Made by a program: the position numbers and the translations under genes
DNA from: Cladocopium goreaui
Taxonomy: Eukaryota; Sar; Dinophyceae; Suessiales; Symbiodiniaceae
DNA: 64,000 bases
NCBI GenBank assembly: GCA_947184155.2
Contig: CAMXCT020002085.1
Location: 52,023 to 116,022, forward strand
Direction: 5' to 3'
The notes under the pieces: generated by a model
The model's input: the letters and a program-made list of their open reading frames with translations, nothing else
Told to the model about the DNA's origin: nothing
Database searches by the model: none
Shown here: positions 1-64,000 of the stretch, piece by piece
Numbering within the stretch: the stretch's first letter is position 1
How the letters are laid out: every line of letters begins with the position of its first letter

Positions 1-1793
1 AAACCCACCCCAATTCCAAATCATCAGGGAGTCTCTACTCTGGAACTCGACTCCATCAGCATGAATGAATATTGGAATGGTAGTCTCAGGGTCTTGCACC
101 TGCCTTTTGGCAAGGCCCTTCCTTTTGTCAAGGCAGATGGGGTGGCCCTGCAGTCGATCATCCTGGCAAGCTTCAACTCCTCTCCAAAATTCATTCAGAT
201 GTTCAACACCAAACAAAGTTTCAAACTGATCTGTATAGTGGTGGAAAAGGTCTGCAAATAAAATGTGTGGCAGCAGAATGCCAGCTTTTTCCATAGACAC
301 CTGTGAAGTCTTTGGGTCTTTGCATTTTGTTTCAACTGGTGTGCTGCCAGAAATCTTGCAGTCCTTGGTGAAGCTGGCACACAAATCTCTGTGGCAATTC
401 CCAGGTAATGACCCATGACTTCCTGTTTTGGCAATGGTTGCCAAGTCATGGCCACTGGACCCAGTGAGAATTGCTTTGTGGGCAACATCTTGAACTAGTT
501 TTGCACTAAGCTGCCCATGGCTCCACAAGGACAAAAGTGTTTGTGCCAGCACACTCTGCTCACCATCCCCTTTGGCCAAGGGCTCTGTCTCTAGCTTGGC
601 CAGCTCCAAACCATGGCCCCTCAGTCTTTTGACTGGCTTCATGCTGCCCTTTTGTCAAGGGCACTGAGCACAAGCCTTTGGGCAAGGCATGGCTCTTTCC
701 CCTTTGAGGAAACACTTGAACCAAAACTTTGCACAACACTTGGCTTGCCAACCCTGCAGACCCTGCCAACCCTGGAGGCTTACCAACCCTTGGTGCTTCT
801 TAAGCTGTATGCTTTTTACAGCCCAATTATTAGATACCCAGAAAAAACTTGTGTGGTTTAGACCCTTGGTGCTTCTTAAGCTGCATGCTTTACAACCCAA
901 GTGGCTGACATACTTATACATACCCAGAAAAAACTTGTGTGGTTTAGTGGTGTGGTGTGCAGCCCCCCAACCCCCTGAACCACTTAAGTGTCTGTGCTGC
1001 AGCATTTTTTTGACTTGATGCCTGCTGTCGGTTTGCCAGCCAAGAGACCCTACATCACCCTTTGGTCAAGGGGAGAAGGTCTCATGTGGCTGCCTGTGCC
1101 TGCCAATTGCCTGGGCAATGGCAACATCAAAAACTGAAAGCCAATCACCTTTTGTCAAGGATATGGCGACATCAAAAACTTGAAGCCAGTCACCTTTGGG
1201 CAAGGTAGCACTGGAATTTAAACAAGATACTACCCTTTGCCACTAGCTATAGGTGTACTCTTTTGTCAAGAGCACACAGGGTCCTTTGGTCAAGGGCCCC
1301 TTTCAAAGCATTGTTGCTTCACTTTTTGCTGCTTTTGGAAAAGCTCTTGTTTGCCAATGCCTTGTATTCTTTCACTTCTGTTTTGACTTGGTTGGTGCAT
1401 ACCACTGCATCTTTGATGGTTTGCTTTGCTGCTTCCACATTGCCACCCTTTTTTTATTTGTAATTGCTTTGAGCTTTTGTTCCCATTCTTGGGCATGTTT
1501 CAAAGTCAGTTGTGCTTCCTTCCTGTCTTGCTTGGAAGTTCTGCCTGCTTGGTTAGCAGCTTCCAAAGCTTCTTCCAAGTTTCCCACTGCCACCCTGAGA
1601 TGCTCTTTGGATTTTTGTGCTTTTGTCAAGCACTCAGCCCATTGCTCTTCAGGTGTCTTCTTGTCTTTGTCATCTTCTGTGTCATTTGGGTCACCATCCT
1701 CTATGGCCAGCACTCCTCTGCCTCTTCCTTTGCTTCCTTTGCTCCCTTTGCCTTTTGTCAAGGCACCTTGGCCCTTACCTTTTGTCAAGGCAG
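1..1793 (-). pseudogene. Truncated duplicate of transposase-like gene
   Basis: This stretch matches 59,717-61,508 over its whole length with only a handful of single-base differences seen by eye. On the minus strand it repeats the middle part of the transposase-like gene (about 1-640) and the C-terminal part of its N-terminal lysine-rich ORF (about 1,290-1,793). Homology stops at 1,793, three bases after a CCTTTTGTCAAGG motif at 1,778-1,790, and the sequence then enters an unrelated satellite. The 5' half of the gene is therefore missing, and the copy cannot encode the full protein. The left edge continues beyond the window. It could be a very recent segmental duplication or an assembly duplication; the sequence alone does not decide. 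Confidence 0.8.
103..1633. repeat. Cluster of CTT-loop-AAG hairpin motifs
   Basis: This cluster contains short inverted repeats with inner stem CTT/AAG and a 5-nt loop. Examples are at 103-115 (loop TTGGC), 121-133 (TTGTC), 569-581 (TGGCC), 648-660, 675-687 (TGGGC), 1,059-1,071 (TGGTC), 1,148-1,160, 1,193-1,205 and 1,778-1,790. Two have altered but still paired outer stems: 1,258-1,272 (arms CTCTT and AAGAG) and 1,617-1,633 (arms GTGCTT and AAGCAC). The function is unknown. Confidence 0.85.
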
Positions 1794-1835
1794 ACAGACG
1801 CATCCATAGGTATTTTATGCAATTGGGATGCACCC

Positions 1836-2452
1836 TGAAGGACGAACGAGTCCGAGAATCCCACCCAAAAACTTTTTAACGTCACGTCTGAAACCCTAAA
1901 AAAAGAACAGAAAACTTGCAAAAAATTGGCTGCTGCTGCTGCTGCTGCTGCTGCCACTGCACAAAAACACAGCCATACGGCCCTGCCGGACGGGGAAACA
2001 CGGGAAACACCATGGCCCTGAAGGACGAACGAGTCCGAGAATCCCACTCAAAAACTGTCTAACGTCACGTCTGAAACCCTAGAAACAGAACAGAAAACTT
2101 GCAAAAAATTGGCTGCTGCTGCTGCTGCCACTGCACAAAAACACGGCCACACAGCCCTGCCGGACGGGGAAACATGATGGCCCTGAAGGACGAATGAGTC
2201 CGAGAATCCCACCCAAAAACTCTCCCACGTCACGTCTGAAACCCTACCTAGAAACAGAACAGAAAACTTGCAAAAAAAATTGGCTGCTGCTGCTGCTGCC
2301 ACTGCATAAAGACACAGCCACACGGCCCTGCCGGACGGGGAAACACTATGGCCCTGAAGGACGAACGAGTCCGAGAATCCCACCCAAAAACTGTCCAGCG
2401 TCACGTCCGAAACCCTAGAAACAGAACAGAAAACTTGCAAAAAATTGGCTGC

Positions 2453-2485
<33 letters not shown>

Positions 2486-2636
2486 CGCCACTGCACAAAA
2501 ACACGGCCACACAGCCCTGCCGGACGGGGAAACATGATGGCCCTGAAGGACGAACGAGTCCGAGAATCCCACCCAAAAACTCTCCAACGTCACGTCTGAA
2601 ACCCTAGAAACAGAACAGAAAACTTGCAAAAAATTA

Positions 2637-2667
<31 letters not shown>

Positions 2668-2986
2668 CTGCATGAAGACACAGCCACACAGCCCTGCAGG
2701 ACGGGGAAACACCATGGCCCTGAAGGACGAACGAGTCCGAGAATCCCACCCAAAAACTCTCTAACGTCACGTCTGAAACCCTAGAAAGAGAACAGAAAAC
2801 TTGCAAAAAATTGGCTGCTGCTGCTGCTGCTGCTGCCACTGCGCAAAAACACGGCCACACAATCCTGCCGGACGGGGAAACACCATGGCCCTGAAGGACG
2901 AACGAGTCCGAGAAGCCTACCCAAAAACTATCGAACGTCACGTCTGAAACACTAGAAACAGAACAGAAAACTTGCAAAAAATTGGC

Positions 2987-3019
<33 letters not shown>

Positions 3020-3629
3020 CGCCACTGCACAAAAACACGGCCACACAGCCCTGCCGGACGGGGAAACATGATGGCCCTGAAGGACGAACGAGTCCGAGAA
3101 TCCCACCCAAAAACTCGCTGCTGCTGCTGCTGCCACTGCACAAGAACACGGCCACACAGCCCTGCCGGACGGGGAAACATCATGGCCCTGAAGGACGAAC
3201 GAATCCGAGAATCCCACCCAAAAACTCTCTAGCATCACGTCTGAAACCCTAGAAACAGAACAGAAAACTTGCAAGAAATTGGCTGCTGCTGCTGCTGCTG
3301 CTGCTGCCACTGCACAAAAACACGGCCACACAGCCCTGCCGGACGGGGAAACACCATGGCCCTGAAGGACGAACGAGTCCGAGAATCCCACCCAAAAACT
3401 CTCTAACGTCACGTCTGAAACCCTAGAAAGAGAACAGAAAACTTGCAAAAAATTGGCTGCTGCTGCTGCTGCTGCTGCTGCCACTGCACAAAAACACGGC
3501 CACACAGCCCTGCCGCACGGGGAAACACCATGGCCCTGAAGGACGAACGAATCTGAGAATCCCACCAAAAAACTCTCCAACGTCACGTCTGAAACCCTAG
3601 AAAGAGAACAGAAAACTTGCAAAAAATTG

Positions 3630-3660
<31 letters not shown>

Positions 3661-4311
3661 CTGCATGAAGACACAGCCACACAGCCTTGCAGGACGGGGA
3701 AACACCATGGCCCTGAAGGACGAACGAGTCCGAGAATCCCACCCAAAAACTCTCTAACGTCACGTCTGAAACCCTAGAAACAGAACAGAAAACTTGCAAA
3801 AAAGTTGCTGCTGCTGCTGCTGCCGCTGCACAAAAACACGGCCACACAGCCCTGCCGGACGGGGAAACACCATGGCCCTGAAGGACGAACGAGTCCGAGA
3901 ATGTCCACCCAAACACTCTTTAACGTCACGTCTGAAACCCTAGAAACAGAACAGAAAACTTGCAAAAAATTGGCTGCTGCTGCTGCTGCCGCCACTGCAC
4001 AAAAACACGGCCACACAGCCCTGCCGGACGGGGAAACACCATGGCCCTGAAGGACGAACGAGTCCGAGAATCCCACCCAAAAACTCTCGAACGTCACGTC
4101 TGAAACCCTAGAAACAGAACAGAAAACTTGCAAAAAATTAGCTGCTGCTGCTGCTGCTGCTGCCACTGCGCAAAGACACAGCCACACGGCCCTGCCGGAC
4201 GGGGAAACACCATGGCCCTGAAGGACGAACGAGTCCGAGAATCCCACCCAAAAACTCTCTAACGTCACGTCTGAAACCCTAGAAACAAAACCGAAAACTT
4301 GCAAAAACTTG

Positions 4312-4342
<31 letters not shown>

Positions 4343-4587
4343 CTGCACAAAAACACAGCCACACGGCCCTGCCGGACGGGGAAACACCATGGCCCTGAAG
4401 CTGCTGCAGCTGCTGCAGCAGCTGCTGCTGCTGCTGCCACTGCACAAGAACACGGCCACACAGCCCTGCCGGACGGGGAAACATCATGGCCCTGAAGGAC
4501 GAACGAGTCCGAGAATCCCACCCAAAAACTCTCTAACGTCACGTCTGAAACCCTAGAAAGAGAACAGAAAACTTGCAAAAAATTGGC

Positions 4588-4621
<34 letters not shown>

Positions 4622-4960
4622 TCTGCCACTGCACAAAAACACGGCCACACAGCCCTGCCGGACGGGGAAACATTATGGCCCTGAAGGACGAACGAGTCCG
4701 AGAATCCCACCCAAAAACTCTCCAACGTCACGTCTGAAACCCTAGAAAGAGAACAGAAAACTTGCAAAAAATTTGCTGCTGCTGCTGCTGCTGCCACTGC
4801 ACAAAAACACAGCCACACGGCCCTGCCGGACGGGGAAACACCATGGCCCTGAAGGACGAACGAGTCCGAGAATCCCACGCAAAAACTCTCTAACGTCACG
4901 TCTGAAACCCTAGAAACAGAACAGAAAACTTGCAAAAAATTGGCTGCTGCTGCTGCTGCT
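1836..4960. repeat. Satellite of ~165-187 bp units with nested (CTG)n
   Basis: There are about 18-19 direct repeats. Each unit contains the conserved hairpin GGACGAACGAGTCC, a middle segment, a (CTG)n tract of very variable length, and a CCGGACGGGGAAACA segment. Some units are shortened (for example that starting near 3,079), and one near 4,395 lacks the hairpin part. Minus-strand frames stay open over long distances because units have few stops; the apparent protein is a repeating peptide with alanine runs from GCA. I treat these ORFs as a by-product of the repeat. The array ends in GTA/GTT microsatellite sequence. Confidence 0.9.
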
Positions 4961-5003
4961 GCTGTAGTTGTAGTTGTAGTTGTAGTAGTAGTAGTAGTAG
5001 TAC
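4961..5003. repeat. GTTGTA/GTA microsatellite
   Basis: A short run of GTAGTT followed by GTA triplets lies directly after the last CTG tract of the satellite. Confidence 0.8.
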
Positions 5004-5029
5004 CTCTTCTTCCCTTACGCGCTCCCCCT

Positions 5030-5182
5030 TGCGTCGGCCGGGGTCGGCGGATTTTTTGCTTGTGAGGATGGCATGCGCATCGTCACCCTTGACCACGAAA
5101 TGAATATGCTGCGCCAAGGCGTGTTCCTTGGCTCGGCTCATCCGATCGCAGACTTTAGTTGGCTCACGGATCCAAGGCACTG
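5030..5182 (-). CDS. Possible isolated exon, unknown product
   Basis: The minus strand is open here and reads as non-repetitive protein with the segments VPWIREPTKVCDRMSRAKEH and VVKGDDAHAILTSKK. It would begin just after a CTGCAG at 5,178-5,183 that could serve as a splice acceptor on the minus strand. The base composition and amino-acid use look more coding-like than the flanking DNA. I do not recognise the family. It may be a leftover exon fragment caught between the satellite and the copia element. Confidence 0.25.
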
Positions 5183-5199
5183 CAGATGAGTGAAGTGAC

Positions 5200-6198
5200 G
5201 AGGTGATTGAGGGGTGATTGAGGTGTCTCACCGGATGCCTTAGTGGCTTTCACGCTCAAAGCGTACGTGTGAAGAGTCTCAATCATCTCACTTTGTGAGC
5301 ACTGTGTGTGTGTTTGCGCCTGTCACCAGAACATGGCATCTGTCGAACTTCAGGTGCCACAGTTTGGGCGTCAGATTGCATGTACAGAGTTGAGTTCCCA
5401 GGTTTTGCAAAATCAGAGTAAAAATCGAAGCGTGTCCACTGTGTCCACAAACATGTGTTCCTGGCAGGTTCCCTGCAACCCTAGCATCTTTCATGTCTTA
5501 GGCATGCCATGGCCATGACCTGAGATCTTCTGCCCAAGCTCCAGCTGTCCAGACTCCCATGGCAGACGTGGCACACTCCGGACACCATGGACACCGCCAT
5601 GGCAGGGGTGCCGTCAAAGGCGCGGGATCCCACTGCGTTTGATGCTTCGGAAACTTTTCTGTCTTTTCACCTGGAGGCCACAAACCCCATTTCCAGCCGA
5701 AGTACAGGAAAGTCGAAAAAACAACTGAGGAGGAGCTGGTACAGGGACAAAATATGACAAAATACTGTGCCGCATGTATTTCAAACACTGAATTTAATGA
5801 AGGCTAATCTCGCGTTTAGAGTTTGAAGAGTTTTGAGATATTTTGAGTTTTGACACAGTCGTGGCATGTTATGATTTCAGTGGGCAATCAGAGTGAAGGA
5901 GGCTCCAGCTTGCGAAACGCTGGAGCTTGCAGATGAAGCCTTCGGTGGGGTCAAAGTTGAGGTTGGCGAACGGCAACAATTGAGCTGGCTGGATTGCCAT
6001 GGCTCTCGCAGGCGTGCCCAAGAGACAGCATTGCATATTGCAATAAACTTCTGCAATCGTCTCTTGCTTGCATTGAAACTTTGGGTGCTGATTTCTGTGG
6101 TTTTGAATGGCTTGTGATGGTTTGTGACACTCTGCCTCTCTCTCGCTCCCTCTCCATATATATATATATAAACATATATATGCATATGTATATGTATA
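5200..6198. other. No clear gene; TA microsatellite at right end
   Basis: The stretch contains several short ORFs on both strands, none with a recognisable domain. A TA/TATG microsatellite fills about 6,155-6,198 and abuts the copia LTR, so the retroelement appears to have inserted into simple-sequence DNA. Confidence 0.6.
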
Positions 6199-6607
6199 TG
6201 AGAATGGCAGCAAAACTCTTGAAGACAACCACAGGGATGTTCCGCAGCTGCTTGTTGTAAAGGTGTTCCAGCAAAAAGGGGTCGTTCGACCAGTATCTTC
6301 GAAAACAGGAAAAGCCTTTGGAAAAATTGGGATCCTACCCAAATGTGAAATACACCCACCTTTCCAAATCGGCTGAACACGCACAGCTGTTTGTTCCCAA
6401 GCGCACAAGTGACCGTTCCACAGTCTGCAGAAAGGTGTCCTCACCTTATTGGAAATCTCCGGTGACGCCTGTCACCTATATGGCTTTCAAGGCACTGATG
6501 TGCCACGACCCACCCGCCTCTGCTGCCCTGAGCCAGTGCCTTCGGACACAAACGGTTTGCCCAATGGCATGCACCTGCAAGTGGAAGACCCAAATGGGAA
6601 AATCACA
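6199..6607 (-). repeat. 3' LTR of copia copy 1
   Basis: This 409-bp repeat matches 14,413-14,821 with about four substitutions. On the plus strand it begins TGAGAATGGC and ends AAAATCACA, the TG...CA ends typical of LTRs. Confidence 0.93.
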
Positions 6608-6666
6608 TCGGTACAAAATCTTTATGTTGGGCAAACTGGTATGACTGGCTCAAGGTTCGTGTCAGC

Positions 6667-9600
6667 CTAAGAAGCTGGTGAATCGCCATCGGCCTGCTGT
6701 AACCAACGAATTCGATCTCTTGTCTTTGCACGGTTTTTGAGTGTTGCATCTTCGTCATGTAATCGGTAACTTCCAACCCGCAAGGTTTCCCTTAAGAAAT
6801 GAGACTGCATAGCTTTTGTCAAACAATCTGCCAGCTGGGCCCCTGAGTGTACCCATCTTAAAGTGATATTTTCCTTTAATGCATCTTTGATAGCTCTGGC
6901 AACAAGTTGTGTCCTAAATTCTGAGCAATTTGTTGGAGCTGTCCGTGTTACAAGGTCATATAAACTTTTGCAATCCGTCACAGCTATGTCTTGATGCTCC
7001 AAGAATGTCGGCACAGAGATAGCAGGCTCAGTCTTCAGCAGGGCTTCTTCTGGATTCTTCCAGTTCACATTGGGATCATGTATCCATTTCCAGAACAAAC
7101 GCAGCCATGCCAATTGATCCAGTGCAGAGGCAAGGGATGTCGTCTCGGCGGCCAAAGTGCTTGTCACCACCTTCTGAATTTTCTTTGAACCCCAAGAGAC
7201 AGGACTTATTGGGCATTGGATGTTATTGGAAATTTCATGGTGGGTACCAACAATTATGACTCCCGGATGTGACTCTGGTTTCTTATGAGATGCAAAGGAT
7301 GCATCAGAGAATGCCATGAATCGGAAATCCTTGTAGGGGATTGGTCTAATGGTAATGGTTACATCATGGTGTTTCTTGGCCTCGTGCAACAACCGATTTG
7401 CTTCCAAGAGGGTATCCACCGTTGCATGGTTAATGGCTGACTGCAGCGACGACAGCCGGCTGGATAAGTCGGGCCGGGTGTTTACCGCAGCATATTGGAG
7501 AGAGCCCACGAGGCCTCGCAATGATCCACGTTCTTCCTCTGTCACAGGCAAATCTGGTTGAGTCTTGCGATTGGTTTCGTTTTTGATTGAGTTGATCTTT
7601 TTCACATAGGTACCCTGGCTGAGGACAATCCCATAGTCTTCCTTCTGGGTCAGTTCGATTCCCGTAAAGGTGAAGGATCCCACTTTCTTTGTTCCAAACT
7701 TATACTTTTGTTCCAATTTATTGAGAAGTTCATGGAACTGATCGTTACCCCCACCTACACCATCATCAACATGGATTCCCAAGATACCGGCAAGTTGTTG
7801 GGGATCATTCTTGTCTCGTAGGATGAAAGTGCATGGATCAAAGGGGCTCACTTCCATTCCCAGTTGGATTAGTTCATTGGTCAAAGTGCAGTACCACAAG
7901 AAAGGTGCATCAATCAAACCATAGGCACTTTTGTTTAACTTCCCAATCTCATTTTGTGACATGTTCATGGCTCGGCGAAGTTCAGGCACAGGGTCCAGTC
8001 CCATAATACGACCCTCTTGAGGTTGTCCTTGCAAGAAGGCAGCCTTGATGTCGAATGACATGAGTCTCCAAGCATGGGTGGCTATGGTCTGGAGGATTAG
8101 CATCCTAGAGGTCTTATTAAGGGCTGGGGAATCTCTAGGGATCTCATCTATTTTCGGGTCTTGGTATCCAAGGACTACCAATCTAGCTATGGGTTTATGG
8201 GTACGCAGGGACTTTTGATCAACATTGTCCTGGCTAACATCATCCAGTGGCTTCCAAGTTAAAATCCATCTGCATGTGAGGACCTGTTCGGATGGGATTT
8301 GATTCTTCAAAACTTTGGATATGGTCTCAGTCTGTAACCAATTGTTGATTTCAGCTGGTTTTGCCTTCTCAAACTCGGTCTTTTCTACCTGGCTAAGTTC
8401 TGACATTCGGACCTCAGTTCTCTGCTTTGCAGCTCCTGACACTAAGAAGATCCATGGATCAGCTTGGGTAACCTCAGTGACATCATGAGATGTCGGGACT
8501 GGCACATCAAATTCGCAGCGGAAGGCCATTCCTAGCTCGGCACAGTCGGCGAAAGCATCGGCAGACTCGCAGCACAGGAGTTGTTGGATTTCTTCTGTTG
8601 AGTTGTCATTGTTTTCCATGCTGGATTGTGATGGTTGGTGACTCAGGGATTCTGGTTCTTGATCAGGTTGTTGGATAGATTCGGATGTGCTTTCACCTCT
8701 TTCGTGCATCAGCGATTGCGGCCTTTCTTCAGCAACGACTGGTTCCGTTGCATCTAGATTGATGGAGTCCTCTTCTGGGATCCCAGGCAATTGGTTCAGG
8801 CGGTCGATCTGGCGTTGTATCATGGTTAAACCTGTTGGCAGCTCTGGTCCTTCAGGTTCACCTTCAGAGGGCAATGACCTCCGGACATGTTCGGGGGCAC
8901 TTCTGTACAACTTACCAGCTTGCGTTGTCCATATGGTGTGATTGGCATCCTGAAGAATAACCCGTTGGGGACCGATCCACATGGGTTGGTTCATGTTCTG
9001 GGTTCTCCATATCATCACCCATGATACATATGTTCCTCGATCTGGACATGACCGCCGCAACAGTGATCTCCTCAAAGCGTCACTGTTGTCTGCCGCATGA
9101 AAAGCTTGCCTGGCAACCTCTCGCAGTTGGAGATGTTTCTTGAAACTGCCAGGGGCAACTGAATCCATCTCCTGCGTGGCACTCAAATGACTCGGAATGG
9201 ACTCATCACTCAATATCGATCCGGGCAATCGGCTTTGTTTGCCGAAAACGATGATTTCTGGTGAGTATCCATGTCTTACACTTAGACAGTTTTTGGATTG
9301 AGTACTTTGGTTGAGTGCTTGTTGGAGAGCATTGTAGTCTTGAATGCGAAGTTCGGTATCTATTTTTTTCAACATTTCTTGGAGGAATTTACCATGTCTT
9401 TCAATCTTGCCATTCTGCCAGTGAGCTTCTGGATTATTGCTGGTGCAGTTAATGCTGAATCTCTGCGTAAATTGGCTGAACTCTTCACTACAGAATTCCG
9501 TACCCGCATCAACAACCAAATGGGAAGGGGCTCCCGCCCAGCATAACCAGTGTTGGTTGACCAGCTGAATCATGTCAAGCGTCTGACGTGATGGTGCTAC

Positions 9601-10017
9601 AAGTGCTACATGGAAATTGGTACCTGCGTCTAACATGTGATAGAAATGGAATTCTTTTCCTTGGTTATTCTTCCATGTGATTCCATCCATGTAAACCTTG
9701 TGATTGAAGTCCATGAGAGATTTCAAATGGCCAGGTCGTTGGTGTTTGGGAACCGAATTTTTCGCACACACACTACAGCGAAGCTCTCGAGCAGCATTGA
9801 TCACTTCAGCACGGTGGCCAGTTGCTTGCAAGGCTTTAGACAACCTTTCATTGCTCGGATGACCTAGATTCCTGTGCATCAAAAACAATTGATTCTGTTC
9901 CCACTTGGGTAAGGCCAGTACTCTTGAGGTTTGTTCCTGCAAAGTTCCAGGCTCATGATTTTCATCACCGGTGTCTAAAGTCTCTCCAGTGCTGGCTGGC
10001 GGCGTTTTAGCTGCCAT
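6667..10017 (-). CDS. Copia pol: integrase, reverse transcriptase, RNase H
   Basis: This open frame of 1,116 codons encodes the enzymes that copy and insert the element. It has a zinc-binding HHCC domain (H48, H53, C81, C84), the integrase catalytic triad D111, D170 and E206 (in IERHG), and a copia-type reverse transcriptase with SFDIKAAFLQG near 654-664 and the catalytic box HVDD at 749-752. A C-terminal RNase H follows with candidate acidic residues D905, E958, D1015 and D1064. All the key residues I can identify are present, so this part looks intact. The first methionine lies just after the previous ORF in another frame, so the natural product is probably part of a longer gag-pol polyprotein. 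Confidence 0.92.
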   Translation of the reverse strand: MAAKTPPASTGETLDTGDENHEPGTLQEQTSRVLALPKWEQNQLFLMHRNLGHPSNERLSKALQATGHRAEVINAARELRCSVCAKNSVPKHQRPGHLKSLMDFNHKVYMDGITWKNNQGKEFHFYHMLDAGTNFHVALVAPSRQTLDMIQLVNQHWLCWAGAPSHLVVDAGTEFCSEEFSQFTQRFSINCTSNNPEAHWQNGKIERHGKFLQEMLKKIDTELRIQDYNALQQALNQSTQSKNCLSVRHGYSPEIIVFGKQSRLPGSILSDESIPSHLSATQEMDSVAPGSFKKHLQLREVARQAFHAADNSDALRRSLLRRSCPDRGTYVSWVMIWRTQNMNQPMWIGPQRVILQDANHTIWTTQAGKLYRSAPEHVRRSLPSEGEPEGPELPTGLTMIQRQIDRLNQLPGIPEEDSINLDATEPVVAEERPQSLMHERGESTSESIQQPDQEPESLSHQPSQSSMENNDNSTEEIQQLLCCESADAFADCAELGMAFRCEFDVPVPTSHDVTEVTQADPWIFLVSGAAKQRTEVRMSELSQVEKTEFEKAKPAEINNWLQTETISKVLKNQIPSEQVLTCRWILTWKPLDDVSQDNVDQKSLRTHKPIARLVVLGYQDPKIDEIPRDSPALNKTSRMLILQTIATHAWRLMSFDIKAAFLQGQPQEGRIMGLDPVPELRRAMNMSQNEIGKLNKSAYGLIDAPFLWYCTLTNELIQLGMEVSPFDPCTFILRDKNDPQQLAGILGIHVDDGVGGGNDQFHELLNKLEQKYKFGTKKVGSFTFTGIELTQKEDYGIVLSQGTYVKKINSIKNETNRKTQPDLPVTEEERGSLRGLVGSLQYAAVNTRPDLSSRLSSLQSAINHATVDTLLEANRLLHEAKKHHDVTITIRPIPYKDFRFMAFSDASFASHKKPESHPGVIIVGTHHEISNNIQCPISPVSWGSKKIQKVVTSTLAAETTSLASALDQLAWLRLFWKWIHDPNVNWKNPEEALLKTEPAISVPTFLEHQDIAVTDCKSLYDLVTRTAPTNCSEFRTQLVARAIKDALKENITLRWVHSGAQLADCLTKAMQSHFLRETLRVGSYRLHDEDATLKNRAKTRDRIRWLQQADGDSPAS

Positions 10018-10823
10018 GTTTTAGCTGCCGTGGTGCAAAGACTGTCCTGGGAGCTGCTACTTCCAGAACCTGTGGCGGGCTCTGGCACATTGTCTGGAAT
10101 TCCGGCTTCGGTCGGTGGCTCTCTATCTCGGGCAAACACTGTTACATTTAAACGACATGGGTGTGCTGGTCGGATCAACTGTCTGTGAGAAAGCTGTGTC
10201 CATTTTTCCCAATTGGCTTCATGTGCTACTTGACTGGACGGCCTAAGGATCATAAATGATTTCCTATATGGTGCCTCATGTGCATGGACATTTGTTGGGG
10301 GACCCATGGTTCGATCCGTGCCTCGGCACGCGATAACATTCACCACCAACTTGTCGGAAAGCATTTGCTGAATTGGCTGCAGAATTTCACTGGCTGTGAT
10401 TTCCAGCTTCCCGACCCGCGGCAGCATCCTGTTGATGCGGTTCAGTACTTCTTGACAGTCTTCAAGACATGGACCAACATATTGTTTACCGGCTAGTCTC
10501 CTTCTCTTGATCATCTGTTCAGCTTTGTTTGGAGGATAAACTAATACGGATTTCACAAAGTTGGCTTTGGGTTGAGAAGGTTGGATGACCCTGTGTTGTC
10601 CTGCTGTCAAAATCGGCGTATCTGGTGCGCTCTGGGTCAATGCAATCAGCCCATGATTCCAGTTGAAAGGCCATTCCCTCTTGGCATTGAGGAAAGTCTG
10701 AGCAACCAATCTAGCAAACTTTCGGGGATATGATATGTTTCGGAAAAACTTGATCGATTGATTCGATAACCATGTGTCCAGGTGCTTCCTTCGATGGGCT
10801 GGTGTGCATGATCTTGGCGGCAA
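9975..10823 (-). pseudogene. Copia polyprotein segment before integrase
   Basis: This 282-codon minus-strand frame overlaps the start of the pol frame by 43 bases. It contains a stretch beginning near SYPRKFARLVAQTFL that continues, in a different frame, the methyltransferase-like region upstream. It is rich in basic residues and has no catalytic motif I recognise. The frame changes at both ends suggest small indels in what was a single polyprotein; sequencing indels are also possible. Confidence 0.6.
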
Positions 10824-11489
10824 TTTCTTCCATGCAGTGCTTTGTACAGCGCAGGGCTGGTCGTGATCACGGTCATTCCTTTTTTCATGGGGACTCCACT
10901 ACATGGGTCAACAAGACTTCCAACCTCACACATGTCAAACTGGCATGACCGTGTAAACTGATGGATTTCAGAAATGCCGGGCTGGTGGAACATCAACGAT
11001 CGAGCTGGCTGCTCCCAGTGGAAGTGGCGGCCATTCTGCACCTGGTGCCTGTACAACACTATATAGTCCGAGTCCAATCTGGTATAACATGGATTCTCGT
11101 TTCTCTAGATATTCCTGAGGACTGTCACTGGTTCGAGTAGAGTTGAATTGCGACCATGATGACCAGGGTCCACAAACCGGGGAAAACCAAAGGTGAAGTG
11201 GTTGATGAATTGCAACTCTTTTGAACAGGGCGTCTCGGCCACATGGTTTTGACAGGTCACCATCATTAAGGCCAAACCTGAAAGCAGATCCACCGAGCTG
11301 TTGCACCTGATGAGTCAGTGGCGACTGCGAACTGCAAAATACTTCAGCTGATAAAAATGGTTTTCCAATGGCATGGTGGCTCTGAAGGACAGTGTTCAGT
11401 TCGTTTTCAATTTTTCTTACATGTTTCCACAGAAGGCTGACTTCAGGGTGGATGCTCGAATGCTCCACAGGGATATCATCTGTGGTCAC
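10646..11489 (-). pseudogene. Methyltransferase-like domain in copia polyprotein
   Basis: Two overlapping minus-strand frames (11,489-10,968 and 11,077-10,646) together encode a domain placed between protease and integrase, where copia elements normally have none. Visible motifs are a glycine-containing segment around LTHQVQQLGGSAFRFGL, then WFSPVCGPWSSWSQFN, then HFHWEQPARSLMF. The Pro-x-Cys-x-Pro-x-Ser loop and the Glu-Gln-Pro segment resemble motifs IV and VI of C5 cytosine methyltransferases. The equivalent region of the second copia element has the same arrangement. The frameshift near 11,000-11,050 breaks the domain here. That it binds S-adenosylmethionine or DNA is inference. Confidence 0.5.
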
Positions 11490-12321
11490 TATATGGCATG
11501 CGGATCTTCTGCCTGGGCCATCTCTGGCGGTCCAGGTGATTGATCACCCTGGTCAGTGCATTTTCCATGTTCAGGAGGCGACTCTGCATTGCAACAAAAT
11601 TGGGATCTTGCTCCAATGGGGTCGGGTTCAAATACCCATGGAGGTATGCTTCGGAAGTCTCTCCTCCATGTCTGGCAAATGAGCTTCGATGGGGCCCACG
11701 GTCATGGATCGAGGCTGGGCCAATGGCTTTGCCTTGGCTTTGGGTGTCACATGAATTACTGCTGGCCTTTGGCCCTGAGCAAGTGACACCGGCAACTGAT
11801 CGTCGGCATTTGGATCCACCAAGATCGGCAACTGCTGCGTCTCGTGGTGTTCCACCATGAGTTCTATGTACCTGATCAGAAGACGATGTGCCGCTTTGGC
11901 ACTCTTGCCATATCGGCTTGCCACGAAGTGGATCCAGTTCTGATCCTTCCAGACCTCCTGAAAGGTCTTTCCCATGTGCTTCTCCCCGAAGGTCACCTTC
12001 TCCTGGTGAAGATCGTCCAACGTCAGTTGGGAGAGATCGCCCAGCGTGGAGTGATCCACCTGCTGGAGATTCTTCAACCTGTTGCTCAGCGACATGGATG
12101 GCTTTCACAGGTGCCGGGCTAGAGTCACGCGATGGCAGTCGATCTTGAGCTGATGTTGCTAGGGTGGCATGCTTTTGGGATGAGGTCTTTGGCTGGTGAT
12201 GCTCAGGTTCGATAACGGCTGCTGCTGTCTCTTCTGATGATTTCTTGCATGCCTCAGTGCATTTACCCCCTTTATACTTACTCCTTTGATTACAATTGGT
12301 ATTTACCCCACTATCCCCCAT
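11476..12321 (-). pseudogene. Frameshifted linker region of copia polyprotein
   Basis: Coding sense alternates between two minus-strand frames. The segment KVTFGEKHMGKTFQEVWKD through ASRYGKSAKAAHRLLIRYIE lies in the frame 12,095-11,628, while flanking parts such as SRLLNMENALTRVINHLDRQ lie in the frame 12,321-11,476. This region links the protease to the methyltransferase-like domain. Its function is unknown. At least two indels are needed to explain the frame switches. Confidence 0.55.
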
Positions 12322-13780
12322 TTATGGACTCATGCTTCACGACCTGGCTTTTTGCTTCTGTGGTCACGAAGGTCTCGTGGGTCTTTGGCGACGGCAGCAC
12401 AGTTGACTCTGGCTTCTGCATGGCTGCCAATGCCATCTGATTGATATCAATCAAAAACAAACCTCTGGATGTCAATGACAACGGAATGCTTTGATTGAAC
12501 ATAGGACTGGAAACGGTTCGGGATTGGCAGTTGATGGTGGCTCGAAGTGCTCTCATGAGGGTGTTTGAAGCTAAAAACGGTGTTCCCCCTTCCACAACAG
12601 CTATCTTCAGTTTCAATGGCCCTATGGGAATGACTAAGGCATGTTGACTTTGGAGGGTTCCCTCATTCCCAAACTTGAACGTGATGCTGCATTTCACCCT
12701 GGTGAGTTGGCTACGGATCACTTCGTCGAGGCCACCTATCAGCTCTGCTACATGATTGGACCCAATCACTGTCTTGGATGCACCGAGATCAAGTACACCA
12801 TATGTGCTGTGAGTGGCAAACAAAACACACTGTGATGCATGTTCTGGTGTGCATGTTCTCCTCACTGGGTCCTTAAGTGCTCTTTTGGCACTTCCCGCAA
12901 AATGCGGGGCTTGGCACTGTTGGCTCTGGCTTCGGCCTGTGCTGATTGGGGTGGCATGATACTCACGGTTGACTCCATTCCTGAGGTGTTGGCGGAGGCG
13001 CTCATGTGCAGTTACTTGCAATGGATTCCCACGGCTAGAAAGGCTACCCCCATTAGATTCACTAAGAATACTATGATAACCATATCTACCCATTCCATTA
13101 GTGGCACAACTCACAAAACATTGCGACAGGCTCGGCTGAGAGGCTAGGTCACATTCTGTGGGCTCTATGAACTCTTCAGGAATCGACAAAAACTCCAGTG
13201 GCAGGCTATCGACATCTGGCTCAAAAGTCACTGCGGTGGTGGGTGCAGTGGAACCACCAGCTGATGATGAGGCTGCTGCATTCTGTCCCCTAAACGGACA
13301 CTCTGCTTTCCAATGTCCCTTCTGATTACAGAGACGGCATGTCGATGACATGATACGTTCTTGCAACGTCTTCTTGGGACGATTGTTCCATGAAGGCTGA
13401 TTCTTCCCTTTTCCCCCAGCTTTGGATCCAAAACCCTTCCCCTTGCCTTGTCCAGTGAAAGGTCGGCTGGGAAAGAAACCTCGATTTCGGAAACGTTCTG
13501 CTAAGCGATGTCTCGCCTGTTGGTAGGCGGTCAGGGTCACAGCCAACTCAGAGTCTTCCTGGATGGTGTCCTGGGCGGCCAACTCAAAATCTGCTATGAG
13601 GACTGCGTCTGAGTCCCCCTCAGATGCTAACTGCTCCAGGTACTCCTCTTCCGTGAGATCGTCAGGCGCCTTGTAGGCAGTCTCATGTTGATCATACTCC
13701 CTATCTTCCTGGAAGGTGTCAACATGAAGGGCGGTTTGATCATAAACCTTGGACTTGGTGGTCTTCTTCTGGTTTGTCAT
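12311..13780 (-). CDS. Copia gag C-terminus with CCHC knuckle and protease
   Basis: This 489-codon frame has an acidic N-terminal third, a Gly/Lys-rich basic stretch, then a retroviral-type zinc knuckle CRLCNQKGHWKAEC (C148, C151, H156, C161) that would bind nucleic acid in the capsid. Around residue 331 the motif YGVLDLGASKTVIGS marks an aspartic protease; the usual Asp-Thr/Ser-Gly is DLG here. The start overlaps the upstream gag frame across a run of six T on the minus strand (13,788-13,793), a place where either a one-base indel or a ribosomal frameshift could join the two. The frame ends in TAG at 12,311, before the rest of the polyprotein. Confidence 0.8.
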   Translation of the reverse strand: MTNQKKTTKSKVYDQTALHVDTFQEDREYDQHETAYKAPDDLTEEEYLEQLASEGDSDAVLIADFELAAQDTIQEDSELAVTLTAYQQARHRLAERFRNRGFFPSRPFTGQGKGKGFGSKAGGKGKNQPSWNNRPKKTLQERIMSSTCRLCNQKGHWKAECPFRGQNAAASSSAGGSTAPTTAVTFEPDVDSLPLEFLSIPEEFIEPTECDLASQPSLSQCFVSCATNGMGRYGYHSILSESNGGSLSSRGNPLQVTAHERLRQHLRNGVNREYHATPISTGRSQSQQCQAPHFAGSAKRALKDPVRRTCTPEHASQCVLFATHSTYGVLDLGASKTVIGSNHVAELIGGLDEVIRSQLTRVKCSITFKFGNEGTLQSQHALVIPIGPLKLKIAVVEGGTPFLASNTLMRALRATINCQSRTVSSPMFNQSIPLSLTSRGLFLIDINQMALAAMQKPESTVLPSPKTHETFVTTEAKSQVVKHESINGG

Positions 13781-14375
13781 ATCCTGGAAAAAACCTCGCT
13801 CCCAACGTCCGGATGACCTCTGTGACCTTCTTCACTGAGAGTTTTCCTGCTGACTCTGACTCCAAGATGATCTTTTTCTTCTCCTCGGAGCTCAGCTGAG
13901 ATCCTCTCAGCAGGATGTACGCCTGAAGGTCTTCCAGTGACATCTGGCGGGCCAACAACTTTGACCAAAGAACATCTGCTCTTGCCAGAAAACTGTCATT
14001 GGATTCATCACTGCGTTGGATTGTCTCGAAGATTGCTCGTTCAGCATCTTGATATTGACGTTCAAAAGGAATTCGGCCCCATTGGCCTCCCAGAAGCTCC
14101 ACAACCCTATGAACTGACTTTTCGGTGCCGTCCAAAAGTTCGGACTGATGGATCTGCAGTTTCTGGAATGCAGACCCTTTGCATCCTAGGATTAACCTAG
14201 TCACCAGTTCTGTTGGTCGATTCTTCGGCCATGCTGCATAGACCAATTCCACCTTTTGTTGATATACCAAGACATCATCAACGCCAGGATCAAAACTTGG
14301 GACAAGGGTTGCAAGTTGATTGCTGACCCCATTGCCACCTCCGGTCTCTGATCCTGCCACACTAGTTCCAGACAT
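13740..14375 (-). CDS. Copia gag N-terminal part
   Basis: This 211-codon frame starts 24 bases downstream of the primer-binding site. It encodes a helical, charged protein with segments AAWPKNRPTELVTRLILGC and SDESNDSFLARADVLWSKLL, as expected for the UBN2/gag-like capsid of copia elements. It would assemble the particle in which reverse transcription occurs. The last codons are out of frame with the following zinc-knuckle ORF, so the two are probably one gag gene with a frame change near 13,790. Confidence 0.75.
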   Translation of the reverse strand: MSGTSVAGSETGGGNGVSNQLATLVPSFDPGVDDVLVYQQKVELVYAAWPKNRPTELVTRLILGCKGSAFQKLQIHQSELLDGTEKSVHRVVELLGGQWGRIPFERQYQDAERAIFETIQRSDESNDSFLARADVLWSKLLARQMSLEDLQAYILLRGSQLSSEEKKKIILESESAGKLSVKKVTEVIRTLGARFFPGYDKPEEDHQVQGL

Positions 14376-14399
14376 TGCCCCGGATGCTCCAAGATTGGA

Positions 14400-14411
14400 G
14401 CTCCGCTACCA
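14400..14411 (-). promoter_or_regulatory. Primer-binding site, initiator-tRNA type
   Basis: On the minus strand this reads TGGTAGCGGAGC, one base after the CA end of the 5' LTR. It would pair with a tRNA 3' end GCTCCGCTACCA, similar to initiator methionine tRNAs. The same 12 bases occur at the same place in the second copia element (27,637-27,648). Confidence 0.8.
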
Positions 14412-14412
14412 A

Positions 14413-14821
14413 TGAGAATGGCAGCAAAACTCTTGAAGACAACCACAGGGATGTTCCGTAGCTGCTTGTTGTAAAGGTGTTCCAGCAAAAAGGGGTCGTT
14501 CGACCAGTATCTTCGAAAACAGGAAAAACCTTTGGAAAAACTGGGATCCTACCCAAATGTGAAATACACCCACCTTTCCAAATCGGCTGAACACGCACAG
14601 CTGTTTGTTCCCAAGCGCACAAGTGACCGTTCCACAGTCTGCAGAAAGGTGTCCTCACCTTATTGGAAATCTCCGGTGACGCCTGTCACCTATATGGCTT
14701 TCAAGGCACTGATGTGCCACGACCTACCCGCCTCTGCTGCCCTGAGCCAGTGCCTTCGGACACAAACGGTTTGCCCAATGGCATGCACCTGCAAGTGGAA
14801 GACCCAAATGGGAAAATCACA
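14413..14821 (-). repeat. 5' LTR of copia copy 1
   Basis: This is the direct copy of 6,199-6,607 and lies upstream of gag on the minus strand. The promoter of the element should lie here, but I could not pick out a specific promoter motif. Confidence 0.93.
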
Positions 14822-14943
14822 ACATATATATATATATATGCATATGTATATGTATATGTATGTGTATATGTTTTTTGTTTTTGTTTCTGTATATGTATAT
14901 GTAAATGTACAAATGTATATATGTATATATATATATATATATT
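14822..14943. repeat. TA/TGTA microsatellite
   Basis: Alternating TA and TATG simple sequence separates the copia LTR from the GTAC-rich inverted element. Confidence 0.85.
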
Positions 14944-17900
14944 TAGCTATTCTCGAGAGCTATGCGAAGAAGGAATCATGGAAAAGTTTGTCCGTAAGCG
15001 TACGGTACGAAGAGTGGGAGGGTACGATACGTTGGTACAGTCCGTGCGTACGCTTCTTCTTGTGGGTACAGTACATCCGTACGATACGTGCGTACAGTGC
15101 GTACAGCAGGCACGTGCAGTGTGTACAGTCTGCGCGTACGGTGCTTACCTCATGTGTGTGTGGACCATCTGAATAGATGTAAAACTTCTATCGGTTTTTT
15201 CGCTGCACTACTTGTTTGATTTGACTCTTCATGAATTTGTTTTTTTCAATTTTCATGCAGGGGGTAGCGGCAGATCATTTGGGACCGCTACCAACGAAGA
15301 CACCCATTTGATCTGGTGATACAGATTGGGACGCCAATCTGCGTACCTGCACCATTTTCATTCCCGTCAATGGCAACCGGCCAAGCCAAGAACCGGCATG
15401 TCGTTGTTTCCAACAGTTTTCTTGCCACTGTACGGTTTTCGCAATCTGAATTACTGCTGACTTCGTCAGATGGAACAGCTGCATCTAGCAAGGACGTAGA
15501 AAGAATTCTTCTCCACTGTTTCTCACGCCTGGTCATTTACTATTTCCTGTCAGGTTTAACTGAAGTGTTTTTGCACGTATGATGCATTCCACATCAGTAA
15601 TTCGATAAGATGTTTCTGAGCAAGTGTGTGTGCCGTGTGTGCGGTATGCCCATGCAGTGCGTACCATTGGTATATGCTGTGTTCACCAACTGCTTTATTA
15701 TATGAAGTGCACACAACCTCAATATACGGAGGGCCCGCCCGCTGTAAATGCAGTATTTCTACAGCATAAGTGACATGAGGACTTGAGCACGCGCATTAGA
15801 CAGTTGTTATTTTATGTTCATTAATGTTTATTACATGTTGCTTCAACATATGTCTTGCTTACAAGTGGTGTGTATATTGTGAGTGAGATGAATTTGGACT
15901 AGTTTTTTTTTGGCGCACCCTTAGTTTAAACTCCACATTTTACTGACAGAAATTCCAAGGTCAAAAGTCCAGAAAACCATCATGGCCAACATCAAAAAAA
16001 CAAAAAGTCAAGCAAAACTGCATCATCATGACAGTGAACTGATGGGAAGTCAACTGTCCATGTCTCTTGCAGACATCAGAAAGAATGATGGAATTCATAA
16101 ATATGTAGAATAGAAAATAGAATGGGGCTGGGCAAAAGAAACCCCATTATTGTTTTCTAATTTCCAAGTGCGCCCAAAGAAGGATTAAGATGAAAGAGAA
16201 GTGATTGGCGTGCGAAAGCAAGTGCAAATGCAAGCAGTAGAGGCAACACAACTGATCTCAAAAAAATATTTGTTTGCGGTCTTGATTATCACATTCAAGA
16301 CGTTTTTGTTTTGTGCATTCCAAGGTGAATGCAAACAAAAATGTTGCTGTCAGTCTTTTGTGTAGCTGTGACATATATTAAAATCAAGAAATAAGCGCGC
16401 AGAGTATGCAAACAATACGCGAAGGATTCAAATAATATACAAATAATAATGAGTGAATTGTGATATGTCAATTATTTCCTCTTTTGCCGCGCTGAGTTTT
16501 GTGACTTGTCTCTTGGAGTCTTGAACCCACTGAGTCGACATGTATTTCTTGGGATCGCGCAAATCCCATATTTCAACTTGTCATGTTTGTTGATCATCTG
16601 TTAGGACAGACTGGGTTTTGTGCACTAGACGTATCAGTTTCCATTTGCAACGTCGCATTGTTTTTTGTCCCTGTCTAAACGTATGAGTCAAAACATGTAT
16701 GTATGATTATGTATGTATTTATGATATTGCCTATGCAAAACAGACAGCCCAGCAGGTTTATAATCCTTTATACTGGTGTCGCCTTTCACAGTATTTTTTT
16801 GTGTTTGGTCTTCTCTTCTGCTTTCCACCGCTCCAGCTACTGAAAACCGCAATGGCATGCACAATCATGCGAAAGATGCCAAGACAATACATTTTCTTTG
16901 CACCCAATGACCTTCCTCTTACCAATATTGGTCTGTGCACAACAAGGGGTCAAGAAATTCTCTCAACTATTGCTGTGCTCGGGGATTTGTCTTGAAATCA
17001 TAATTTGGCTGCATATGCAGTTTTGACAGCCAACTTTGTTGCCAGTTCAGTGTTGGCATTTGGGATGGGCATTACAAAAATAAAAAGTTTCTACATGATA
17101 GATTGTAAGGTTTTGTGAGTACAATAATATCAATAATTATACTTCATATGCTTAAGCATCCTGCTCTCAATTTGTGTTTCATATCATGATTGACACGGGC
17201 TTTGCGCTGCGCTCATACATTCAGATCTACTTTGAAAAGATGCGCGAACCGGACCCACAGTATGCACCAAATGCACCATACCTAGGAATCATGCCTTGAA
17301 AATTAAAGAAACAGAACTTAATCGCAGGCAACACTTTTCCCAAATTATCACCAACTCAGGGTACGTCAGCTTAATGACATACCCACTGCACTATACTGTA
17401 CGCGCCCACTGTATGTACCCGCACTGTACGTACCCACACTGTACGTACCGACACTGTACGTACGCACTGCACGTACCAACCAGAATTGCCAACAAAACCA
17501 CTGTTTGTCAGCAATTTTTGCTAACAAAATGCTTATTTGTTCGCACCGTACACGCGTACAGTGCCAAGAAAATACGGTTTTGTTAGCAAAAATTGCCGAC
17601 AAAACTGGGTACGTACAGCGGCTACGTTCAGTAACCGAAAAAATAGAGTGGGTACGTACAGAGCATATGTACGACTGGGTACGTGCGGGGCAGGCTGTGT
17701 GCACACACGGTATTACGGTGCGAGTTGGTGTGCACATGCAACAATTAGCAGTAATTAGCTGTGTGCTGTGTTTGCAGCTGGCATCCGAAATGGTGGAATA
17801 GTTGCGCCTTTGAATGTGAGTGCGTGCCCGTTCGCAGCCATACTGAAGTATTGTACCCATATTATAGTCTTGAATGTCAATGTCAATCATGTTTTGGCCC

Positions 17901-19558
17901 TTCTCCGAAGTGAATTAGCAATTAGCCTTGTACAGTATACACGGAACATTGTTTAGATCATTCGGGGGTTATGTACATATAACGCAGCACGATGACTGAA
18001 GACATTTCTCATTGCAGTGCATCTTGCTAGGCTATGGCTAGGGGTGCTAGCAAAACTTAAGAATTGTGAAGAATGCATTTTGTAATGTATACGTTTGTTG
18101 TTGAGGTTAATTTTGAGTTGATGCAACTTTCCAGAAGACACTGCATCGTGCGCAGTCAGTGCATGATGAATTTGTCCAAAGATCGCCTGTAGAAGTTGAA
18201 CACGCACACACACACATTTGTATAGATGAGCACACTTTCTGTTTGTACCCTTTGCCTTTGCGCATGGTCTTTTTTTAGTCACACTTCTAGATGATCAGAC
18301 ATCGATCATTGCTACACTGGATTCCTTTTTTAGGTCTGATGGAGCAATAAGCAGGCTACGGCATGGCTGCATTTGAGAGGCACACTAGCTTCAAGAAATG
18401 CAGCATGTTCAATTCATATTTCAAACAATGCTCTGCCCCAGGATTTGTCCTGGCGATAAAGGCAAACGGAGAAACAGTGGAGTACATCTTCAACAATCCG
18501 GTGCGAGCGAAAGAAAAAGCATGATGACAAGCTAAAAGATGAGGCTTCAGTAAAGAGCCTTCAAACATCACGGAAGAAAACAAACAGGCAAATAATTTCA
18601 CATTTTAAAAACGTATCCTTTCCCTCAGGTTGTTGATGTCTTGTCCCTTAATTTACGCATCTGAAAATACCATGCGGTCAATTAGATGCCTGATTGGAGT
18701 ATGTGCAGAACGTAAGGTCAATTGGGGCTGTGCTGGCTGCGGCTGATTTTTGTGCAAAGAAAAGAGAGAGAGAGAGAGACAGGAAAGAGAGAGAGAGAGA
18801 GAACAAATAAAAAACAAAAGGAACAAACAAAAAGGAATAGAGAAAGAGCGCGAGAGATAACATAAATCCGTGGGAGGAACAAGTGGGCCAACTCACACAA
18901 ATATGAAACATACTTCATAGCTCATGACTCACAACTCATAAAGTCATAAACTGACCAGGCAGGACTTTGCACATGGTGAAGGAATATCCAGATTGTGTGC
19001 AGGGGAGGAATGAACGAAATCATTGGCCACTATTTATCCGATGTTGGTATTCGCAATGATTCAATGATCGTTTCCCAACCAAAACCAGTTTCTACACGCT
19101 TGTTGCTGTTCTGCCATGTGACGAACTTGCTTGCTAAACCTCACAATGTGAACAAGGGCTCAAAACACAGAATTACGTTGATATGCCCCGTTGTTCCAGC
19201 TAGCAGAAAAGGAGAAAAGCAGCATGCAGACTGCACGCAGCACACAACACACCATACCTCTCCTGCTAAAACCGATGCATGCATCCTCTGTAACTAGAGT
19301 TTTTAGGCAGTACGCACCGTGCAGTACACAAGGTGCACACTGCATGCACTGTACCGCACACACTGTGCGTATCATACCGAAAATAACGCACATGCTGTAT
19401 GCCCATACCGTGCACACCGTACCGTACACATTGTACGCCGTACCGTATACACCGTGCACACTGTACCGTACACGGTGTACACATGTACCGTACGCATCCG
19501 CACTTCGTACCGTACTCATTTTTCATGCCCGCCATAGCATAGCTCTTGAGCATAGCTA
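14944..19558. mobile_element. Candidate non-autonomous element with GTAC-rich inverted ends
   Basis: The left end (AGCTATTCTCGAGAGCTATG, from 14,945) is matched in reverse complement by the right end near 19,537-19,558 (GCATAGCTCTTGAGCATAGC). The similarity goes on inward for about 60 bases to a shared CGTACGGTACGAAG. Both ends lie against TA microsatellites. Internally there are GTAC-rich degenerate repeats (about 15,000-15,150; 17,395-17,480; 17,605-17,690; 19,310-19,520), a long palindrome at 17,505-17,602, and a GA-rich tract near 18,755-18,800. I found no transposase. Short ORFs at 15,275-15,590, 16,699-16,995 and 17,190-17,300 have no recognisable product. Confidence 0.5.
17505..17602. 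repeat. 25-bp imperfect inverted repeat
   Basis: The arms 17,505-17,529 and 17,578-17,602 are reverse complements with one mismatch; the loop of 48 bases contains CGTACACGCGTAC. GTACGTAC-type sequence lies outside both arms, so the structure could be a small MITE-like insertion. Confidence 0.75.
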
Positions 19559-20170
19559 TATATATATATGTATGTATGTATGTATGCATGCATGTATGTA
19601 TGTATATATACATGTAGATATGTAGATATGTATATATGTATACATGTAGATATGTAGATATGTACCTACGTATACATGTATACGTGTAGATATGTAGATA
19701 TGTATATATGTATATATATTACATATGTATATAGGTATATAGGTGTATGTATATATATATATATGTATGCATGTATGTATGTATGTAATGTATGTATGTA
19801 TGTATGTAATGTATGTAATGTATGTATGTATGTCTGTCTGTATGTATGTCTGTATGTCTGTATGTATGTATGTATGTATGTATGTATGTATGTATGTATG
19901 TATGTATGTATGTATGTATGTATGTATATAGATATATGTATATATATATGTATGTATGTATGTATGTATATATATACATATGTATGTATATATATATGTA
20001 TGTATATATGTATGTATGTGTATATATATACATATGTATATATATATATATATGTATATGTATATGTATATGTAAATGTATATGTGTATATATATATATA
20101 TATTTGTATATATATATATGTACATATGTATATATATATATAGGTATATTTGTATATATATATATATACA
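19559..20170. repeat. TGTA/TA microsatellite, ~600 bp
   Basis: This is a long mixture of TATG, TA, TCTG and TAGATA repeats. All six frames are largely open and give Tyr/Ile/Thr or Tyr/Val/Cys repeats, which I regard as non-coding. Confidence 0.95.
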
Positions 20171-20490
20171 CACATGTCCTGGAGGGGGAGGTGACCATAT
20201 AGCTCACACCACCTTCGAGGACCTACATTTTCATCTGTGATCTGCTAAACATGCTTATACATTATACACAAATAAGGCAAACTGTACATATAGATATTTG
20301 AAACATGTGTGCAAATGTATACTCGACAATAAAGTTAAATACAAATACTGCAAAAATATCAATATTCTGAGACTCCTTGGGGAGGGCCCCATGGAGAAAT
20401 GTAAGAAACTTCGAAAAAGCAAAAAAAAATAAAACCAATATTCTGAGACTCTTGGCTGACCTTCCTCCCCCCCAAGACCTCTGGAAAATT

Positions 20491-21169
20491 GGTTCAAGAA
20501 TAATTAGCAATGCTAAAAGAATTAATAGTTTAACTTATGATTGCATGCAGGAGATGGCCATATTTGGTGCTCAAGTATTAGATATGAGAGCTGCAATGCT
20601 TGCTGCGAAATGGAAAGTTCCTCTTTTAGTAGCTCATGCTCATAAAAATTCTTCAGGCACTCAAGTTTTTGACACAGATAAAATAAATACTGATATGGAA
20701 GAACATAGAACTATTCCTGTAAATATAAAGAATGATTTAGCAAAAAAATGTTTTAATATGGTATCTGATATTAAAAAGGTATTCAGAATAGGTCAAACTT
20801 TTAAACTAAATGGATTTGTATGTTATTGTCCTTCTATGTAATCTAATTCTTGCAAATATAGTTTTTTTTTCTGCCTGTATTTCAGGTTGCTAAGTTAGAA
20901 CACTTTATAAAACAAAATTGGCAAAATGAGCAAGTAACTATAGAAAATGAAGTTGCAAATGTTAGTTTAGTAATGTTTAGTAAAGTTTAGTAGGATATCA
21001 CTTAGATGATGAAGCAATTTTATTACAAATTATAGATATAAGTGGGAAAATGAAAACAAAAATATTTGGTATTGAGGTGTTGCAAAGCAGAATTACCATA
21101 TGTGTTTAGTCTTTAAATGCTAATCGTTTGGCCGAAGCTTTGCATAATAAATTTATTAAGTAGTATTTA
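20491..21169 (+). pseudogene. lysC: Aspartate kinase C-terminal remnant, bacterial type
   Basis: Aspartate kinase phosphorylates aspartate in the lysine/threonine/methionine pathway. The frame from 20,491 reads RIISNAKRINSLTYDCMQEM, then IFGAQVLDMRAAMLAAKW and VPLLVAHAHKNSSGTQVF, matching the end of the kinase domain of bacterial LysC (the usual pattern is AKRI..LTYDEM.E.A..GA.VL..R....A....VPL.V......GT). A weak ACT-like part follows, with VAKLEHFIKQNW from 20,886 and a second ACT-like stretch ending ANRLAEALHNKF at about 21,117-21,160. The N-terminal half is absent. In-frame stops at the TTTAGTA repeats near 20,980 and at TAG near 21,108 show decay. AT-rich codon use fits a Rickettsiales-like donor. 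Confidence 0.75.
20818..20885 (+). other. Candidate spliceosomal intron in lysC remnant
   Basis: The 68-bp interval begins GTATGT and ends with a T-rich tract and TTTCAG. It contains the only stop between the two lysC parts, and removing it joins the kinase remnant (ending LNGF) to VAKLEHFIKQNW in phase 0. This is suggestive only, because the downstream part still carries stops. Confidence 0.4.
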
Positions 21170-21172
21170 AAA

Positions 21173-21865
21173 ATGAATATGTTAGCTTTTGACACTAGCC
21201 TTTCACAATTTTCTCTGGCATTGTATTTGTCTGAGAAAATTGTTTTTTATATGCGATGTGAGGAAGATAATAAACCAGCAGAGAAACTGGTGTCAACAAT
21301 AGACGAGGCGTTAAAAGACGATAAAATAGAACATACAGATATTAATTATGTTGCAGTTACAAAAGGACCTGGTAGTTTTAGTGGAATTAGGGTTGCAATA
21401 GCTTGCGCGCAAGCTATGTGTTTTGCAACTAGCGCAAAGCCCATAGTTTTTACTACTTTTGACATATGCTGCAGTAGAGCTAAAAAACAAATAGGCTCTA
21501 ACATACAAAATATATATGTTATATTAAAAGCTCATGCTCAGGCATATTATGTGCAAAGTTTGATTTACAAAACTGCATCCAAACTAATTACAAAATTATG
21601 TCTTTTAGTGCTTTGATTTTGACAACATAGATTGTATAAAACTGTTGCATGCACAGGTAATATAATAGAAGATAGCAAGTTGCTTGCATTGTTATCTGAG
21701 AAGAAAACATGTTTTTGCCTAGGTTTGCTTGCGCCAAAACAGACACAACACATCCAATGCTTTCTGCTTCATCATTCAACTACAAGAAATGAAGAACAAT
21801 GTAATGTTCATTCCGTGCTTTATCTTCACAAATATCATAAACACAAGTTTCATATACTTTTATAA
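21173..21865 (+). pseudogene. tsaB: TsaB (YeaZ) remnant, bacterial type
   Basis: TsaB is the non-catalytic partner of TsaD in making the t6A modification of tRNA in bacteria. The frame 21,173-21,616 starts MNMLAFDTSLSQFSLAL, as in the family (LaiDTS...sval), and has the hallmark VTKGPGSFSGIRVAIACAQA near residues 62-81. It stops after about 147 codons, shorter than the usual 200-230. The likely C-terminal remnant lies in another frame at 21,632-21,865 with DSKLLALLSEKK and GLLAPKQTQ. The gene follows lysC in the same direction, as if both came from one bacterial gene string. Frame break and AT-rich codon use indicate a pseudogene. Confidence 0.78.
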
Positions 21866-22052
21866 TATACTGTGTATCCTATAATGCTAAGCATTTGATA
21901 TTAAAGATTAACAATAAAAATGTACATGGCCATCCCCTTTGATCCAGGACCTTAAATTTAATGAAAATATTGGAAGCAAACTAAGCATTTTATACTGTAA
22001 AAACCAGTAGAAATTGAAAATGTAGGTCCTGGAGGGGGGGAGTGACCATATA

Positions 22053-22096
22053 TATATATTATATATATAGAAAAGGAGTGAGATCAGGATGTCAAA
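22053..22096. repeat. Short TA microsatellite and spacer
   Basis: TATATA simple sequence follows the right repeat of the bacterial-type insertion. Confidence 0.7.
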
Positions 22097-22850
22097 AGAA
22101 TTAAATCAGGATTTAATTCTGGGAGACAGTGTGTCTACAATATGTCTGAGGTCCTTTGGATCTCCTGGTTTTATTCTTTTACTACATTTATGTTATCAGT
22201 GAATTAACTCGGGTTTTATTCTATTCATCTCTGTGTCCTCTCTTTGCGACATAGCACGGATTGATTTGATTCCTTTCCGCCAGTTTTGCGGCCCTTTCAG
22301 TTTCAGTCTTCGCGACTGACGGTCCTTCCGTGCAATGAAGTTTCAGTTGCTGCTTCTGAGCTGCTTGCTCAGAGTAGCTTCTGTTGTCATCTATCGGCGA
22401 TCCCAGCATGAAGGCGTCAGGACTCAGTTCATGGATTCGCCTGCTGGTGTCACTGCAGAGTTGAAAGCTGAAGGCTGGCAGGAGACTTGGTCTTGGTTTG
22501 GGCTGATACAGCATTTTCAAAGTTTTTCTGGTGAGAAGAACATCAGGAGTTAATTCCTTTAAAGTCTTGTCTTTGCAGTGGGAAGCTGATAAGCACAAGG
22601 CCTCATATGTTTTCATATCCTACGCCTGAGCCTGCGGTCCTTGAACAGGATCTGGAGTGTAGAGGGTAAGATCAAGTTTGCTTACTCTTGGCTATTGTAT
22701 CCGGGTTTTCGGGATATATTTATTTATATTAGTCTGGAATTCAATCTGGTTTTAATTCCTTTTTTGGTCCTGAGCTGCCGATCAGCTTTTTCTGGTTGCC
22801 TTGAATCTGGAGGAATTAAATTAGGAGTTAATTTTTATTTACGTTTGTTG
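22097..22850. repeat. Cluster of AATTAAATC/GATTTAATT palindromes
   Basis: The clearest copy, 22,097-22,120, has perfect 11-bp arms (AGAATTAAATC and GATTTAATTCT) around AG. Degenerate relatives occur near 22,200 (GAATTAACTCGGGTTTTATT), 22,544 (ATCAGGAGTTAATTCC), 22,736 (GGAATTCAATCTGGTTTTAA) and 22,810 (GAATTAAATTAGGAGTTAAT). The same family recurs at 27,240-27,482. Confidence 0.75.
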
Positions 22851-22889
22851 CTTCATTGGTACTAGCATCCAGTTGCTTACCCGAAGGAG

Positions 22890-23010
22890 CAGCACATGGT
22901 CTGCGTAGATGATCCTGTTGAACCCGCTGAACCAAAACGAAAGCGTGTAGAAAAGAGAAAGATTGGTCCTCGGTGGAATTGGTTTCTTCTTCCTCGGAGC
23001 CTTTACGGCG
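22890..23010 (+). CDS. Possible exon with basic nuclear-localisation-like stretch
   Basis: One plus frame reads EQHMVCVDDPVEPAEPKRKR followed by VEKRK and IGPRWNW. The basic run would suit a nuclear protein. No domain is recognised and no firm splice sites can be assigned; this may be an exon of the nearby transposon gene. Confidence 0.2.
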
Positions 23011-23369
23011 CCAAGCTTTGGAGTGGCTGAAAGGCAAGCAAATCCTCCACAAAACAAGTGTGCCATGAACGACAAATACGTTAGCAGTCCTTTTGTTCCT
23101 GCCGAACTTAATGGACAGCCAAAATGGATGGTTTATTATCATAACGGTTCATAAAGGATGATTTGGGGGGTCCTTTCTTTTGAGAACACCGACATGGGAA
23201 CAGTTACTGATGGTTGTTGATCAATAACTATCAATGTAGTTATAATGCTTGATTATGCAAAATGAAATGACATCAGCCACTCATGTTTTCTCATGAAGGC
23301 CTATGGTTGATTATGCTTAGTTATCCCAGCACCTCATTTCAGAAACAAAGAATATTTTGAACGAATGAA

Positions 23370-23600
23370 TAAATAAATAAATATATATATATATATATAT
23401 ATTTGTATTTAAATAAGAATATCTTTGTATATATGTAAATAGATATGTATGTATATATATATATATTTGTTTGTATATATATATATATATTTAAGATATA
23501 TATAGAGATACATATTTGTTTTGAAAGATATTTATATTCATATTTGTATGTGTATATATACATATATATGTTGATTTGTATTTTGAGATTTATATTTCTA
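23370..23600. repeat. TA-rich microsatellite
   Basis: TA, TTTG and TATG simple sequence without a gene. Confidence 0.85.
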
Positions 23601-23704
23601 TAGATATTTACATATTTAGATATATTAGACCATGATGACGCACAGGCCTTAATTTGCTTTATTGTGGTTATACTGATGCCAACAGCAATTCCTTGTGACG
23701 CATT

Positions 23705-24535
23705 CTACATCAAAGCCATTGCTTTGAATACGCCAAAATTGTTGGGGTTTAAACATGGACATTTCCTCAATGGCCATGGCGGATGTGTTTTTTTGGTGAT
23801 GCAATCAGTTCTGGGTAATTCACACATCGTCAAAATTGTATGAGCAGTCGAATCCTCGGTCCTGGAAAGAGCAAAAAACACCGGGAGGAATCTCATGCTC
23901 GGCTTCTGGCCTTTTTCTTGATGAAGAGCCACGGGACCAATGGCCCCCAGAGTGAGGCCCTTGATGTTTGCCCCCAGAGTATAGTCGCAAAGGAAAGCAG
24001 AGAGCTTGAGCTCCTTCATCTTCTCCAAAGCGCGGCGGTCATGAAACACAATTCTGACTTCTGTCTCCGTGAGCACAAGAGGTTGCTCATCGATGACCAC
24101 ATCCTCCGGAGGATGTTCACAAAATGCCCTCAAGGACTGCAAAGAGTCCACAGACAAGACTTTGCGATCCTTGACGGCTCTGCTTGGCCTAAAATTTTTC
24201 AATTGCTCTGCACTCGGTCTCAAATTCTCCGGGACCTTGTCCTTCTCCATCTGTAGTAAGGCTTTCGCCGCAGAGGAAGACGCTGCAATTTCTGCGCGTG
24301 CATTCTTTTGATCCTGTTGGCATTGGGCTGATCATTGTGTTCCCCAACTTCTTCAACCTCCACACGCTGTGTATTCCTGCACAACGAAAACCTCCATTGC
24401 TTGCTGCAGCCAATGCACTTGTCACAAGCCGCTATGTACGCAGAAGCCTTCGCCTTGGAAGAAGAAGACCTGAGATGACAGCAACAACGATTTTGTTTCG
24501 CACCTATGTTGCCGCTGCTCGAAGAAGTTCAATCT
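23705..24535 (-). pseudogene. MULE-type transposase, N-terminal/catalytic part
   Basis: On the minus strand a cysteine-rich segment (CDKCIGCSKQWRF, then VEEVGEHN) near 24,325-24,440 resembles a FLYWCH/WRKY-GCM1-type zinc finger found at the start of Mutator-like transposases. The ORF below 24,310 continues RAEIAASSSAAKALLQMEKD, then IVFHDRRALEKMKEL, CDYTLGANIKGLTLGAIG and RFLPVFFALSRTEDS. That order (an Asp-containing D-x-T strand, then a P..falt..E-type segment) fits the first part of a MULE DDE domain. The finger and catalytic part are in different frames with a stop between, so an intron or frameshift separates them. Related C-terminal parts lie nearby on the opposite strand. Confidence 0.5.
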
Positions 24536-24921
24536 CTCTCAGTGATGGTTTCATCGACTGCGCCGTCTTGCAGTCTGCAATGTCGTTCTTTCAAAGTGCA
24601 GAGTACCAAGATCCCATCGCTTTACACAGATGTCTCCAACACACAAAGACCAATGTTCGGTGGGCAGCAAAGACGAGACACGAAGGAAGTGGTGAAACAA
24701 GACTCCGCAACACGGAACTGCTGGGCATCACCATTGAGTTTCTTCATTGGTCGGTTCCTTCCCTGCATGGAACATAACCCGGGGTTTATGTGCACGCATG
24801 TCGTTAGGGGTCCACTGCAAAAAAGAATCACGACACAAAATGTCTGCATTTTCGAACACAATGGTTCCTCACCCGGTCTTTTAACCTTTCCCACAGAAAA
24901 ATTGAGGGGTGTCCTGCTTGA

Positions 24922-26194
24922 ATGTTTATGCGCACTGAGGCTTGGTTACCATCTGACGTCGAACTCGGCTGCTTCTGGAACTCTGTGCTCCTGCGAATGA
25001 CAAGTTCAGCAACAGAGCAAGATTGGCGAGAGCCGAAGTTTGCGCAATACTTGCGACACCACGTGCTGGATGTGGCAGTGGATGGAACTATCAGACCTCC
25101 ATGGCAGAGCGGGTTTGGTTGTGTCCCACCTGGCCTCACCACCTATGCCCCGAATTCGCTCGAAAGGAGCTGGCGGTCCTTGAAAGGTCTGTTGCGGAAA
25201 GGGATTCTCGGCATTTCAGGAGATTTTCTTAACGTTTGTTTGCTTTGGGAGCAATGGCGGCTCACAGATGTCCATTATTTATTTATCTATCTAACCAATT
25301 ATCCAGCTATTTATCTATCTAATGTATTTACCTATCTTTCTGTTTATTTATCTATTTATCGATCAATCGATCTATCGATCTACCTATCTACCTATCTACC
25401 TATCTACCTATCTACCTATCTATCTATCTATCCATCTATCTATCTATCTATTTATCTATCTATCTAATCTAATCTAATCTAATCTAATCATTTAATCTAA
25501 TCTAATCTAATCTAATCTAATCTAATCTAATTATCTATCTAGTTATTTATCTATGTATCTATCGGTCTTCCATCTAACCCTTGTTCTTCGCATGGCAGCT
25601 GCAAGTGATTGGTTTCTTTCTCCCGGACGGGCTGAGGCAAGAGACGCTAGATCCTGCAGCGTTGATGGTCGAATGTTGTGCAGTACTGCGGTCCAGAATC
25701 TCCCAGGGTTGCTATATGACAACATGAAGGGTGGCAAAGCCTCTCCATGGCCAGGCTTGCTGGCTGGGCCGGCTGGCGGAGCCAGGGGAGATGTGTTGGA
25801 AGATGGGGACGTTGAGTCCGGCACAACTTTGAAGCGATTAGACTTGCAATCCATAATGCGTCACTTCAGAAAGAAAGATGCAGCCGGCACTTTCGCAGCA
25901 TCTGTTTGTTCCTTGGCTTTATCTGATGGCACTTCTGTCCGCATGGTCTATGTCATTCCGAAGTACATTTTGTCGTGGACCACGGAGAGGCGACCAGACA
26001 CAGATGCGGTTCTTGCGCTGAGTTTGGCGCAGTCTGTTGAGGACGTGCAGGCCGCCTGCGCGGCTCCGGAGACTGGACGCTTGGAACTGCTTAACTTTTT
26101 TTGTTGGGGTGGAAGGTGGTCCGGTCTCATTCTGACCAGGCAGTTTTTGGATTTTTTTGTTGCTGCGCAAGCATGGTTTTTGAGGAGCGTATGA
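24922..26194 (+). pseudogene. MULE-type transposase, C-terminal parts
   Basis: Two plus-strand pieces appear to belong together. The first (24,922-25,260) contains WREPKFAQYLRHHVLD, PPWQSGFGCVPPGLTTYA and NSLERSWRSLKGLLRKG, a pattern I associate with C-terminal regions of dinoflagellate MULE-like transposases. The second begins after a CATGGCAG acceptor-like site (25,593-25,600) and includes MRHFRKKDAAGTF, SDGTSVRMVYVIPKY and APETGRLELLNFF. Between them lies a TCTA/TAATC microsatellite that would be an intron. The matching N-terminal part lies to the left on the minus strand, so an inversion has split the gene or two copies lie head to head. Confidence 0.45.
25266..25562. repeat. TCTA and TAATC microsatellite
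   Basis: ATCT tetranucleotides change to AATCT pentanucleotides around 25,466-25,530. The tract probably lies in an intron of the transposase-like gene. Confidence 0.9.
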
Positions 26195-26238
26195 CCTCAT
26201 GAGACATTTATGGTTGCGGCGGTACTTCTGCAGCATCT

Positions 26239-27078
26239 ATGTCACGACCGCAAATGAAGTCATCGATGTGCACAAGAACTGGATGGAGGGCGGCGGCGTC
26301 AGTGAACATGCCTTGTTTGTTCAGCAATTGCCCAGGTACCATCAAGATCGCGTGTGACCAAGAAGAGAGGGAAGAGACCGCAGAACCGCTAAAATCAATG
26401 CTGAAACCACCGCAGCTTGCGGCCTCTTCCACGGGTGTGGCCCCTTCCCAGGAAGCAGAGATGCCTTTGTTGGATTGTCAGTCCATGGTCCCGGGCTCTC
26501 TTCGTGACAAGAAACAGAAGCCAGTCCTGGAGTCATGCAGCCAAGACATGGAAAAAAATTGCCTGGCTTCCACCGTGTCTGGTCTGCGATGCTCCAAACG
26601 CCGCTGCGCAGGACATTTTTGTACCGTGCATGCTAAACTTGCGGCTTCAGAGGCTTCCAGTGATAACCTCTTCGATTCTGTTGAATCTCCTGCCCAGAAG
26701 GCTCTGCGGCAATGGGAAGAGTCGCGACTTCAATTGGCGATTCGTTCGTCTTTGGAGGAAAATGAAGAGGTCCTCGCGGAAATCCGGAGAAGCAATGACT
26801 TGATTGATCGACGCCTTCAGCGACAAGGGCGCCAACGTCTTGTGGTGCAGGGAGATGGGAACTGCCAGTTTGCCGCCGTCTTGGCATCGGCGCAGCTTGA
26901 CATGACAGTGGGCCAACTGCGTGAGCGCGTGGTGGCTTACCTGGCTCCGTTGGGACAGAAATTCCGAGAAAAACTAGAAGAACGTTTTCAAGGAAAGTGG
27001 AGCCTCTACCTCCAACATATTTCTAAAGATGGAAGTTGGGGCGACCCCCTCAATTGTGGTCATCACAGACAGCGTTGA
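26239..27078 (+). CDS. OTU-domain cysteine protease, truncated
   Basis: OTU proteases usually cleave ubiquitin from proteins. The N-terminal half is low in recognisable features, with a Cys/His cluster around CSKRRCAGHFCTVHAKLA. From about residue 200 the OTU fold is evident: RLVVQGDGNCQFAAVLASAQ gives the catalytic Asp and Cys (DGNC), TVGQLRERVVAYL follows, and DGSWGDPL matches the W-G-D strand. The frame then ends. The next strand (PSIVVITDSV) is visible one frame over at about 27,045-27,078, and I see no catalytic His, so the gene is broken or spliced here. OTU and ULP1 proteases are known passengers of Mutator-like elements, which fits the adjacent transposase pieces. Confidence 0.7.
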   Translation: MSRPQMKSSMCTRTGWRAAASVNMPCLFSNCPGTIKIACDQEEREETAEPLKSMLKPPQLAASSTGVAPSQEAEMPLLDCQSMVPGSLRDKKQKPVLESCSQDMEKNCLASTVSGLRCSKRRCAGHFCTVHAKLAASEASSDNLFDSVESPAQKALRQWEESRLQLAIRSSLEENEEVLAEIRRSNDLIDRRLQRQGRQRLVVQGDGNCQFAAVLASAQLDMTVGQLRERVVAYLAPLGQKFREKLEERFQGKWSLYLQHISKDGSWGDPLNCGHHRQR

Positions 27079-27239
27079 TAATGCCCAGTACACTTCCATT
27101 ACATCCGGACACTTGGGGTTCCCCGATCCATGTAACTCTCCGGATGGATCGCCATTTTGACGCAGTTCAAGAATCATGAGCAGGAAAAGACAAAAAGAGA
27201 CCGGGAGCTGTCTGGCCAATGCCCATGATGCCCTTTTCA

Positions 27240-27482
27240 AAAAAGAATTAAATCAGGAGTTAATGCTTTGCAGTGTTTCGAGGGCTAAGGATCATGCCCG
27301 TTATTTCCGGGGAAGCCTTCAGCTGTGAATTAAACCAGGATTTAATCCCTTGGACAGAGGAACGAACGGTCTTATTCACATAGTGCAAGAAAGATTGAAA
27401 ACAGGATTTAAAGCCGACAAATGCAAAGACGACAACCTTGCAAAATAAAATCAGGAGTTAATTCTTCCTAACTCCTGATTTT
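27240..27482. repeat. Second cluster of TCAGGA-type palindromes
   Basis: Copies occur at about 27,244 (GAATTAAATCAGGAGTTAAT), 27,327 (GAATTAAACCAGGATTTAAT) and 27,393. The most striking is 27,447-27,482, with perfect 14-bp arms AAAATCAGGAGTTA and TAACTCCTGATTTT around an 8-base loop. The cluster ends just before the copia LTR. Confidence 0.8.
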
Positions 27483-27502
27483 GCTCTCTTCCTATATATA
27501 TA

Positions 27503-27635
27503 TGTGATTTCAGTGCATCAGCAACATACCAACCATCGGTGTGTCCTCTGCAGCGGACCTTTTGTGGCTGAAGTGCCCATAGGTGAGGAAAAGAGCCGCA
27601 GTGCAGCCCCAGGTGGGGCCGAGCTACCATCATCA
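27503..27635 (+). repeat. 5' LTR of copia copy 2 (133 bp)
   Basis: It begins TGTGATTTCAG and ends CATCATCA, one base before the primer-binding site. It matches 40,395-40,526 with about four changes. Confidence 0.8.
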
Positions 27636-27636
27636 T

Positions 27637-27648
27637 TGGTAGCGGAGC
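27637..27648 (+). promoter_or_regulatory. Primer-binding site TGGTAGCGGAGC
   Basis: Identical to the primer-binding site of copy 1, with the same one-base T spacer after the LTR CA. Confidence 0.85.
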
Positions 27649-27669
27649 CCCACCTGGGGCACCGGCGCG

Positions 27670-28290
27670 ATGGCCGACGAAAGATCGCTGAAACGGTTCA
27701 GCGGAGATGTGGATGATCCCGGAAAGGAACTCCGGAAATGGAAAGCATGGGCTCAGGCGAAGCTCGTTACAATGGAGAAGTTAACTGAAAAACAACGTGG
27801 GCCGTGGTTGTTCACACTACTGGATGGAGCCGCCTATGAGGCGGTGGAACACTTTTCTCTGGAAGAGATGTCTGCTGAAAATGGAGCAGAACAGATCTGG
27901 AAAGCACTCCAGGCCAGGTTTCCAGAGAAAGAGAAGCACGACCAAATGGGTGAGGTTCTCGGCGAAGTGTTTAGCCTAGCTGCAACTGATGGAGAAACTA
28001 GCAAACAGTGGACTGCCAGGGTGAAGGACACCTTCGACAGATGCCGCCGCAAGGCGGAGACTGACTTTCCCTCAGCTGCACGTCGTTGGATCACATTGAA
28101 TTGTGCAGGCCTCACAGAACAAAAGAAGGCTATCATCAAAGCAAAGACTCAGGGCAGCTTACAGTTTGATGACATAGCTGCTGCGTTCAGGTCATGTTTT
28201 CCAGCGTTCAAGGCTCCAGGAGCCAAAGCCAAGAAGCCGATTGGGGCCCTCCACATCGAACACGAGGATGTGGTAGAAGTGCGACCGTGA
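27670..28290 (+). pseudogene. Copia gag, frameshifted near its end
   Basis: The frame starts 21 bases after the primer-binding site. It encodes a helical capsid-like protein with DVDDPGKELRKWKAWAQAKL, FTLLDGAAYEAVEHFS and ALQARFPEKEKHDQMGEVL, consistent with a copia gag. It stops at 28,290. The sequence continues in another frame from about 28,297 (EEWDSFGDVEAFLADHAGE), runs into a TAG near 28,412, and leads into the zinc-knuckle ORF. At least one indel and one nonsense change are needed to explain this. Confidence 0.75.
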
Positions 28291-28516
28291 AACTGCTCAG
28301 GAGGAATGGGATTCTTTCGGTGATGTAGAGGCCTTTCTGGCTGATCATGCAGGCGAGTCGCAGTCTGCTGAGATCTCTGAGGGAGAAGCCGCTGAAGCGT
28401 TGGCGGTAGCTTAGAAAGATCGTAGGCAGGAGATACAGCGTCACCAGCAGTCGCGGCGCTTTGGCAATCGATCTTCTGCAGCCTCTACAGCTTCCAGCAG
28501 GTCCTTTAGGATCGAG

Positions 28517-30874
28517 GTGGAGGAACTGAAAAAGAAAACCAAATGCCGAAAGTGCGGCAAGGTGGGTCATTGGGCCCGTGAGTGCCGGAGCAATGTTTCA
28601 GCCTCCTCTGCAAAGGAGCCAAGCTCATCAGCATCGAAGCCAGCTATGTCAGCGGATCTGGTGGAGTGCTCAACATTGGATGGTGAGATTTCCTTTGTCG
28701 GTACAGCACAGGTGGTTTCGGTGATGTCAGCTGGTCTGATCTCCTCACCAGGTTGGGGGGTCATAGATACTGGATGTGGTCGCACATTGATAGGGTCTCA
28801 AACTCTGGAAGAACTGAGTCAGAAGCTGGTATCCCTGGGCAAAAGTGCCGCTCAAGAGTATGCTGCCACCAACCGTTTCCGTTTTGGGAATGGTCAGGAA
28901 GAGACCTCAGTGAAAGCTGTCAGAATTCCAGTGGCAATCAGCGGAACCCAAGGCTTGATTGATGCTGCCGTGATTTCTGGACAGGCGCCTTTGCTTTTGG
29001 GCCGCCCAACACTGGAGAAGTTAAAGGTGCGCCTTGACTTCAGCACGGCCTCTATGAAGATGCCCAACCCTGAGATCACCTCCAACATGATCACGAATGA
29101 GGCTGGTCAGCTCCTTGTGAACATCCTCGACTTCAAGCAGAAGGTTCAGCCTTCACTGCCTTCCCAGCCATCTGCCGATGCCAACGACCAGGAGTCTCGG
29201 GTGGGGACGGTTTCTAGGGAAGTTACCAATGAGCCCAAGCAACAAGGGTCAACTCGTAAAAAGGTTACCCTTAAACAAAAAGAGTGCCGATGCTTGTTAG
29301 CGCAGTTGAAATCAGTAGACAATGCCAAGAAGTCCAAATGTCAAGTTGCTGAACTGTTTTCACCTCCTAGGTTTACACGTGAAGTTGAGAAGCATGGTGG
29401 CAAAGGGTTAGCATTTGACATCAAACAAGGTTGGGACTTGCTTGACCCAAAAACTCAAGATGTTGTTGATCGACTGCTAGACAAGACATGTCCTGAGTTG
29501 CTGGTGGTGTGCCCCACATGCACACACTCTGGAGGATGGGAAAATTTGAATCAATATTACAGGACACCGTTGGAAAGAGCACAGCTCCTCAGGAGGAATC
29601 GAGCGCGACTTCGATTCAGCGTGAAGCAAATTCAGAGGCAAATTCAACGGGGAGGTGCATTCATGTTGGAACACCCATGGCCATCTAGCATATGGAGGTC
29701 ACCAGAGTTAAAGTCCCTGAAGCGTAAGTATGGGGTGTTTCGAGTTGACATGTGTGCATTCGACCTGCGATGCCCTGACACCGGAAAGCACATCCAAAAA
29801 GGCACCGGTCTCATGGTGTCTGACTCCAAAGTGCCTGAGCAGCTTGATGCATTTTGCCGCTGCCCAGGTAATCATGAACACAGGGTTGTTGCCGGACAGC
29901 TCAAGAGTGGACAGCGTGTTAGTGTTTTTGTTGCTCAATACACTCCCAAGTTTGTGCAAACCATGTTGAGAGCTTTTGGGGTTGGTAGCCATTGCCTGGA
30001 TGTCCATTCCATAGCATGTGTCGGTCAACTTGAATGCTTAGCTGCAGAAGCCAATCCTGCACAGCCAGAAGCGAGTGCTCCTGAGGGAGAAGGTTCCGAA
30101 GCCAAGATCAAACAAGCGCTTGCCAAACTGCACAGAAATTTGGGACATCCGTCAACGAACGACATGCTCCGGATCCTCCGACACAGTCGAGCATCAGCTC
30201 AGGCCATAGAACTAGCAGGCAAATTGCAGTGTACAGTTTGTCAGAATCATCAGCAGCCGAAGCCAGCTCTCCCAGCCAATGTGCCACATTCGTTGGAATT
30301 TAATCACCATATAGGCATGGATGTGAAGTATCTCAAAGGATGGAAAGTCAATCAAAAGATCCCATGTGTTAACATAGTGGATTATGGTACTTCCTTGCAA
30401 ATCATGGTGCCTTTGTCCCAACGTGAAACATCAGTCATGCTGAAGAAGGTCTTGAGAGACAAGTGGATAGCATGGGCAGGGGTGCCGACTCACCTCACAA
30501 CTGATCCCGCTCAACCAAATGTGGGAGAGACGTTTGCTGAATACTGTGAAAGTTCTGGCATATGCATGCATCAAACAGCCGCAGATGCGCACTGGCAACT
30601 GGGCAAAGTTGAGAGACATGGCCAATGGTTTTCTCGAATCCTAGATCGAGTCTGCGACGAAGTCAAGCCATCCAGTGAAGAAGAATGGTTAGATTGTGTT
30701 GTACAAACTCAAACAGCGAAGAATAGCCTGTTGTCACAATCTGGTGTCAGTCCAAATCAAATGGTGTTTGGTAGGAACCCCAAAATCCCAGAAGATGTTT
30801 TGCAGGATGAACCTAATGTTGTAGCCTCGGATGCAGTCGAGACCTCGCAATCATTTGGCCACACTCATGTATAA
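28517..30874 (+). CDS. Copia zinc knuckle, protease, methyltransferase-like, integrase
   Basis: This 785-codon frame begins inside gag; the first methionine is only the first one after the upstream stop. It has a zinc knuckle CRKCGKVGHWAREC (C10, C13, H18, C23), a protease site VIDTGCGRTLIGS (D84-T-G), and then an unexpected domain at about 275-480. Its motifs VAELFSPPRFTREVEKHGG, VVCPTCTHSGGWENLN and AFMLEHPWPSSIW are placed like motifs I, IV and VI of a C5 cytosine methyltransferase. Integrase follows, with zinc ligands H539, H544, C572 and C575 and a triad of D602, D663 and E699 (GKVERHG). The frame ends at 30,874 where the next ORF continues in another frame. Confidence 0.85.
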   Translation: MEELKKKTKCRKCGKVGHWARECRSNVSASSAKEPSSSASKPAMSADLVECSTLDGEISFVGTAQVVSVMSAGLISSPGWGVIDTGCGRTLIGSQTLEELSQKLVSLGKSAAQEYAATNRFRFGNGQEETSVKAVRIPVAISGTQGLIDAAVISGQAPLLLGRPTLEKLKVRLDFSTASMKMPNPEITSNMITNEAGQLLVNILDFKQKVQPSLPSQPSADANDQESRVGTVSREVTNEPKQQGSTRKKVTLKQKECRCLLAQLKSVDNAKKSKCQVAELFSPPRFTREVEKHGGKGLAFDIKQGWDLLDPKTQDVVDRLLDKTCPELLVVCPTCTHSGGWENLNQYYRTPLERAQLLRRNRARLRFSVKQIQRQIQRGGAFMLEHPWPSSIWRSPELKSLKRKYGVFRVDMCAFDLRCPDTGKHIQKGTGLMVSDSKVPEQLDAFCRCPGNHEHRVVAGQLKSGQRVSVFVAQYTPKFVQTMLRAFGVGSHCLDVHSIACVGQLECLAAEANPAQPEASAPEGEGSEAKIKQALAKLHRNLGHPSTNDMLRILRHSRASAQAIELAGKLQCTVCQNHQQPKPALPANVPHSLEFNHHIGMDVKYLKGWKVNQKIPCVNIVDYGTSLQIMVPLSQRETSVMLKKVLRDKWIAWAGVPTHLTTDPAQPNVGETFAEYCESSGICMHQTAADAHWQLGKVERHGQWFSRILDRVCDEVKPSSEEEWLDCVVQTQTAKNSLLSQSGVSPNQMVFGRNPKIPEDVLQDEPNVVASDAVETSQSFGHTHV

Positions 30875-32545
30875 TTCGTCAATCTGCCAGGCGTGCTGTG
30901 CTTGCATGTCAGGATGACCGAGCCTTGAGAGCAGCTATCAGAGCCAGGCCAAGAACGGAACGGGATTTCAAGTCTGGTGATTGGGTGTTTTACTGGAGAT
31001 CTCAAAAGTGGCAAGACGGAGTTTTAGAACTTGGTGGCAAATGGCATGGAACTGCTTTGGTCCTGGGTAGAGTAGGCAGAAACCTGGTAGTAGCCCATCG
31101 CCGCAGCCTCTTGCGCTGCGCTCCAGAACAGCTGCGTCATGCATCAAGCGAAGAAAGAGCTGTAGCAGAGTTTCCAGAGAGTGAACTTCTAGGAATCAAG
31201 AACTTGCTAGAGCGAGGCCAATTTCCCAAAAGTCAGTTTACTGACATTGTTGGTCAAGGAGCTCCGCCACAGCCTGAAGCGCCAGAACAAGTAATCCGTC
31301 CAATTTTGCCGGATGATGCACCAGCAGCCCGTTCAGCAGCGGAAATGTTTCAACAGCAGCAAGCTCAGTCAGCAGTGGAGCGTGTAGTGCAGCCTCCTCC
31401 AGCCGGAGAGACTAGCCAGTCCAGTGGTAGTGTCGTGCCTGAACCTGAACAACCTGAGGGGTCATCATATGGTCCAGTTCGTAGGAGGTATTTTTCCAAG
31501 CAAACTCAAGACAGTGTGTTCCGACCTCCTGCCATGAAACACGAAGACTTTGCCGAGATGATGCAAGAATTGGTCCCTCAGATTGTCATTCCTGATAGCA
31601 GTTCCTCGTCAGTAGACCAGGTCATGCAGACTACCAGTCCGAGAGGGACAAGCCAGAAGCGTGAAGCCAGTTCAGAAGGTGAAGCACCTTCGTCATCTAA
31701 ACCCAGAGTAGAAGCAGCTGTCTCCGAGGGTTTATTTGCTGAAGAAGTGTTGTTAGCATGTCCAGGTGAGGTCCCATCGGTTGAAGTGTTGATGTCAGCC
31801 TTTTTGCAGAAACGACTCCAGAAAGAACTGCCTCCGTCTGGCAATCCGGTTGAGCTGATCAATGATGCCAAAAGTGCAGAATGGGCCACACTACTGGAGA
31901 AACCAGCAGTGCGAGTGTGGACTGGGAACAAGGCCAAGACAATCCGTGAAAAATATCCTGACCGTTTTATTGGAAGTAGATTTGTAATCACCGAAAAAAC
32001 GGAAGATCAGAGCACTAGAATCAAAGCAAGATGGTGTCTGCAAGGACACTTAGACCCTGATTTCAGGCAAAAGATTGACAGCGGCCTATGTCACAGCCCA
32101 ACTTTGAGTCAGCTTGCACGAGCGTTAATTCTGCAGGTGTTGGCGTCCAAGAAGTGGACAATGTGTCTTGGAGATATCAAGGGAGCATTCCTTGAAGCTG
32201 GCCCTCTTCAGAAACAATTCACTCCACTGTTTGCCAAGCAGCCAGTAGGCGGTATTCCTGGTTTGAGTGAACAAGATGTAATCGAAGTAATTGGCAATGT
32301 TTATGGGGCTAACGATGCACCCCTTAACTGGTATCAAACCTTCGATCAAGCCGTCACTGCCATTGGTTTTCAGCGAAGTCAGTTTGACAATTGCCTCTAT
32401 TTCTTGCGAGATTCACAAGGGGAATTGTGTGCTGTTCTAGGTGCTCATGTCGATGATACCATTGTTGGTGGGCAGGGTCCAACCTATGATCATGCTGTAG
32501 CTGAACTTCGAGCAAGGTTTCCATACAGGAAATGGAGAGTTGGTC
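30874..32545 (+). pseudogene. Copia reverse transcriptase segment
   Basis: The frame picks up from the integrase ORF after an indel near 30,865-30,880 (first methionine at 30,898). The first 100 codons look like the integrase C-terminus, followed by a long low-complexity linker. The reverse transcriptase has RIKARWCLQGHLDPDF, MCLGDIKGAFLEAG and the catalytic box GAHVDDTIVGG (H517-D520). Near 32,545 the coding sense shifts to the frame starting 32,532; the remaining codons to 32,640 are off-frame. Confidence 0.8.
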
Positions 32546-33544
32546 ATGCGGTCATGGTGAATTTTGTGGTGTACAGTACTCTCAGGATGCCAAAACCCAT
32601 GAAATTGTGTACCACCAATCTGGATATGCCAAGCATCTGAGACCGATCAATTTGTCCAAAGGTCGTGCCCGCCAGAAAGAATCCCCAGCGATCAATGGTG
32701 CTGCCAATTGGCTGGCAGGTCAGAGTAGGCCTGACTTGTGCATCCAAACATCCATAAGTCAACAATGTTTCCCAAGACCCAAAGTCAAAGATCTAGCGTT
32801 TGCCAATCAGCTGGTGCACCGTGCACGTCAGTACAGTCATGTGTCCATCACCGTGCGAAGCATTCCATGGGAGCAACTAGGTATCTGTTTTCACTCAGAT
32901 GCAGGGTTTGCCAATGCTAAGGGTAATGCCACCCAAGCGGGATATATTCTTGGTTTTGTGGATGCCAAATTAGAAACCAATGAACCCAGCTTATGGTTTT
33001 TTGTTGGAAATCATATAAGCTACCTAGAGTTGTCTCCTCCACTCTTGGGGCTGAAGCTCAAAGCTTCTCCACAGCCTGTGCCTTAGCAGAGTGGATGTCC
33101 TTGATGGTCGTGGAAGCCAAGCGAGGGATTTTTGACTTGCGTGCGGTTCGAGATTTGCCAAAAATTCCCATTGTCTCCAATCTTGCCCCAAAGAATGAAA
33201 CTATCACCGGAATCACTGACTGCAAGTCCCTGTATGATCACTTGACATCGTTGTCCAGTGTTGCCAAGGTTGAAGACAAAAGAGTAGCTATAGACCTGGC
33301 AATTTTGAAGCAATGCATGGCCCGTACAGGCCTTTCTGTGAGATGGTGTCCGACAGAACTGATGATTGCGGACGGACTCACAAAAGATCAAATGGATCCA
33401 GCGGACTTGTTGCGAGCAGCGTTGGATGTGGGAGAGTATCAACTTAACAAAGAAGCAACAATTTTGGCAATCAAGAAACAGCAAAGAGAAGAACGTCGTG
33501 CGAGACAGCCTCAAGCCATGAAGCATGCTGAGCCAAGTAATTAA
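32532..33544 (+). pseudogene. Copia RNase H segment, frameshifted
   Basis: The frame 32,532-33,086 continues reverse transcriptase with VYHQSGYAKHLRP, QSRPDLCIQTSISQQ and the first RNase H strand CFHSDAGFANAKGNATQAGY. Near 32,995 it shifts to the frame 32,993-33,544, which has STLGAEAQSFSTACALAEW (catalytic Glu), GITDCKSLYDHL and LMIADGLTKDQ. All four expected acidic residues are visible but divided between two frames, so the enzyme would be inactive without frame correction. A stop at 33,544 ends pol. Confidence 0.8.
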
Positions 33545-33792
33545 GTTGGGATTAAGTGTAATCGGGATAGATGTAGGGTGGTAACTGGGGATAGGCCGAT
33601 TAATATCGGGTGGTTAATCATACAGCTCCATTTGTCTTGTCAGACAGTGCCAAGCAGTGTCTCAAAAACCTGAACACTTTGATTCCATGCATGAAATCTA
33701 AATCACTGCAGCACCTCCTATTTAGCTCTTCGAGCCCGTTCCCGTAGTGCATTGTTTTTGCTTGTGTAGGATCAGCCTGTGCCAACGAAGTC
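33545..33792. other. Spacer between pol and extra ORF
   Basis: No gene or repeat is evident. A GT-rich, AG-poor stretch ending in GTGTAG near 33,770 could be a splice acceptor for a subgenomic transcript; this is speculative. Confidence 0.3.
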
Positions 33793-34337
33793 ATGTCAAT
33801 GTCCAAAGGTGCCTCTCCTGAGAGCAAACAGTCTCAGGCCATGGAGCTTCTTCGTGAGATGCAACGAACTGGCATGCTGGACAGTGTGGTCCAGACTATT
33901 CAGCAGGAGTCACAGCTGCCTGTTGGAGCCATGACAGATGGATCAAAACGCCGTTTGTCCGAGCGATCAGCACTTGATGATGAAGATTTTCAGCATGTAT
34001 CCTCCTCAGAGGAAATGATTCCCTCTCCTGTTGACTTCGGTGGCCCGTACCCCACCGATCAGCAGCGACCTATGAAGTACCAGATTGGCGTTGAAGATCA
34101 GCGTCAGCCGTATGAGGTGAGTCTGCCTGATGGAGTGAGCTCTCTCGAAGAGTGGGGCCGTACGATCTGTGAGTTGCCGAAGGTGAAAGAGTTGAATTCC
34201 AGCTACCGAGAGCTGGTGAAAATTTCTGACAGTGGCGATACCAAAATGGCAAGCTACTTGAACTGGGTGAGCAACTACAAGGGTCCGTCATCCCGCACTA
34301 TGGATTTCAAGAAGTATCTTTTGGCCTGCTCAGCATG

Positions 34338-34367
34338 CCCTGACACTGATTTTGTAGTAAATTTAGT
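34338..34367. repeat. Left TIR of 5.9-kb element
   Basis: Starts CCCTGACACTGATTTTGTAG; it is the reverse complement of 40,217-40,246 apart from one base. Confidence 0.88.
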
Positions 34368-34869
34368 CTTTCTAGTAATTTACTTTACTAGCTCAAGTTA
34401 CTTTAGTTGGTCTAGTAAATCTTGGAAAAAGTAAATTTTATAGTAAATCAAAAGCGCATCAAACGCGCATCAAAAGTGCATCACATTTTTTGGTTTTCAT
34501 TGAATTTGGACAAAAATTTTGGGAAACCTTTTTGATTTGCTATTGACAAAAGTAAATCCTTGTGACAAAACATAAATTTCCAGCATCAATGTGTTCTGTT
34601 CCTGATGACCCAAGTAGGAATTTCACATAAGCTGCATGTAGCTGCACAAATAGGGTCAGAAGTAAATTTACAGCTGCACACATGTAATATGGCTTATAAT
34701 ATTTCACAAGTAGGAATCCCAAAACCCATAGGGGGACAGTGCCATGTACAAACCTTTTCTCAGGAATCCATCTCAACAGAAAAGGGCACTGAACTGCGCC
34801 AGTAGACAGCAGCACGGCCATATGCATAAGCATCAGCTGTCAGATAAGCCCAGGTGTTTCTCGCAAATA

Positions 34870-34987
34870 CAGTGGTTGTGGGTGTGGTTGTTGTGGTGGT
34901 GGTTGCGGTTGTGGTTGTGGTTGTGGTAGTGTTTGTTGTTGTGGTTGTGGTTGTGGCTGTTGCTGTGGCTGTGGCTGTGGCTGTGGC

Positions 34988-35036
<49 letters not shown>

Positions 35037-35195
35037 CTTGTTCTTGTTCTTGTTCTTGTTGTTGTTGTTCTTGTTCTTGTTCTTGTTCTTGTTGTTGTTG
35101 TTGTTGTTGTTGTGGTGGTGTTTGTTGTTGTGGTTGTTGTGGCGGTGGTGGTGGTGGTGGTTGTGTTGTGGTGGTGGATCTTGTGGTTGTAGTTG
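34870..35195. repeat. GTT/GGTT/CTT trinucleotide-type repeat
   Basis: Long GTTGTT, GGTTGT and GTTCTT runs. Minus-strand frames read poly-Asn/His, poly-Thr or poly-Gln and are not credible genes. Confidence 0.9.
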
Positions 35196-35389
35196 TTGTG
35201 GAAGAGGAAAAAACCTGGGCAGAAAGAAGGGGGGGGAGAGGAAAGGGAAGAAGGAGGACAGGACAGGACAGCCGAAGCAAAAATCCGTCCAAGGGAGCGA
35301 AAACAAGCTAAGCTCAACCCAATACAAGCAATTCAATCCAAGACCATCCACAAAACACGCCGGCAGGCCGGCGGATTTAACCCATGAAC

Positions 35390-35695
35390 TGCAGCCCAGC
35401 TTTAAAAAATTCATGGACTGAACAGTCCAGTTTTAAAACAACTATGGACTGGACAGCCCAGCTTTAAAAAAATATGGACTGAGCAGTCCAGCTTTTAAAA
35501 CAACTATGGACTGGACAGCCCAGCTTAAACCAAATGTGGACTGAACAGCCCAGTTTTTAAAACAACCATGGACTGGACAACCAGCAAAAAAAAATATGGA
35601 CTGAGCAGTCCAGTTTCAAAACAAGGCCCAAAACAACTATGGGTGGATAGCCCAGTTTACAAAAAAATATGGACTGCACAGTCCTTTTCCAAGTT
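35390..35695. repeat. Tandem ATGGACTGRACAGYCCAG repeat
   Basis: About eight or nine degenerate units pair ATGGACTG, ACAGYCCAG and a T/A run. Each unit carries the small inverted pair ACTG and CAGT around RACAG, so the single-stranded form could fold. Confidence 0.75.
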
Positions 35696-35699
35696 TTGA

Positions 35700-36635
35700 A
35701 TTTTGATGAAATTGGTGATTTTGTGAGATTAAACTTGGATTAAACTTAAATTTCCCAAATTTAAGTTTAAATTTAATCCTTACTTAAAATGTAATGATTA
35801 AACTTACACTTGCCAAGTTTAAATTTAATATTTATACTGTTTGTTTTTGAATTGTTTGTGAATCATCATACCCAAGTTGAGGGGCCATTACAAGCCATAC
35901 TTCAAAATCTTAGTGAAATTTTGTTGGGCTCTTGTAGCTTGAAACTGTTTCACAAGAAAACCTCTTCAGAGTAATTAATTTTGTTGGGCTCATTCAGTTT
36001 GAAACTGCTTCAGAAGAGGAATCTCTTCAATGAAATCTTGTGGGGCTCCTGCAGTGTGATTTTGTTTTCAGAAGAGGCACCTCTTCAGTGGTTTTGCTTA
36101 ATGTGCCGCTCTTCAATGGTTTTGCTTAATGTGCCGCTCTTCAATGAAATTTTGTTGGACTCATGCATTGTGAAAATTTCCCAAAATCCATTACACTTTG
36201 ATTGCACTTTTGAAATGCAATCAAGGTGCAATCAATGAAAGCCCCCACAAGAACAATTGCACTTGGCTTGCATTTTCAAAAGTGCAATGAAAGCGCAATG
36301 AAAATGCAGCAGATGTTGAATCAATTTCAGGGAAAATTCAGCAAAACATCTTCAAAACTGAGATCGAATTTGGATGAAAGCGCATTGAAAATGAAAATTT
36401 TGCACTGCAACCATGGTTTCTTTTTGAAAAAAATCATCAAAATCTTCAAAAAACATGATGCACTTTTGATGCACTTTTGAAAGTGCATCAAAATGATGCA
36501 CTTTTGATGCACTTTCATAGGGTTTTGATACACTTTTGATGCACTTTCAAAAGCGCATCAATAGTGCATCAAAAGTGCATCACTTTTTTCATGATTTTGA
36601 TGAATTTCCCTGAAAAATTTCCCATAATTGGCATA
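35700..36635. repeat. AT-rich repeats with GCAC/GTGC inverted motifs
   Basis: First come repeats around TTTTGTTGGGCTC and CTCTTCA (35,900-36,170), then many copies of GATGCACTTTTGATGCACTT and its complement AAGTGCATCAAAAGTGCATC (36,200-36,600). No gene is evident. Confidence 0.65.
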
Positions 36636-36639
36636 GCGC

Positions 36640-36910
36640 AAGGTGACAAACCTTAAACGCTGCATTTTGGAAGGCCCAGTGCCAATTAAAAATTTAATAC
36701 TCTGAATCCTCAATTTTTTTGGGAGGCCCAAGTAAAGTGAAAGAGGCCAACCTTAAACTTAAACGCTGCATTTGGGAAGGCCCAGTGCCAATTAAGAATT
36801 TAATACTCTGAATCCCCAATTTTTTTGGGAGGCCCAAGTAAAGTGAAAGAGGCCAACCTTAAACTTAAACGCTGCATTTGGGAAGGCCCAGTGCCAATTA
36901 AAAAATTACT
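36640..36910. repeat. ~110-bp repeat, first block
   Basis: Units contain CTTAAACGCTGCATTTGGG, GGCCCAGTGCCAATTAA, ACTCTGAATCCCCAATTTTT and GGGAGGCCCAAGTAAAGTG. The same family recurs at 38,470-38,890 and 47,880-48,290. Confidence 0.85.
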
Positions 36911-36939
36911 TTACTTCGTGTGATCCCCACCATGATATT

Positions 36940-38072
36940 TATAGATTTTCTTACTGGCAAATCTTCTGGCATTCTATCTGACATATCTTCTGGCATTCTA
37001 TCTGGCATTCTATCTGGCATATCTTCTGGCATTTTCTTCTGGCATTCTATCTGGCAAATCTTCTGGCATTCTATCTGGCATATCTTCTGGCATTCTATCT
37101 GACATTTCTTCTGGCATATTTTCTGGCATATCTTCTGGCATTCTATTTGGCAAATCTGATGCATTCTATCTGGCATATCTTCTGGCATTCTATCTGACAT
37201 ATCTTCTGGCATTCTATCTGGCATTGTATCTGGCATATCTTCTGGCATATATTCTGACATATCTTCTGGCATTCTATCTGGCATTCTATCTGGCATATCT
37301 TCTGGCATATGTCCTGGCGTATATTCTGACATATCTCTGGCATTCTATCTGGCATTCTATCTGGCAAATCTTCTGGCATTCTATCTGGCATATCTTCTGG
37401 CATTCTATCTGACATTTCTTCTGGCATATCTTCTGGCATTCTATCTGGCAAATCTGATGCATTCTATCTGGCATATCTTCTGGCATTCTATCTGACATAC
37501 CTTCTGGCATTCTATCTGGCATTCTATCTGGCATATCTTCTGGCATATATTCTGACATATCTTCTAACATTCTATCTGGCATTCTATCTGGCATTCTATC
37601 TGGCATATCTTCTGGCATATGTCCTGGCATATATTCTGACATATCTCTGGCATTCTATCTGGCATTCTATCTGGCAAATCTTCTGGCATTCTATCTGGCA
37701 TATCTTCTGGCATTCTATCTGACATTTCTTCTGGCATATCTTCTGGCATTCTATCTGGCAAATCTGATGCATTCTATCTGGCATATCTTCTGGCATTCTA
37801 TCTGGCATATCTTCTGGCATTCTATCTGGCATTCTATCTGGCATATCTTCTGGCATTCTATCTGGCAAATCTTCTGGCATTCTATCTGGCAAATCTTCTG
37901 GCATTCTATCTGGCATATCTTCTGGCATTCTATCTGGGCATATCTTCTGGCATTCTATCTGGCAAATCTGATGCATTCTATCTGGCATATCTTCTGGCAT
38001 TCTATCTGACATTTCTTCTGGCATTCTATCTGGCGTTCTATCTGGCATATCTTCTGGCATATATTCTGACAT
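36940..38072. repeat. 12-bp minisatellite TCTGGCATATCT/TCTGGCATTCTA
   Basis: More than 90 degenerate 12-bp units. The left edge of the 9.5-kb tandem duplication falls in this array. The 12-bp period keeps minus frames open as Met-Pro-Glu/Asp-Asp/Arg repeats. Confidence 0.92.
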
Positions 38073-38330
38073 GAGGTCCGGCAGGGAACACTTGGCATGG
38101 ATACTCGTTGTTGAGGTCCGGCAGGGAACACTTGGCATGGATACTCGCGATTGAGGTCCGGCAGGGAACACTTGGCATGGATACTCGCGGTTGAGGTCCG
38201 GCAGGGAACACTGGGCGTGGATGGCCGTGGTTGAGGTCCGGCAGGGACACTGGGCGTGGATGGCCGTGGTTGAGGTCCGGCAGGGAACACTGGGCGTGGA
38301 TGGTCGTGGTTGAGGTCCGGCAGCGAACAC
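38073..38330. repeat. ~43-bp minisatellite GAGGTCCGGCAGGGAACAC
   Basis: Six to seven direct units end in GGATACTCGCGGTT or GGATGGCCGTGGTT. They are followed by a GGA-rich stretch to about 38,440. The duplicate copy lies at 47,471-47,730. Confidence 0.9.
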
Positions 38331-38469
38331 TGTGGATCGCGAGTCGCAGTTGAGCAGGAGGACGAGGAGGACAACGAGAGGAGGAGGACTACGAGAGGAG
38401 GAGGAGAGGAGGAGGAGAGGAGGCAGGAGGAGGAGAAGGCAACTTAGATAAAATCTAACAACCCTCACC

Positions 38470-38890
38470 TGGCAGGTGGGGAATTAATACTCTGAATCCC
38501 CAATTTTTTTTGGAGGCCCAAGTAAAGTGAAAGAGTCCAACCTTAAACTTAAACGCTGCATTTGGGAAGGCCCAGTGCCAATTAACAATTTTTATACTCT
38601 GAATCCCCAATTTTTTTGGGGAGGCCCAAGTAAAGTGAAAGAGGCCAACCTTAAACTTAAACGCTGCATTTGGGAAGGCCCAGTGCCAATTAAGAATTTA
38701 ATACTCTGAATCCCCAATTTTTTTGGGAGGCCCAAGTAAAGTGAAAGAGGCCAACCTTAAACTTAAACGCTGCATTTGGGAAGGCCCAGTGCCAATTAAA
38801 AATTTAATACTCTGAATCCCCATTTTTTTTGGGAGGCCCAAGTAAAGTGAAAGAGGCCAACCTTAAACTTAAACGCTGCATTTGGGAAGG
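38470..38890. repeat. ~110-bp repeat, second block
   Basis: Four further units of the family described at 36,640, each with the AATTTTTTTGGGAGGCCC segment. Confidence 0.88.
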
Positions 38891-39059
38891 CCTGCCTCAC
38901 AGAACCTTAAATTCATGGAGGGATTTTTTTGCGCGCAGTATTTTGTGAGAAATGCCATCAAAACATTTATTTACTGTAGAATTATTCGGACCTTTTCTCC
39001 CTTATGTCCCAACATAGCCTCCAAATGGCCGAACATAGGCCCATGAAGGCCCCAAAATG

Positions 39060-39570
39060 TGCCTTTACGTTGTCCCCTTTACAAAGCCTTGGCTGAAACT
39101 CAGCTACGCTGTCCCTTTACAAAGCCTTGGCTGAAACTCAGCTACGCTGTCCCTTTACAAAGCCTTGGCTGAAACTCAGCTACGCTGTCCCTTTACAAAG
39201 CCTAAGCTGAAACTCAGCTACGTAGACCCTTTAGAAAGCCTAAGCTGAAACTCAGCTACGTTGTCCCTTTACAAAGCCTAAGCTGAAACTCAGCTACGTT
39301 GTCCCTTTACAAAGCTTAAGCTGAAACTCAGCTACGTTGTCCCTTTACAAAGCTTAAGCTGAAACTCAGCTACGTTGTCCCTTTACAAAGCTTAAGCTGA
39401 AACTCAGCTACGTTGTCCCTTTACAAAGCTCTGAAGCTACGTTGTCCCTTTACAAAGCCTTGAAGCTACGTTGTCCCTTTACAAAGCTTAAGCTGAAACT
39501 CAGCTACGTTGTCCCTTTACAAGGCTTAAGCTGAAACTCAGCTACGTTGACCCTTTACAAGGCCTTGGCT
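39060..39570. repeat. ~37-bp minisatellite CCCTTTACAAAGC...
   Basis: About 13 direct units with core TTAAGCTGAAACTCAGCTAC, which contains the inverted pair AGCTGA and TCAGCT. The duplicate at 48,600-49,150 differs in unit number. Confidence 0.9.
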
Positions 39571-40216
39571 GCAACTCAAGTATCTCATTTCCAGCATCCG
39601 GTAACTCAGGTATCTCAAGTTCCACAAGTAGGCCAAGTCTCCCACAAGTAACTCAAGTCACTGAAGTTTTTCCAGTAGCTCAAGTGAACCAAGTCATTCG
39701 CAACCCATGCAACTCCACGGAATGTAACTCACAGGTTCTTGGGAATGAACATATCTTCTCTCAAGCATACCTGTGTTCAAAAAACATTCACATGTAGTGT
39801 CTTACTGCTTTCATCTCAAGTACCTCAAGTATACTGCAATGTTCAATGGCAATTCATCCTCAAGTATCTCAAATATGTAAACTCACTATATTCAAATTGC
39901 AGAAGGGCCAGAGAAGATGACACTGTGCAAAACTTATGTTTATGTGTATTCATTTTAGCTTAAATCAGACATACTCTAACCTGCGCACCTTCCTTTCCAA
40001 TATATAATGTGAATAAAATGTTGAAAAAACAAGAAAAATACATGTTTTTTTAGGACCAAAAAAAATACTATACATACTAAATAAATTTACTTAGTTTACT
40101 AAATAAATTTACTTTGTCTACTAAATTTTACTTACCAAAGTAAATTTACTAGCCAAAGTAAAATAACAAGTAAATTTTGCAAAGTAAATGCCAAAAATTA
40201 CTTAAATTTAGCGACT
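39571..40216. other. CTCAAGT-rich and AT-rich right flank of 5.9-kb element
   Basis: Repeated CAAGTAACTCAAGT-like sequence (39,580-39,720) gives way to AT-rich DNA and to TAAATTTACT subterminal repeats from about 40,070. There is no gene. Confidence 0.7.
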
Positions 40217-40246
40217 ACTAAATTTACTACAAAAGCAGTGTCAGGG
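40217..40246. repeat. Right TIR of 5.9-kb element
   Basis: Ends GCAGTGTCAGGG; the inverted partner of 34,338-34,367. It is followed by the TG duplication at 40,247-40,248. Confidence 0.88.
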
Positions 40247-40394
40247 TGTGAGTCTCAGCCGAAGACATACTTCCCTGGCAGCATGGAGATCAGACGCCTG
40301 AAGTGAGGATCACTCAGAGCGAGGCCACGTGCAGCTCGGAAAGTTGCACCTTTTGGGGCAACCTTTTTATTTAAGATATATAATTAAAGAGGAG

Positions 40395-40526
40395 TGTGAT
40401 TTCAGTGCATCAGCAACATACCAACCATCGGTGTGTCCTCTGCAGCGGACCTTTTGTGGCTGAAGCGCCCATAGATGAGGAAAAGAGCCGCAGTGCAGCC
40501 CAGGTGGGGCCGAGCTACCATCGTCA
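40395..40526 (+). repeat. 3' LTR of copia copy 2
   Basis: Preceded immediately by the purine run AAAGAGGAG, a likely polypurine tract at about 40,386-40,394. It matches the 5' LTR with about four differences. Confidence 0.78.
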
Positions 40527-40539
40527 TATGTATACGAGC

Positions 40540-41750
40540 AAGAGGCTAAACTCTCCGTGTAGGAGGTATGTATTCGAGCGCTCTCGTATGTAAAAATATG
40601 CATCTTGATATGTAAAACGATATAGTGAAGTCCCAAAAACGATAACCTGGGAATCATATTATATGTAAAAGCATTGTGGGAAGTGAAGGGGTTGTGTACA
40701 TGACATGATGGTGGATACCTGTTCTATAAGCATGTAGATCATCTAGGCTCTCAGTTGTGGGGTACACGTCATGCCCAGCTCACACTACGGAAGATGTGCA
40801 AAAGTATGCTGACACTCTTGATCCTGGCCAATTTCTTTATTTCTGATTACTGCAAACGGTTTCGTATCCAATCACGTATTGTTGTGTAGCTGGATTTGGA
40901 TGCTCTTTTTGTCTCGCCATTGTTCAAGCCTTTCGGATGAGTTCCGCGCTTTCATGCAAGCAGTGACGATGACAACAGGTATCCTTTCCAACTTTCCTTG
41001 GTTCATGCCATTTTCCCAAAAATGTTTCCCTCTTTGAACGATAACGAAAACGATAACTAAACGATAACCATTTCTTGACAAAATGTCCTTCGCTGATGGA
41101 TGGCCCAGATGCCAAAAGATTCTTGAGACCTTTGCCGTTTAATATTATCACTTGCTCATTGCGATCTTTTCGCTGCTATGCATATTCTTTTGCAGCGCTC
41201 CACTACTTTAGTCAATCCCGGTTCATCTCGGGCACAACTGCACCTGCAGGTCCGGTTTGACGATCTTTATACTAGATGAAGATAGCCAAGGCAAAGGCGT
41301 TGGACCAGGTCGATGGTTTGCTGCGCAGACGCTGGCGAGTGAATGAAAGGCATGGAGCATGTCGCTGTGAGAGCCCACCCGGGTTTCCTCCAACAAACTG
41401 AATTCAAAGCTTGTTTCTGAGCTGGAGAAAGGATGGTGCAACTGTGATTTGCAGTTGCGTTGGCAGGTATCACACCACACCCACCATACAGTTGAAGCGC
41501 TGGAAAAGAAAGCGCAGGGCAGTCAAAGATGCCTAAGACGCGAAGTGGAGGTGTAAAAAGGCTTTCCACATGCAGTTTGCCACGGGATGCGGATGATGCA
41601 ATCAGGATATACTGTAAAACGATATAGTGAAGTCCCAAAAACGATAACTTTGCCCCGAGATCGCATTTTTCAATTGAGGTTTTGCCGATCGCTCATATGT
41701 ATGTAAATATATATACATACATATATATATATATACACATACACACACAC

Positions 41751-41785
<35 letters not shown>

Positions 41786-41790
41786 CACAC
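40540..41790. other. No clear gene; 1-kb segment between short direct repeats
   Basis: A direct repeat of 36 bases (starting TGTAAAACGATATAGTGAAG) occurs at about 40,611-40,646 and 41,610-41,645. The DNA between has only small ORFs with no domain seen. A TA/CA microsatellite fills 41,700-41,790. The duplicate lies at 50,130-51,380. Confidence 0.5.
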
Positions 41791-41925
41791 CGGGACCGAT
41801 TTTTGGCCCCGAAAAGTAAAATCTTTAGCCCTGAGAAGTGTTTTTTTTAGCCACGTAAATAGATTTAGCCACGAACAATCAACATCTTAGCCTTGAAAAT
41901 CGATTTTACATATTCCTTGAAAACA

Positions 41926-44900
41926 GAACTTTGATGCTTTCTCGGTACACTTTGAAACTTTCTCAGTACAATTGTTATGGTTTCTCTGTAGAACCATGAT
42001 GACATATCTCAGTACAATTTGAGGATTTCTCGGTATAATTTGATGATTTCTCGGTACAATACGATGATTTCTCGGTACGGTTTGATGATTTCTCGGTACG
42101 GTTTGATGATTTCTCGGTAGGGTTTGATGATTTCTCGGTACGGTTTGATGATTTCTCGGTAGGATATGATGATTTCTCGGTACAATTTGATGATTTCTCG
42201 GTACGGTTTGATGATTTCTCGGTACGGTTTGATGATTTCTCGGGATAAGCGACCCAAATTGAATGGATGGAGTATATTAAAGGGGGGGGCGAGGCAGGAG
42301 TCGGCGGACATTCACACACATATAGATATATACACCTAGACTCCCCGTGGGCTCTTTGTTTTTGCGCTTGATGCCTCCTGGTGGCATGGGCATCAGGACC
42401 CACGAGAGTAAGAATTCACAAATTATGGGCCAAAAATAAATTGATCCCATTGATCCAATACCAAACCAGAGGTTTGTGGGGTTTGTGCACCAAAATTGAG
42501 CCAGAGTTGTTGCCTTGGAGGCCTGCGGGAGGGTTTGGAGAGGCCTGCAGGTAAGGGTTGTTGCCTTGGAGGCCTGCGGAGGCGTTTGGAGCATTTGAAG
42601 GCGGGCAAACGGCAGTCTTGAACCCCCTGAAAAACAGATGGCAAGGGCATGTAGCTGTAAGAGTTGTTGACTTGACTTGGAGGCCTGTTGCCTTGGAAGC
42701 CTGCGGAAGCGTTTGGAACATTTGAAGGCGGGCAAACGGCAGTCTTGAACCCCCTGAAAAACAGATGGCAAGGGCATGTATATATAGCTGTAGCTGTATA
42801 GCTGTAAGAGTTGTTGCCTTGGAGGCCTGCAGAGGCGTTTGGAGCATTTGAAGGCGGGCAAACGGCAGTCTTGAACCCCCTGAAAAACAGATGGCAAGGG
42901 CAGACAGTTGTTGCCTTGGAGGCCTTTGGGAGGGTTTGGAGAGGCCTGCAGGTAAGCGGAGGCGTTTGGAGGCGGGCAAACGGCAGTCTTGAACCCCTTG
43001 AAAAACAGATGGGAAGGGCATGTATAGCTGTAGCTGTATAGCTGTAAGAGTTGTTGCCTTGGAGGCCTGCGGAGGCGTTTGGAGCATTTGAAGGCGGGCA
43101 AGTCTTGAACCCCCTGAAAAACAGATGGCAAGGGCATGTAGCTGTAAGAGTTGTTGACTTGGAGGCTGTTGCCTTGGAAGCCTGCGGAAGCGTTTGGAGC
43201 GTTTGAAGGCGGGCAAACGGCAGTCTTGAACCCCCTGAAAAACAGATGGCAGAGCATGTATAGCTGTAAGAGTTGTTGCCTTGAGATGGCAAGGGCATGT
43301 AGCTGTCAGAGTTGTTGCCTTGGAGGCCAACGGGAGCGTTGGGAGCGTTTGAAGGCGGGCAAACGGCAGTCTTGAACCCCCTGAAAAACAGATGGCAAGG
43401 GCATGTATAGCTGTAGCTGTATAGCTGTAAGAGTTGTTGCCTTGGAGGCCTGCGGAGGCGTTTGGAGCATTTGAACGCGGGCAAACGGCAGTCTTCAACC
43501 CCCTGAAAAACAGATAGCAAGGGCATGTAGCTGTAAGAGTTGTTGACTTGGAGGCTGTTGCCTTGGAAGCCTGCGGAAGCGTTTGGAGCGTTTGAAGGCG
43601 GGCAAACGGCAGTCTTGAACCCCCTGAAAAACAGATGGCAGAGCATGTATAGCTGTAAGAGTTGTTGCCTTGAGATGGCAAGGGCATGTAGCTGTAAGAG
43701 TTGTTGCCTTGGAGGCCTGCGGGAGCGTTGGGAGCGTTTGAAGGCGGGCAAACGGCAGTCTTGAACCCCCTGAAAAACAGATGGTAAGGGCAGAGAGTTG
43801 TTGCCTTGGAGGCCTGCGGGAGGGTTTGGAGAGGCCTGCAGGTAAGAGTTGTTGCCTTGGAGGCCTGCGGAGGCGTTTGGAGCATTTGAAGGCGGGCAAA
43901 TGGCAGTCTAGAACCCCCTGAAAAACAGATGGCAAGGGCATGTAGCTGTAAGAGTTGTTGACTTGGAGGCCTGTTGCCTTGGAAGCCTGCGGAAGCGTTT
44001 GGAGCGTTTGAAGGCGGGCAAACGGCAGTCTTGAACCCCCTGAAAAACAGATGGCAGAGCATGTATAGCTGTAAGAGTTGTTGCCTTGAGATGGCAAGGG
44101 CATCTAACTGTAAGAGTTGTTGCCTTGGAGGCCTGCGGGAGCGTTGGGAGCGTTTGAAGGCGGGCAAACGGCAGTCTTGAACCCCCTGAAAAACAGATGG
44201 CAAGGGCATGTATAGCTGTAGCTGTATAGCTGTAAGAGTTGTTGCCTTGGAGGCCTGCGGAGGCGTTTGGAGCATTTGAAGGTGGGCAAACGGCAGTCTA
44301 GAACCCCCTGAAAAACAGATGGCAAGGGCATGTAGCTGTAAGAGTTGTTGACTTGACTTGGAGGCCTGTTGCCTTGGAAGCCTGCGGAAGCATTTGGAAC
44401 ATTTGAAGGCGGGCAAACGGCAGTCTTGAACCCCCTGAAAAACAGATGGCAAGGGCATGTATAGCTGTAGCTGTATAGCTGTAAGAGTTGTTGCCTCGGA
44501 GGCCTGCGGAGGCGTTTGGAGCGTTTGAAGGCGGGCAAACGGCAGTCTTGAACCCCCTGAAAAACAGATGGCAAGGGCAGACAATTGTTGCCTTGGAGGC
44601 CTGCGGGAGGGTTTGGAGAGGCCTTGGAGGCCTGCGGAGGCGTTTGGAGCATTTGAAGGCGGGCAAACGGCAGTCTTGAACCCCCTGAAAAACAGATGGC
44701 AAGGGCATGTAGCTGTAAGAGTTGTTGACTTGACTTGGAGGCCTGTTGCCTTGGAAGCCTGCGGAAGCATTTGGAACATTTGAAGGCGGGCAAACGGCAG
44801 TCTTGAACCCCCTGAAAAACAGATGGCAGGGGCATGTATAGCTGTATAAGAGTTGTTGTATAGCTGTAAGAGTTGTTGCCTTGAGATGGCAAGGGCATGT

Positions 44901-45890
44901 AGCTGTAAGAGTTGTTGCCTTGGAGGCCTGCGGGAGCGTTGGGAGCGTTTGGAGCGTTTGAAGGCGGGCAAACGGCAGTCTTGAACCCCCTGAAAAACAG
45001 ATGGCAAGGGCATGTAGCTGTAAGAGTTGTTGACTTGGATGCCTGTTGCCTTGGAAGCCTGCGGAAGGGTTTGGAAGGTTTGAAGCCGGGCAAACAGCAG
45101 TCTTGAACCCAGACAGCCAAGTTCCACACCTCCGGTGGTCCCAGGCGCCGCCCCTGCCTTGGCAAAGGCCGGGGTCGGCGGATATATATATATATATACC
45201 AAATTGTACCGAGAAATAATCAAACCGTACCGAGAAGTCATCAAATTGTAAAACCGTACCGAGAAAACATCAAATTGTACGAGGAAACATCAAATTGTAC
45301 TGAGAAATCATGAAATCTCACCGAAAATCATCAAATTGTTCCGAGAGATCATCAAACCGTACCGAGAAATCATCGAACCGTACCGAGAAATCATCATATT
45401 GTACCGAGAAATCATCAAATTGTACCGAGAAATCATCAAACCGTACCGAGAAATCATCAAACCCTACCGAGAAATCATCAAATTGTACCGAGACATCAAA
45501 TTGTACCGAGAAATCATCAAACCGTACCGAGAAATCAAATTGTACCGAGAAATCATCATATAGTACCGAGAAATCATCAAATTGTAGGGAGAAATCATCA
45601 AACCGTACCGATTAAATCATCAAACCCTACCGAGAAATCATCAAATTGTACCGAGAAATCAAATTGTTTCGAGAAATCATCAAACCGTACCGAGAATCGT
45701 CAAAATGTACCGAGAAATCATCAAATTGTACCGACAAATCATCGAATTCTACCGAGAAATCATCAAATTGTACCCAGAAATCATCAAATTGTACCGAGAA
45801 ATCATCAAACCATACCGAGAAATCATCAAACCATACCGAGAAATCATCAAACCGTACCGAGAAATCATCAAACTGTATACCAAGATTAAT
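41926..45890. repeat. Inverted minisatellite arms around a stop-poor repeat core
   Basis: The left arm (about 41,926-42,246) is a 22-bp array of GATTTCTCGGTACGGTTTGAT. The right arm (about 45,205-45,885) is the same array inverted. The core (42,476-45,117) repeats units containing GGCAAACGGCAGTCTTGAAC, CCCCTGAAAAACAGATGGC, TGTAGCTGTAAGAGTTGTTG and CCTTGGAGGCCTGCGG. All three minus frames are open over hundreds of codons (up to 942), giving repetitive peptides. Three simultaneous open frames argue for repeat structure rather than a gene. Confidence 0.85.
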
Positions 45891-46220
45891 CAACAAACCC
45901 TGAGCATCGGATATTGATTGTAATCAATACTATTCTGAAAATATTGATTTCAGAGTTTTTTTCAATATTTTCTATTGATTTTAACACAGTTCAAAATCAA
46001 CAGGATTTCTGCCTTTTGGGAATCCACAACACACCAGATAGGATCAACAACTTAATCAATACAAAATTCAACAACATAATCAATATAAAGAAGCTTGAAC
46101 AACAATAAAATAAATCAAAACCCACAGCTTTTTAGTGCTAGTGTGGACACTCCAGGCTTTATATTACAGTTTTCTTTTTCATCTTCTTTCTTATTTGTCT
46201 GGTGAGACTGGGAAGTGAAG

Positions 46221-46692
46221 CATCCTTTGGTCAAGGATGGCAGACCTATCAGCTGCTTGTGGTGGGTGTCTCCAGGTACCCTTTTGCCAAGGGTGTGGCA
46301 GAAAGACTTTTGGCCAAGGACCATCTACCATTCTTCACCATCACTGTCTGGAGACACACCCAAGTCAAACCCAAGTCTTGTCAGCGGCATGTGCAAAAGA
46401 ATGCGATACTTAATCATGAGCTTGCCTGAAAGTCTTGTTGATTTGACTCCCATAGCCAATGATCTGGCTAATGTTGCCACCCTCCCCACAAAGTCTTCAG
46501 ATCTGAAGTTCCATGTGTACCTGGGATTCAAGAATTGTGCCTCCTTGACCAGGTGATGTTGGCAATGGTGCTTGTAGACAATGTGGTAAAGTTTATGGTC
46601 ATTCTTCTGGGCCCACTTGTTCAGCTCTGTGTAATGCCTGCAAAACCTTTGGTCAAGGTCCTGCATAGCTTGAAATTCCTTTGGGCAAGGAA
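46221..46692. repeat. Hairpin motifs with extended stems
   Basis: Three clear examples: 46,221-46,239 (arms CATCCTT and AAGGATG, loop TGGTC), 46,278-46,294 (ACCCTT and AAGGGT, loop TTGCC), and 46,676-46,692 (TTCCTT and AAGGAA, loop TGGGC). All recur in the duplicate at 55,731-56,202. Confidence 0.88.
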
Positions 46693-47016
46693 ACAGCCCT
46701 GCTGCATCAAATGCAGCAACCAAGTCCACCATTGCCTCCAGAGCTCCCACCATGCGTTGGTGAAGGGTATTGTTTGGTTCTAGTATGCTTTTCAGCACTG
46801 GTAAGAATGCACTGAGCAAATGTTTTGTCTCTGCTCCTTTTGCTTCTAGTTTGGCATACTCTTGGTGAGGCTTGGAGGGATCACAGATCATGCTCAATCT
46901 GAGGTTGGTGAGTCGAGTTGGTGTCTGAAGTTCCTTGTAATTTTCCTGAATCTTGGAGAAAATCAATGCCAGCCTTTGGCTGGGCTGCTTGTTTTGCTTG
47001 CCTCTGCCTTGGTTGT
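46325..47016 (-). pseudogene. Transposase-like C-terminus, truncated copy
   Basis: The minus-strand frame reads the same protein as 55,835-56,526, beginning inside RLALIFSKIQENYKELQ and continuing through KHLLSAFLPVLKSILEP, FCRHYTELNKWAQKNDHK and FRSEDFVGRVATLARS to the normal stop. The upstream part was lost when the duplication junction at 47,016 joined the gene to the 12-bp array. Confidence 0.8.
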
Positions 47017-48416
47017 TCTATCTGGCAAATCTTCTGGAATTCTATCTGGCATATCTTCTGGCATTCTATCTGACATATCTTCTGGCATTCTATCTGGCAT
47101 ATCTTCTGGCATATATTCTGACATATCTTCTGGCATTCTATCTGGCATATCTTCTGGTATATCTTCTGGCTATCTTCTGGCATTCTATCTGGCATATCTT
47201 TTGGCATATCTTCTGGCATATTATCTGGCAAATCTTCTGGGATTCTATCTGGCATATCTTCTGGCATTCTATCTGGCAAATCTTCTGGCATTCTATCTGG
47301 CATATCTTCTGGCATTCTATCTGACATATCTTCTGGCATATCTTCTGGCATTCTATCTGGCAAATCTGATGCATTCTATCTGGCATATCTTCTGGCATTC
47401 TATCTGACATTTCTTCTGGCATTCTATCTGGCGTTCTATCTGGCATATCTTCTGGCATATATTCTGACATGAGGTCCGGCAGGGAACACTTGGCATGGAT
47501 ACTCGTTGTTGAGGTCCGGCAGGGAACACTTGGCATGGATACTCGCGATTGAGGTCCGGCAGGGAACACTTGGCATGGATACTCGCGGTTGAGGTCCGGC
47601 AGGGAACACTGGGCGTGGATGGCCGTGGTTGAGGTCCGGCAGGGACCACTGGGCGTGGATGGCCGTGGTTGAGGTCCGGCAGGGAACACTGGGCGTGGAT
47701 GGTCGTGGTTGAGGTCCGGCAGCGAACACTGTGGATCGCGAGTCGCAGTTGAGCAGGAGGACGAGGAGGACAACGAGAGGAGGAGGACTACGAGAGGAGG
47801 AGGAGAGGAGGAGGAGAGGAGGCAGGAGGAGGAGAAGGCAACTTAGATAAAATCTAACAACCCTCACCTGGCAGGTGGGGAATTAATACTCTGAATCCCC
47901 AATTTTTTTTGGAGGCCCAAGTAAAGTGAAAGAGTCCAACCTTAAACTTAAACGCTGCATTTGGGAAGGCCCAGTGCCAATTAACAATTTTTATACTCTG
48001 AATCCCCAATTTTTTTGGGGAGGCCCAAGTAAAGTGAAAGAGGCCAACCTTAAACTTAAACGCTGCATTTGGGAAGGCCCAGTGCCAATTAAGAATTTAA
48101 TACTCTGAATCCCCAATTTTTTTGGGAGGCCCAAGTAAAGTGAAAGAGGCCAACCTTAAACTTAAACGCTGCATTTGGGAAGGCCCAGTGCCAATTAAAA
48201 ATTTAATACTCTGAATCCCCATTTTTTTTGGGAGGCCCAAGTAAAGTGAAAGAGGCCAACCTTAAACTTAAACGCTGCATTTGGGAAGGCCTGCCTCACA
48301 GAACCTTAAATTCATGGAGGGATTTTTTTGCGCGCAGTATTTTGTGAGAAATGCCATCAAAACATTTATTTACTGTAGAATTATTCGGACCTTTTCTCCC
48401 TTATGTCCCAACATAG

Positions 48417-48551
48417 CCTCCAAATGCCCCAACATAGGCCCAACATACCCTCGAAATGGCCCAGCATGGGCCGGACATAGCTTCAATATAGCCCCAACAT
48501 GCCCCAACAGACTAACAGAGACCCTTATGCCCCAACATCGGCCCACCCTAG
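48417..48551. repeat. 135-bp segment present only in copy 2
   Basis: It is flanked by the direct repeat AGCCTCCAAATG. The first copy (39,015-39,030) has one such repeat and lacks the segment between, as expected for a deletion by slippage. The segment is rich in CCCCAACAT-type repeats. Confidence 0.8.
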
Positions 48552-49984
48552 CCTCCAAATGGCCGAACATAGGCCCATGAAGGCCCCAAAATGTGCCTTT
48601 ACGTTGTCCCCTTTACAAAGCCTTGGCTGAAACTCAGCTACGCTGTCCCTTTACAAAGCCTTGGCTGAAACTCAGCTACGCTGTCCCTTTACAAAGCCTT
48701 GGCTGAAACTCAGCTACGCTGTCCCTTTACAAAGCCTAAGCTGAAACTCAGCTACGTAGACCCTTTAGAAAGCCTAAGCTGAAACTCAGCTACGTTGTCC
48801 CTTTACAAAGCCTAAGCTGAAACTCAGCTACGTTGTCCCTTTACAAAGCTTAAGCTGAAACTCAGCTACGTTGTCCCTTTACAAAGCTTAAGCTGAAACT
48901 CAGCTACGTTGTCCCTTTACAAAGCTTAAGCTGAAACTCAGCTACGTTGTCCCTTTACAAAGCCTAAGCTGAAACTCAGCTACGTTGTCCCTTTACAAAG
49001 CTTAAGCTGAAACTCAGCTACGTTGTCCCTTTACAAGGCTTAAGCTGAAACTCAGCTACGTTGACCCTTTACAAAGCTTAAGCTGAAACTCAGCTACGTT
49101 GTCCCTTTACAAGGCTTAAGCTGAAACTCAGCTACGTTGACCCTTTACAAGGCCTTGGCTGCAACTCAAGTATCTCATTTCCAGCATCCGGTAACTCAGG
49201 TATCTCAAGTTCCACAAGTAGGCCAAGTCTCCCACAAGTAACTCAAGTCACTGAAGTTTTTCCAGTAGCTCAAGTGAACCAAGTCATTCGCAACCCATGC
49301 AACTCCACGGAATGTAACTCACAGGTTCTTGGGAATGAACATATCTTCTCTCAAGCATACCTGTGTTCAAAAAACATTCACATGTAGTGTCTTACTGCTT
49401 TCATCTCAAGTACCTCAAGTATACTGCAATGTTCAATGGCAATTCATCCTCAAGTATCTCAAATATGTAAACTCACTATATTCAAATTGCAGAAGGGCCA
49501 GAGAAGATGACACTGTGCAAAACTTATGTTTATGTGTATTCATTTTAGCTTAAATCAGACATACTCTAACCTGCGCACCTTCCTTTCCAATATATAATGT
49601 GAATAAAATGTTGAAAAAACAAGAAAAATACATGTTTTTTTAGGACCAAAAAAATTACTATACATACTAAATAAATTTACTTAGTTTACTAAATAAATTT
49701 ACTTTGTCTACTAAATTTTACTTACCAAAGTAAATTTACTAGCCAAAGTAAAATAACAAGTAAATTTTGCAAAGTAAATGCCAAAAATTACTTAAATTTA
49801 GCGACTACTAAATTTACTACAAAAGCAGTGTCAGGGTGTGAGTCTCAGCCGAAGACATACTTCCCTGGCAGCATGGAGATCAGACGCCTGAAGTGAGGAT
49901 CACTCAGAGCGAGGCCACGTGCAGCTCGGAAAGTTGCACCTTTTGGGGCAACCTTTTTATTTAAGATATATAATTAAAGAGGAG

Positions 49985-50116
49985 TGTGATTTCAGTGCAT
50001 CAGCAACATACCAACCATCGGTGTGTCCTCTGCAGCGGACCTTTTGTGGCTGAAGCGCCCATAGATGAGGAAAAGAGCCGCAGTGCAGCCCAGGTGGGGC
50101 CGAGCTACCATCGTCA
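49985..50116 (+). repeat. Duplicated copia 3' LTR
   Basis: Copy of 40,395-40,526 at an offset of 9,590. It has no associated coding region of its own because only the 3' end of the element was duplicated. Confidence 0.85.
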
Positions 50117-51340
50117 TATGTATACGAGCAAGAGGCTAAACTCTCCGTGTAGGAGGTATGTATTCGAGCGCTCTCGTATGTAAAAATATGCATCTTGATA
50201 TGTAAAACGATATAGTGAAGTCCCAAAAACGATAACCTGGGAATCATATTATATGTAAAAGCATTGTGGGAAGTGAAGGGGTTGTGTACATGACATGATG
50301 GTGGATACCTGTTCTATAAGCATGTAGATCATCTAGGCTCTCAGTTGTGGGGTACACGTCATGCCCAGCTCACACTACGGAAGATGTGCAAAAGTATGCT
50401 GACACTCTTGATCCTGGCCAATTTCTTTATTTCTGATTACTGCAAACGGTTTCGTATCCAATCACGTATTGTTGTGTAGCTGGATTTGGATGCTCTTTTT
50501 GTCTCGCCATTGTTCAAGCCTTTCGGATGAGTTCCGCGCTTTCATGCAAGCAGTGACGATGACAACAGGTATCCTTTCCAACTTTCCTTGGTTCATGCCA
50601 TTTTCCCAAAAATGTTTCCCTCTTTGAACGATAACGAAAACGATAACTAAACGATAACCATTTCTTGACAAAATGTCCTTCGCTGATGGATGGCCCAGAT
50701 GCCAAAAGATTCTTGAGACCTTTGCCGTTTAATATTATCACTTGCTCATTGCGATCTTTTCGCTGCTATGCATATTCTTTTGCAGCGCTCCACTACTTTA
50801 GTCAATCCCGGTTCATCTCGGGCACAACTGCACCTGCAGGTCCGGTTTGACGATCTTTATACTAGATGAAGATAGCCAAGGCAAAGGCGTTGGACCAGGT
50901 CGATGGTTTGCTGCGCAGACGCTGGCGAGTGAATGAAAGGCATGGAGCATGTCGCTGTGAGAGCCCACCCGGGTTTCCTCCAACAAACTGAATTCAAAGC
51001 TTGTTTCTGAGCTGGAGAAAGGATGGTGCAACTGTGATTTGCAGTTGCGTTGGCAGGTATCACACCACACCCACCATACAGTTGAAGCGCTGGAAAAGAA
51101 AGCGCAGGGCAGTCAAAGATGCCTAAGACGCGAAGTGGAGGTGTAAAAAGGCTTTCCACATGCAGTTTGCCACGGGATGCGGATGATGCAATCAGGATAT
51201 ACTGTAAAACGATATAGTGAAGTCCCAAAAACGATAACTTTGCCCCGAGATCGCATTTTTCAATTGAGGTTTTGCCGATCGCTCATATGTATGTAAATAT
51301 ATATACATACATATATATATATATACACATACACACACAC

Positions 51341-51375
<35 letters not shown>

Positions 51376-51515
51376 CACACCGGGACCGATTTTTGGCCCC
51401 GAAAAGTAAAATCTTTAGCCCTGAGAAGTGTTTTTTTTAGCCACGTAAATAGATTTAGCCACGAACAATCAACATCTTAGCCTTGAAAATCGATTTTACA
51501 TATTCCTTGAAAACA

Positions 51516-54500
51516 GAACTTTGATGCTTTCTCGGTACACTTTGAAACTTTCTCAGTACAATTGTTATGGTTTCTCTGTAGAACCATGATGACATATCTC
51601 AGTACAATTTGAGGATTTCTCGGTATAATTTGATGATTTCTCGGTACAATACGATGATTTCTCGGTACGGTTTGATGATTTCTCGGTACGGTTTGATGAT
51701 TTCTCGGTAGGGTTTGATGATTTCTCGGTACGGTTTGATGATTTCTCGGTAGGGTTTGATGATTTCTCGGTACGGTTTGATGATTTCTCGGTAGGATATG
51801 ATGATTTCTCGGTACAATTTGATGATTTCTCGGTACGGTTTGATGATTTCTCGGTACGGTTTGATGATTTCTCGGGATAAGCGACCCAAATTGAATGGAT
51901 GGAGTATATTAAAGGGGGGGGCGAGGCAGGAGTCGGCGGACATTCACACACATATAGATATATACACCTAGACTCCCCGTGGGCTCTTTGTTTTTGCGCT
52001 TGATGCCTCCTGGTGGCATGGGCATCAGGACCCACGAGAGTAAGAATTCGCAAATTATGGGCCAAAAATAAATTGATCCCATTGATCCAATACCAAACCA
52101 GAGGTTTGTGGGGTTTGTGCACCAAAATTGAGCCAGAGTTGTTGCCTTGGAGGCCTGCGGGAGGGTTTGGAGAGGCCTGCAGGTAAGGGTTGTTGCCTTG
52201 GAGGCCTGCGGAGGCGTTTGGAGCATTTGAAGGCGGGCAAACGGCAGTCTTGAACCCCCTGAAAAACAGATGGCAAGGGCATGTAGCTGTAAGAGTTGTT
52301 GACTTGACTTGGAGGCCTGTTGCCTTGGAAGCCTGCGGAAGCGTTTGGAACATTTGAAGGCGGGCAAACGGCAGTCTTGAACCCCCTGAAAAACAGATGG
52401 CAAGGGCATGTATATATAGCTGTAGCTGTATAGCTGTAAGAGTTGTTGCCTTGGAGGCCTGCGGAGGCGTTTGGAGCATTTGAAGGCGGGCAAACGGCAG
52501 TCTTGAACCCCCTGAAAAACAGATGGCAAGGGCAGACAGTTGTTGCCTTGGAGGCCTTTGGGAGGGTTTGGAGAGGCCTGCAGGTAAGCGGAGGCGTTTG
52601 GAGGCGGGCAAACGGCAGTCTTGAACCCCCTGAAAAACAGATGGGAAGGGCATGTATAGCTGTAGCTGTATAGCTGTAAGAGTTGTTGCCTTGGAGGCCT
52701 GCGGAGGCGTTTGGAGCATTTGAAGGCGGGCAAGTCTTGAACCCCCTGAAAAACAGATGGCAAGGGCATGTAGCTGTAAGAGTTGTTGACTTGGAGGCTG
52801 TTGCCTTGGAGCCTGCGGAAGCGTTTGGAGCGTTTGAAGGCGGGCAAACGGCAGTCTTGAACCCCCTGAAAAACAGATGGCAGAGCATGTATAGCTGTAA
52901 GAGTTGTTGCCTTGAGATGGCAAGGGCATGTAGCTGTAAGAGTTGTTGCCTTGGAGGCCAACGGGAGCGTTGGGAGCGTTTGAAGGCGGGCAAACGGCAG
53001 TCTTGAACCCCCTGAAAAACAGATGGCAAGGGCATGTATAGCTGTAGCTGTATAGCTGTAAGAGTTGTTGCCTTGGAGGCCTGCGGAGGCGTTTGGAGCA
53101 TTTGAAGGCGGGCAAACGGCAGTCTTGAACCCCCTGAAAAACAGATGGCAAGGGCATGTAGCTGTAAGAGTTGTTGACTTGGAGGCTGTTGCCTTGGAAG
53201 CCTGCGGAAGCGTTTGGAGCGTTTGAAGGCGGGCAAACGGCAGTCTTGAACCCCCTGAAAAACAGATGGCAGAGCATGTATAGCTGTAAGAGTTGTTGCC
53301 TTGAGATGGCAAGGGCATGTAGCTGTAAGAGTTGTTGCCTTGGAGGCCTGCGGGAGCGTTGGGAGCGTTTGAAGGCGGGCAAACGGCAGTCTTGAACCCC
53401 CTGAAAAACAGATGGTAAGGGCAGAGAGTTGTTGCCTTGGAGGCCTGCGGGAGGGTTTGGAGAGGCCTGCAGGTAAGAGTTGTTGCCTTGGAGGCCTGCG
53501 GAGGCGTTTGGAGCATTTGAAGGCGGGCAAATGGCAGTCTAGAACCCCCTGAAAAACAGATGGCAAGGGCATGTAGCTGTAAGAGTTGTTGACTTGGAGG
53601 CCTGTTGCCTTGGAAGCCTGCGGAAGCGTTTGGAGCGTTTGAAGGCGGACAAACGGCAGTCTTGAACCCCCTGAAAAACAGATGGCAGAGCATGTATAGC
53701 TGTAAGAGTTGTTGCCTTGAGATGGCAAGGGCATCTAACTGTAAGAGTTGTTGCCTTGGAGGCCTGCGGGAGCGTTGGGAGCGTTTGAAGGCGGGCAAAC
53801 GGCAGTCTAGAACCCCCTGAAAAACAGATGGCAAGGGCATGTAGCTGTAAGAGTTGTTGACTTGACTTGGAGGCCTGTTGCCTTGGAAGCCTGCGGAAGC
53901 ATTTGGAACATTTGAAGGCGGGCAAACGGCAGTCTTGAACCCCCTGAAAAACAGATGGCAAGGGCATGTATAGCTGTAGCTGTATAGCTGTAAGAGTTGT
54001 TGCCTCGGAGGCCTGCGGAGGCGTTTGGAGCATTTGAAGGCGGGCAAACGGCAGTCTTGAACCCCCTGAAAAACAGATGGCAAGGGCAGACAATTGTTGC
54101 CTTGGAGGCCTGCGGGAGGGTTTGGAGAGGCCTTGGAGGCCTGCGGAGGCGTTTGGAGCATTTGAAGGCGGGCAAACGGCAGTCTTGAACCCCCTGAAAA
54201 ACAGATGGCAAGGGCATGTAGCTGTAAGAGTTGTTGACTTGACTTGGAGGCCTGTTGCCTTGGAAGCCTGCGGAAGCATTTGGAACATTTGAAGGCGGGC
54301 AAACGGCAGTCTTGAACCCCCTGAAAAACAGATGGCAGGGGCATGTATAGCTGTATAAGAGTTGTTGTATAGCTGTAAGAGTTGTTGCCTTGAGATGGCA
54401 AGGGCATGTAGCTGTAAGAGTTGTTGCCTTGGAGGCCTGCGGGAGCGTTGGGAGCGTTTGGAGCGTTTGAAGGCGGGCAAACGGCAGTCTTGAACCCCCT

Positions 54501-55390
54501 GAAAAACAGATGGCAAGGGCATGTAGCTGTAAGAGTTGTTGACTTGGATGCCTGTTGCCTTGGAAGCCTGCGGAAGGGTTTGGAAGGTTTGAAGCCGGGC
54601 AAACAGCAGTCTTGAACCCAGACAGCCAAGTTCCACACCTCCGGTGGTCCCAGGCGCCGCCCCTGCCTTGGCAAAGGCCGGGGTCGGCGGATATATATAT
54701 ATATATACCAAATTGTACCGAGAAATAATCAAACCGTACCGAGAAGTCATCAAATTGTAAAACCGTACCGAGAAAACATCAAATTGTACGAGGAAACATC
54801 AAATTGTACTGAGAAATCATGAAATCTCACCGAAAATCATCAAATTGTTCCGAGAGATCATCAAACCGTACCGAGAAATCATCGAACCGTACCGAGAAAT
54901 CATCATATATTGTACCGAGAAATCATCAAATTGTACCGAGAAATCATCAAACCGTACCGAGAAATCATCAAACCCTACCGAGAAATCATCAAATTGTACC
55001 GAGACATCAAATTGTACCGAGAAATCATCAAACCGTACCGAGAAATCAAATTGTACCGAGAAATCATCATATAGTACCGAGAAATCATCAAATTGTAGGG
55101 AGAAATCATCAAACCGTACCGATTAAATCATCAAACCCTACCGAGAAATCATCAAATTGTACCGAGAAATCAAATTGTTTCGAGAAATCATCAAACCGTA
55201 CCGAGAATCATCAAAATGTACCGAGAAATCATCAAATTGTACCGACAAATCATCGAATTCTACCGAGAAATCATCAAATTGTACCCAGAAATCATCAAAT
55301 TGTACCGAGAAATCGCCAAACCATACCGAGAAATCATCAAACCATACCGAGAAATCATCAAACCGTACCGAGAAATCATCAAACCGTATA
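51516..55390. repeat. Inverted minisatellite structure, second copy
   Basis: Duplicate of 41,926-45,890, with left arm about 51,516-51,880, core 52,066-54,625 and right arm 54,705-55,390. It differs by a few added or lost units (an extra pair of 22-bp units in the left arm, a shorter core). Confidence 0.85.
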
Positions 55391-55834
55391 CCAAGATTAA
55401 TCAACAAACCCTGAGCATCGGATATTGATTGTAATCAATACTATTCTGAAAATATTGATTTTAGAGTTTTTTCAATATTTTCTATTGATTTTAACACAGT
55501 TCAAAATCAACAGGATTTCTGCCTTTTGGGAATCCACAACACACCAGATAGGATCAACAACTTAATCAATACAAAATTCAACAACATAATCAATATAAAG
55601 AAGCTTGAACAACAATAAAATCAATCAAAACCCACAGCTTTTTAGTGCTAGTGTGGACACTCCAGGCTTTATATTACAGTTTTCTTTTTCATCTTCTTTC
55701 TTATTTGTCTGGTGAGACTGGGAAGTGAAGCATCCTTTGGTCAAGGATGGCAGACCTATCAGCTGCTTGTGGTGGGTGTCTCCAGGTACCCTTTTGCCAA
55801 GGGTGTGGCAGAAAGACTTTTGGCCAAGGACCAT

Positions 55835-56880
55835 CTACCATTCTTCACCATCACTGTCTGGAGACACACCCAAGTCAAACCCAAGTCTTGTCAGCTGCAT
55901 GTGCAAAAGAATGCGATACTTAATCATGAGCTTGCCTGAAAGTCTTGTTGATTTGACTCCCATAGCCAATGATCTGGCTAATGTTGCCACCCTCCCCACA
56001 AAGTCTTCAGATCTGAAGTTCCATGTGTACCTGGGATTCAAGAATTGTGCCTCCTTGACCAGGTGATGTTGGCAATGGTGCTTGTAGACAATGTGGTAAA
56101 GTTTATGGTCATTCTTCTGGGCCCACTTGTTCAGCTCTGTGTAATGCCTGCAAAACCTTTGGTCAAGGTCCTGCATGGCTTGAAATTCCTTTGGGCAAGG
56201 AAACAGCCCTGCTGCATCAAATGCAGCAACCAAGTCCACCATTGCCTCCAGAGCTCCCACCATGTGTTGGTGAAGGATATTGTTTGGTTCTAGTATGCTT
56301 TTCAGCACTGGTAAGAATGCACTGAGCAAATGTTTTGTCTCTGCTCCTTTTGCTTCTAGTTTGGCATACTCTTGGTGAGGCTTGGAGGGATCACAGATCA
56401 TGCTCAATCTGAGGTTGGTGAGTCGAGTTGGTGTCTGAAGTTCCTTGTAATTTTCCTGGATCTTGGAGAAAATCAATGCCAGCCTTTGGCTGGGCTGCTT
56501 GTTTTGCTTGCCTCTGCCTTGGTTGTAACACACATGGTGAAGCAAAGAGCCAAGCAGGTGTGAACACACACCTTTCACAAAAAGCACATGCAGCCCATCC
56601 TGTCGAACCATTCTAATGGTGAGGCCTGGGGTTTCAAACAGCTGGTGCTGGCTTCCTTTTGTCAAGGCTGCTGCTGTGTCAGTGTAAATGAATTTTTGGT
56701 TCTCTGGCAGCAATTCTTTGAAACTCTTCCCCTTCTCACAAGGCTTGCCTTTTATGAAAGGTTGCTGGGCATCACAAGCATGGCAGCAGTTGTGGGAATT
56801 CCAATGGGGCAGGTGAAGAACATTGCTGTACATTTCTTGGTCCCCTTGAATGGACCAAAGCACAGCCCTGTAACCTCTGC
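55835..56880 (-). CDS. Dinoflagellate transposase-like protein, C-terminal part
   Basis: The coding sense from 56,880 reads RAVLWSIQGDQEMYSN, LHLPHWNSHNCCHACDAQ (a CxxC pair), TIRMVRQDGLHVLFVKG, CSHLLGSLLHHVCY, TRLTNLRLSMICDPSKP, then FRSEDFVGRVATLARS and KLMIKYRILLHMQL. I associate this pattern with abundant repeat-encoded proteins of dinoflagellates. The GDQ, His/Cys and late Glu segments could be parts of an RNase H-like transposase, but I cannot assign catalytic residues. The open frame extends back to 56,956, but codons before 56,880 do not fit the family. The sequence GCAGAGGTTACAGG at its start also occurs where the middle part ends near 59,500. Confidence 0.6.
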
Positions 56881-57231
56881 AGTCTTGCTCCAGTTTTTGC
56901 AGTCTTGCTCCAGTTTTTCTTTCTCCTTTCTTTTTTCTTCTGCTTCCTTGGGCCACAAATAGTCATGCAACTCCTGTTTTGTCAACAGGTGTGGCTTTCC
57001 ATATGTTTTGTCAACAGCTGCTTTTGCCCAATCTATGTTGACATCTTCAAGTCTCATGTTTTTATTTTCTCTTTCCATTCCTTTTTTCCTGATTTTTTCT
57101 TTCCTGGCCTCTGTGGTGGTGCCAGTGCCCTGTTTTTTCCCCTTGTTGTTGAGCATGGCCCCTTTTGTCAAGGGAGCTTCCACAAGCTTTCTTTTGTCAA
57201 GAAAGCTAAAGAGGGGAAGCCCTTTTGTCAA
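56881..57231 (-). CDS. Lysine-rich ORF with LTKG hairpin peptides
   Basis: This minus-strand frame (which runs on to 56,752) starts MTKGLPLFSFLDKRKL and includes EAPLTKGAMLNNKGKK, then NIDWAKAAVDKTYGKPHLLT and QELHDYLWPKEAEEKRKEKE. Two copies of the hairpin motif are inside it, read as L-T-K-G or L-D-K-R. The product is basic and probably nuclear, and it may be a further exon of the transposase-like gene. The frame conflicts with the C-terminal ORF after 56,881, so the two are not one uninterrupted reading frame. Confidence 0.45.
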
Positions 57232-57341
57232 GGGCCTTTACTCCTAGTAGTCAAGCTTGAGTTTTCAAACAGCTGCAGTGGTAGAAAGGCCTGCCAGGTG
57301 TGAACCCCCCTTTAGTCAAGGCACCCAAAAGAACATGCACT

Positions 57342-57780
57342 GCATATTTTTCAGTGTGTTTCTCTAAAATTCCATGAAAAAACACCCTGAGAAAGTTTCC
57401 ATACATTTGAAATCAAGTTGGTGGGGCCAAACCATGAGAAAACCATCATGACACTTTGGTTGGGTTATCCACTTTTGTATCTGTTTTCATGTGGTGTATA
57501 TCTTCATTTGTTGTCAGAAAATGTGTACTTGATTGGTATATACATAATATATATATATATTTGTGTATATAATCAGTTTTCAAAATTTCAGTATATACTT
57601 AAAAAATAAATGTATATGCATATGAATGTATATATATAGAGTGTTTTTTGTAATATATATATATATATACATATTTTTGTTTTTTAACATTTATTTAAAT
57701 ATATAATTCAATTATTTATATTTAGTTCATTTATTTCATTTATTTGTTAATATATTTTCACCCCTTAATAATTTGTTCTT
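57342..57780. other. AT-rich non-coding stretch
   Basis: No gene seen. TA microsatellite sequence lies at about 57,540-57,670. Confidence 0.6.
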
Positions 57781-57991
57781 GTTGGCAACCTTTGGGCAAG
57801 GAGCCTGGGGTGAAACATACATAGCCCAACCATGTCAAACCTTTTGTCAAGGAATGACAGGTATCTGTGCAAGGGCCAGCCATGCATCAATTGGGCAGAT
57901 ATCTATAGCACCACCATTGCCTTTGCTGACTGAAACCCTTTTGTCAAGGGTAGGGGGCCCTTTTGGCAAGGAACCCCCAGGGCCAAAAGCC

Positions 57992-59086
57992 TTAGCTCAG
58001 CAACTCTTCTCTCAAAGCTCTGGCTTGCTCTTTGGTTAGATGCTCAGCTTGCAGCCTTCTGTGGATAACCCCAATCACCTCTCTGTATTGTGGGGTCATT
58101 TTCTTTGTCACTTCGGCTATGTGGTGAATAGGTTCAGGTGGCCCATGGCTTCCTTGGATGTAGGCCCTTTCGGGGTTCCTGGGATAGGTTACCTTCAAGG
58201 TTTTCCATGGCTGTTTTTTTGTGCTTACTGCAGCTGCAGGCCTTTTCATTTTGGAACCCTTCTTCTCTTTTTTGCATGTTTGTTTTTTACCCAAGGCCAA
58301 AGCTTTTGTCAAGCTTTGGTCTTGGTCCTTTGAGTTCCAGCTTGGTCTCTTTAGCACCAAAGAACCCTTTCTCCTTTTCAAAAAAGATCCCTCATCAGGT
58401 AATGCATTGGAACTGCTTGCTGCTGCTCCTTTTGTCAAGGGGCTGTCCTCCAATGGCAAGGCATTGGATTGCTGTGGGCTTTGCAAGCACTTGGGGAAGC
58501 CACTGGAATCCATGGAGATGGCAGAATCTTCTTTCTTAAGCTGCCTCCTTTTGGCAAGGGGGCCAGCTTCTTCTTCCTCTTGCTGCCCCCTTTTGTCAAG
58601 GGAAGCAGCTTCTCTTTCCTCATCACTGCTTTGCTCTGTGTCCTTGCCTGCCAAGTTTTGTGCAAGCTCTTTCAGCAGCTGGTATTCTTTTCCACTCACT
58701 TTTGCTGCTACTTTTGCAAGCTCTTCCTCAGATTTCAACCTTCTAAGATGAAGGAGGACAGTTGTAACCCTTTCTGCTCTCATGTTGCAGTATACCAGTC
58801 CATTGAAGTCTGTTGTGTTTATCTTCGGTTTGTGCTGGACCAGCTTCAGCAATGCTTGCCTCAGAGGACCTGGGTGGATCTCACCTGTGGGGGAAAGATC
58901 CAACAAAGCTTCCAACAGAGGCAGGCAATGCACTAGGCCCTTGGCATCTGTGGCTTGCTGCCTGCTGACAGTCTCATACCTTCCCAGTGAAGACACCAAA
59001 GAGACATGTTTGTTCAATGTTTGGAAAAGGACAAAGGGGACCACCATTGGCTTGGAGAAGTGCCTTGCCCCACCCCTGCTGGCCAT
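57992..59086 (-). CDS. Transposon-encoded protein, basic, LTKG-rich
   Basis: This 364-codon frame starts MASRGGARHFSKPMVVPF. An N-terminal helical part (LVHCLPLLEALLDLSPTGEI, NMRAERVTTVLLHLRRLKSE) is followed by an acidic and lysine-rich middle and a conserved-looking C-terminus with PWKTLKVTYPRNPERAYIQG and HIAEVTKKMTPQYREVIGVI. I recall this C-terminal pattern from dinoflagellate repeat-encoded proteins, but no enzymatic function is known to me. Several hairpin motifs are read as PLTKG, PLAKR or LTKA. It is upstream, in the same direction, of the other transposase-like pieces in this TIR element and probably belongs to the same gene set. Confidence 0.6.
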   Translation of the reverse strand: MASRGGARHFSKPMVVPFVLFQTLNKHVSLVSSLGRYETVSRQQATDAKGLVHCLPLLEALLDLSPTGEIHPGPLRQALLKLVQHKPKINTTDFNGLVYCNMRAERVTTVLLHLRRLKSEEELAKVAAKVSGKEYQLLKELAQNLAGKDTEQSSDEEREAASLDKRGQQEEEEAGPLAKRRQLKKEDSAISMDSSGFPKCLQSPQQSNALPLEDSPLTKGAAASSSNALPDEGSFLKRRKGSLVLKRPSWNSKDQDQSLTKALALGKKQTCKKEKKGSKMKRPAAAVSTKKQPWKTLKVTYPRNPERAYIQGSHGPPEPIHHIAEVTKKMTPQYREVIGVIHRRLQAEHLTKEQARALREELLS

Positions 59087-59489
59087 TGCTTCAAAACTAG
59101 AATCCTTTGGTCAAGGGTTCCTCCAAAACTAAGCTAGCTTTTGTCAAGCCAGCTACAAAATCTTGATGGATCCTACTTGAGACAGATGGTTGCATATGGC
59201 TCTCATGCAGTTTGGCCAGAAGCTTGGCCCATGGCACACACTCAAGATGAAAATCAACAGCAAAATCAATAGGAAAATCAACAACTTAATCAATACTGCA
59301 GAGGCATCAAAACATGTACATCTGAAGCCAAATCAATATTTTTGGATGAAAACAAATCAATAAAACAACTTGGTAGTTCTATTGATTTTTTCAATAACAA
59401 TTGGACAATCAATATCAATAGAAAACTATCTGTTCCTATTGATTACAATCAATATCCGATGCTCAGGGAATTGTACCGAGAAATCATCA

Positions 59490-60358
59490 AACCTGTAACC
59501 TCTGCCTGTGAGGGGCTGCCCAGCAAGCTGTTCAAAAATGGACCCTTTTGGCAAGGGTTCATTGTCAGGGCCAAAACATGGGTGTAAGCCTTCTTGCAGT
59601 GCTTCCAAAGACCATCGCACCCATTGCATGATGGGGGTCCAGGTGTCAGAGACTGTTGCAGATTTTGGCCAAGCACAGATCAGGAAATAGGAAGTCAAAC
59701 TGCTATGTGCATTGAGAAACCCACCCCAATTCCAAATCATCAGGGAGTCTCTACTCTGGAACCCGACTCCATCAGCATGAATGAATATTGGAATGGTAGT
59801 CTCAGGGTCTTGCACCTGCCTTTTGGCAAGGCCCTTCCTTTTGTCAAGGCAGATGGGGTGGCCCTGCAGTCGATCATCCTGGCAAGCTTCAACTCCTCTC
59901 CAAAATTCATTCAGATGTTCAACACCAAACAAAGTTTCAAACTGATCTGTATAGTGGTGGAAAAGGTCTGCAAATAAAATGTGTGGCAGCAGAATGCCAG
60001 CTTTTTCCATAGACACCTGTGAAGTCTTTGGGTCTTGGCATTTTGTTTCAACTGGTGTGCTGCCAGAAATCTTGCAGTCCTTGGTGAAGCTGGCACACAA
60101 ATCTCTGTGGCAATTCCCAGGTAATGACCCATGACTTCCTGTTTTGGCAATGGTTGCCAAGTCATGGCCACTGGACCCAGTGAGAATTGCTTTGTGGGCA
60201 ACATCTTGAACTAGTTTTGCACTAAGCTGCCCATGGCTCCACAAGGACAAAAGTGTTTGTGCCAGCACACTCTGCTCACCATCCCCTTTGGCCAAGGGCT
60301 CTGTCTCTAGCTTGGCCAGCTCCAAACCATGGCCCCTCAGTCTTTTGACTGGCTTCAT
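59490..60358 (-). CDS. Transposase-like protein, middle part
   Basis: This frame reads VEHLNEFWRGVEACQDDRLQ, ETTIPIFIHADGVGFQSRDS, FLICAWPKSATVSDTWTPIM and QWVRWSLEALQEGLHPCFGP, ending at AGQPLTGRGYR near 59,490. The H-x-D-G segment could hold a catalytic Asp of an RNase H-like transposase. The protein logically continues with RAVLWSIQGDQ at 56,880. At the break a CAG|GTTTGA donor-like site is present, and an acceptor-like TTACAG|G lies at 56,880, so an intron is possible. The last codons down to 59,426 are minisatellite and TIR sequence. Hairpin motifs are read as PLAKG, LDKRKGLAKR and PLPKG. A near-identical copy, truncated, opens the window. Confidence 0.6.
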
Positions 60359-60499
60359 GCTGCCCTTTTGTCAAGGGCACTGAGCACAAGCCTTTGGGCA
60401 AGGCATGGCTCTTTCCCCTTTGAGGAAACACTTGAACCAAAACTTTGCACAACACTTGGCTTGCCAACCCTGCAGACCCTGCCAACCCTGGAGGCTTAC

Positions 60500-60690
60500 C
60501 AACCCTTGGTGCTTCTTAAGCTGTATGCTTTTTACAGCCCAATTATTAGATACCCAGAAAAAACTTGTGTGGTTTAGACCCTTGGTGCTTCTTAAGCTGC
60601 ATGCTTTACAACCCAAGTGGCTGACATACTTATACATACCCAGAAAAAACTTGTGTGGTTTAGTGGTGTGGTGTGCAGCCCCCCAACCCC
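60500..60690. repeat. Two-unit direct repeat
   Basis: The segment from CCCTTGGTGCTTCTTAAGCT to ACCCAGAAAAAACTTGTGTG occurs twice (about 60,503-60,577 and 60,580-60,662). It interrupts the transposase-like reading frames and may be intronic. Copies are also at 787-945. Confidence 0.75.
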
Positions 60691-61005
60691 CTGAACCACT
60701 TAAGTGTCTGTGCTGCAGCATTTTTTTGACTTGATGCCTGCTGTCGGTTTGCCAGCCAAGAGACCCTACATCACCCTTTGGTCAAGGGGAGAAGGTCTCA
60801 TGTGGCTGCCTGTACCTGCCAATTGCCTGGGCAATGGCAACATCAAAAACTGAAAGCCAATCACCTTTTGTCAAGGATATGGCGGCATCAAAAACTTGAA
60901 GCCAGTCACCTTTGGGCAAGGTAGCACTGGAATTTAAACAAGATACTACCCTTTGCCACTAGCTATAGGTGTACTCTTTTGTCAAGAGCACACAGGGTCC
61001 TTTGG

Positions 61006-62328
61006 TCAAGGGCCCCTTTCAAAGCATTGTTGCTTCACTTTTTGCTGCTTTTGGAAAAGCTCTTGTTTGCCAATGCCTTGTATTCTTTCACTTCTGTTTT
61101 GACTTGGTTGGTGCATACCACTGCATCTTTGATGGTTTGCTTTGCTGCTTCCACATTGCCACCCTTTTTTATTTGTAATTGCTTTGAGCTTTTGTTCCCA
61201 TTCTTGGGCATGTTTCAAAGTCAGTTGTGCTTCCTTCCTGTCTTGCTTGGAAGTTCTGCCTGCTTGGTTAGCAGCTTCCAAAGCTTCTTCCAAGTTTCCC
61301 ACTGCCACCCTGAGATGCTCTTTGGATTTTTGTGCTTTTGTCAAGCACTCAGCCCATTGCTCTTCAGGTGTCTTCTTGTCTTTGTCATCTTCTGTGTCAT
61401 TTGGGTCACCATCCTCTATGGCCAGCACTCCTCTGCCTCTTCCTTTGCTTCCTTTGCTCCCTTTGCCTTTTGTCAAGGCACCTTGGCCCTTACCTTTTGT
61501 CAAGGCAGGGCCCTGGCCTTTGAAGGTAACCTCAGCCTCCTGCATGCTGGCCAAAGAGCCTTTGCCCCAATAGCTCATGAACTCCTTTTCATCCTCTGCA
61601 TCATCCATTTCCCTTTCCTGCCCCACTGTGACTTTGTGCTTTTTCTTCAGCTGGACCTGTTTGGTCAGGTCCCCCTGGTCACAGTATTGGTAGATGCCAG
61701 GGGTCCATGGGTCTGAGCGCCATTTGACCCTTCCTGATGCCAAGTGCTGTTCAAATTCATCTTTGCTGAAATCCTGCAGCATCTTGTGTTCACTGACCCA
61801 TTTCTCACCTTTTGTCAAGGTTTCACTGGCTTCTTTGGAGGTTTCTGTATGGAAGAACACACCTTTCTTGTGCTTGAGAAACCAAAGAACAACTTCAAGT
61901 CCTTTTTCCTTCTTCCCCAACTGCTCATGAGCCTCTTTCTCTTCTTCCTTTCCCTTCAAATAGGTTTTGTGCTTGGACCACAGCTTAGCAGATTCATCTT
62001 TTGTCAAAGAATCTTTTAAGACTATGGCTGCTTCCTCTGCTGTGTTTGCTTTTTCTGTTGCTTTTTTCACTTTCTCATCCAAAGTCAGCTTGCCCAGCTG
62101 GGCAAGCTTACCTTTTGTCAAGGTAGCTCTCTGATGTTTCCCTGTGGCTTTGCTTTTGCTTTTGGCTTTGGCCTTACTTTTTCCCTTTGGGCAAGGGCTT
62201 GCTTTGTTTTTCAAAATTCCAGGTTTCACTTTCTTTTTTGGTGCCATGTGCAAGAAGCTGGAGCTTGCAGATCCTACTCCTTTGGTCAAGGAGAGTACAT
62301 TTGCCTTTTGAACCAAAAGACTGAACAC
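61006..62328 (-). CDS. Transposase-like gene, lysine-rich N-terminal part
   Basis: This is an open frame of 440 codons. The first methionine gives MFSLLVQKANVLSLTKG, but methionine 28 (62,247), giving MAPKKKVKPGILKNKA with a nuclear-localisation-like start, is an equally good choice. The middle (AKLWSKHKTYLKGKEEEKEA, EKGLEVVLWFLKHKKGVFF, EKWVSEHKMLQDFSKDEFEQ, HLASGRVKWRSDPWTPGIYQ) matches a pattern I recall from dinoflagellate repeat-encoded proteins. Ten or so hairpin motifs lie inside, read mostly as L-T-K-G, including ALTKGKGQGALTKGKG. The C-terminus is coiled-coil-like. The function is unknown; nuclear and DNA-associated by composition. Confidence 0.6.
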   Translation of the reverse strand: MFSLLVQKANVLSLTKGVGSASSSFLHMAPKKKVKPGILKNKASPCPKGKSKAKAKSKSKATGKHQRATLTKGKLAQLGKLTLDEKVKKATEKANTAEEAAIVLKDSLTKDESAKLWSKHKTYLKGKEEEKEAHEQLGKKEKGLEVVLWFLKHKKGVFFHTETSKEASETLTKGEKWVSEHKMLQDFSKDEFEQHLASGRVKWRSDPWTPGIYQYCDQGDLTKQVQLKKKHKVTVGQEREMDDAEDEKEFMSYWGKGSLASMQEAEVTFKGQGPALTKGKGQGALTKGKGSKGSKGRGRGVLAIEDGDPNDTEDDKDKKTPEEQWAECLTKAQKSKEHLRVAVGNLEEALEAANQAGRTSKQDRKEAQLTLKHAQEWEQKLKAITNKKGWQCGSSKANHQRCSGMHQPSQNRSERIQGIGKQELFQKQQKVKQQCFERGP

Positions 62329-63636
62329 ACAGAAACAGAATCAAACTTGGATGCCTTCCTATTTGCCTGTTGAGAAACTTTGACAAAAGAGTTTCACATA
62401 AGCTTTTTAAACACATATATTTTCCTAGGCCAACAGCTTTGGGAAAACTAAATTTAGATTTTTCTTGTTCTTGGATGAACAGCCTTGACAAAAGGTTGTT
62501 ACATTCAATTCTATGCTACCAACCATGTGGAAACAAAATTGGGAAAAACAATATATATTGTTTTTAACTTTTTCTGAAAATATACAAAAAAAAATTGACC
62601 AAATTTGACTTTTGGTCAAATTTGGTCAAATTTGGTCAAATTTTTATTTTTCTATTTTTTATGATTATGTTGTTTATTTTTTTATTTTTTTTGTATTGAA
62701 ACAATTTCAAAGGTGAAGATCTGGCCACAACCTTTTGTCAAGGCTGCAATCCAGACAGCACCCAATGCTTATACCTTGGATTCACTCTGAGTTTGAAAGT
62801 GGAAAACCTGTGCCCCAAATGGTTTCTTACCAATTGTGTTTCATACTGGAATGAATTTTGGGGAGGAATGGTTTGAAATACAAAATTCAAAAACACCTAT
62901 GGCTGCTGAACCCCTTGAACAAAACAAAATTCAAAATATTTCACATAAAGATTTGAAAGGCAACTGGAAAATATTCCCTTGGTTGTAAAATTGCACCAGG
63001 AATACCAAAAAAATATATGGACACTTCCAATGAACATTTTTTTTGTCAAAGTATATTGTTTCAAAATAGTATCTACCTTTCTATTTTTCTATATATATAT
63101 AAATATATATATATTTAACTATATGTGCAAAACATGCCCAGATAAACAAATAATATATATATATATGCCTCAAAGCCTTGTTCAAAATAACATTTACAAA
63201 TATCACCAGAACAAAAGTTGAACAACATTGAAACCATTTACTGTATTTCAAAATACTCTGAATGAAAGAATTGAAAGATAACCACTACCCATAGGTTCCA
63301 TATATTGTAAAGTAAGTGCAGTTTGCCCAAAATAGTTCTTAATAAAATTGTTTTGTTTTTCAAAAATATTCTTATTGAATTTTATTATAATCTTTATTTA
63401 TTTGTTATTTTTATTTTTCATTTTCATCCATATTGTGTGCTCATCACCTTGCTTCATTCCTTTTGCCAAGGAAACAGCAGTGATGTGAAACTGGCTGGTC
63501 CCTTCTTGTCAGGGATGCAAGCCCTTTGGTCAAGGGACTTGCCACCAGCCATAAAAATTCTGCAAAACTACTGGCAATTCCCTTTTGTCAAGGGGAGGTG
63601 CCTACAAACCCTTTTGTCAAGGGAATGTGTGGCCCC
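62329..63636. other. AT-rich upstream region with hairpin motifs
   Basis: No convincing gene. A short GGTCAAATTT tandem lies at about 62,610-62,645 and a TA microsatellite at 63,090-63,165. Reverse-oriented hairpin motifs are at 62,375-62,396 and 62,484-62,496. Promoter elements for the minus-strand gene would lie here, but none can be identified. Confidence 0.5.
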
Positions 63637-63962
63637 CTACTTGCCATCCAAAAAGTGCCACACAGCCACATCAAAACTGGGGTAGGTGTTCATACCCCAG
63701 CCATGGGCATTCCACCAGGGCACAATTGCCCAGCACTCAATACCCCACTGGCCACACTCTTGGATCACATCCCACCTGTCATCAAACAGGATCTTGATGC
63801 CTGCCCTGTGCAGAGCTTGGGCCTTCCCCTCCCTGCCACATGGTTTGTGCCACACCAGTTGCTGTACACCCCATCACTCAGGAAATCTGTTTCCTTTTGC
63901 CTGTCTGGCCCAGAGTATGAACATAGGAAAATGTCATACCCTGCATCCTCCAGCTTCTGCAA
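63637..63962 (-). pseudogene. HAD-like phosphatase fragment, frameshifted
   Basis: Two minus-strand frames join into one domain. The first (63,962 down to about 63,830) reads MQKLEDAGYDIFLCSYSGPD and VYSNWCGTNH; the second (to 63,637) reads REGKAQALHRAGIKILFDDR, then VIQECGQWGIECWAI. The order S-Y-S/G..., then Lys (GKAQAL), then FDDR resembles motifs II to IV of HAD-superfamily hydrolases, which remove phosphate from small molecules. A frame change near 63,820-63,835 breaks it. The N-terminal DxD motif is not visible. Confidence 0.4.
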
Positions 63963-64000
63963 GGCCCTCCTTTAGTCAAGGCACCCAAAAGAACATGCAC

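Follow-up and report, generated by a model that had tools for sequence, protein, structure and literature searches.

Arrays of hairpins with lineage-specific loops in a dinoflagellate DNA transposon as putative RNA recognition sites

The short motif that recurs through the 64-kb stretch of Cladocopium goreaui DNA analysed here (the window) is, as the sequence comparisons support well, the DNA trace of an RNA hairpin on which selection acts. Its host is a DNA transposon of about 9 kb with four genes and 32-bp inverted ends, and each full-length copy carries about 45 hairpins in coding regions, at gene borders and in spacers. The evidence points to RNA because 216 of the 222 cores found across elements are in the sense orientation (6 are antisense), because stems tolerate U·G far more readily than C·A, and because stems change in a compensatory manner. 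The hairpins probably serve as recognition sites, dispersed along the mRNA, for an RNA-binding protein that is itself probably encoded by the element, with a loop code that is specific to each lineage.

In mRNA sense the motif reads CCUU-GNCNA-AAGG, and the element contains it almost exclusively in this orientation. The window holds 61 occurrences of CTTTNGNCAAG, against a mean of 1.24 and a maximum of 6 in 100 shuffles. When the stretches 1-1793 and 45898-47016 are excluded as duplicates, 43 plus-strand sites and one minus-strand site (62484-62494) are left. The motif family noticed in a preliminary description is real, and more pronounced than described there. A 25-kb control window holds one hairpin of this kind. 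Across the 1.17-Gb genome, the motif exceeds its reversed-order control: CTTTNGNCAAG is found 17,930 times against 10,599 for the reversed pattern, and CCTTTTGTCAAGG 873 times against 109. Among the first 100 CCTTTTGTCAAGG matches listed, most are clustered over a few to about 9 kb, and single sites are present on contigs C14, C28, C39 and C402. The five loci at which the fourth stem base had been described as changing together with its partner all carry the change, although two of them, 1258 and 1617, duplicate the loci 60976 and 61335. Stems of up to 9 bp that differ in sequence, likewise claimed, are also seen (Table 1).

Full-length copies measure 8.6-9.1 kb from end to end, with the four genes on one strand; one full-length unit lies at contig positions 42646-51774. 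At locus L043, 43 sense cores and 1 antisense core lie between the ends, and 956 bases of flanking sequence hold none. C2 has 41 sense cores and 1 antisense core within 127-8875, and the 633 bases outside this range are free of them. Cores are present in all four ORFs. The rearranged copy in the window consists of segments 55409-56880 and 56894-59468; the first matches a contig stretch that ends at 44117, the second one that starts at 49198. In the neighbouring partial copy, homology to other copies stops at the motif at 63970. The window also contains a tandem duplication of about 9.5 kb, which includes 46.2-46.7 and 55.7-56.2 kb.

Table 1. Coordinates of transposon copies, reading frames and representative predicted hairpins in the window
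Feature	Position	Strand	Remarks
Partial copy	1..1793	-	99.7% identical to 59717-61508; ends four bases past a motif
Left end of another copy	45898..47016	-	In the 9.5-kb tandem duplication; 4 motifs
Transposon copy with both ends	55409..59468	-	Left end 55409, right end 59468; lacks about 5 kb of the middle
Inverted repeat at the left end, 32 bp	55409..55440	none	
Predicted RNA hairpin, 7-bp stem	55731..55749	-	CATCCTT / AAGGATG; loop GACCA
ORF4, C-terminal half	55838..56962	-	Matches L043 ORF4 residues 318-663 at 67% aa identity; apart from the N-terminal half in the rearranged copy
ORF2, N-terminal fragment (basic region)	56755..57237	-	43% over 90 columns to L043 ORF2
Predicted RNA hairpin, 9-bp stem	57185..57207	-	AGCTTTCTT / AAGAAAGCT (plus strand); RNA loop GACAA
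ORF1, about 370 aa	57995..59110	-	48% aa identity to L043 ORF1
Predicted RNA hairpin, 9-bp stem of other sequence	58297..58319	-	CCAAAGCTT / AAGCTTTGG; loop GACAA
ORF4, N-terminal half	59429..60370	-	63.7% aa identity to L043 ORF4
Inverted repeat at the right end, 32 bp	59437..59468	none	Length from the contig copy
Second, partial copy	59492..63971	-	ORF4 N-terminal half, ORF3 and part of ORF2
Hairpin with T/A fourth pair	60974..60988	-	C/G and 9-bp stem at the L043 counterpart (3115)
ORF3, lysine-rich, about 400 aa	61009..62340	-	69% aa identity to L043 ORF3; 7 hairpin cores
Sole opposite-sense core	62484..62494	+	Upstream of ORF3
ORF2 fragment, weakly HAD-hydrolase-like	63640..63971	-	Split over two frames

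Pairing extends beyond the core. At the 43 window sites the fourth pair is complementary in all 43 (33.9 expected) and the fifth in 28 (11.7 expected), and none of 2000 shuffles was as good in either case. For pairs 6, 7, 8 and 9 the counts are 22 (11.1 expected), 18 (10.7), 21 (13.1) and 16 (10.9), with 1, 15, 9 and 122 of the 2000 shuffles as good, respectively. The excess over shuffled partners is also seen at 216 core-only sites, where pairs 5, 6 and 7 are complementary in 149, 114 and 80 cases against 58.9, 56.2 and 56.0 expected (0 of 1000 shuffles each). At homologous sites, 201 comparisons had changed on both sides of pairs 4-6 yet stayed paired (shuffled mean 45.9, maximum 88), the sites having been picked by the core alone and those of related elements not being independent of one another. 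Complementary outer stems and compensatory changes bear out the proposal that a foldable structure is kept rather than a mere 13-mer.

The hairpin is built on a CUU/AAG core, or on UUU/AAG, where the third pair is U·G, and its further pairs vary freely yet remain complementary. Given Watson-Crick pairs 4 and 5, the third pair is U·G in 45 cases (plus one G·U) versus C·A in 5. The 45 U·G pairs come mostly from loci L044, L049 and L051, of which the latter two are alike; lineages without such third pairs contribute little to the wobble argument. Stems with a single internal mismatch have G·U in 42 cases, A·C in 9 and another combination in 12, and the antisense strand offers one such stem. The 18 sites of the CTTT-type loci gave no excess of outer pairing in the first count and an excess in the wobble register only. 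Mean predicted energies are lower for the sense than for the antisense strand in 14 of 14 locus sets. In 13 ORF4 genes, 94 hairpins are present against 9.28 expected under synonymous shuffling, and 5 on the antisense strand. Copies at 75.8% DNA identity have 9 of 10 motifs in common, a sign of constraint. Across ORF4 loci, 8 sites carry a hairpin in at least four loci (random mean 3.43, maximum 8 in 500 runs), which is only a modest excess over chance in the sharing of positions between loci.

All three reading frames carry cores. The view that the motif mostly encodes L-T-K-G holds for 11 of the 18 cores checked within four ORF stretches of the window, which lie in an L-x-K-(G/A) frame; it does not extend to 5 that encode L-(D/A)-(K/Q)-R or to 2 in the third frame, which encode P-C-P-K with TGC where TGA would stop.

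The preliminary description had also considered a target or footprint of a tiny mobile element, a reading that is not supported. Three pairwise comparisons of copies gave 61 motif sites in common and 6 private to one copy. Five of these six differ by substitutions in an ungapped alignment, with no empty site of the kind that a mobile hairpin would leave in relatives; the sixth, close to where the compared region ends, falls in a gapped stretch and may be an insertion. Nor is a recombination site supported; the breakpoints at motifs (1793 and 63971) are explicable by repeated short homology.

The loops are mostly of the GNRA type, either tetraloops (GAAA, GGAA) or GN(N)RA pentaloops (GNCAA, GNUGA, GNUAA, GNARA), and, from their letters, would be expected to fold like GNRA loops. 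GACAA is the commonest (98 of the 355 hairpins that have TT/AA inner pairs, at 14 loci). Loops that do not fit GNRA are GNCCA, frequent in the window family (TGGNC on the plus strand), as well as GNUCA and GNCA. The hairpins belong to a transposon superfamily, and related elements of the same genome have arrays with other GNRA-type loops, namely GNUGA, GNUAA, GAAA, GGAA and GGAAA. One genome harbours at least five loop types side by side, each predominating in its element lineage. Loop type tracks lineage more than site: it is the same in 334 of 421 site pairs within one locus versus 77 of 294 locus pairs at one site. In the GAAA lineage, genes other than ORF4 contain, over 4 kb, 21 hairpins in sense and none in antisense. 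Cores of reversed sense, one or two each, also lie upstream of ORF3 in C2, L043, L044 and C134, and the GAAA-lineage locus L055 has none there; those of the four families fall outside the explanation proposed here.

ORF4, of which there are at least 67 loci in the genome, is the putative transposase. The structure model of a relative (P0001) has a RAG1/Transib-like transposase fold over the catalytic core, and ORF4 is predicted to share it. In an alignment of 33 ORF4 sequences, D226, D329, C351, H584 and H588 are invariant and C348 and E607 nearly so, with spacings close to those in RAG1; they are candidates for a DDE triad and a C2H2 zinc site. A sequence search of the PDB gave no relevant match for the transposase. 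Models of ORF1 relatives combine an N-domain made of helices with a small C-domain of beta-alpha type, and fold comparison of these models gave no convincing match. ORF2 has a basic N-terminal region in three aligned elements.

How might such arrays work? Transcripts of a multi-gene DNA transposon would carry RNA hairpins along their whole length, and a trans-acting RNA-binding protein would read the loop and coat or mark the element's own mRNAs. This reader is probably element-encoded because each lineage has its own loop type within one common genome; ORF1, ORF2 and ORF3 are candidates, and the reader would co-evolve with the loop. The benefit, the least certain part, may be self-recognition of the element's mRNAs, leading to protection from RNA-level silencing or decay, or to selective export, translation or assembly with element proteins. 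A wider proposal, put forward tentatively and at somewhat less than even chances, assumes a dinoflagellate transposon superfamily with RAG1/Transib-like transposases whose mRNAs are tagged by about 45 GNRA-type hairpins. Each lineage would then combine its own loop (GNCAA, GNUGA, GNUAA, GAAA, GGAA or GGAAA) with a co-evolving reader in an RNA bar code that sets its own transcripts apart from rival and host ones. If so, a DNA transposon marks its own mRNA by structure over its entire length, and co-resident related transposons keep separate RNA codes, amounting to self/non-self discrimination at the RNA level. A natural series of matched hairpin-protein pairs would become available, and transposon-host conflict in dinoflagellates could be tested directly. 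A RAG1/Transib-like fold in such an element would also bear on the origin of the RAG recombinase.

RNA-level structure in the sense strand would also suit a host factor, be it an RNase III or a decay enzyme, the silencing machinery or an exploited host RNA-binding protein. We regard this as unlikely, since a lone host reader should prefer one type of loop, whereas at least five prevail, each in its lineage. The same one-loop-per-lineage prevalence is left unexplained if stable GNRA-capped hairpins simply stabilize mRNA or modulate translation with no specific reader, an intrinsic role with which the lower sense-strand energies agree and which appears very improbable. Packaging of element RNA in a particle, as in single-stranded RNA viruses, is a doubtful reading, to be given little weight. 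The arrays do span the whole element, and multiple dispersed stem-loops with a common recognition motif define packaging signals in such viruses (PMC6281560). However, an RNA intermediate is not expected with inverted ends and a RAG1/Transib-like transposase fold. In addition, a Pfam scan of nine element proteins gave no viral structural family at the cut-off, the two viral rows being sub-threshold (ORF3, phage tail tube, E 0.0094; ORF1, TLP-20, E 0.0013).

A DNA-level signal has a precedent in plant VANDAL transposons, whose motif arrays bind the anti-silencing protein VANC and are likewise short, dense, of one orientation, family-specific and co-evolving with their protein (PMC5735166). Here, though, the hairpins lie in coding regions and their stems co-vary, and the preference for U·G over C·A is unexpected for double-stranded DNA binding. 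A hairpin formed by the coding strand as single-stranded DNA would be compatible with that preference; either form of DNA signal is nevertheless highly improbable. Least credible, and already disfavoured, is a functionless mutational generator, that is, correction of quasi-palindromes by template switching or a mobile micro-hairpin. Template switching can leave perfect stems of varied sequence, and the one private site in a gapped stretch would fit. Against it stand the substitution-only origin of the other five, the strand bias, the wobble pairs, the lineage-specific loops and the near absence of such hairpins from the control window.

Recognition of the mRNA hairpins by an RNA-binding protein can be set against several known systems. 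Titles and abstract openings among the literature listed, with most subscription papers outside this coverage, revealed neither such transposon hairpin arrays nor a dinoflagellate RAG1-like transposase. The RAG1, transposase and hairpin passages of PMC9860276, PMC9087856, PMC11453091 and PMC3731211 hold nothing of the kind. In Amoebophrya, also a dinoflagellate, introner-like non-canonical introns have short inverted repeats of 8-20 nt (PMC11453091); these are mobile introns, unlike the present hairpins, which occupy coding regions and spacers of a transposon and lack insertion sites. The element ends read CCCTGAGCATCG; they begin CCCTGAGC, with no CAC start. Terminal repeats of RAG1/Transib, in contrast, start with a CAC heptamer; the three companion genes are a further difference. 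The RAG1/Transib target-site duplication is 5 bp; the flanks of L043 and of the copy at contig positions 4353-13465, which may be rearranged, have at most 2 bp in common. VANC target motifs resemble the arrays in being dense and family-specific (PMC5735166); they are DNA motifs mainly in noncoding tandem repeats, unlike an RNA hairpin that occupies genes and spacers with independent flanks. The packaging signals of single-stranded RNA viruses such as MS2 share the dispersed stem-loops with a common loop motif (PMC6281560), whereas the element is a DNA transposon for which no RNA genome or capsid is known. The phage boxB/N peptide system (P22, lambda), in which an arginine-rich N peptide targets the elongation complex, serves a few antitermination sites, unlike the roughly 45 copies that run through a eukaryotic DNA transposon. 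The likeness, by sequence only, lies in a short stem with a GNRA-like pentaloop. Indeed, the P22 boxB loop is GACAA, the commonest loop of the arrays, and its looped-out C contacts the N peptide (PMC12550061).

The CCUU-loop-AAGG motif of the transposon consists of RNA-sense hairpins that are kept by selection and whose loops are lineage-specific. The window contains 61 CTTTNGNCAAG cores against 1.24 expected; with its two duplicated stretches left out, these represent 43 distinct plus-strand sites and one reversed site. Control stretches of the window (two, 25 kb) yield a single hairpin. The preliminary description had proposed a micro-hairpin family with covarying stems. The five stem-pair changes that it cited are all found. 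At the window sites, pairs 4 to 8 beyond the core are complementary more often than with shuffled partners, and pair 9 not clearly so. The whole genome (1,165,616,438 bases, 6202 contigs) has 873 occurrences of CCTTTTGTCAAGG versus 109 of the reversed control. Of the 100 genomic places listed for CCTTTTGTCAAGG, most fall into clusters that span between a few kb and ~9 kb.

Of 222 cores in 14 loci, 216 have the orientation of the mRNA. If the core alone is used to choose the sites, complementarity at outer pairs 4-7 and 9 is far above that of shuffles; pair 8 does not stand out (73/1000 shuffles did as well). The CTTT-type loci showed no excess of outer pairing in the first count and show it only in the wobble register. 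Single internal mismatches are mostly G·U (42, with 9 A·C and 12 others). L044 and the GGAA loci often or as a rule have U·G as the third pair: among stems whose pairs 4 and 5 are Watson-Crick, it occurs in 20/38 of L044, 11/14 of L049 and 12/13 of L051, and the 14-locus totals are 45 U·G, 1 G·U and 5 C·A. Since a sense U·G is a C·A mismatch on the other strand, it is the sense strand that folds. Mean predicted energies are lower for sense than antisense in 14/14 locus sets. Thirteen ORF4 genes carry 94 hairpins versus 9.28 after synonymous-codon shuffles, and their antisense strands carry 5. Window cores use all three reading frames (11, 5 and 2 of 18).

Among 52 ORF4 relatives longer than 500 aa, those without L(T/A/P/S)KG contain other recurrent words, e.g. 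SLEK, ALEK, LEKG and LGKG. At ten further ORF4 loci, the DNA agrees with the view that such words reflect hairpins of other types. The main loop is GNUGA in L045, GNUAA in L047, GAAA in L050, GGAA in L049 and L051, GGAAA-like in L052 and L054, and mainly GNCAA in L046, L048 and L053. By sequence, GNRA tetraloops and GN(N)RA pentaloops make up the majority. Other loops seen are GNCCA and GNCUA, which occur in the window family, L043 and C134 and in isolated cases elsewhere, as well as GNUCA and some tetraloops that read GNCA. Intermediates exist: GUUGA among GNCAA (L053) and among GNUAA (L047), and GUUAA and GNGAA among GNUGA (L045). Loop type agrees in 334/421 pairs of sites within one locus versus 77/294 pairs of loci at one site. 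Two homologous ORF4 places have a hairpin in 12/13 and 11/13 loci; loops and stems vary among the loci at both places, and reading frames vary too at the former. Position sharing itself is only modestly over chance (8 versus 3.43, maximum 8). At homologous sites chosen by core only, pairs 4-6 are changed on both sides yet still paired 201 times, versus 45.9 in shuffles (maximum 88).

Between its element ends, L043 has 43 sense cores and one antisense, at 3.0-5.8 per kb in ORFs and 4.5-11.3 per kb in inter-ORF spacers; its flanks (340 + 616 bases) have none. The GAAA lineage has 21 sense and no antisense hairpins, which lie in the ORF2 end, immediately past this end and in ORF3; a single weak hairpin lies between these stretches. 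C2 and a contig copy (98.6% identical) have 46 motifs in common and one private to each, both by substitution. In comparisons with L043, 9/10 motifs are common in the ORF3 region at 75.8% identity, and the ORF4 region has 6 common and 3 private (2 ungapped, 1 in a gapped stretch). The array is therefore of long standing and under constraint, and point mutations account for most of its changes. Two rearrangement breakpoints between element copies coincide with a hairpin motif or fall within a few bases of one. Opposite-sense cores occur upstream of ORF3 in four families (window/C2, L043, L044, C134) and perhaps mark an antisense start near a promoter; L055, a locus of the GAAA lineage, has none in its spacer.

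Coordinates of the window and of features in it and in related loci
Feature	Position	Detail
Window	C2085:52023-116022	
Opposite-sense cores	window 62484-62494; L043:4500; L044:2890 and 3659; C134 tile 1191 and 1502	
ORF4	L043:746-2734 (-); window 59429-60370 and 55838-56962	alignment A1; P0001 is a relative
ORF2	L043:5498-6652 (-); L044:2108-2737; L055	weakly HAD-like
Copia-type polyprotein (RVT_2, rve) and CCHC zinc-knuckle ORFs	window 6667-10017 (-), 12311-13780 (-), 28517-30874 (+)	retrotransposon
Tandem duplication	window 37646-47016 and 47021-56526	~9.5 kb; abundant minisatellites, units 12/24, 38, 40, 106, ~122 bp
Satellite GTACCGAGAAATCATCAAATT	window 41930-42243, 45256-45877, 51520-51875, 54765-55383	21 bp, both orientations; adjoins transposon ends
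Tandem array	window 1833-4962	~171 bp, (GCT)n stretches; begins shortly past end of partial transposon copy
Breakpoints	window 1793, 63971	

A scan of the window for tRNA genes and Rfam families gave no match to either. Public data hold at least 124 ORF4 relatives; among the matches listed, every organism-named relative of ORF4, ORF1 and ORF3, a minority of the rows, is from Symbiodinium or Cladocopium (P0081, P0089, P0135, P0143, P0168), so that the window very probably comes from a dinoflagellate. The structure model of the ORF4 relative P0001 has a RAG1/Transib-like fold, in what is probably a dinoflagellate protein; no report of this kind was among the matches listed in literature searches. 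Eight ORF4 rows of the window family, from a protein search (contigs C2, C169, C2085, C2223, C4955, C5824), have one internal TGA, perhaps an inherited defect. HAD motif I is D-x-D. Since the presumed motif I of ORF2 is D-W-H/Y-x-T, its phosphatase activity is doubtful.

The loop would be read by a protein, and the mark might serve protection, export or assembly. Because the lineages share one genome, the reader is more probably encoded by the element than by the host. ORF2 is one candidate, since it has a basic N-terminal region (three elements); ORF1 and the lysine-rich ORF3 are further candidates. The nearest known recognition is that of the boxB GACAA loop by P22 N, in which the peptide contacts the looped-out C (PMC12550061). 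The GNC and GNU pentaloop lineages described here differ at the third loop base, i.e. the position of the contacted C in P22 boxB.
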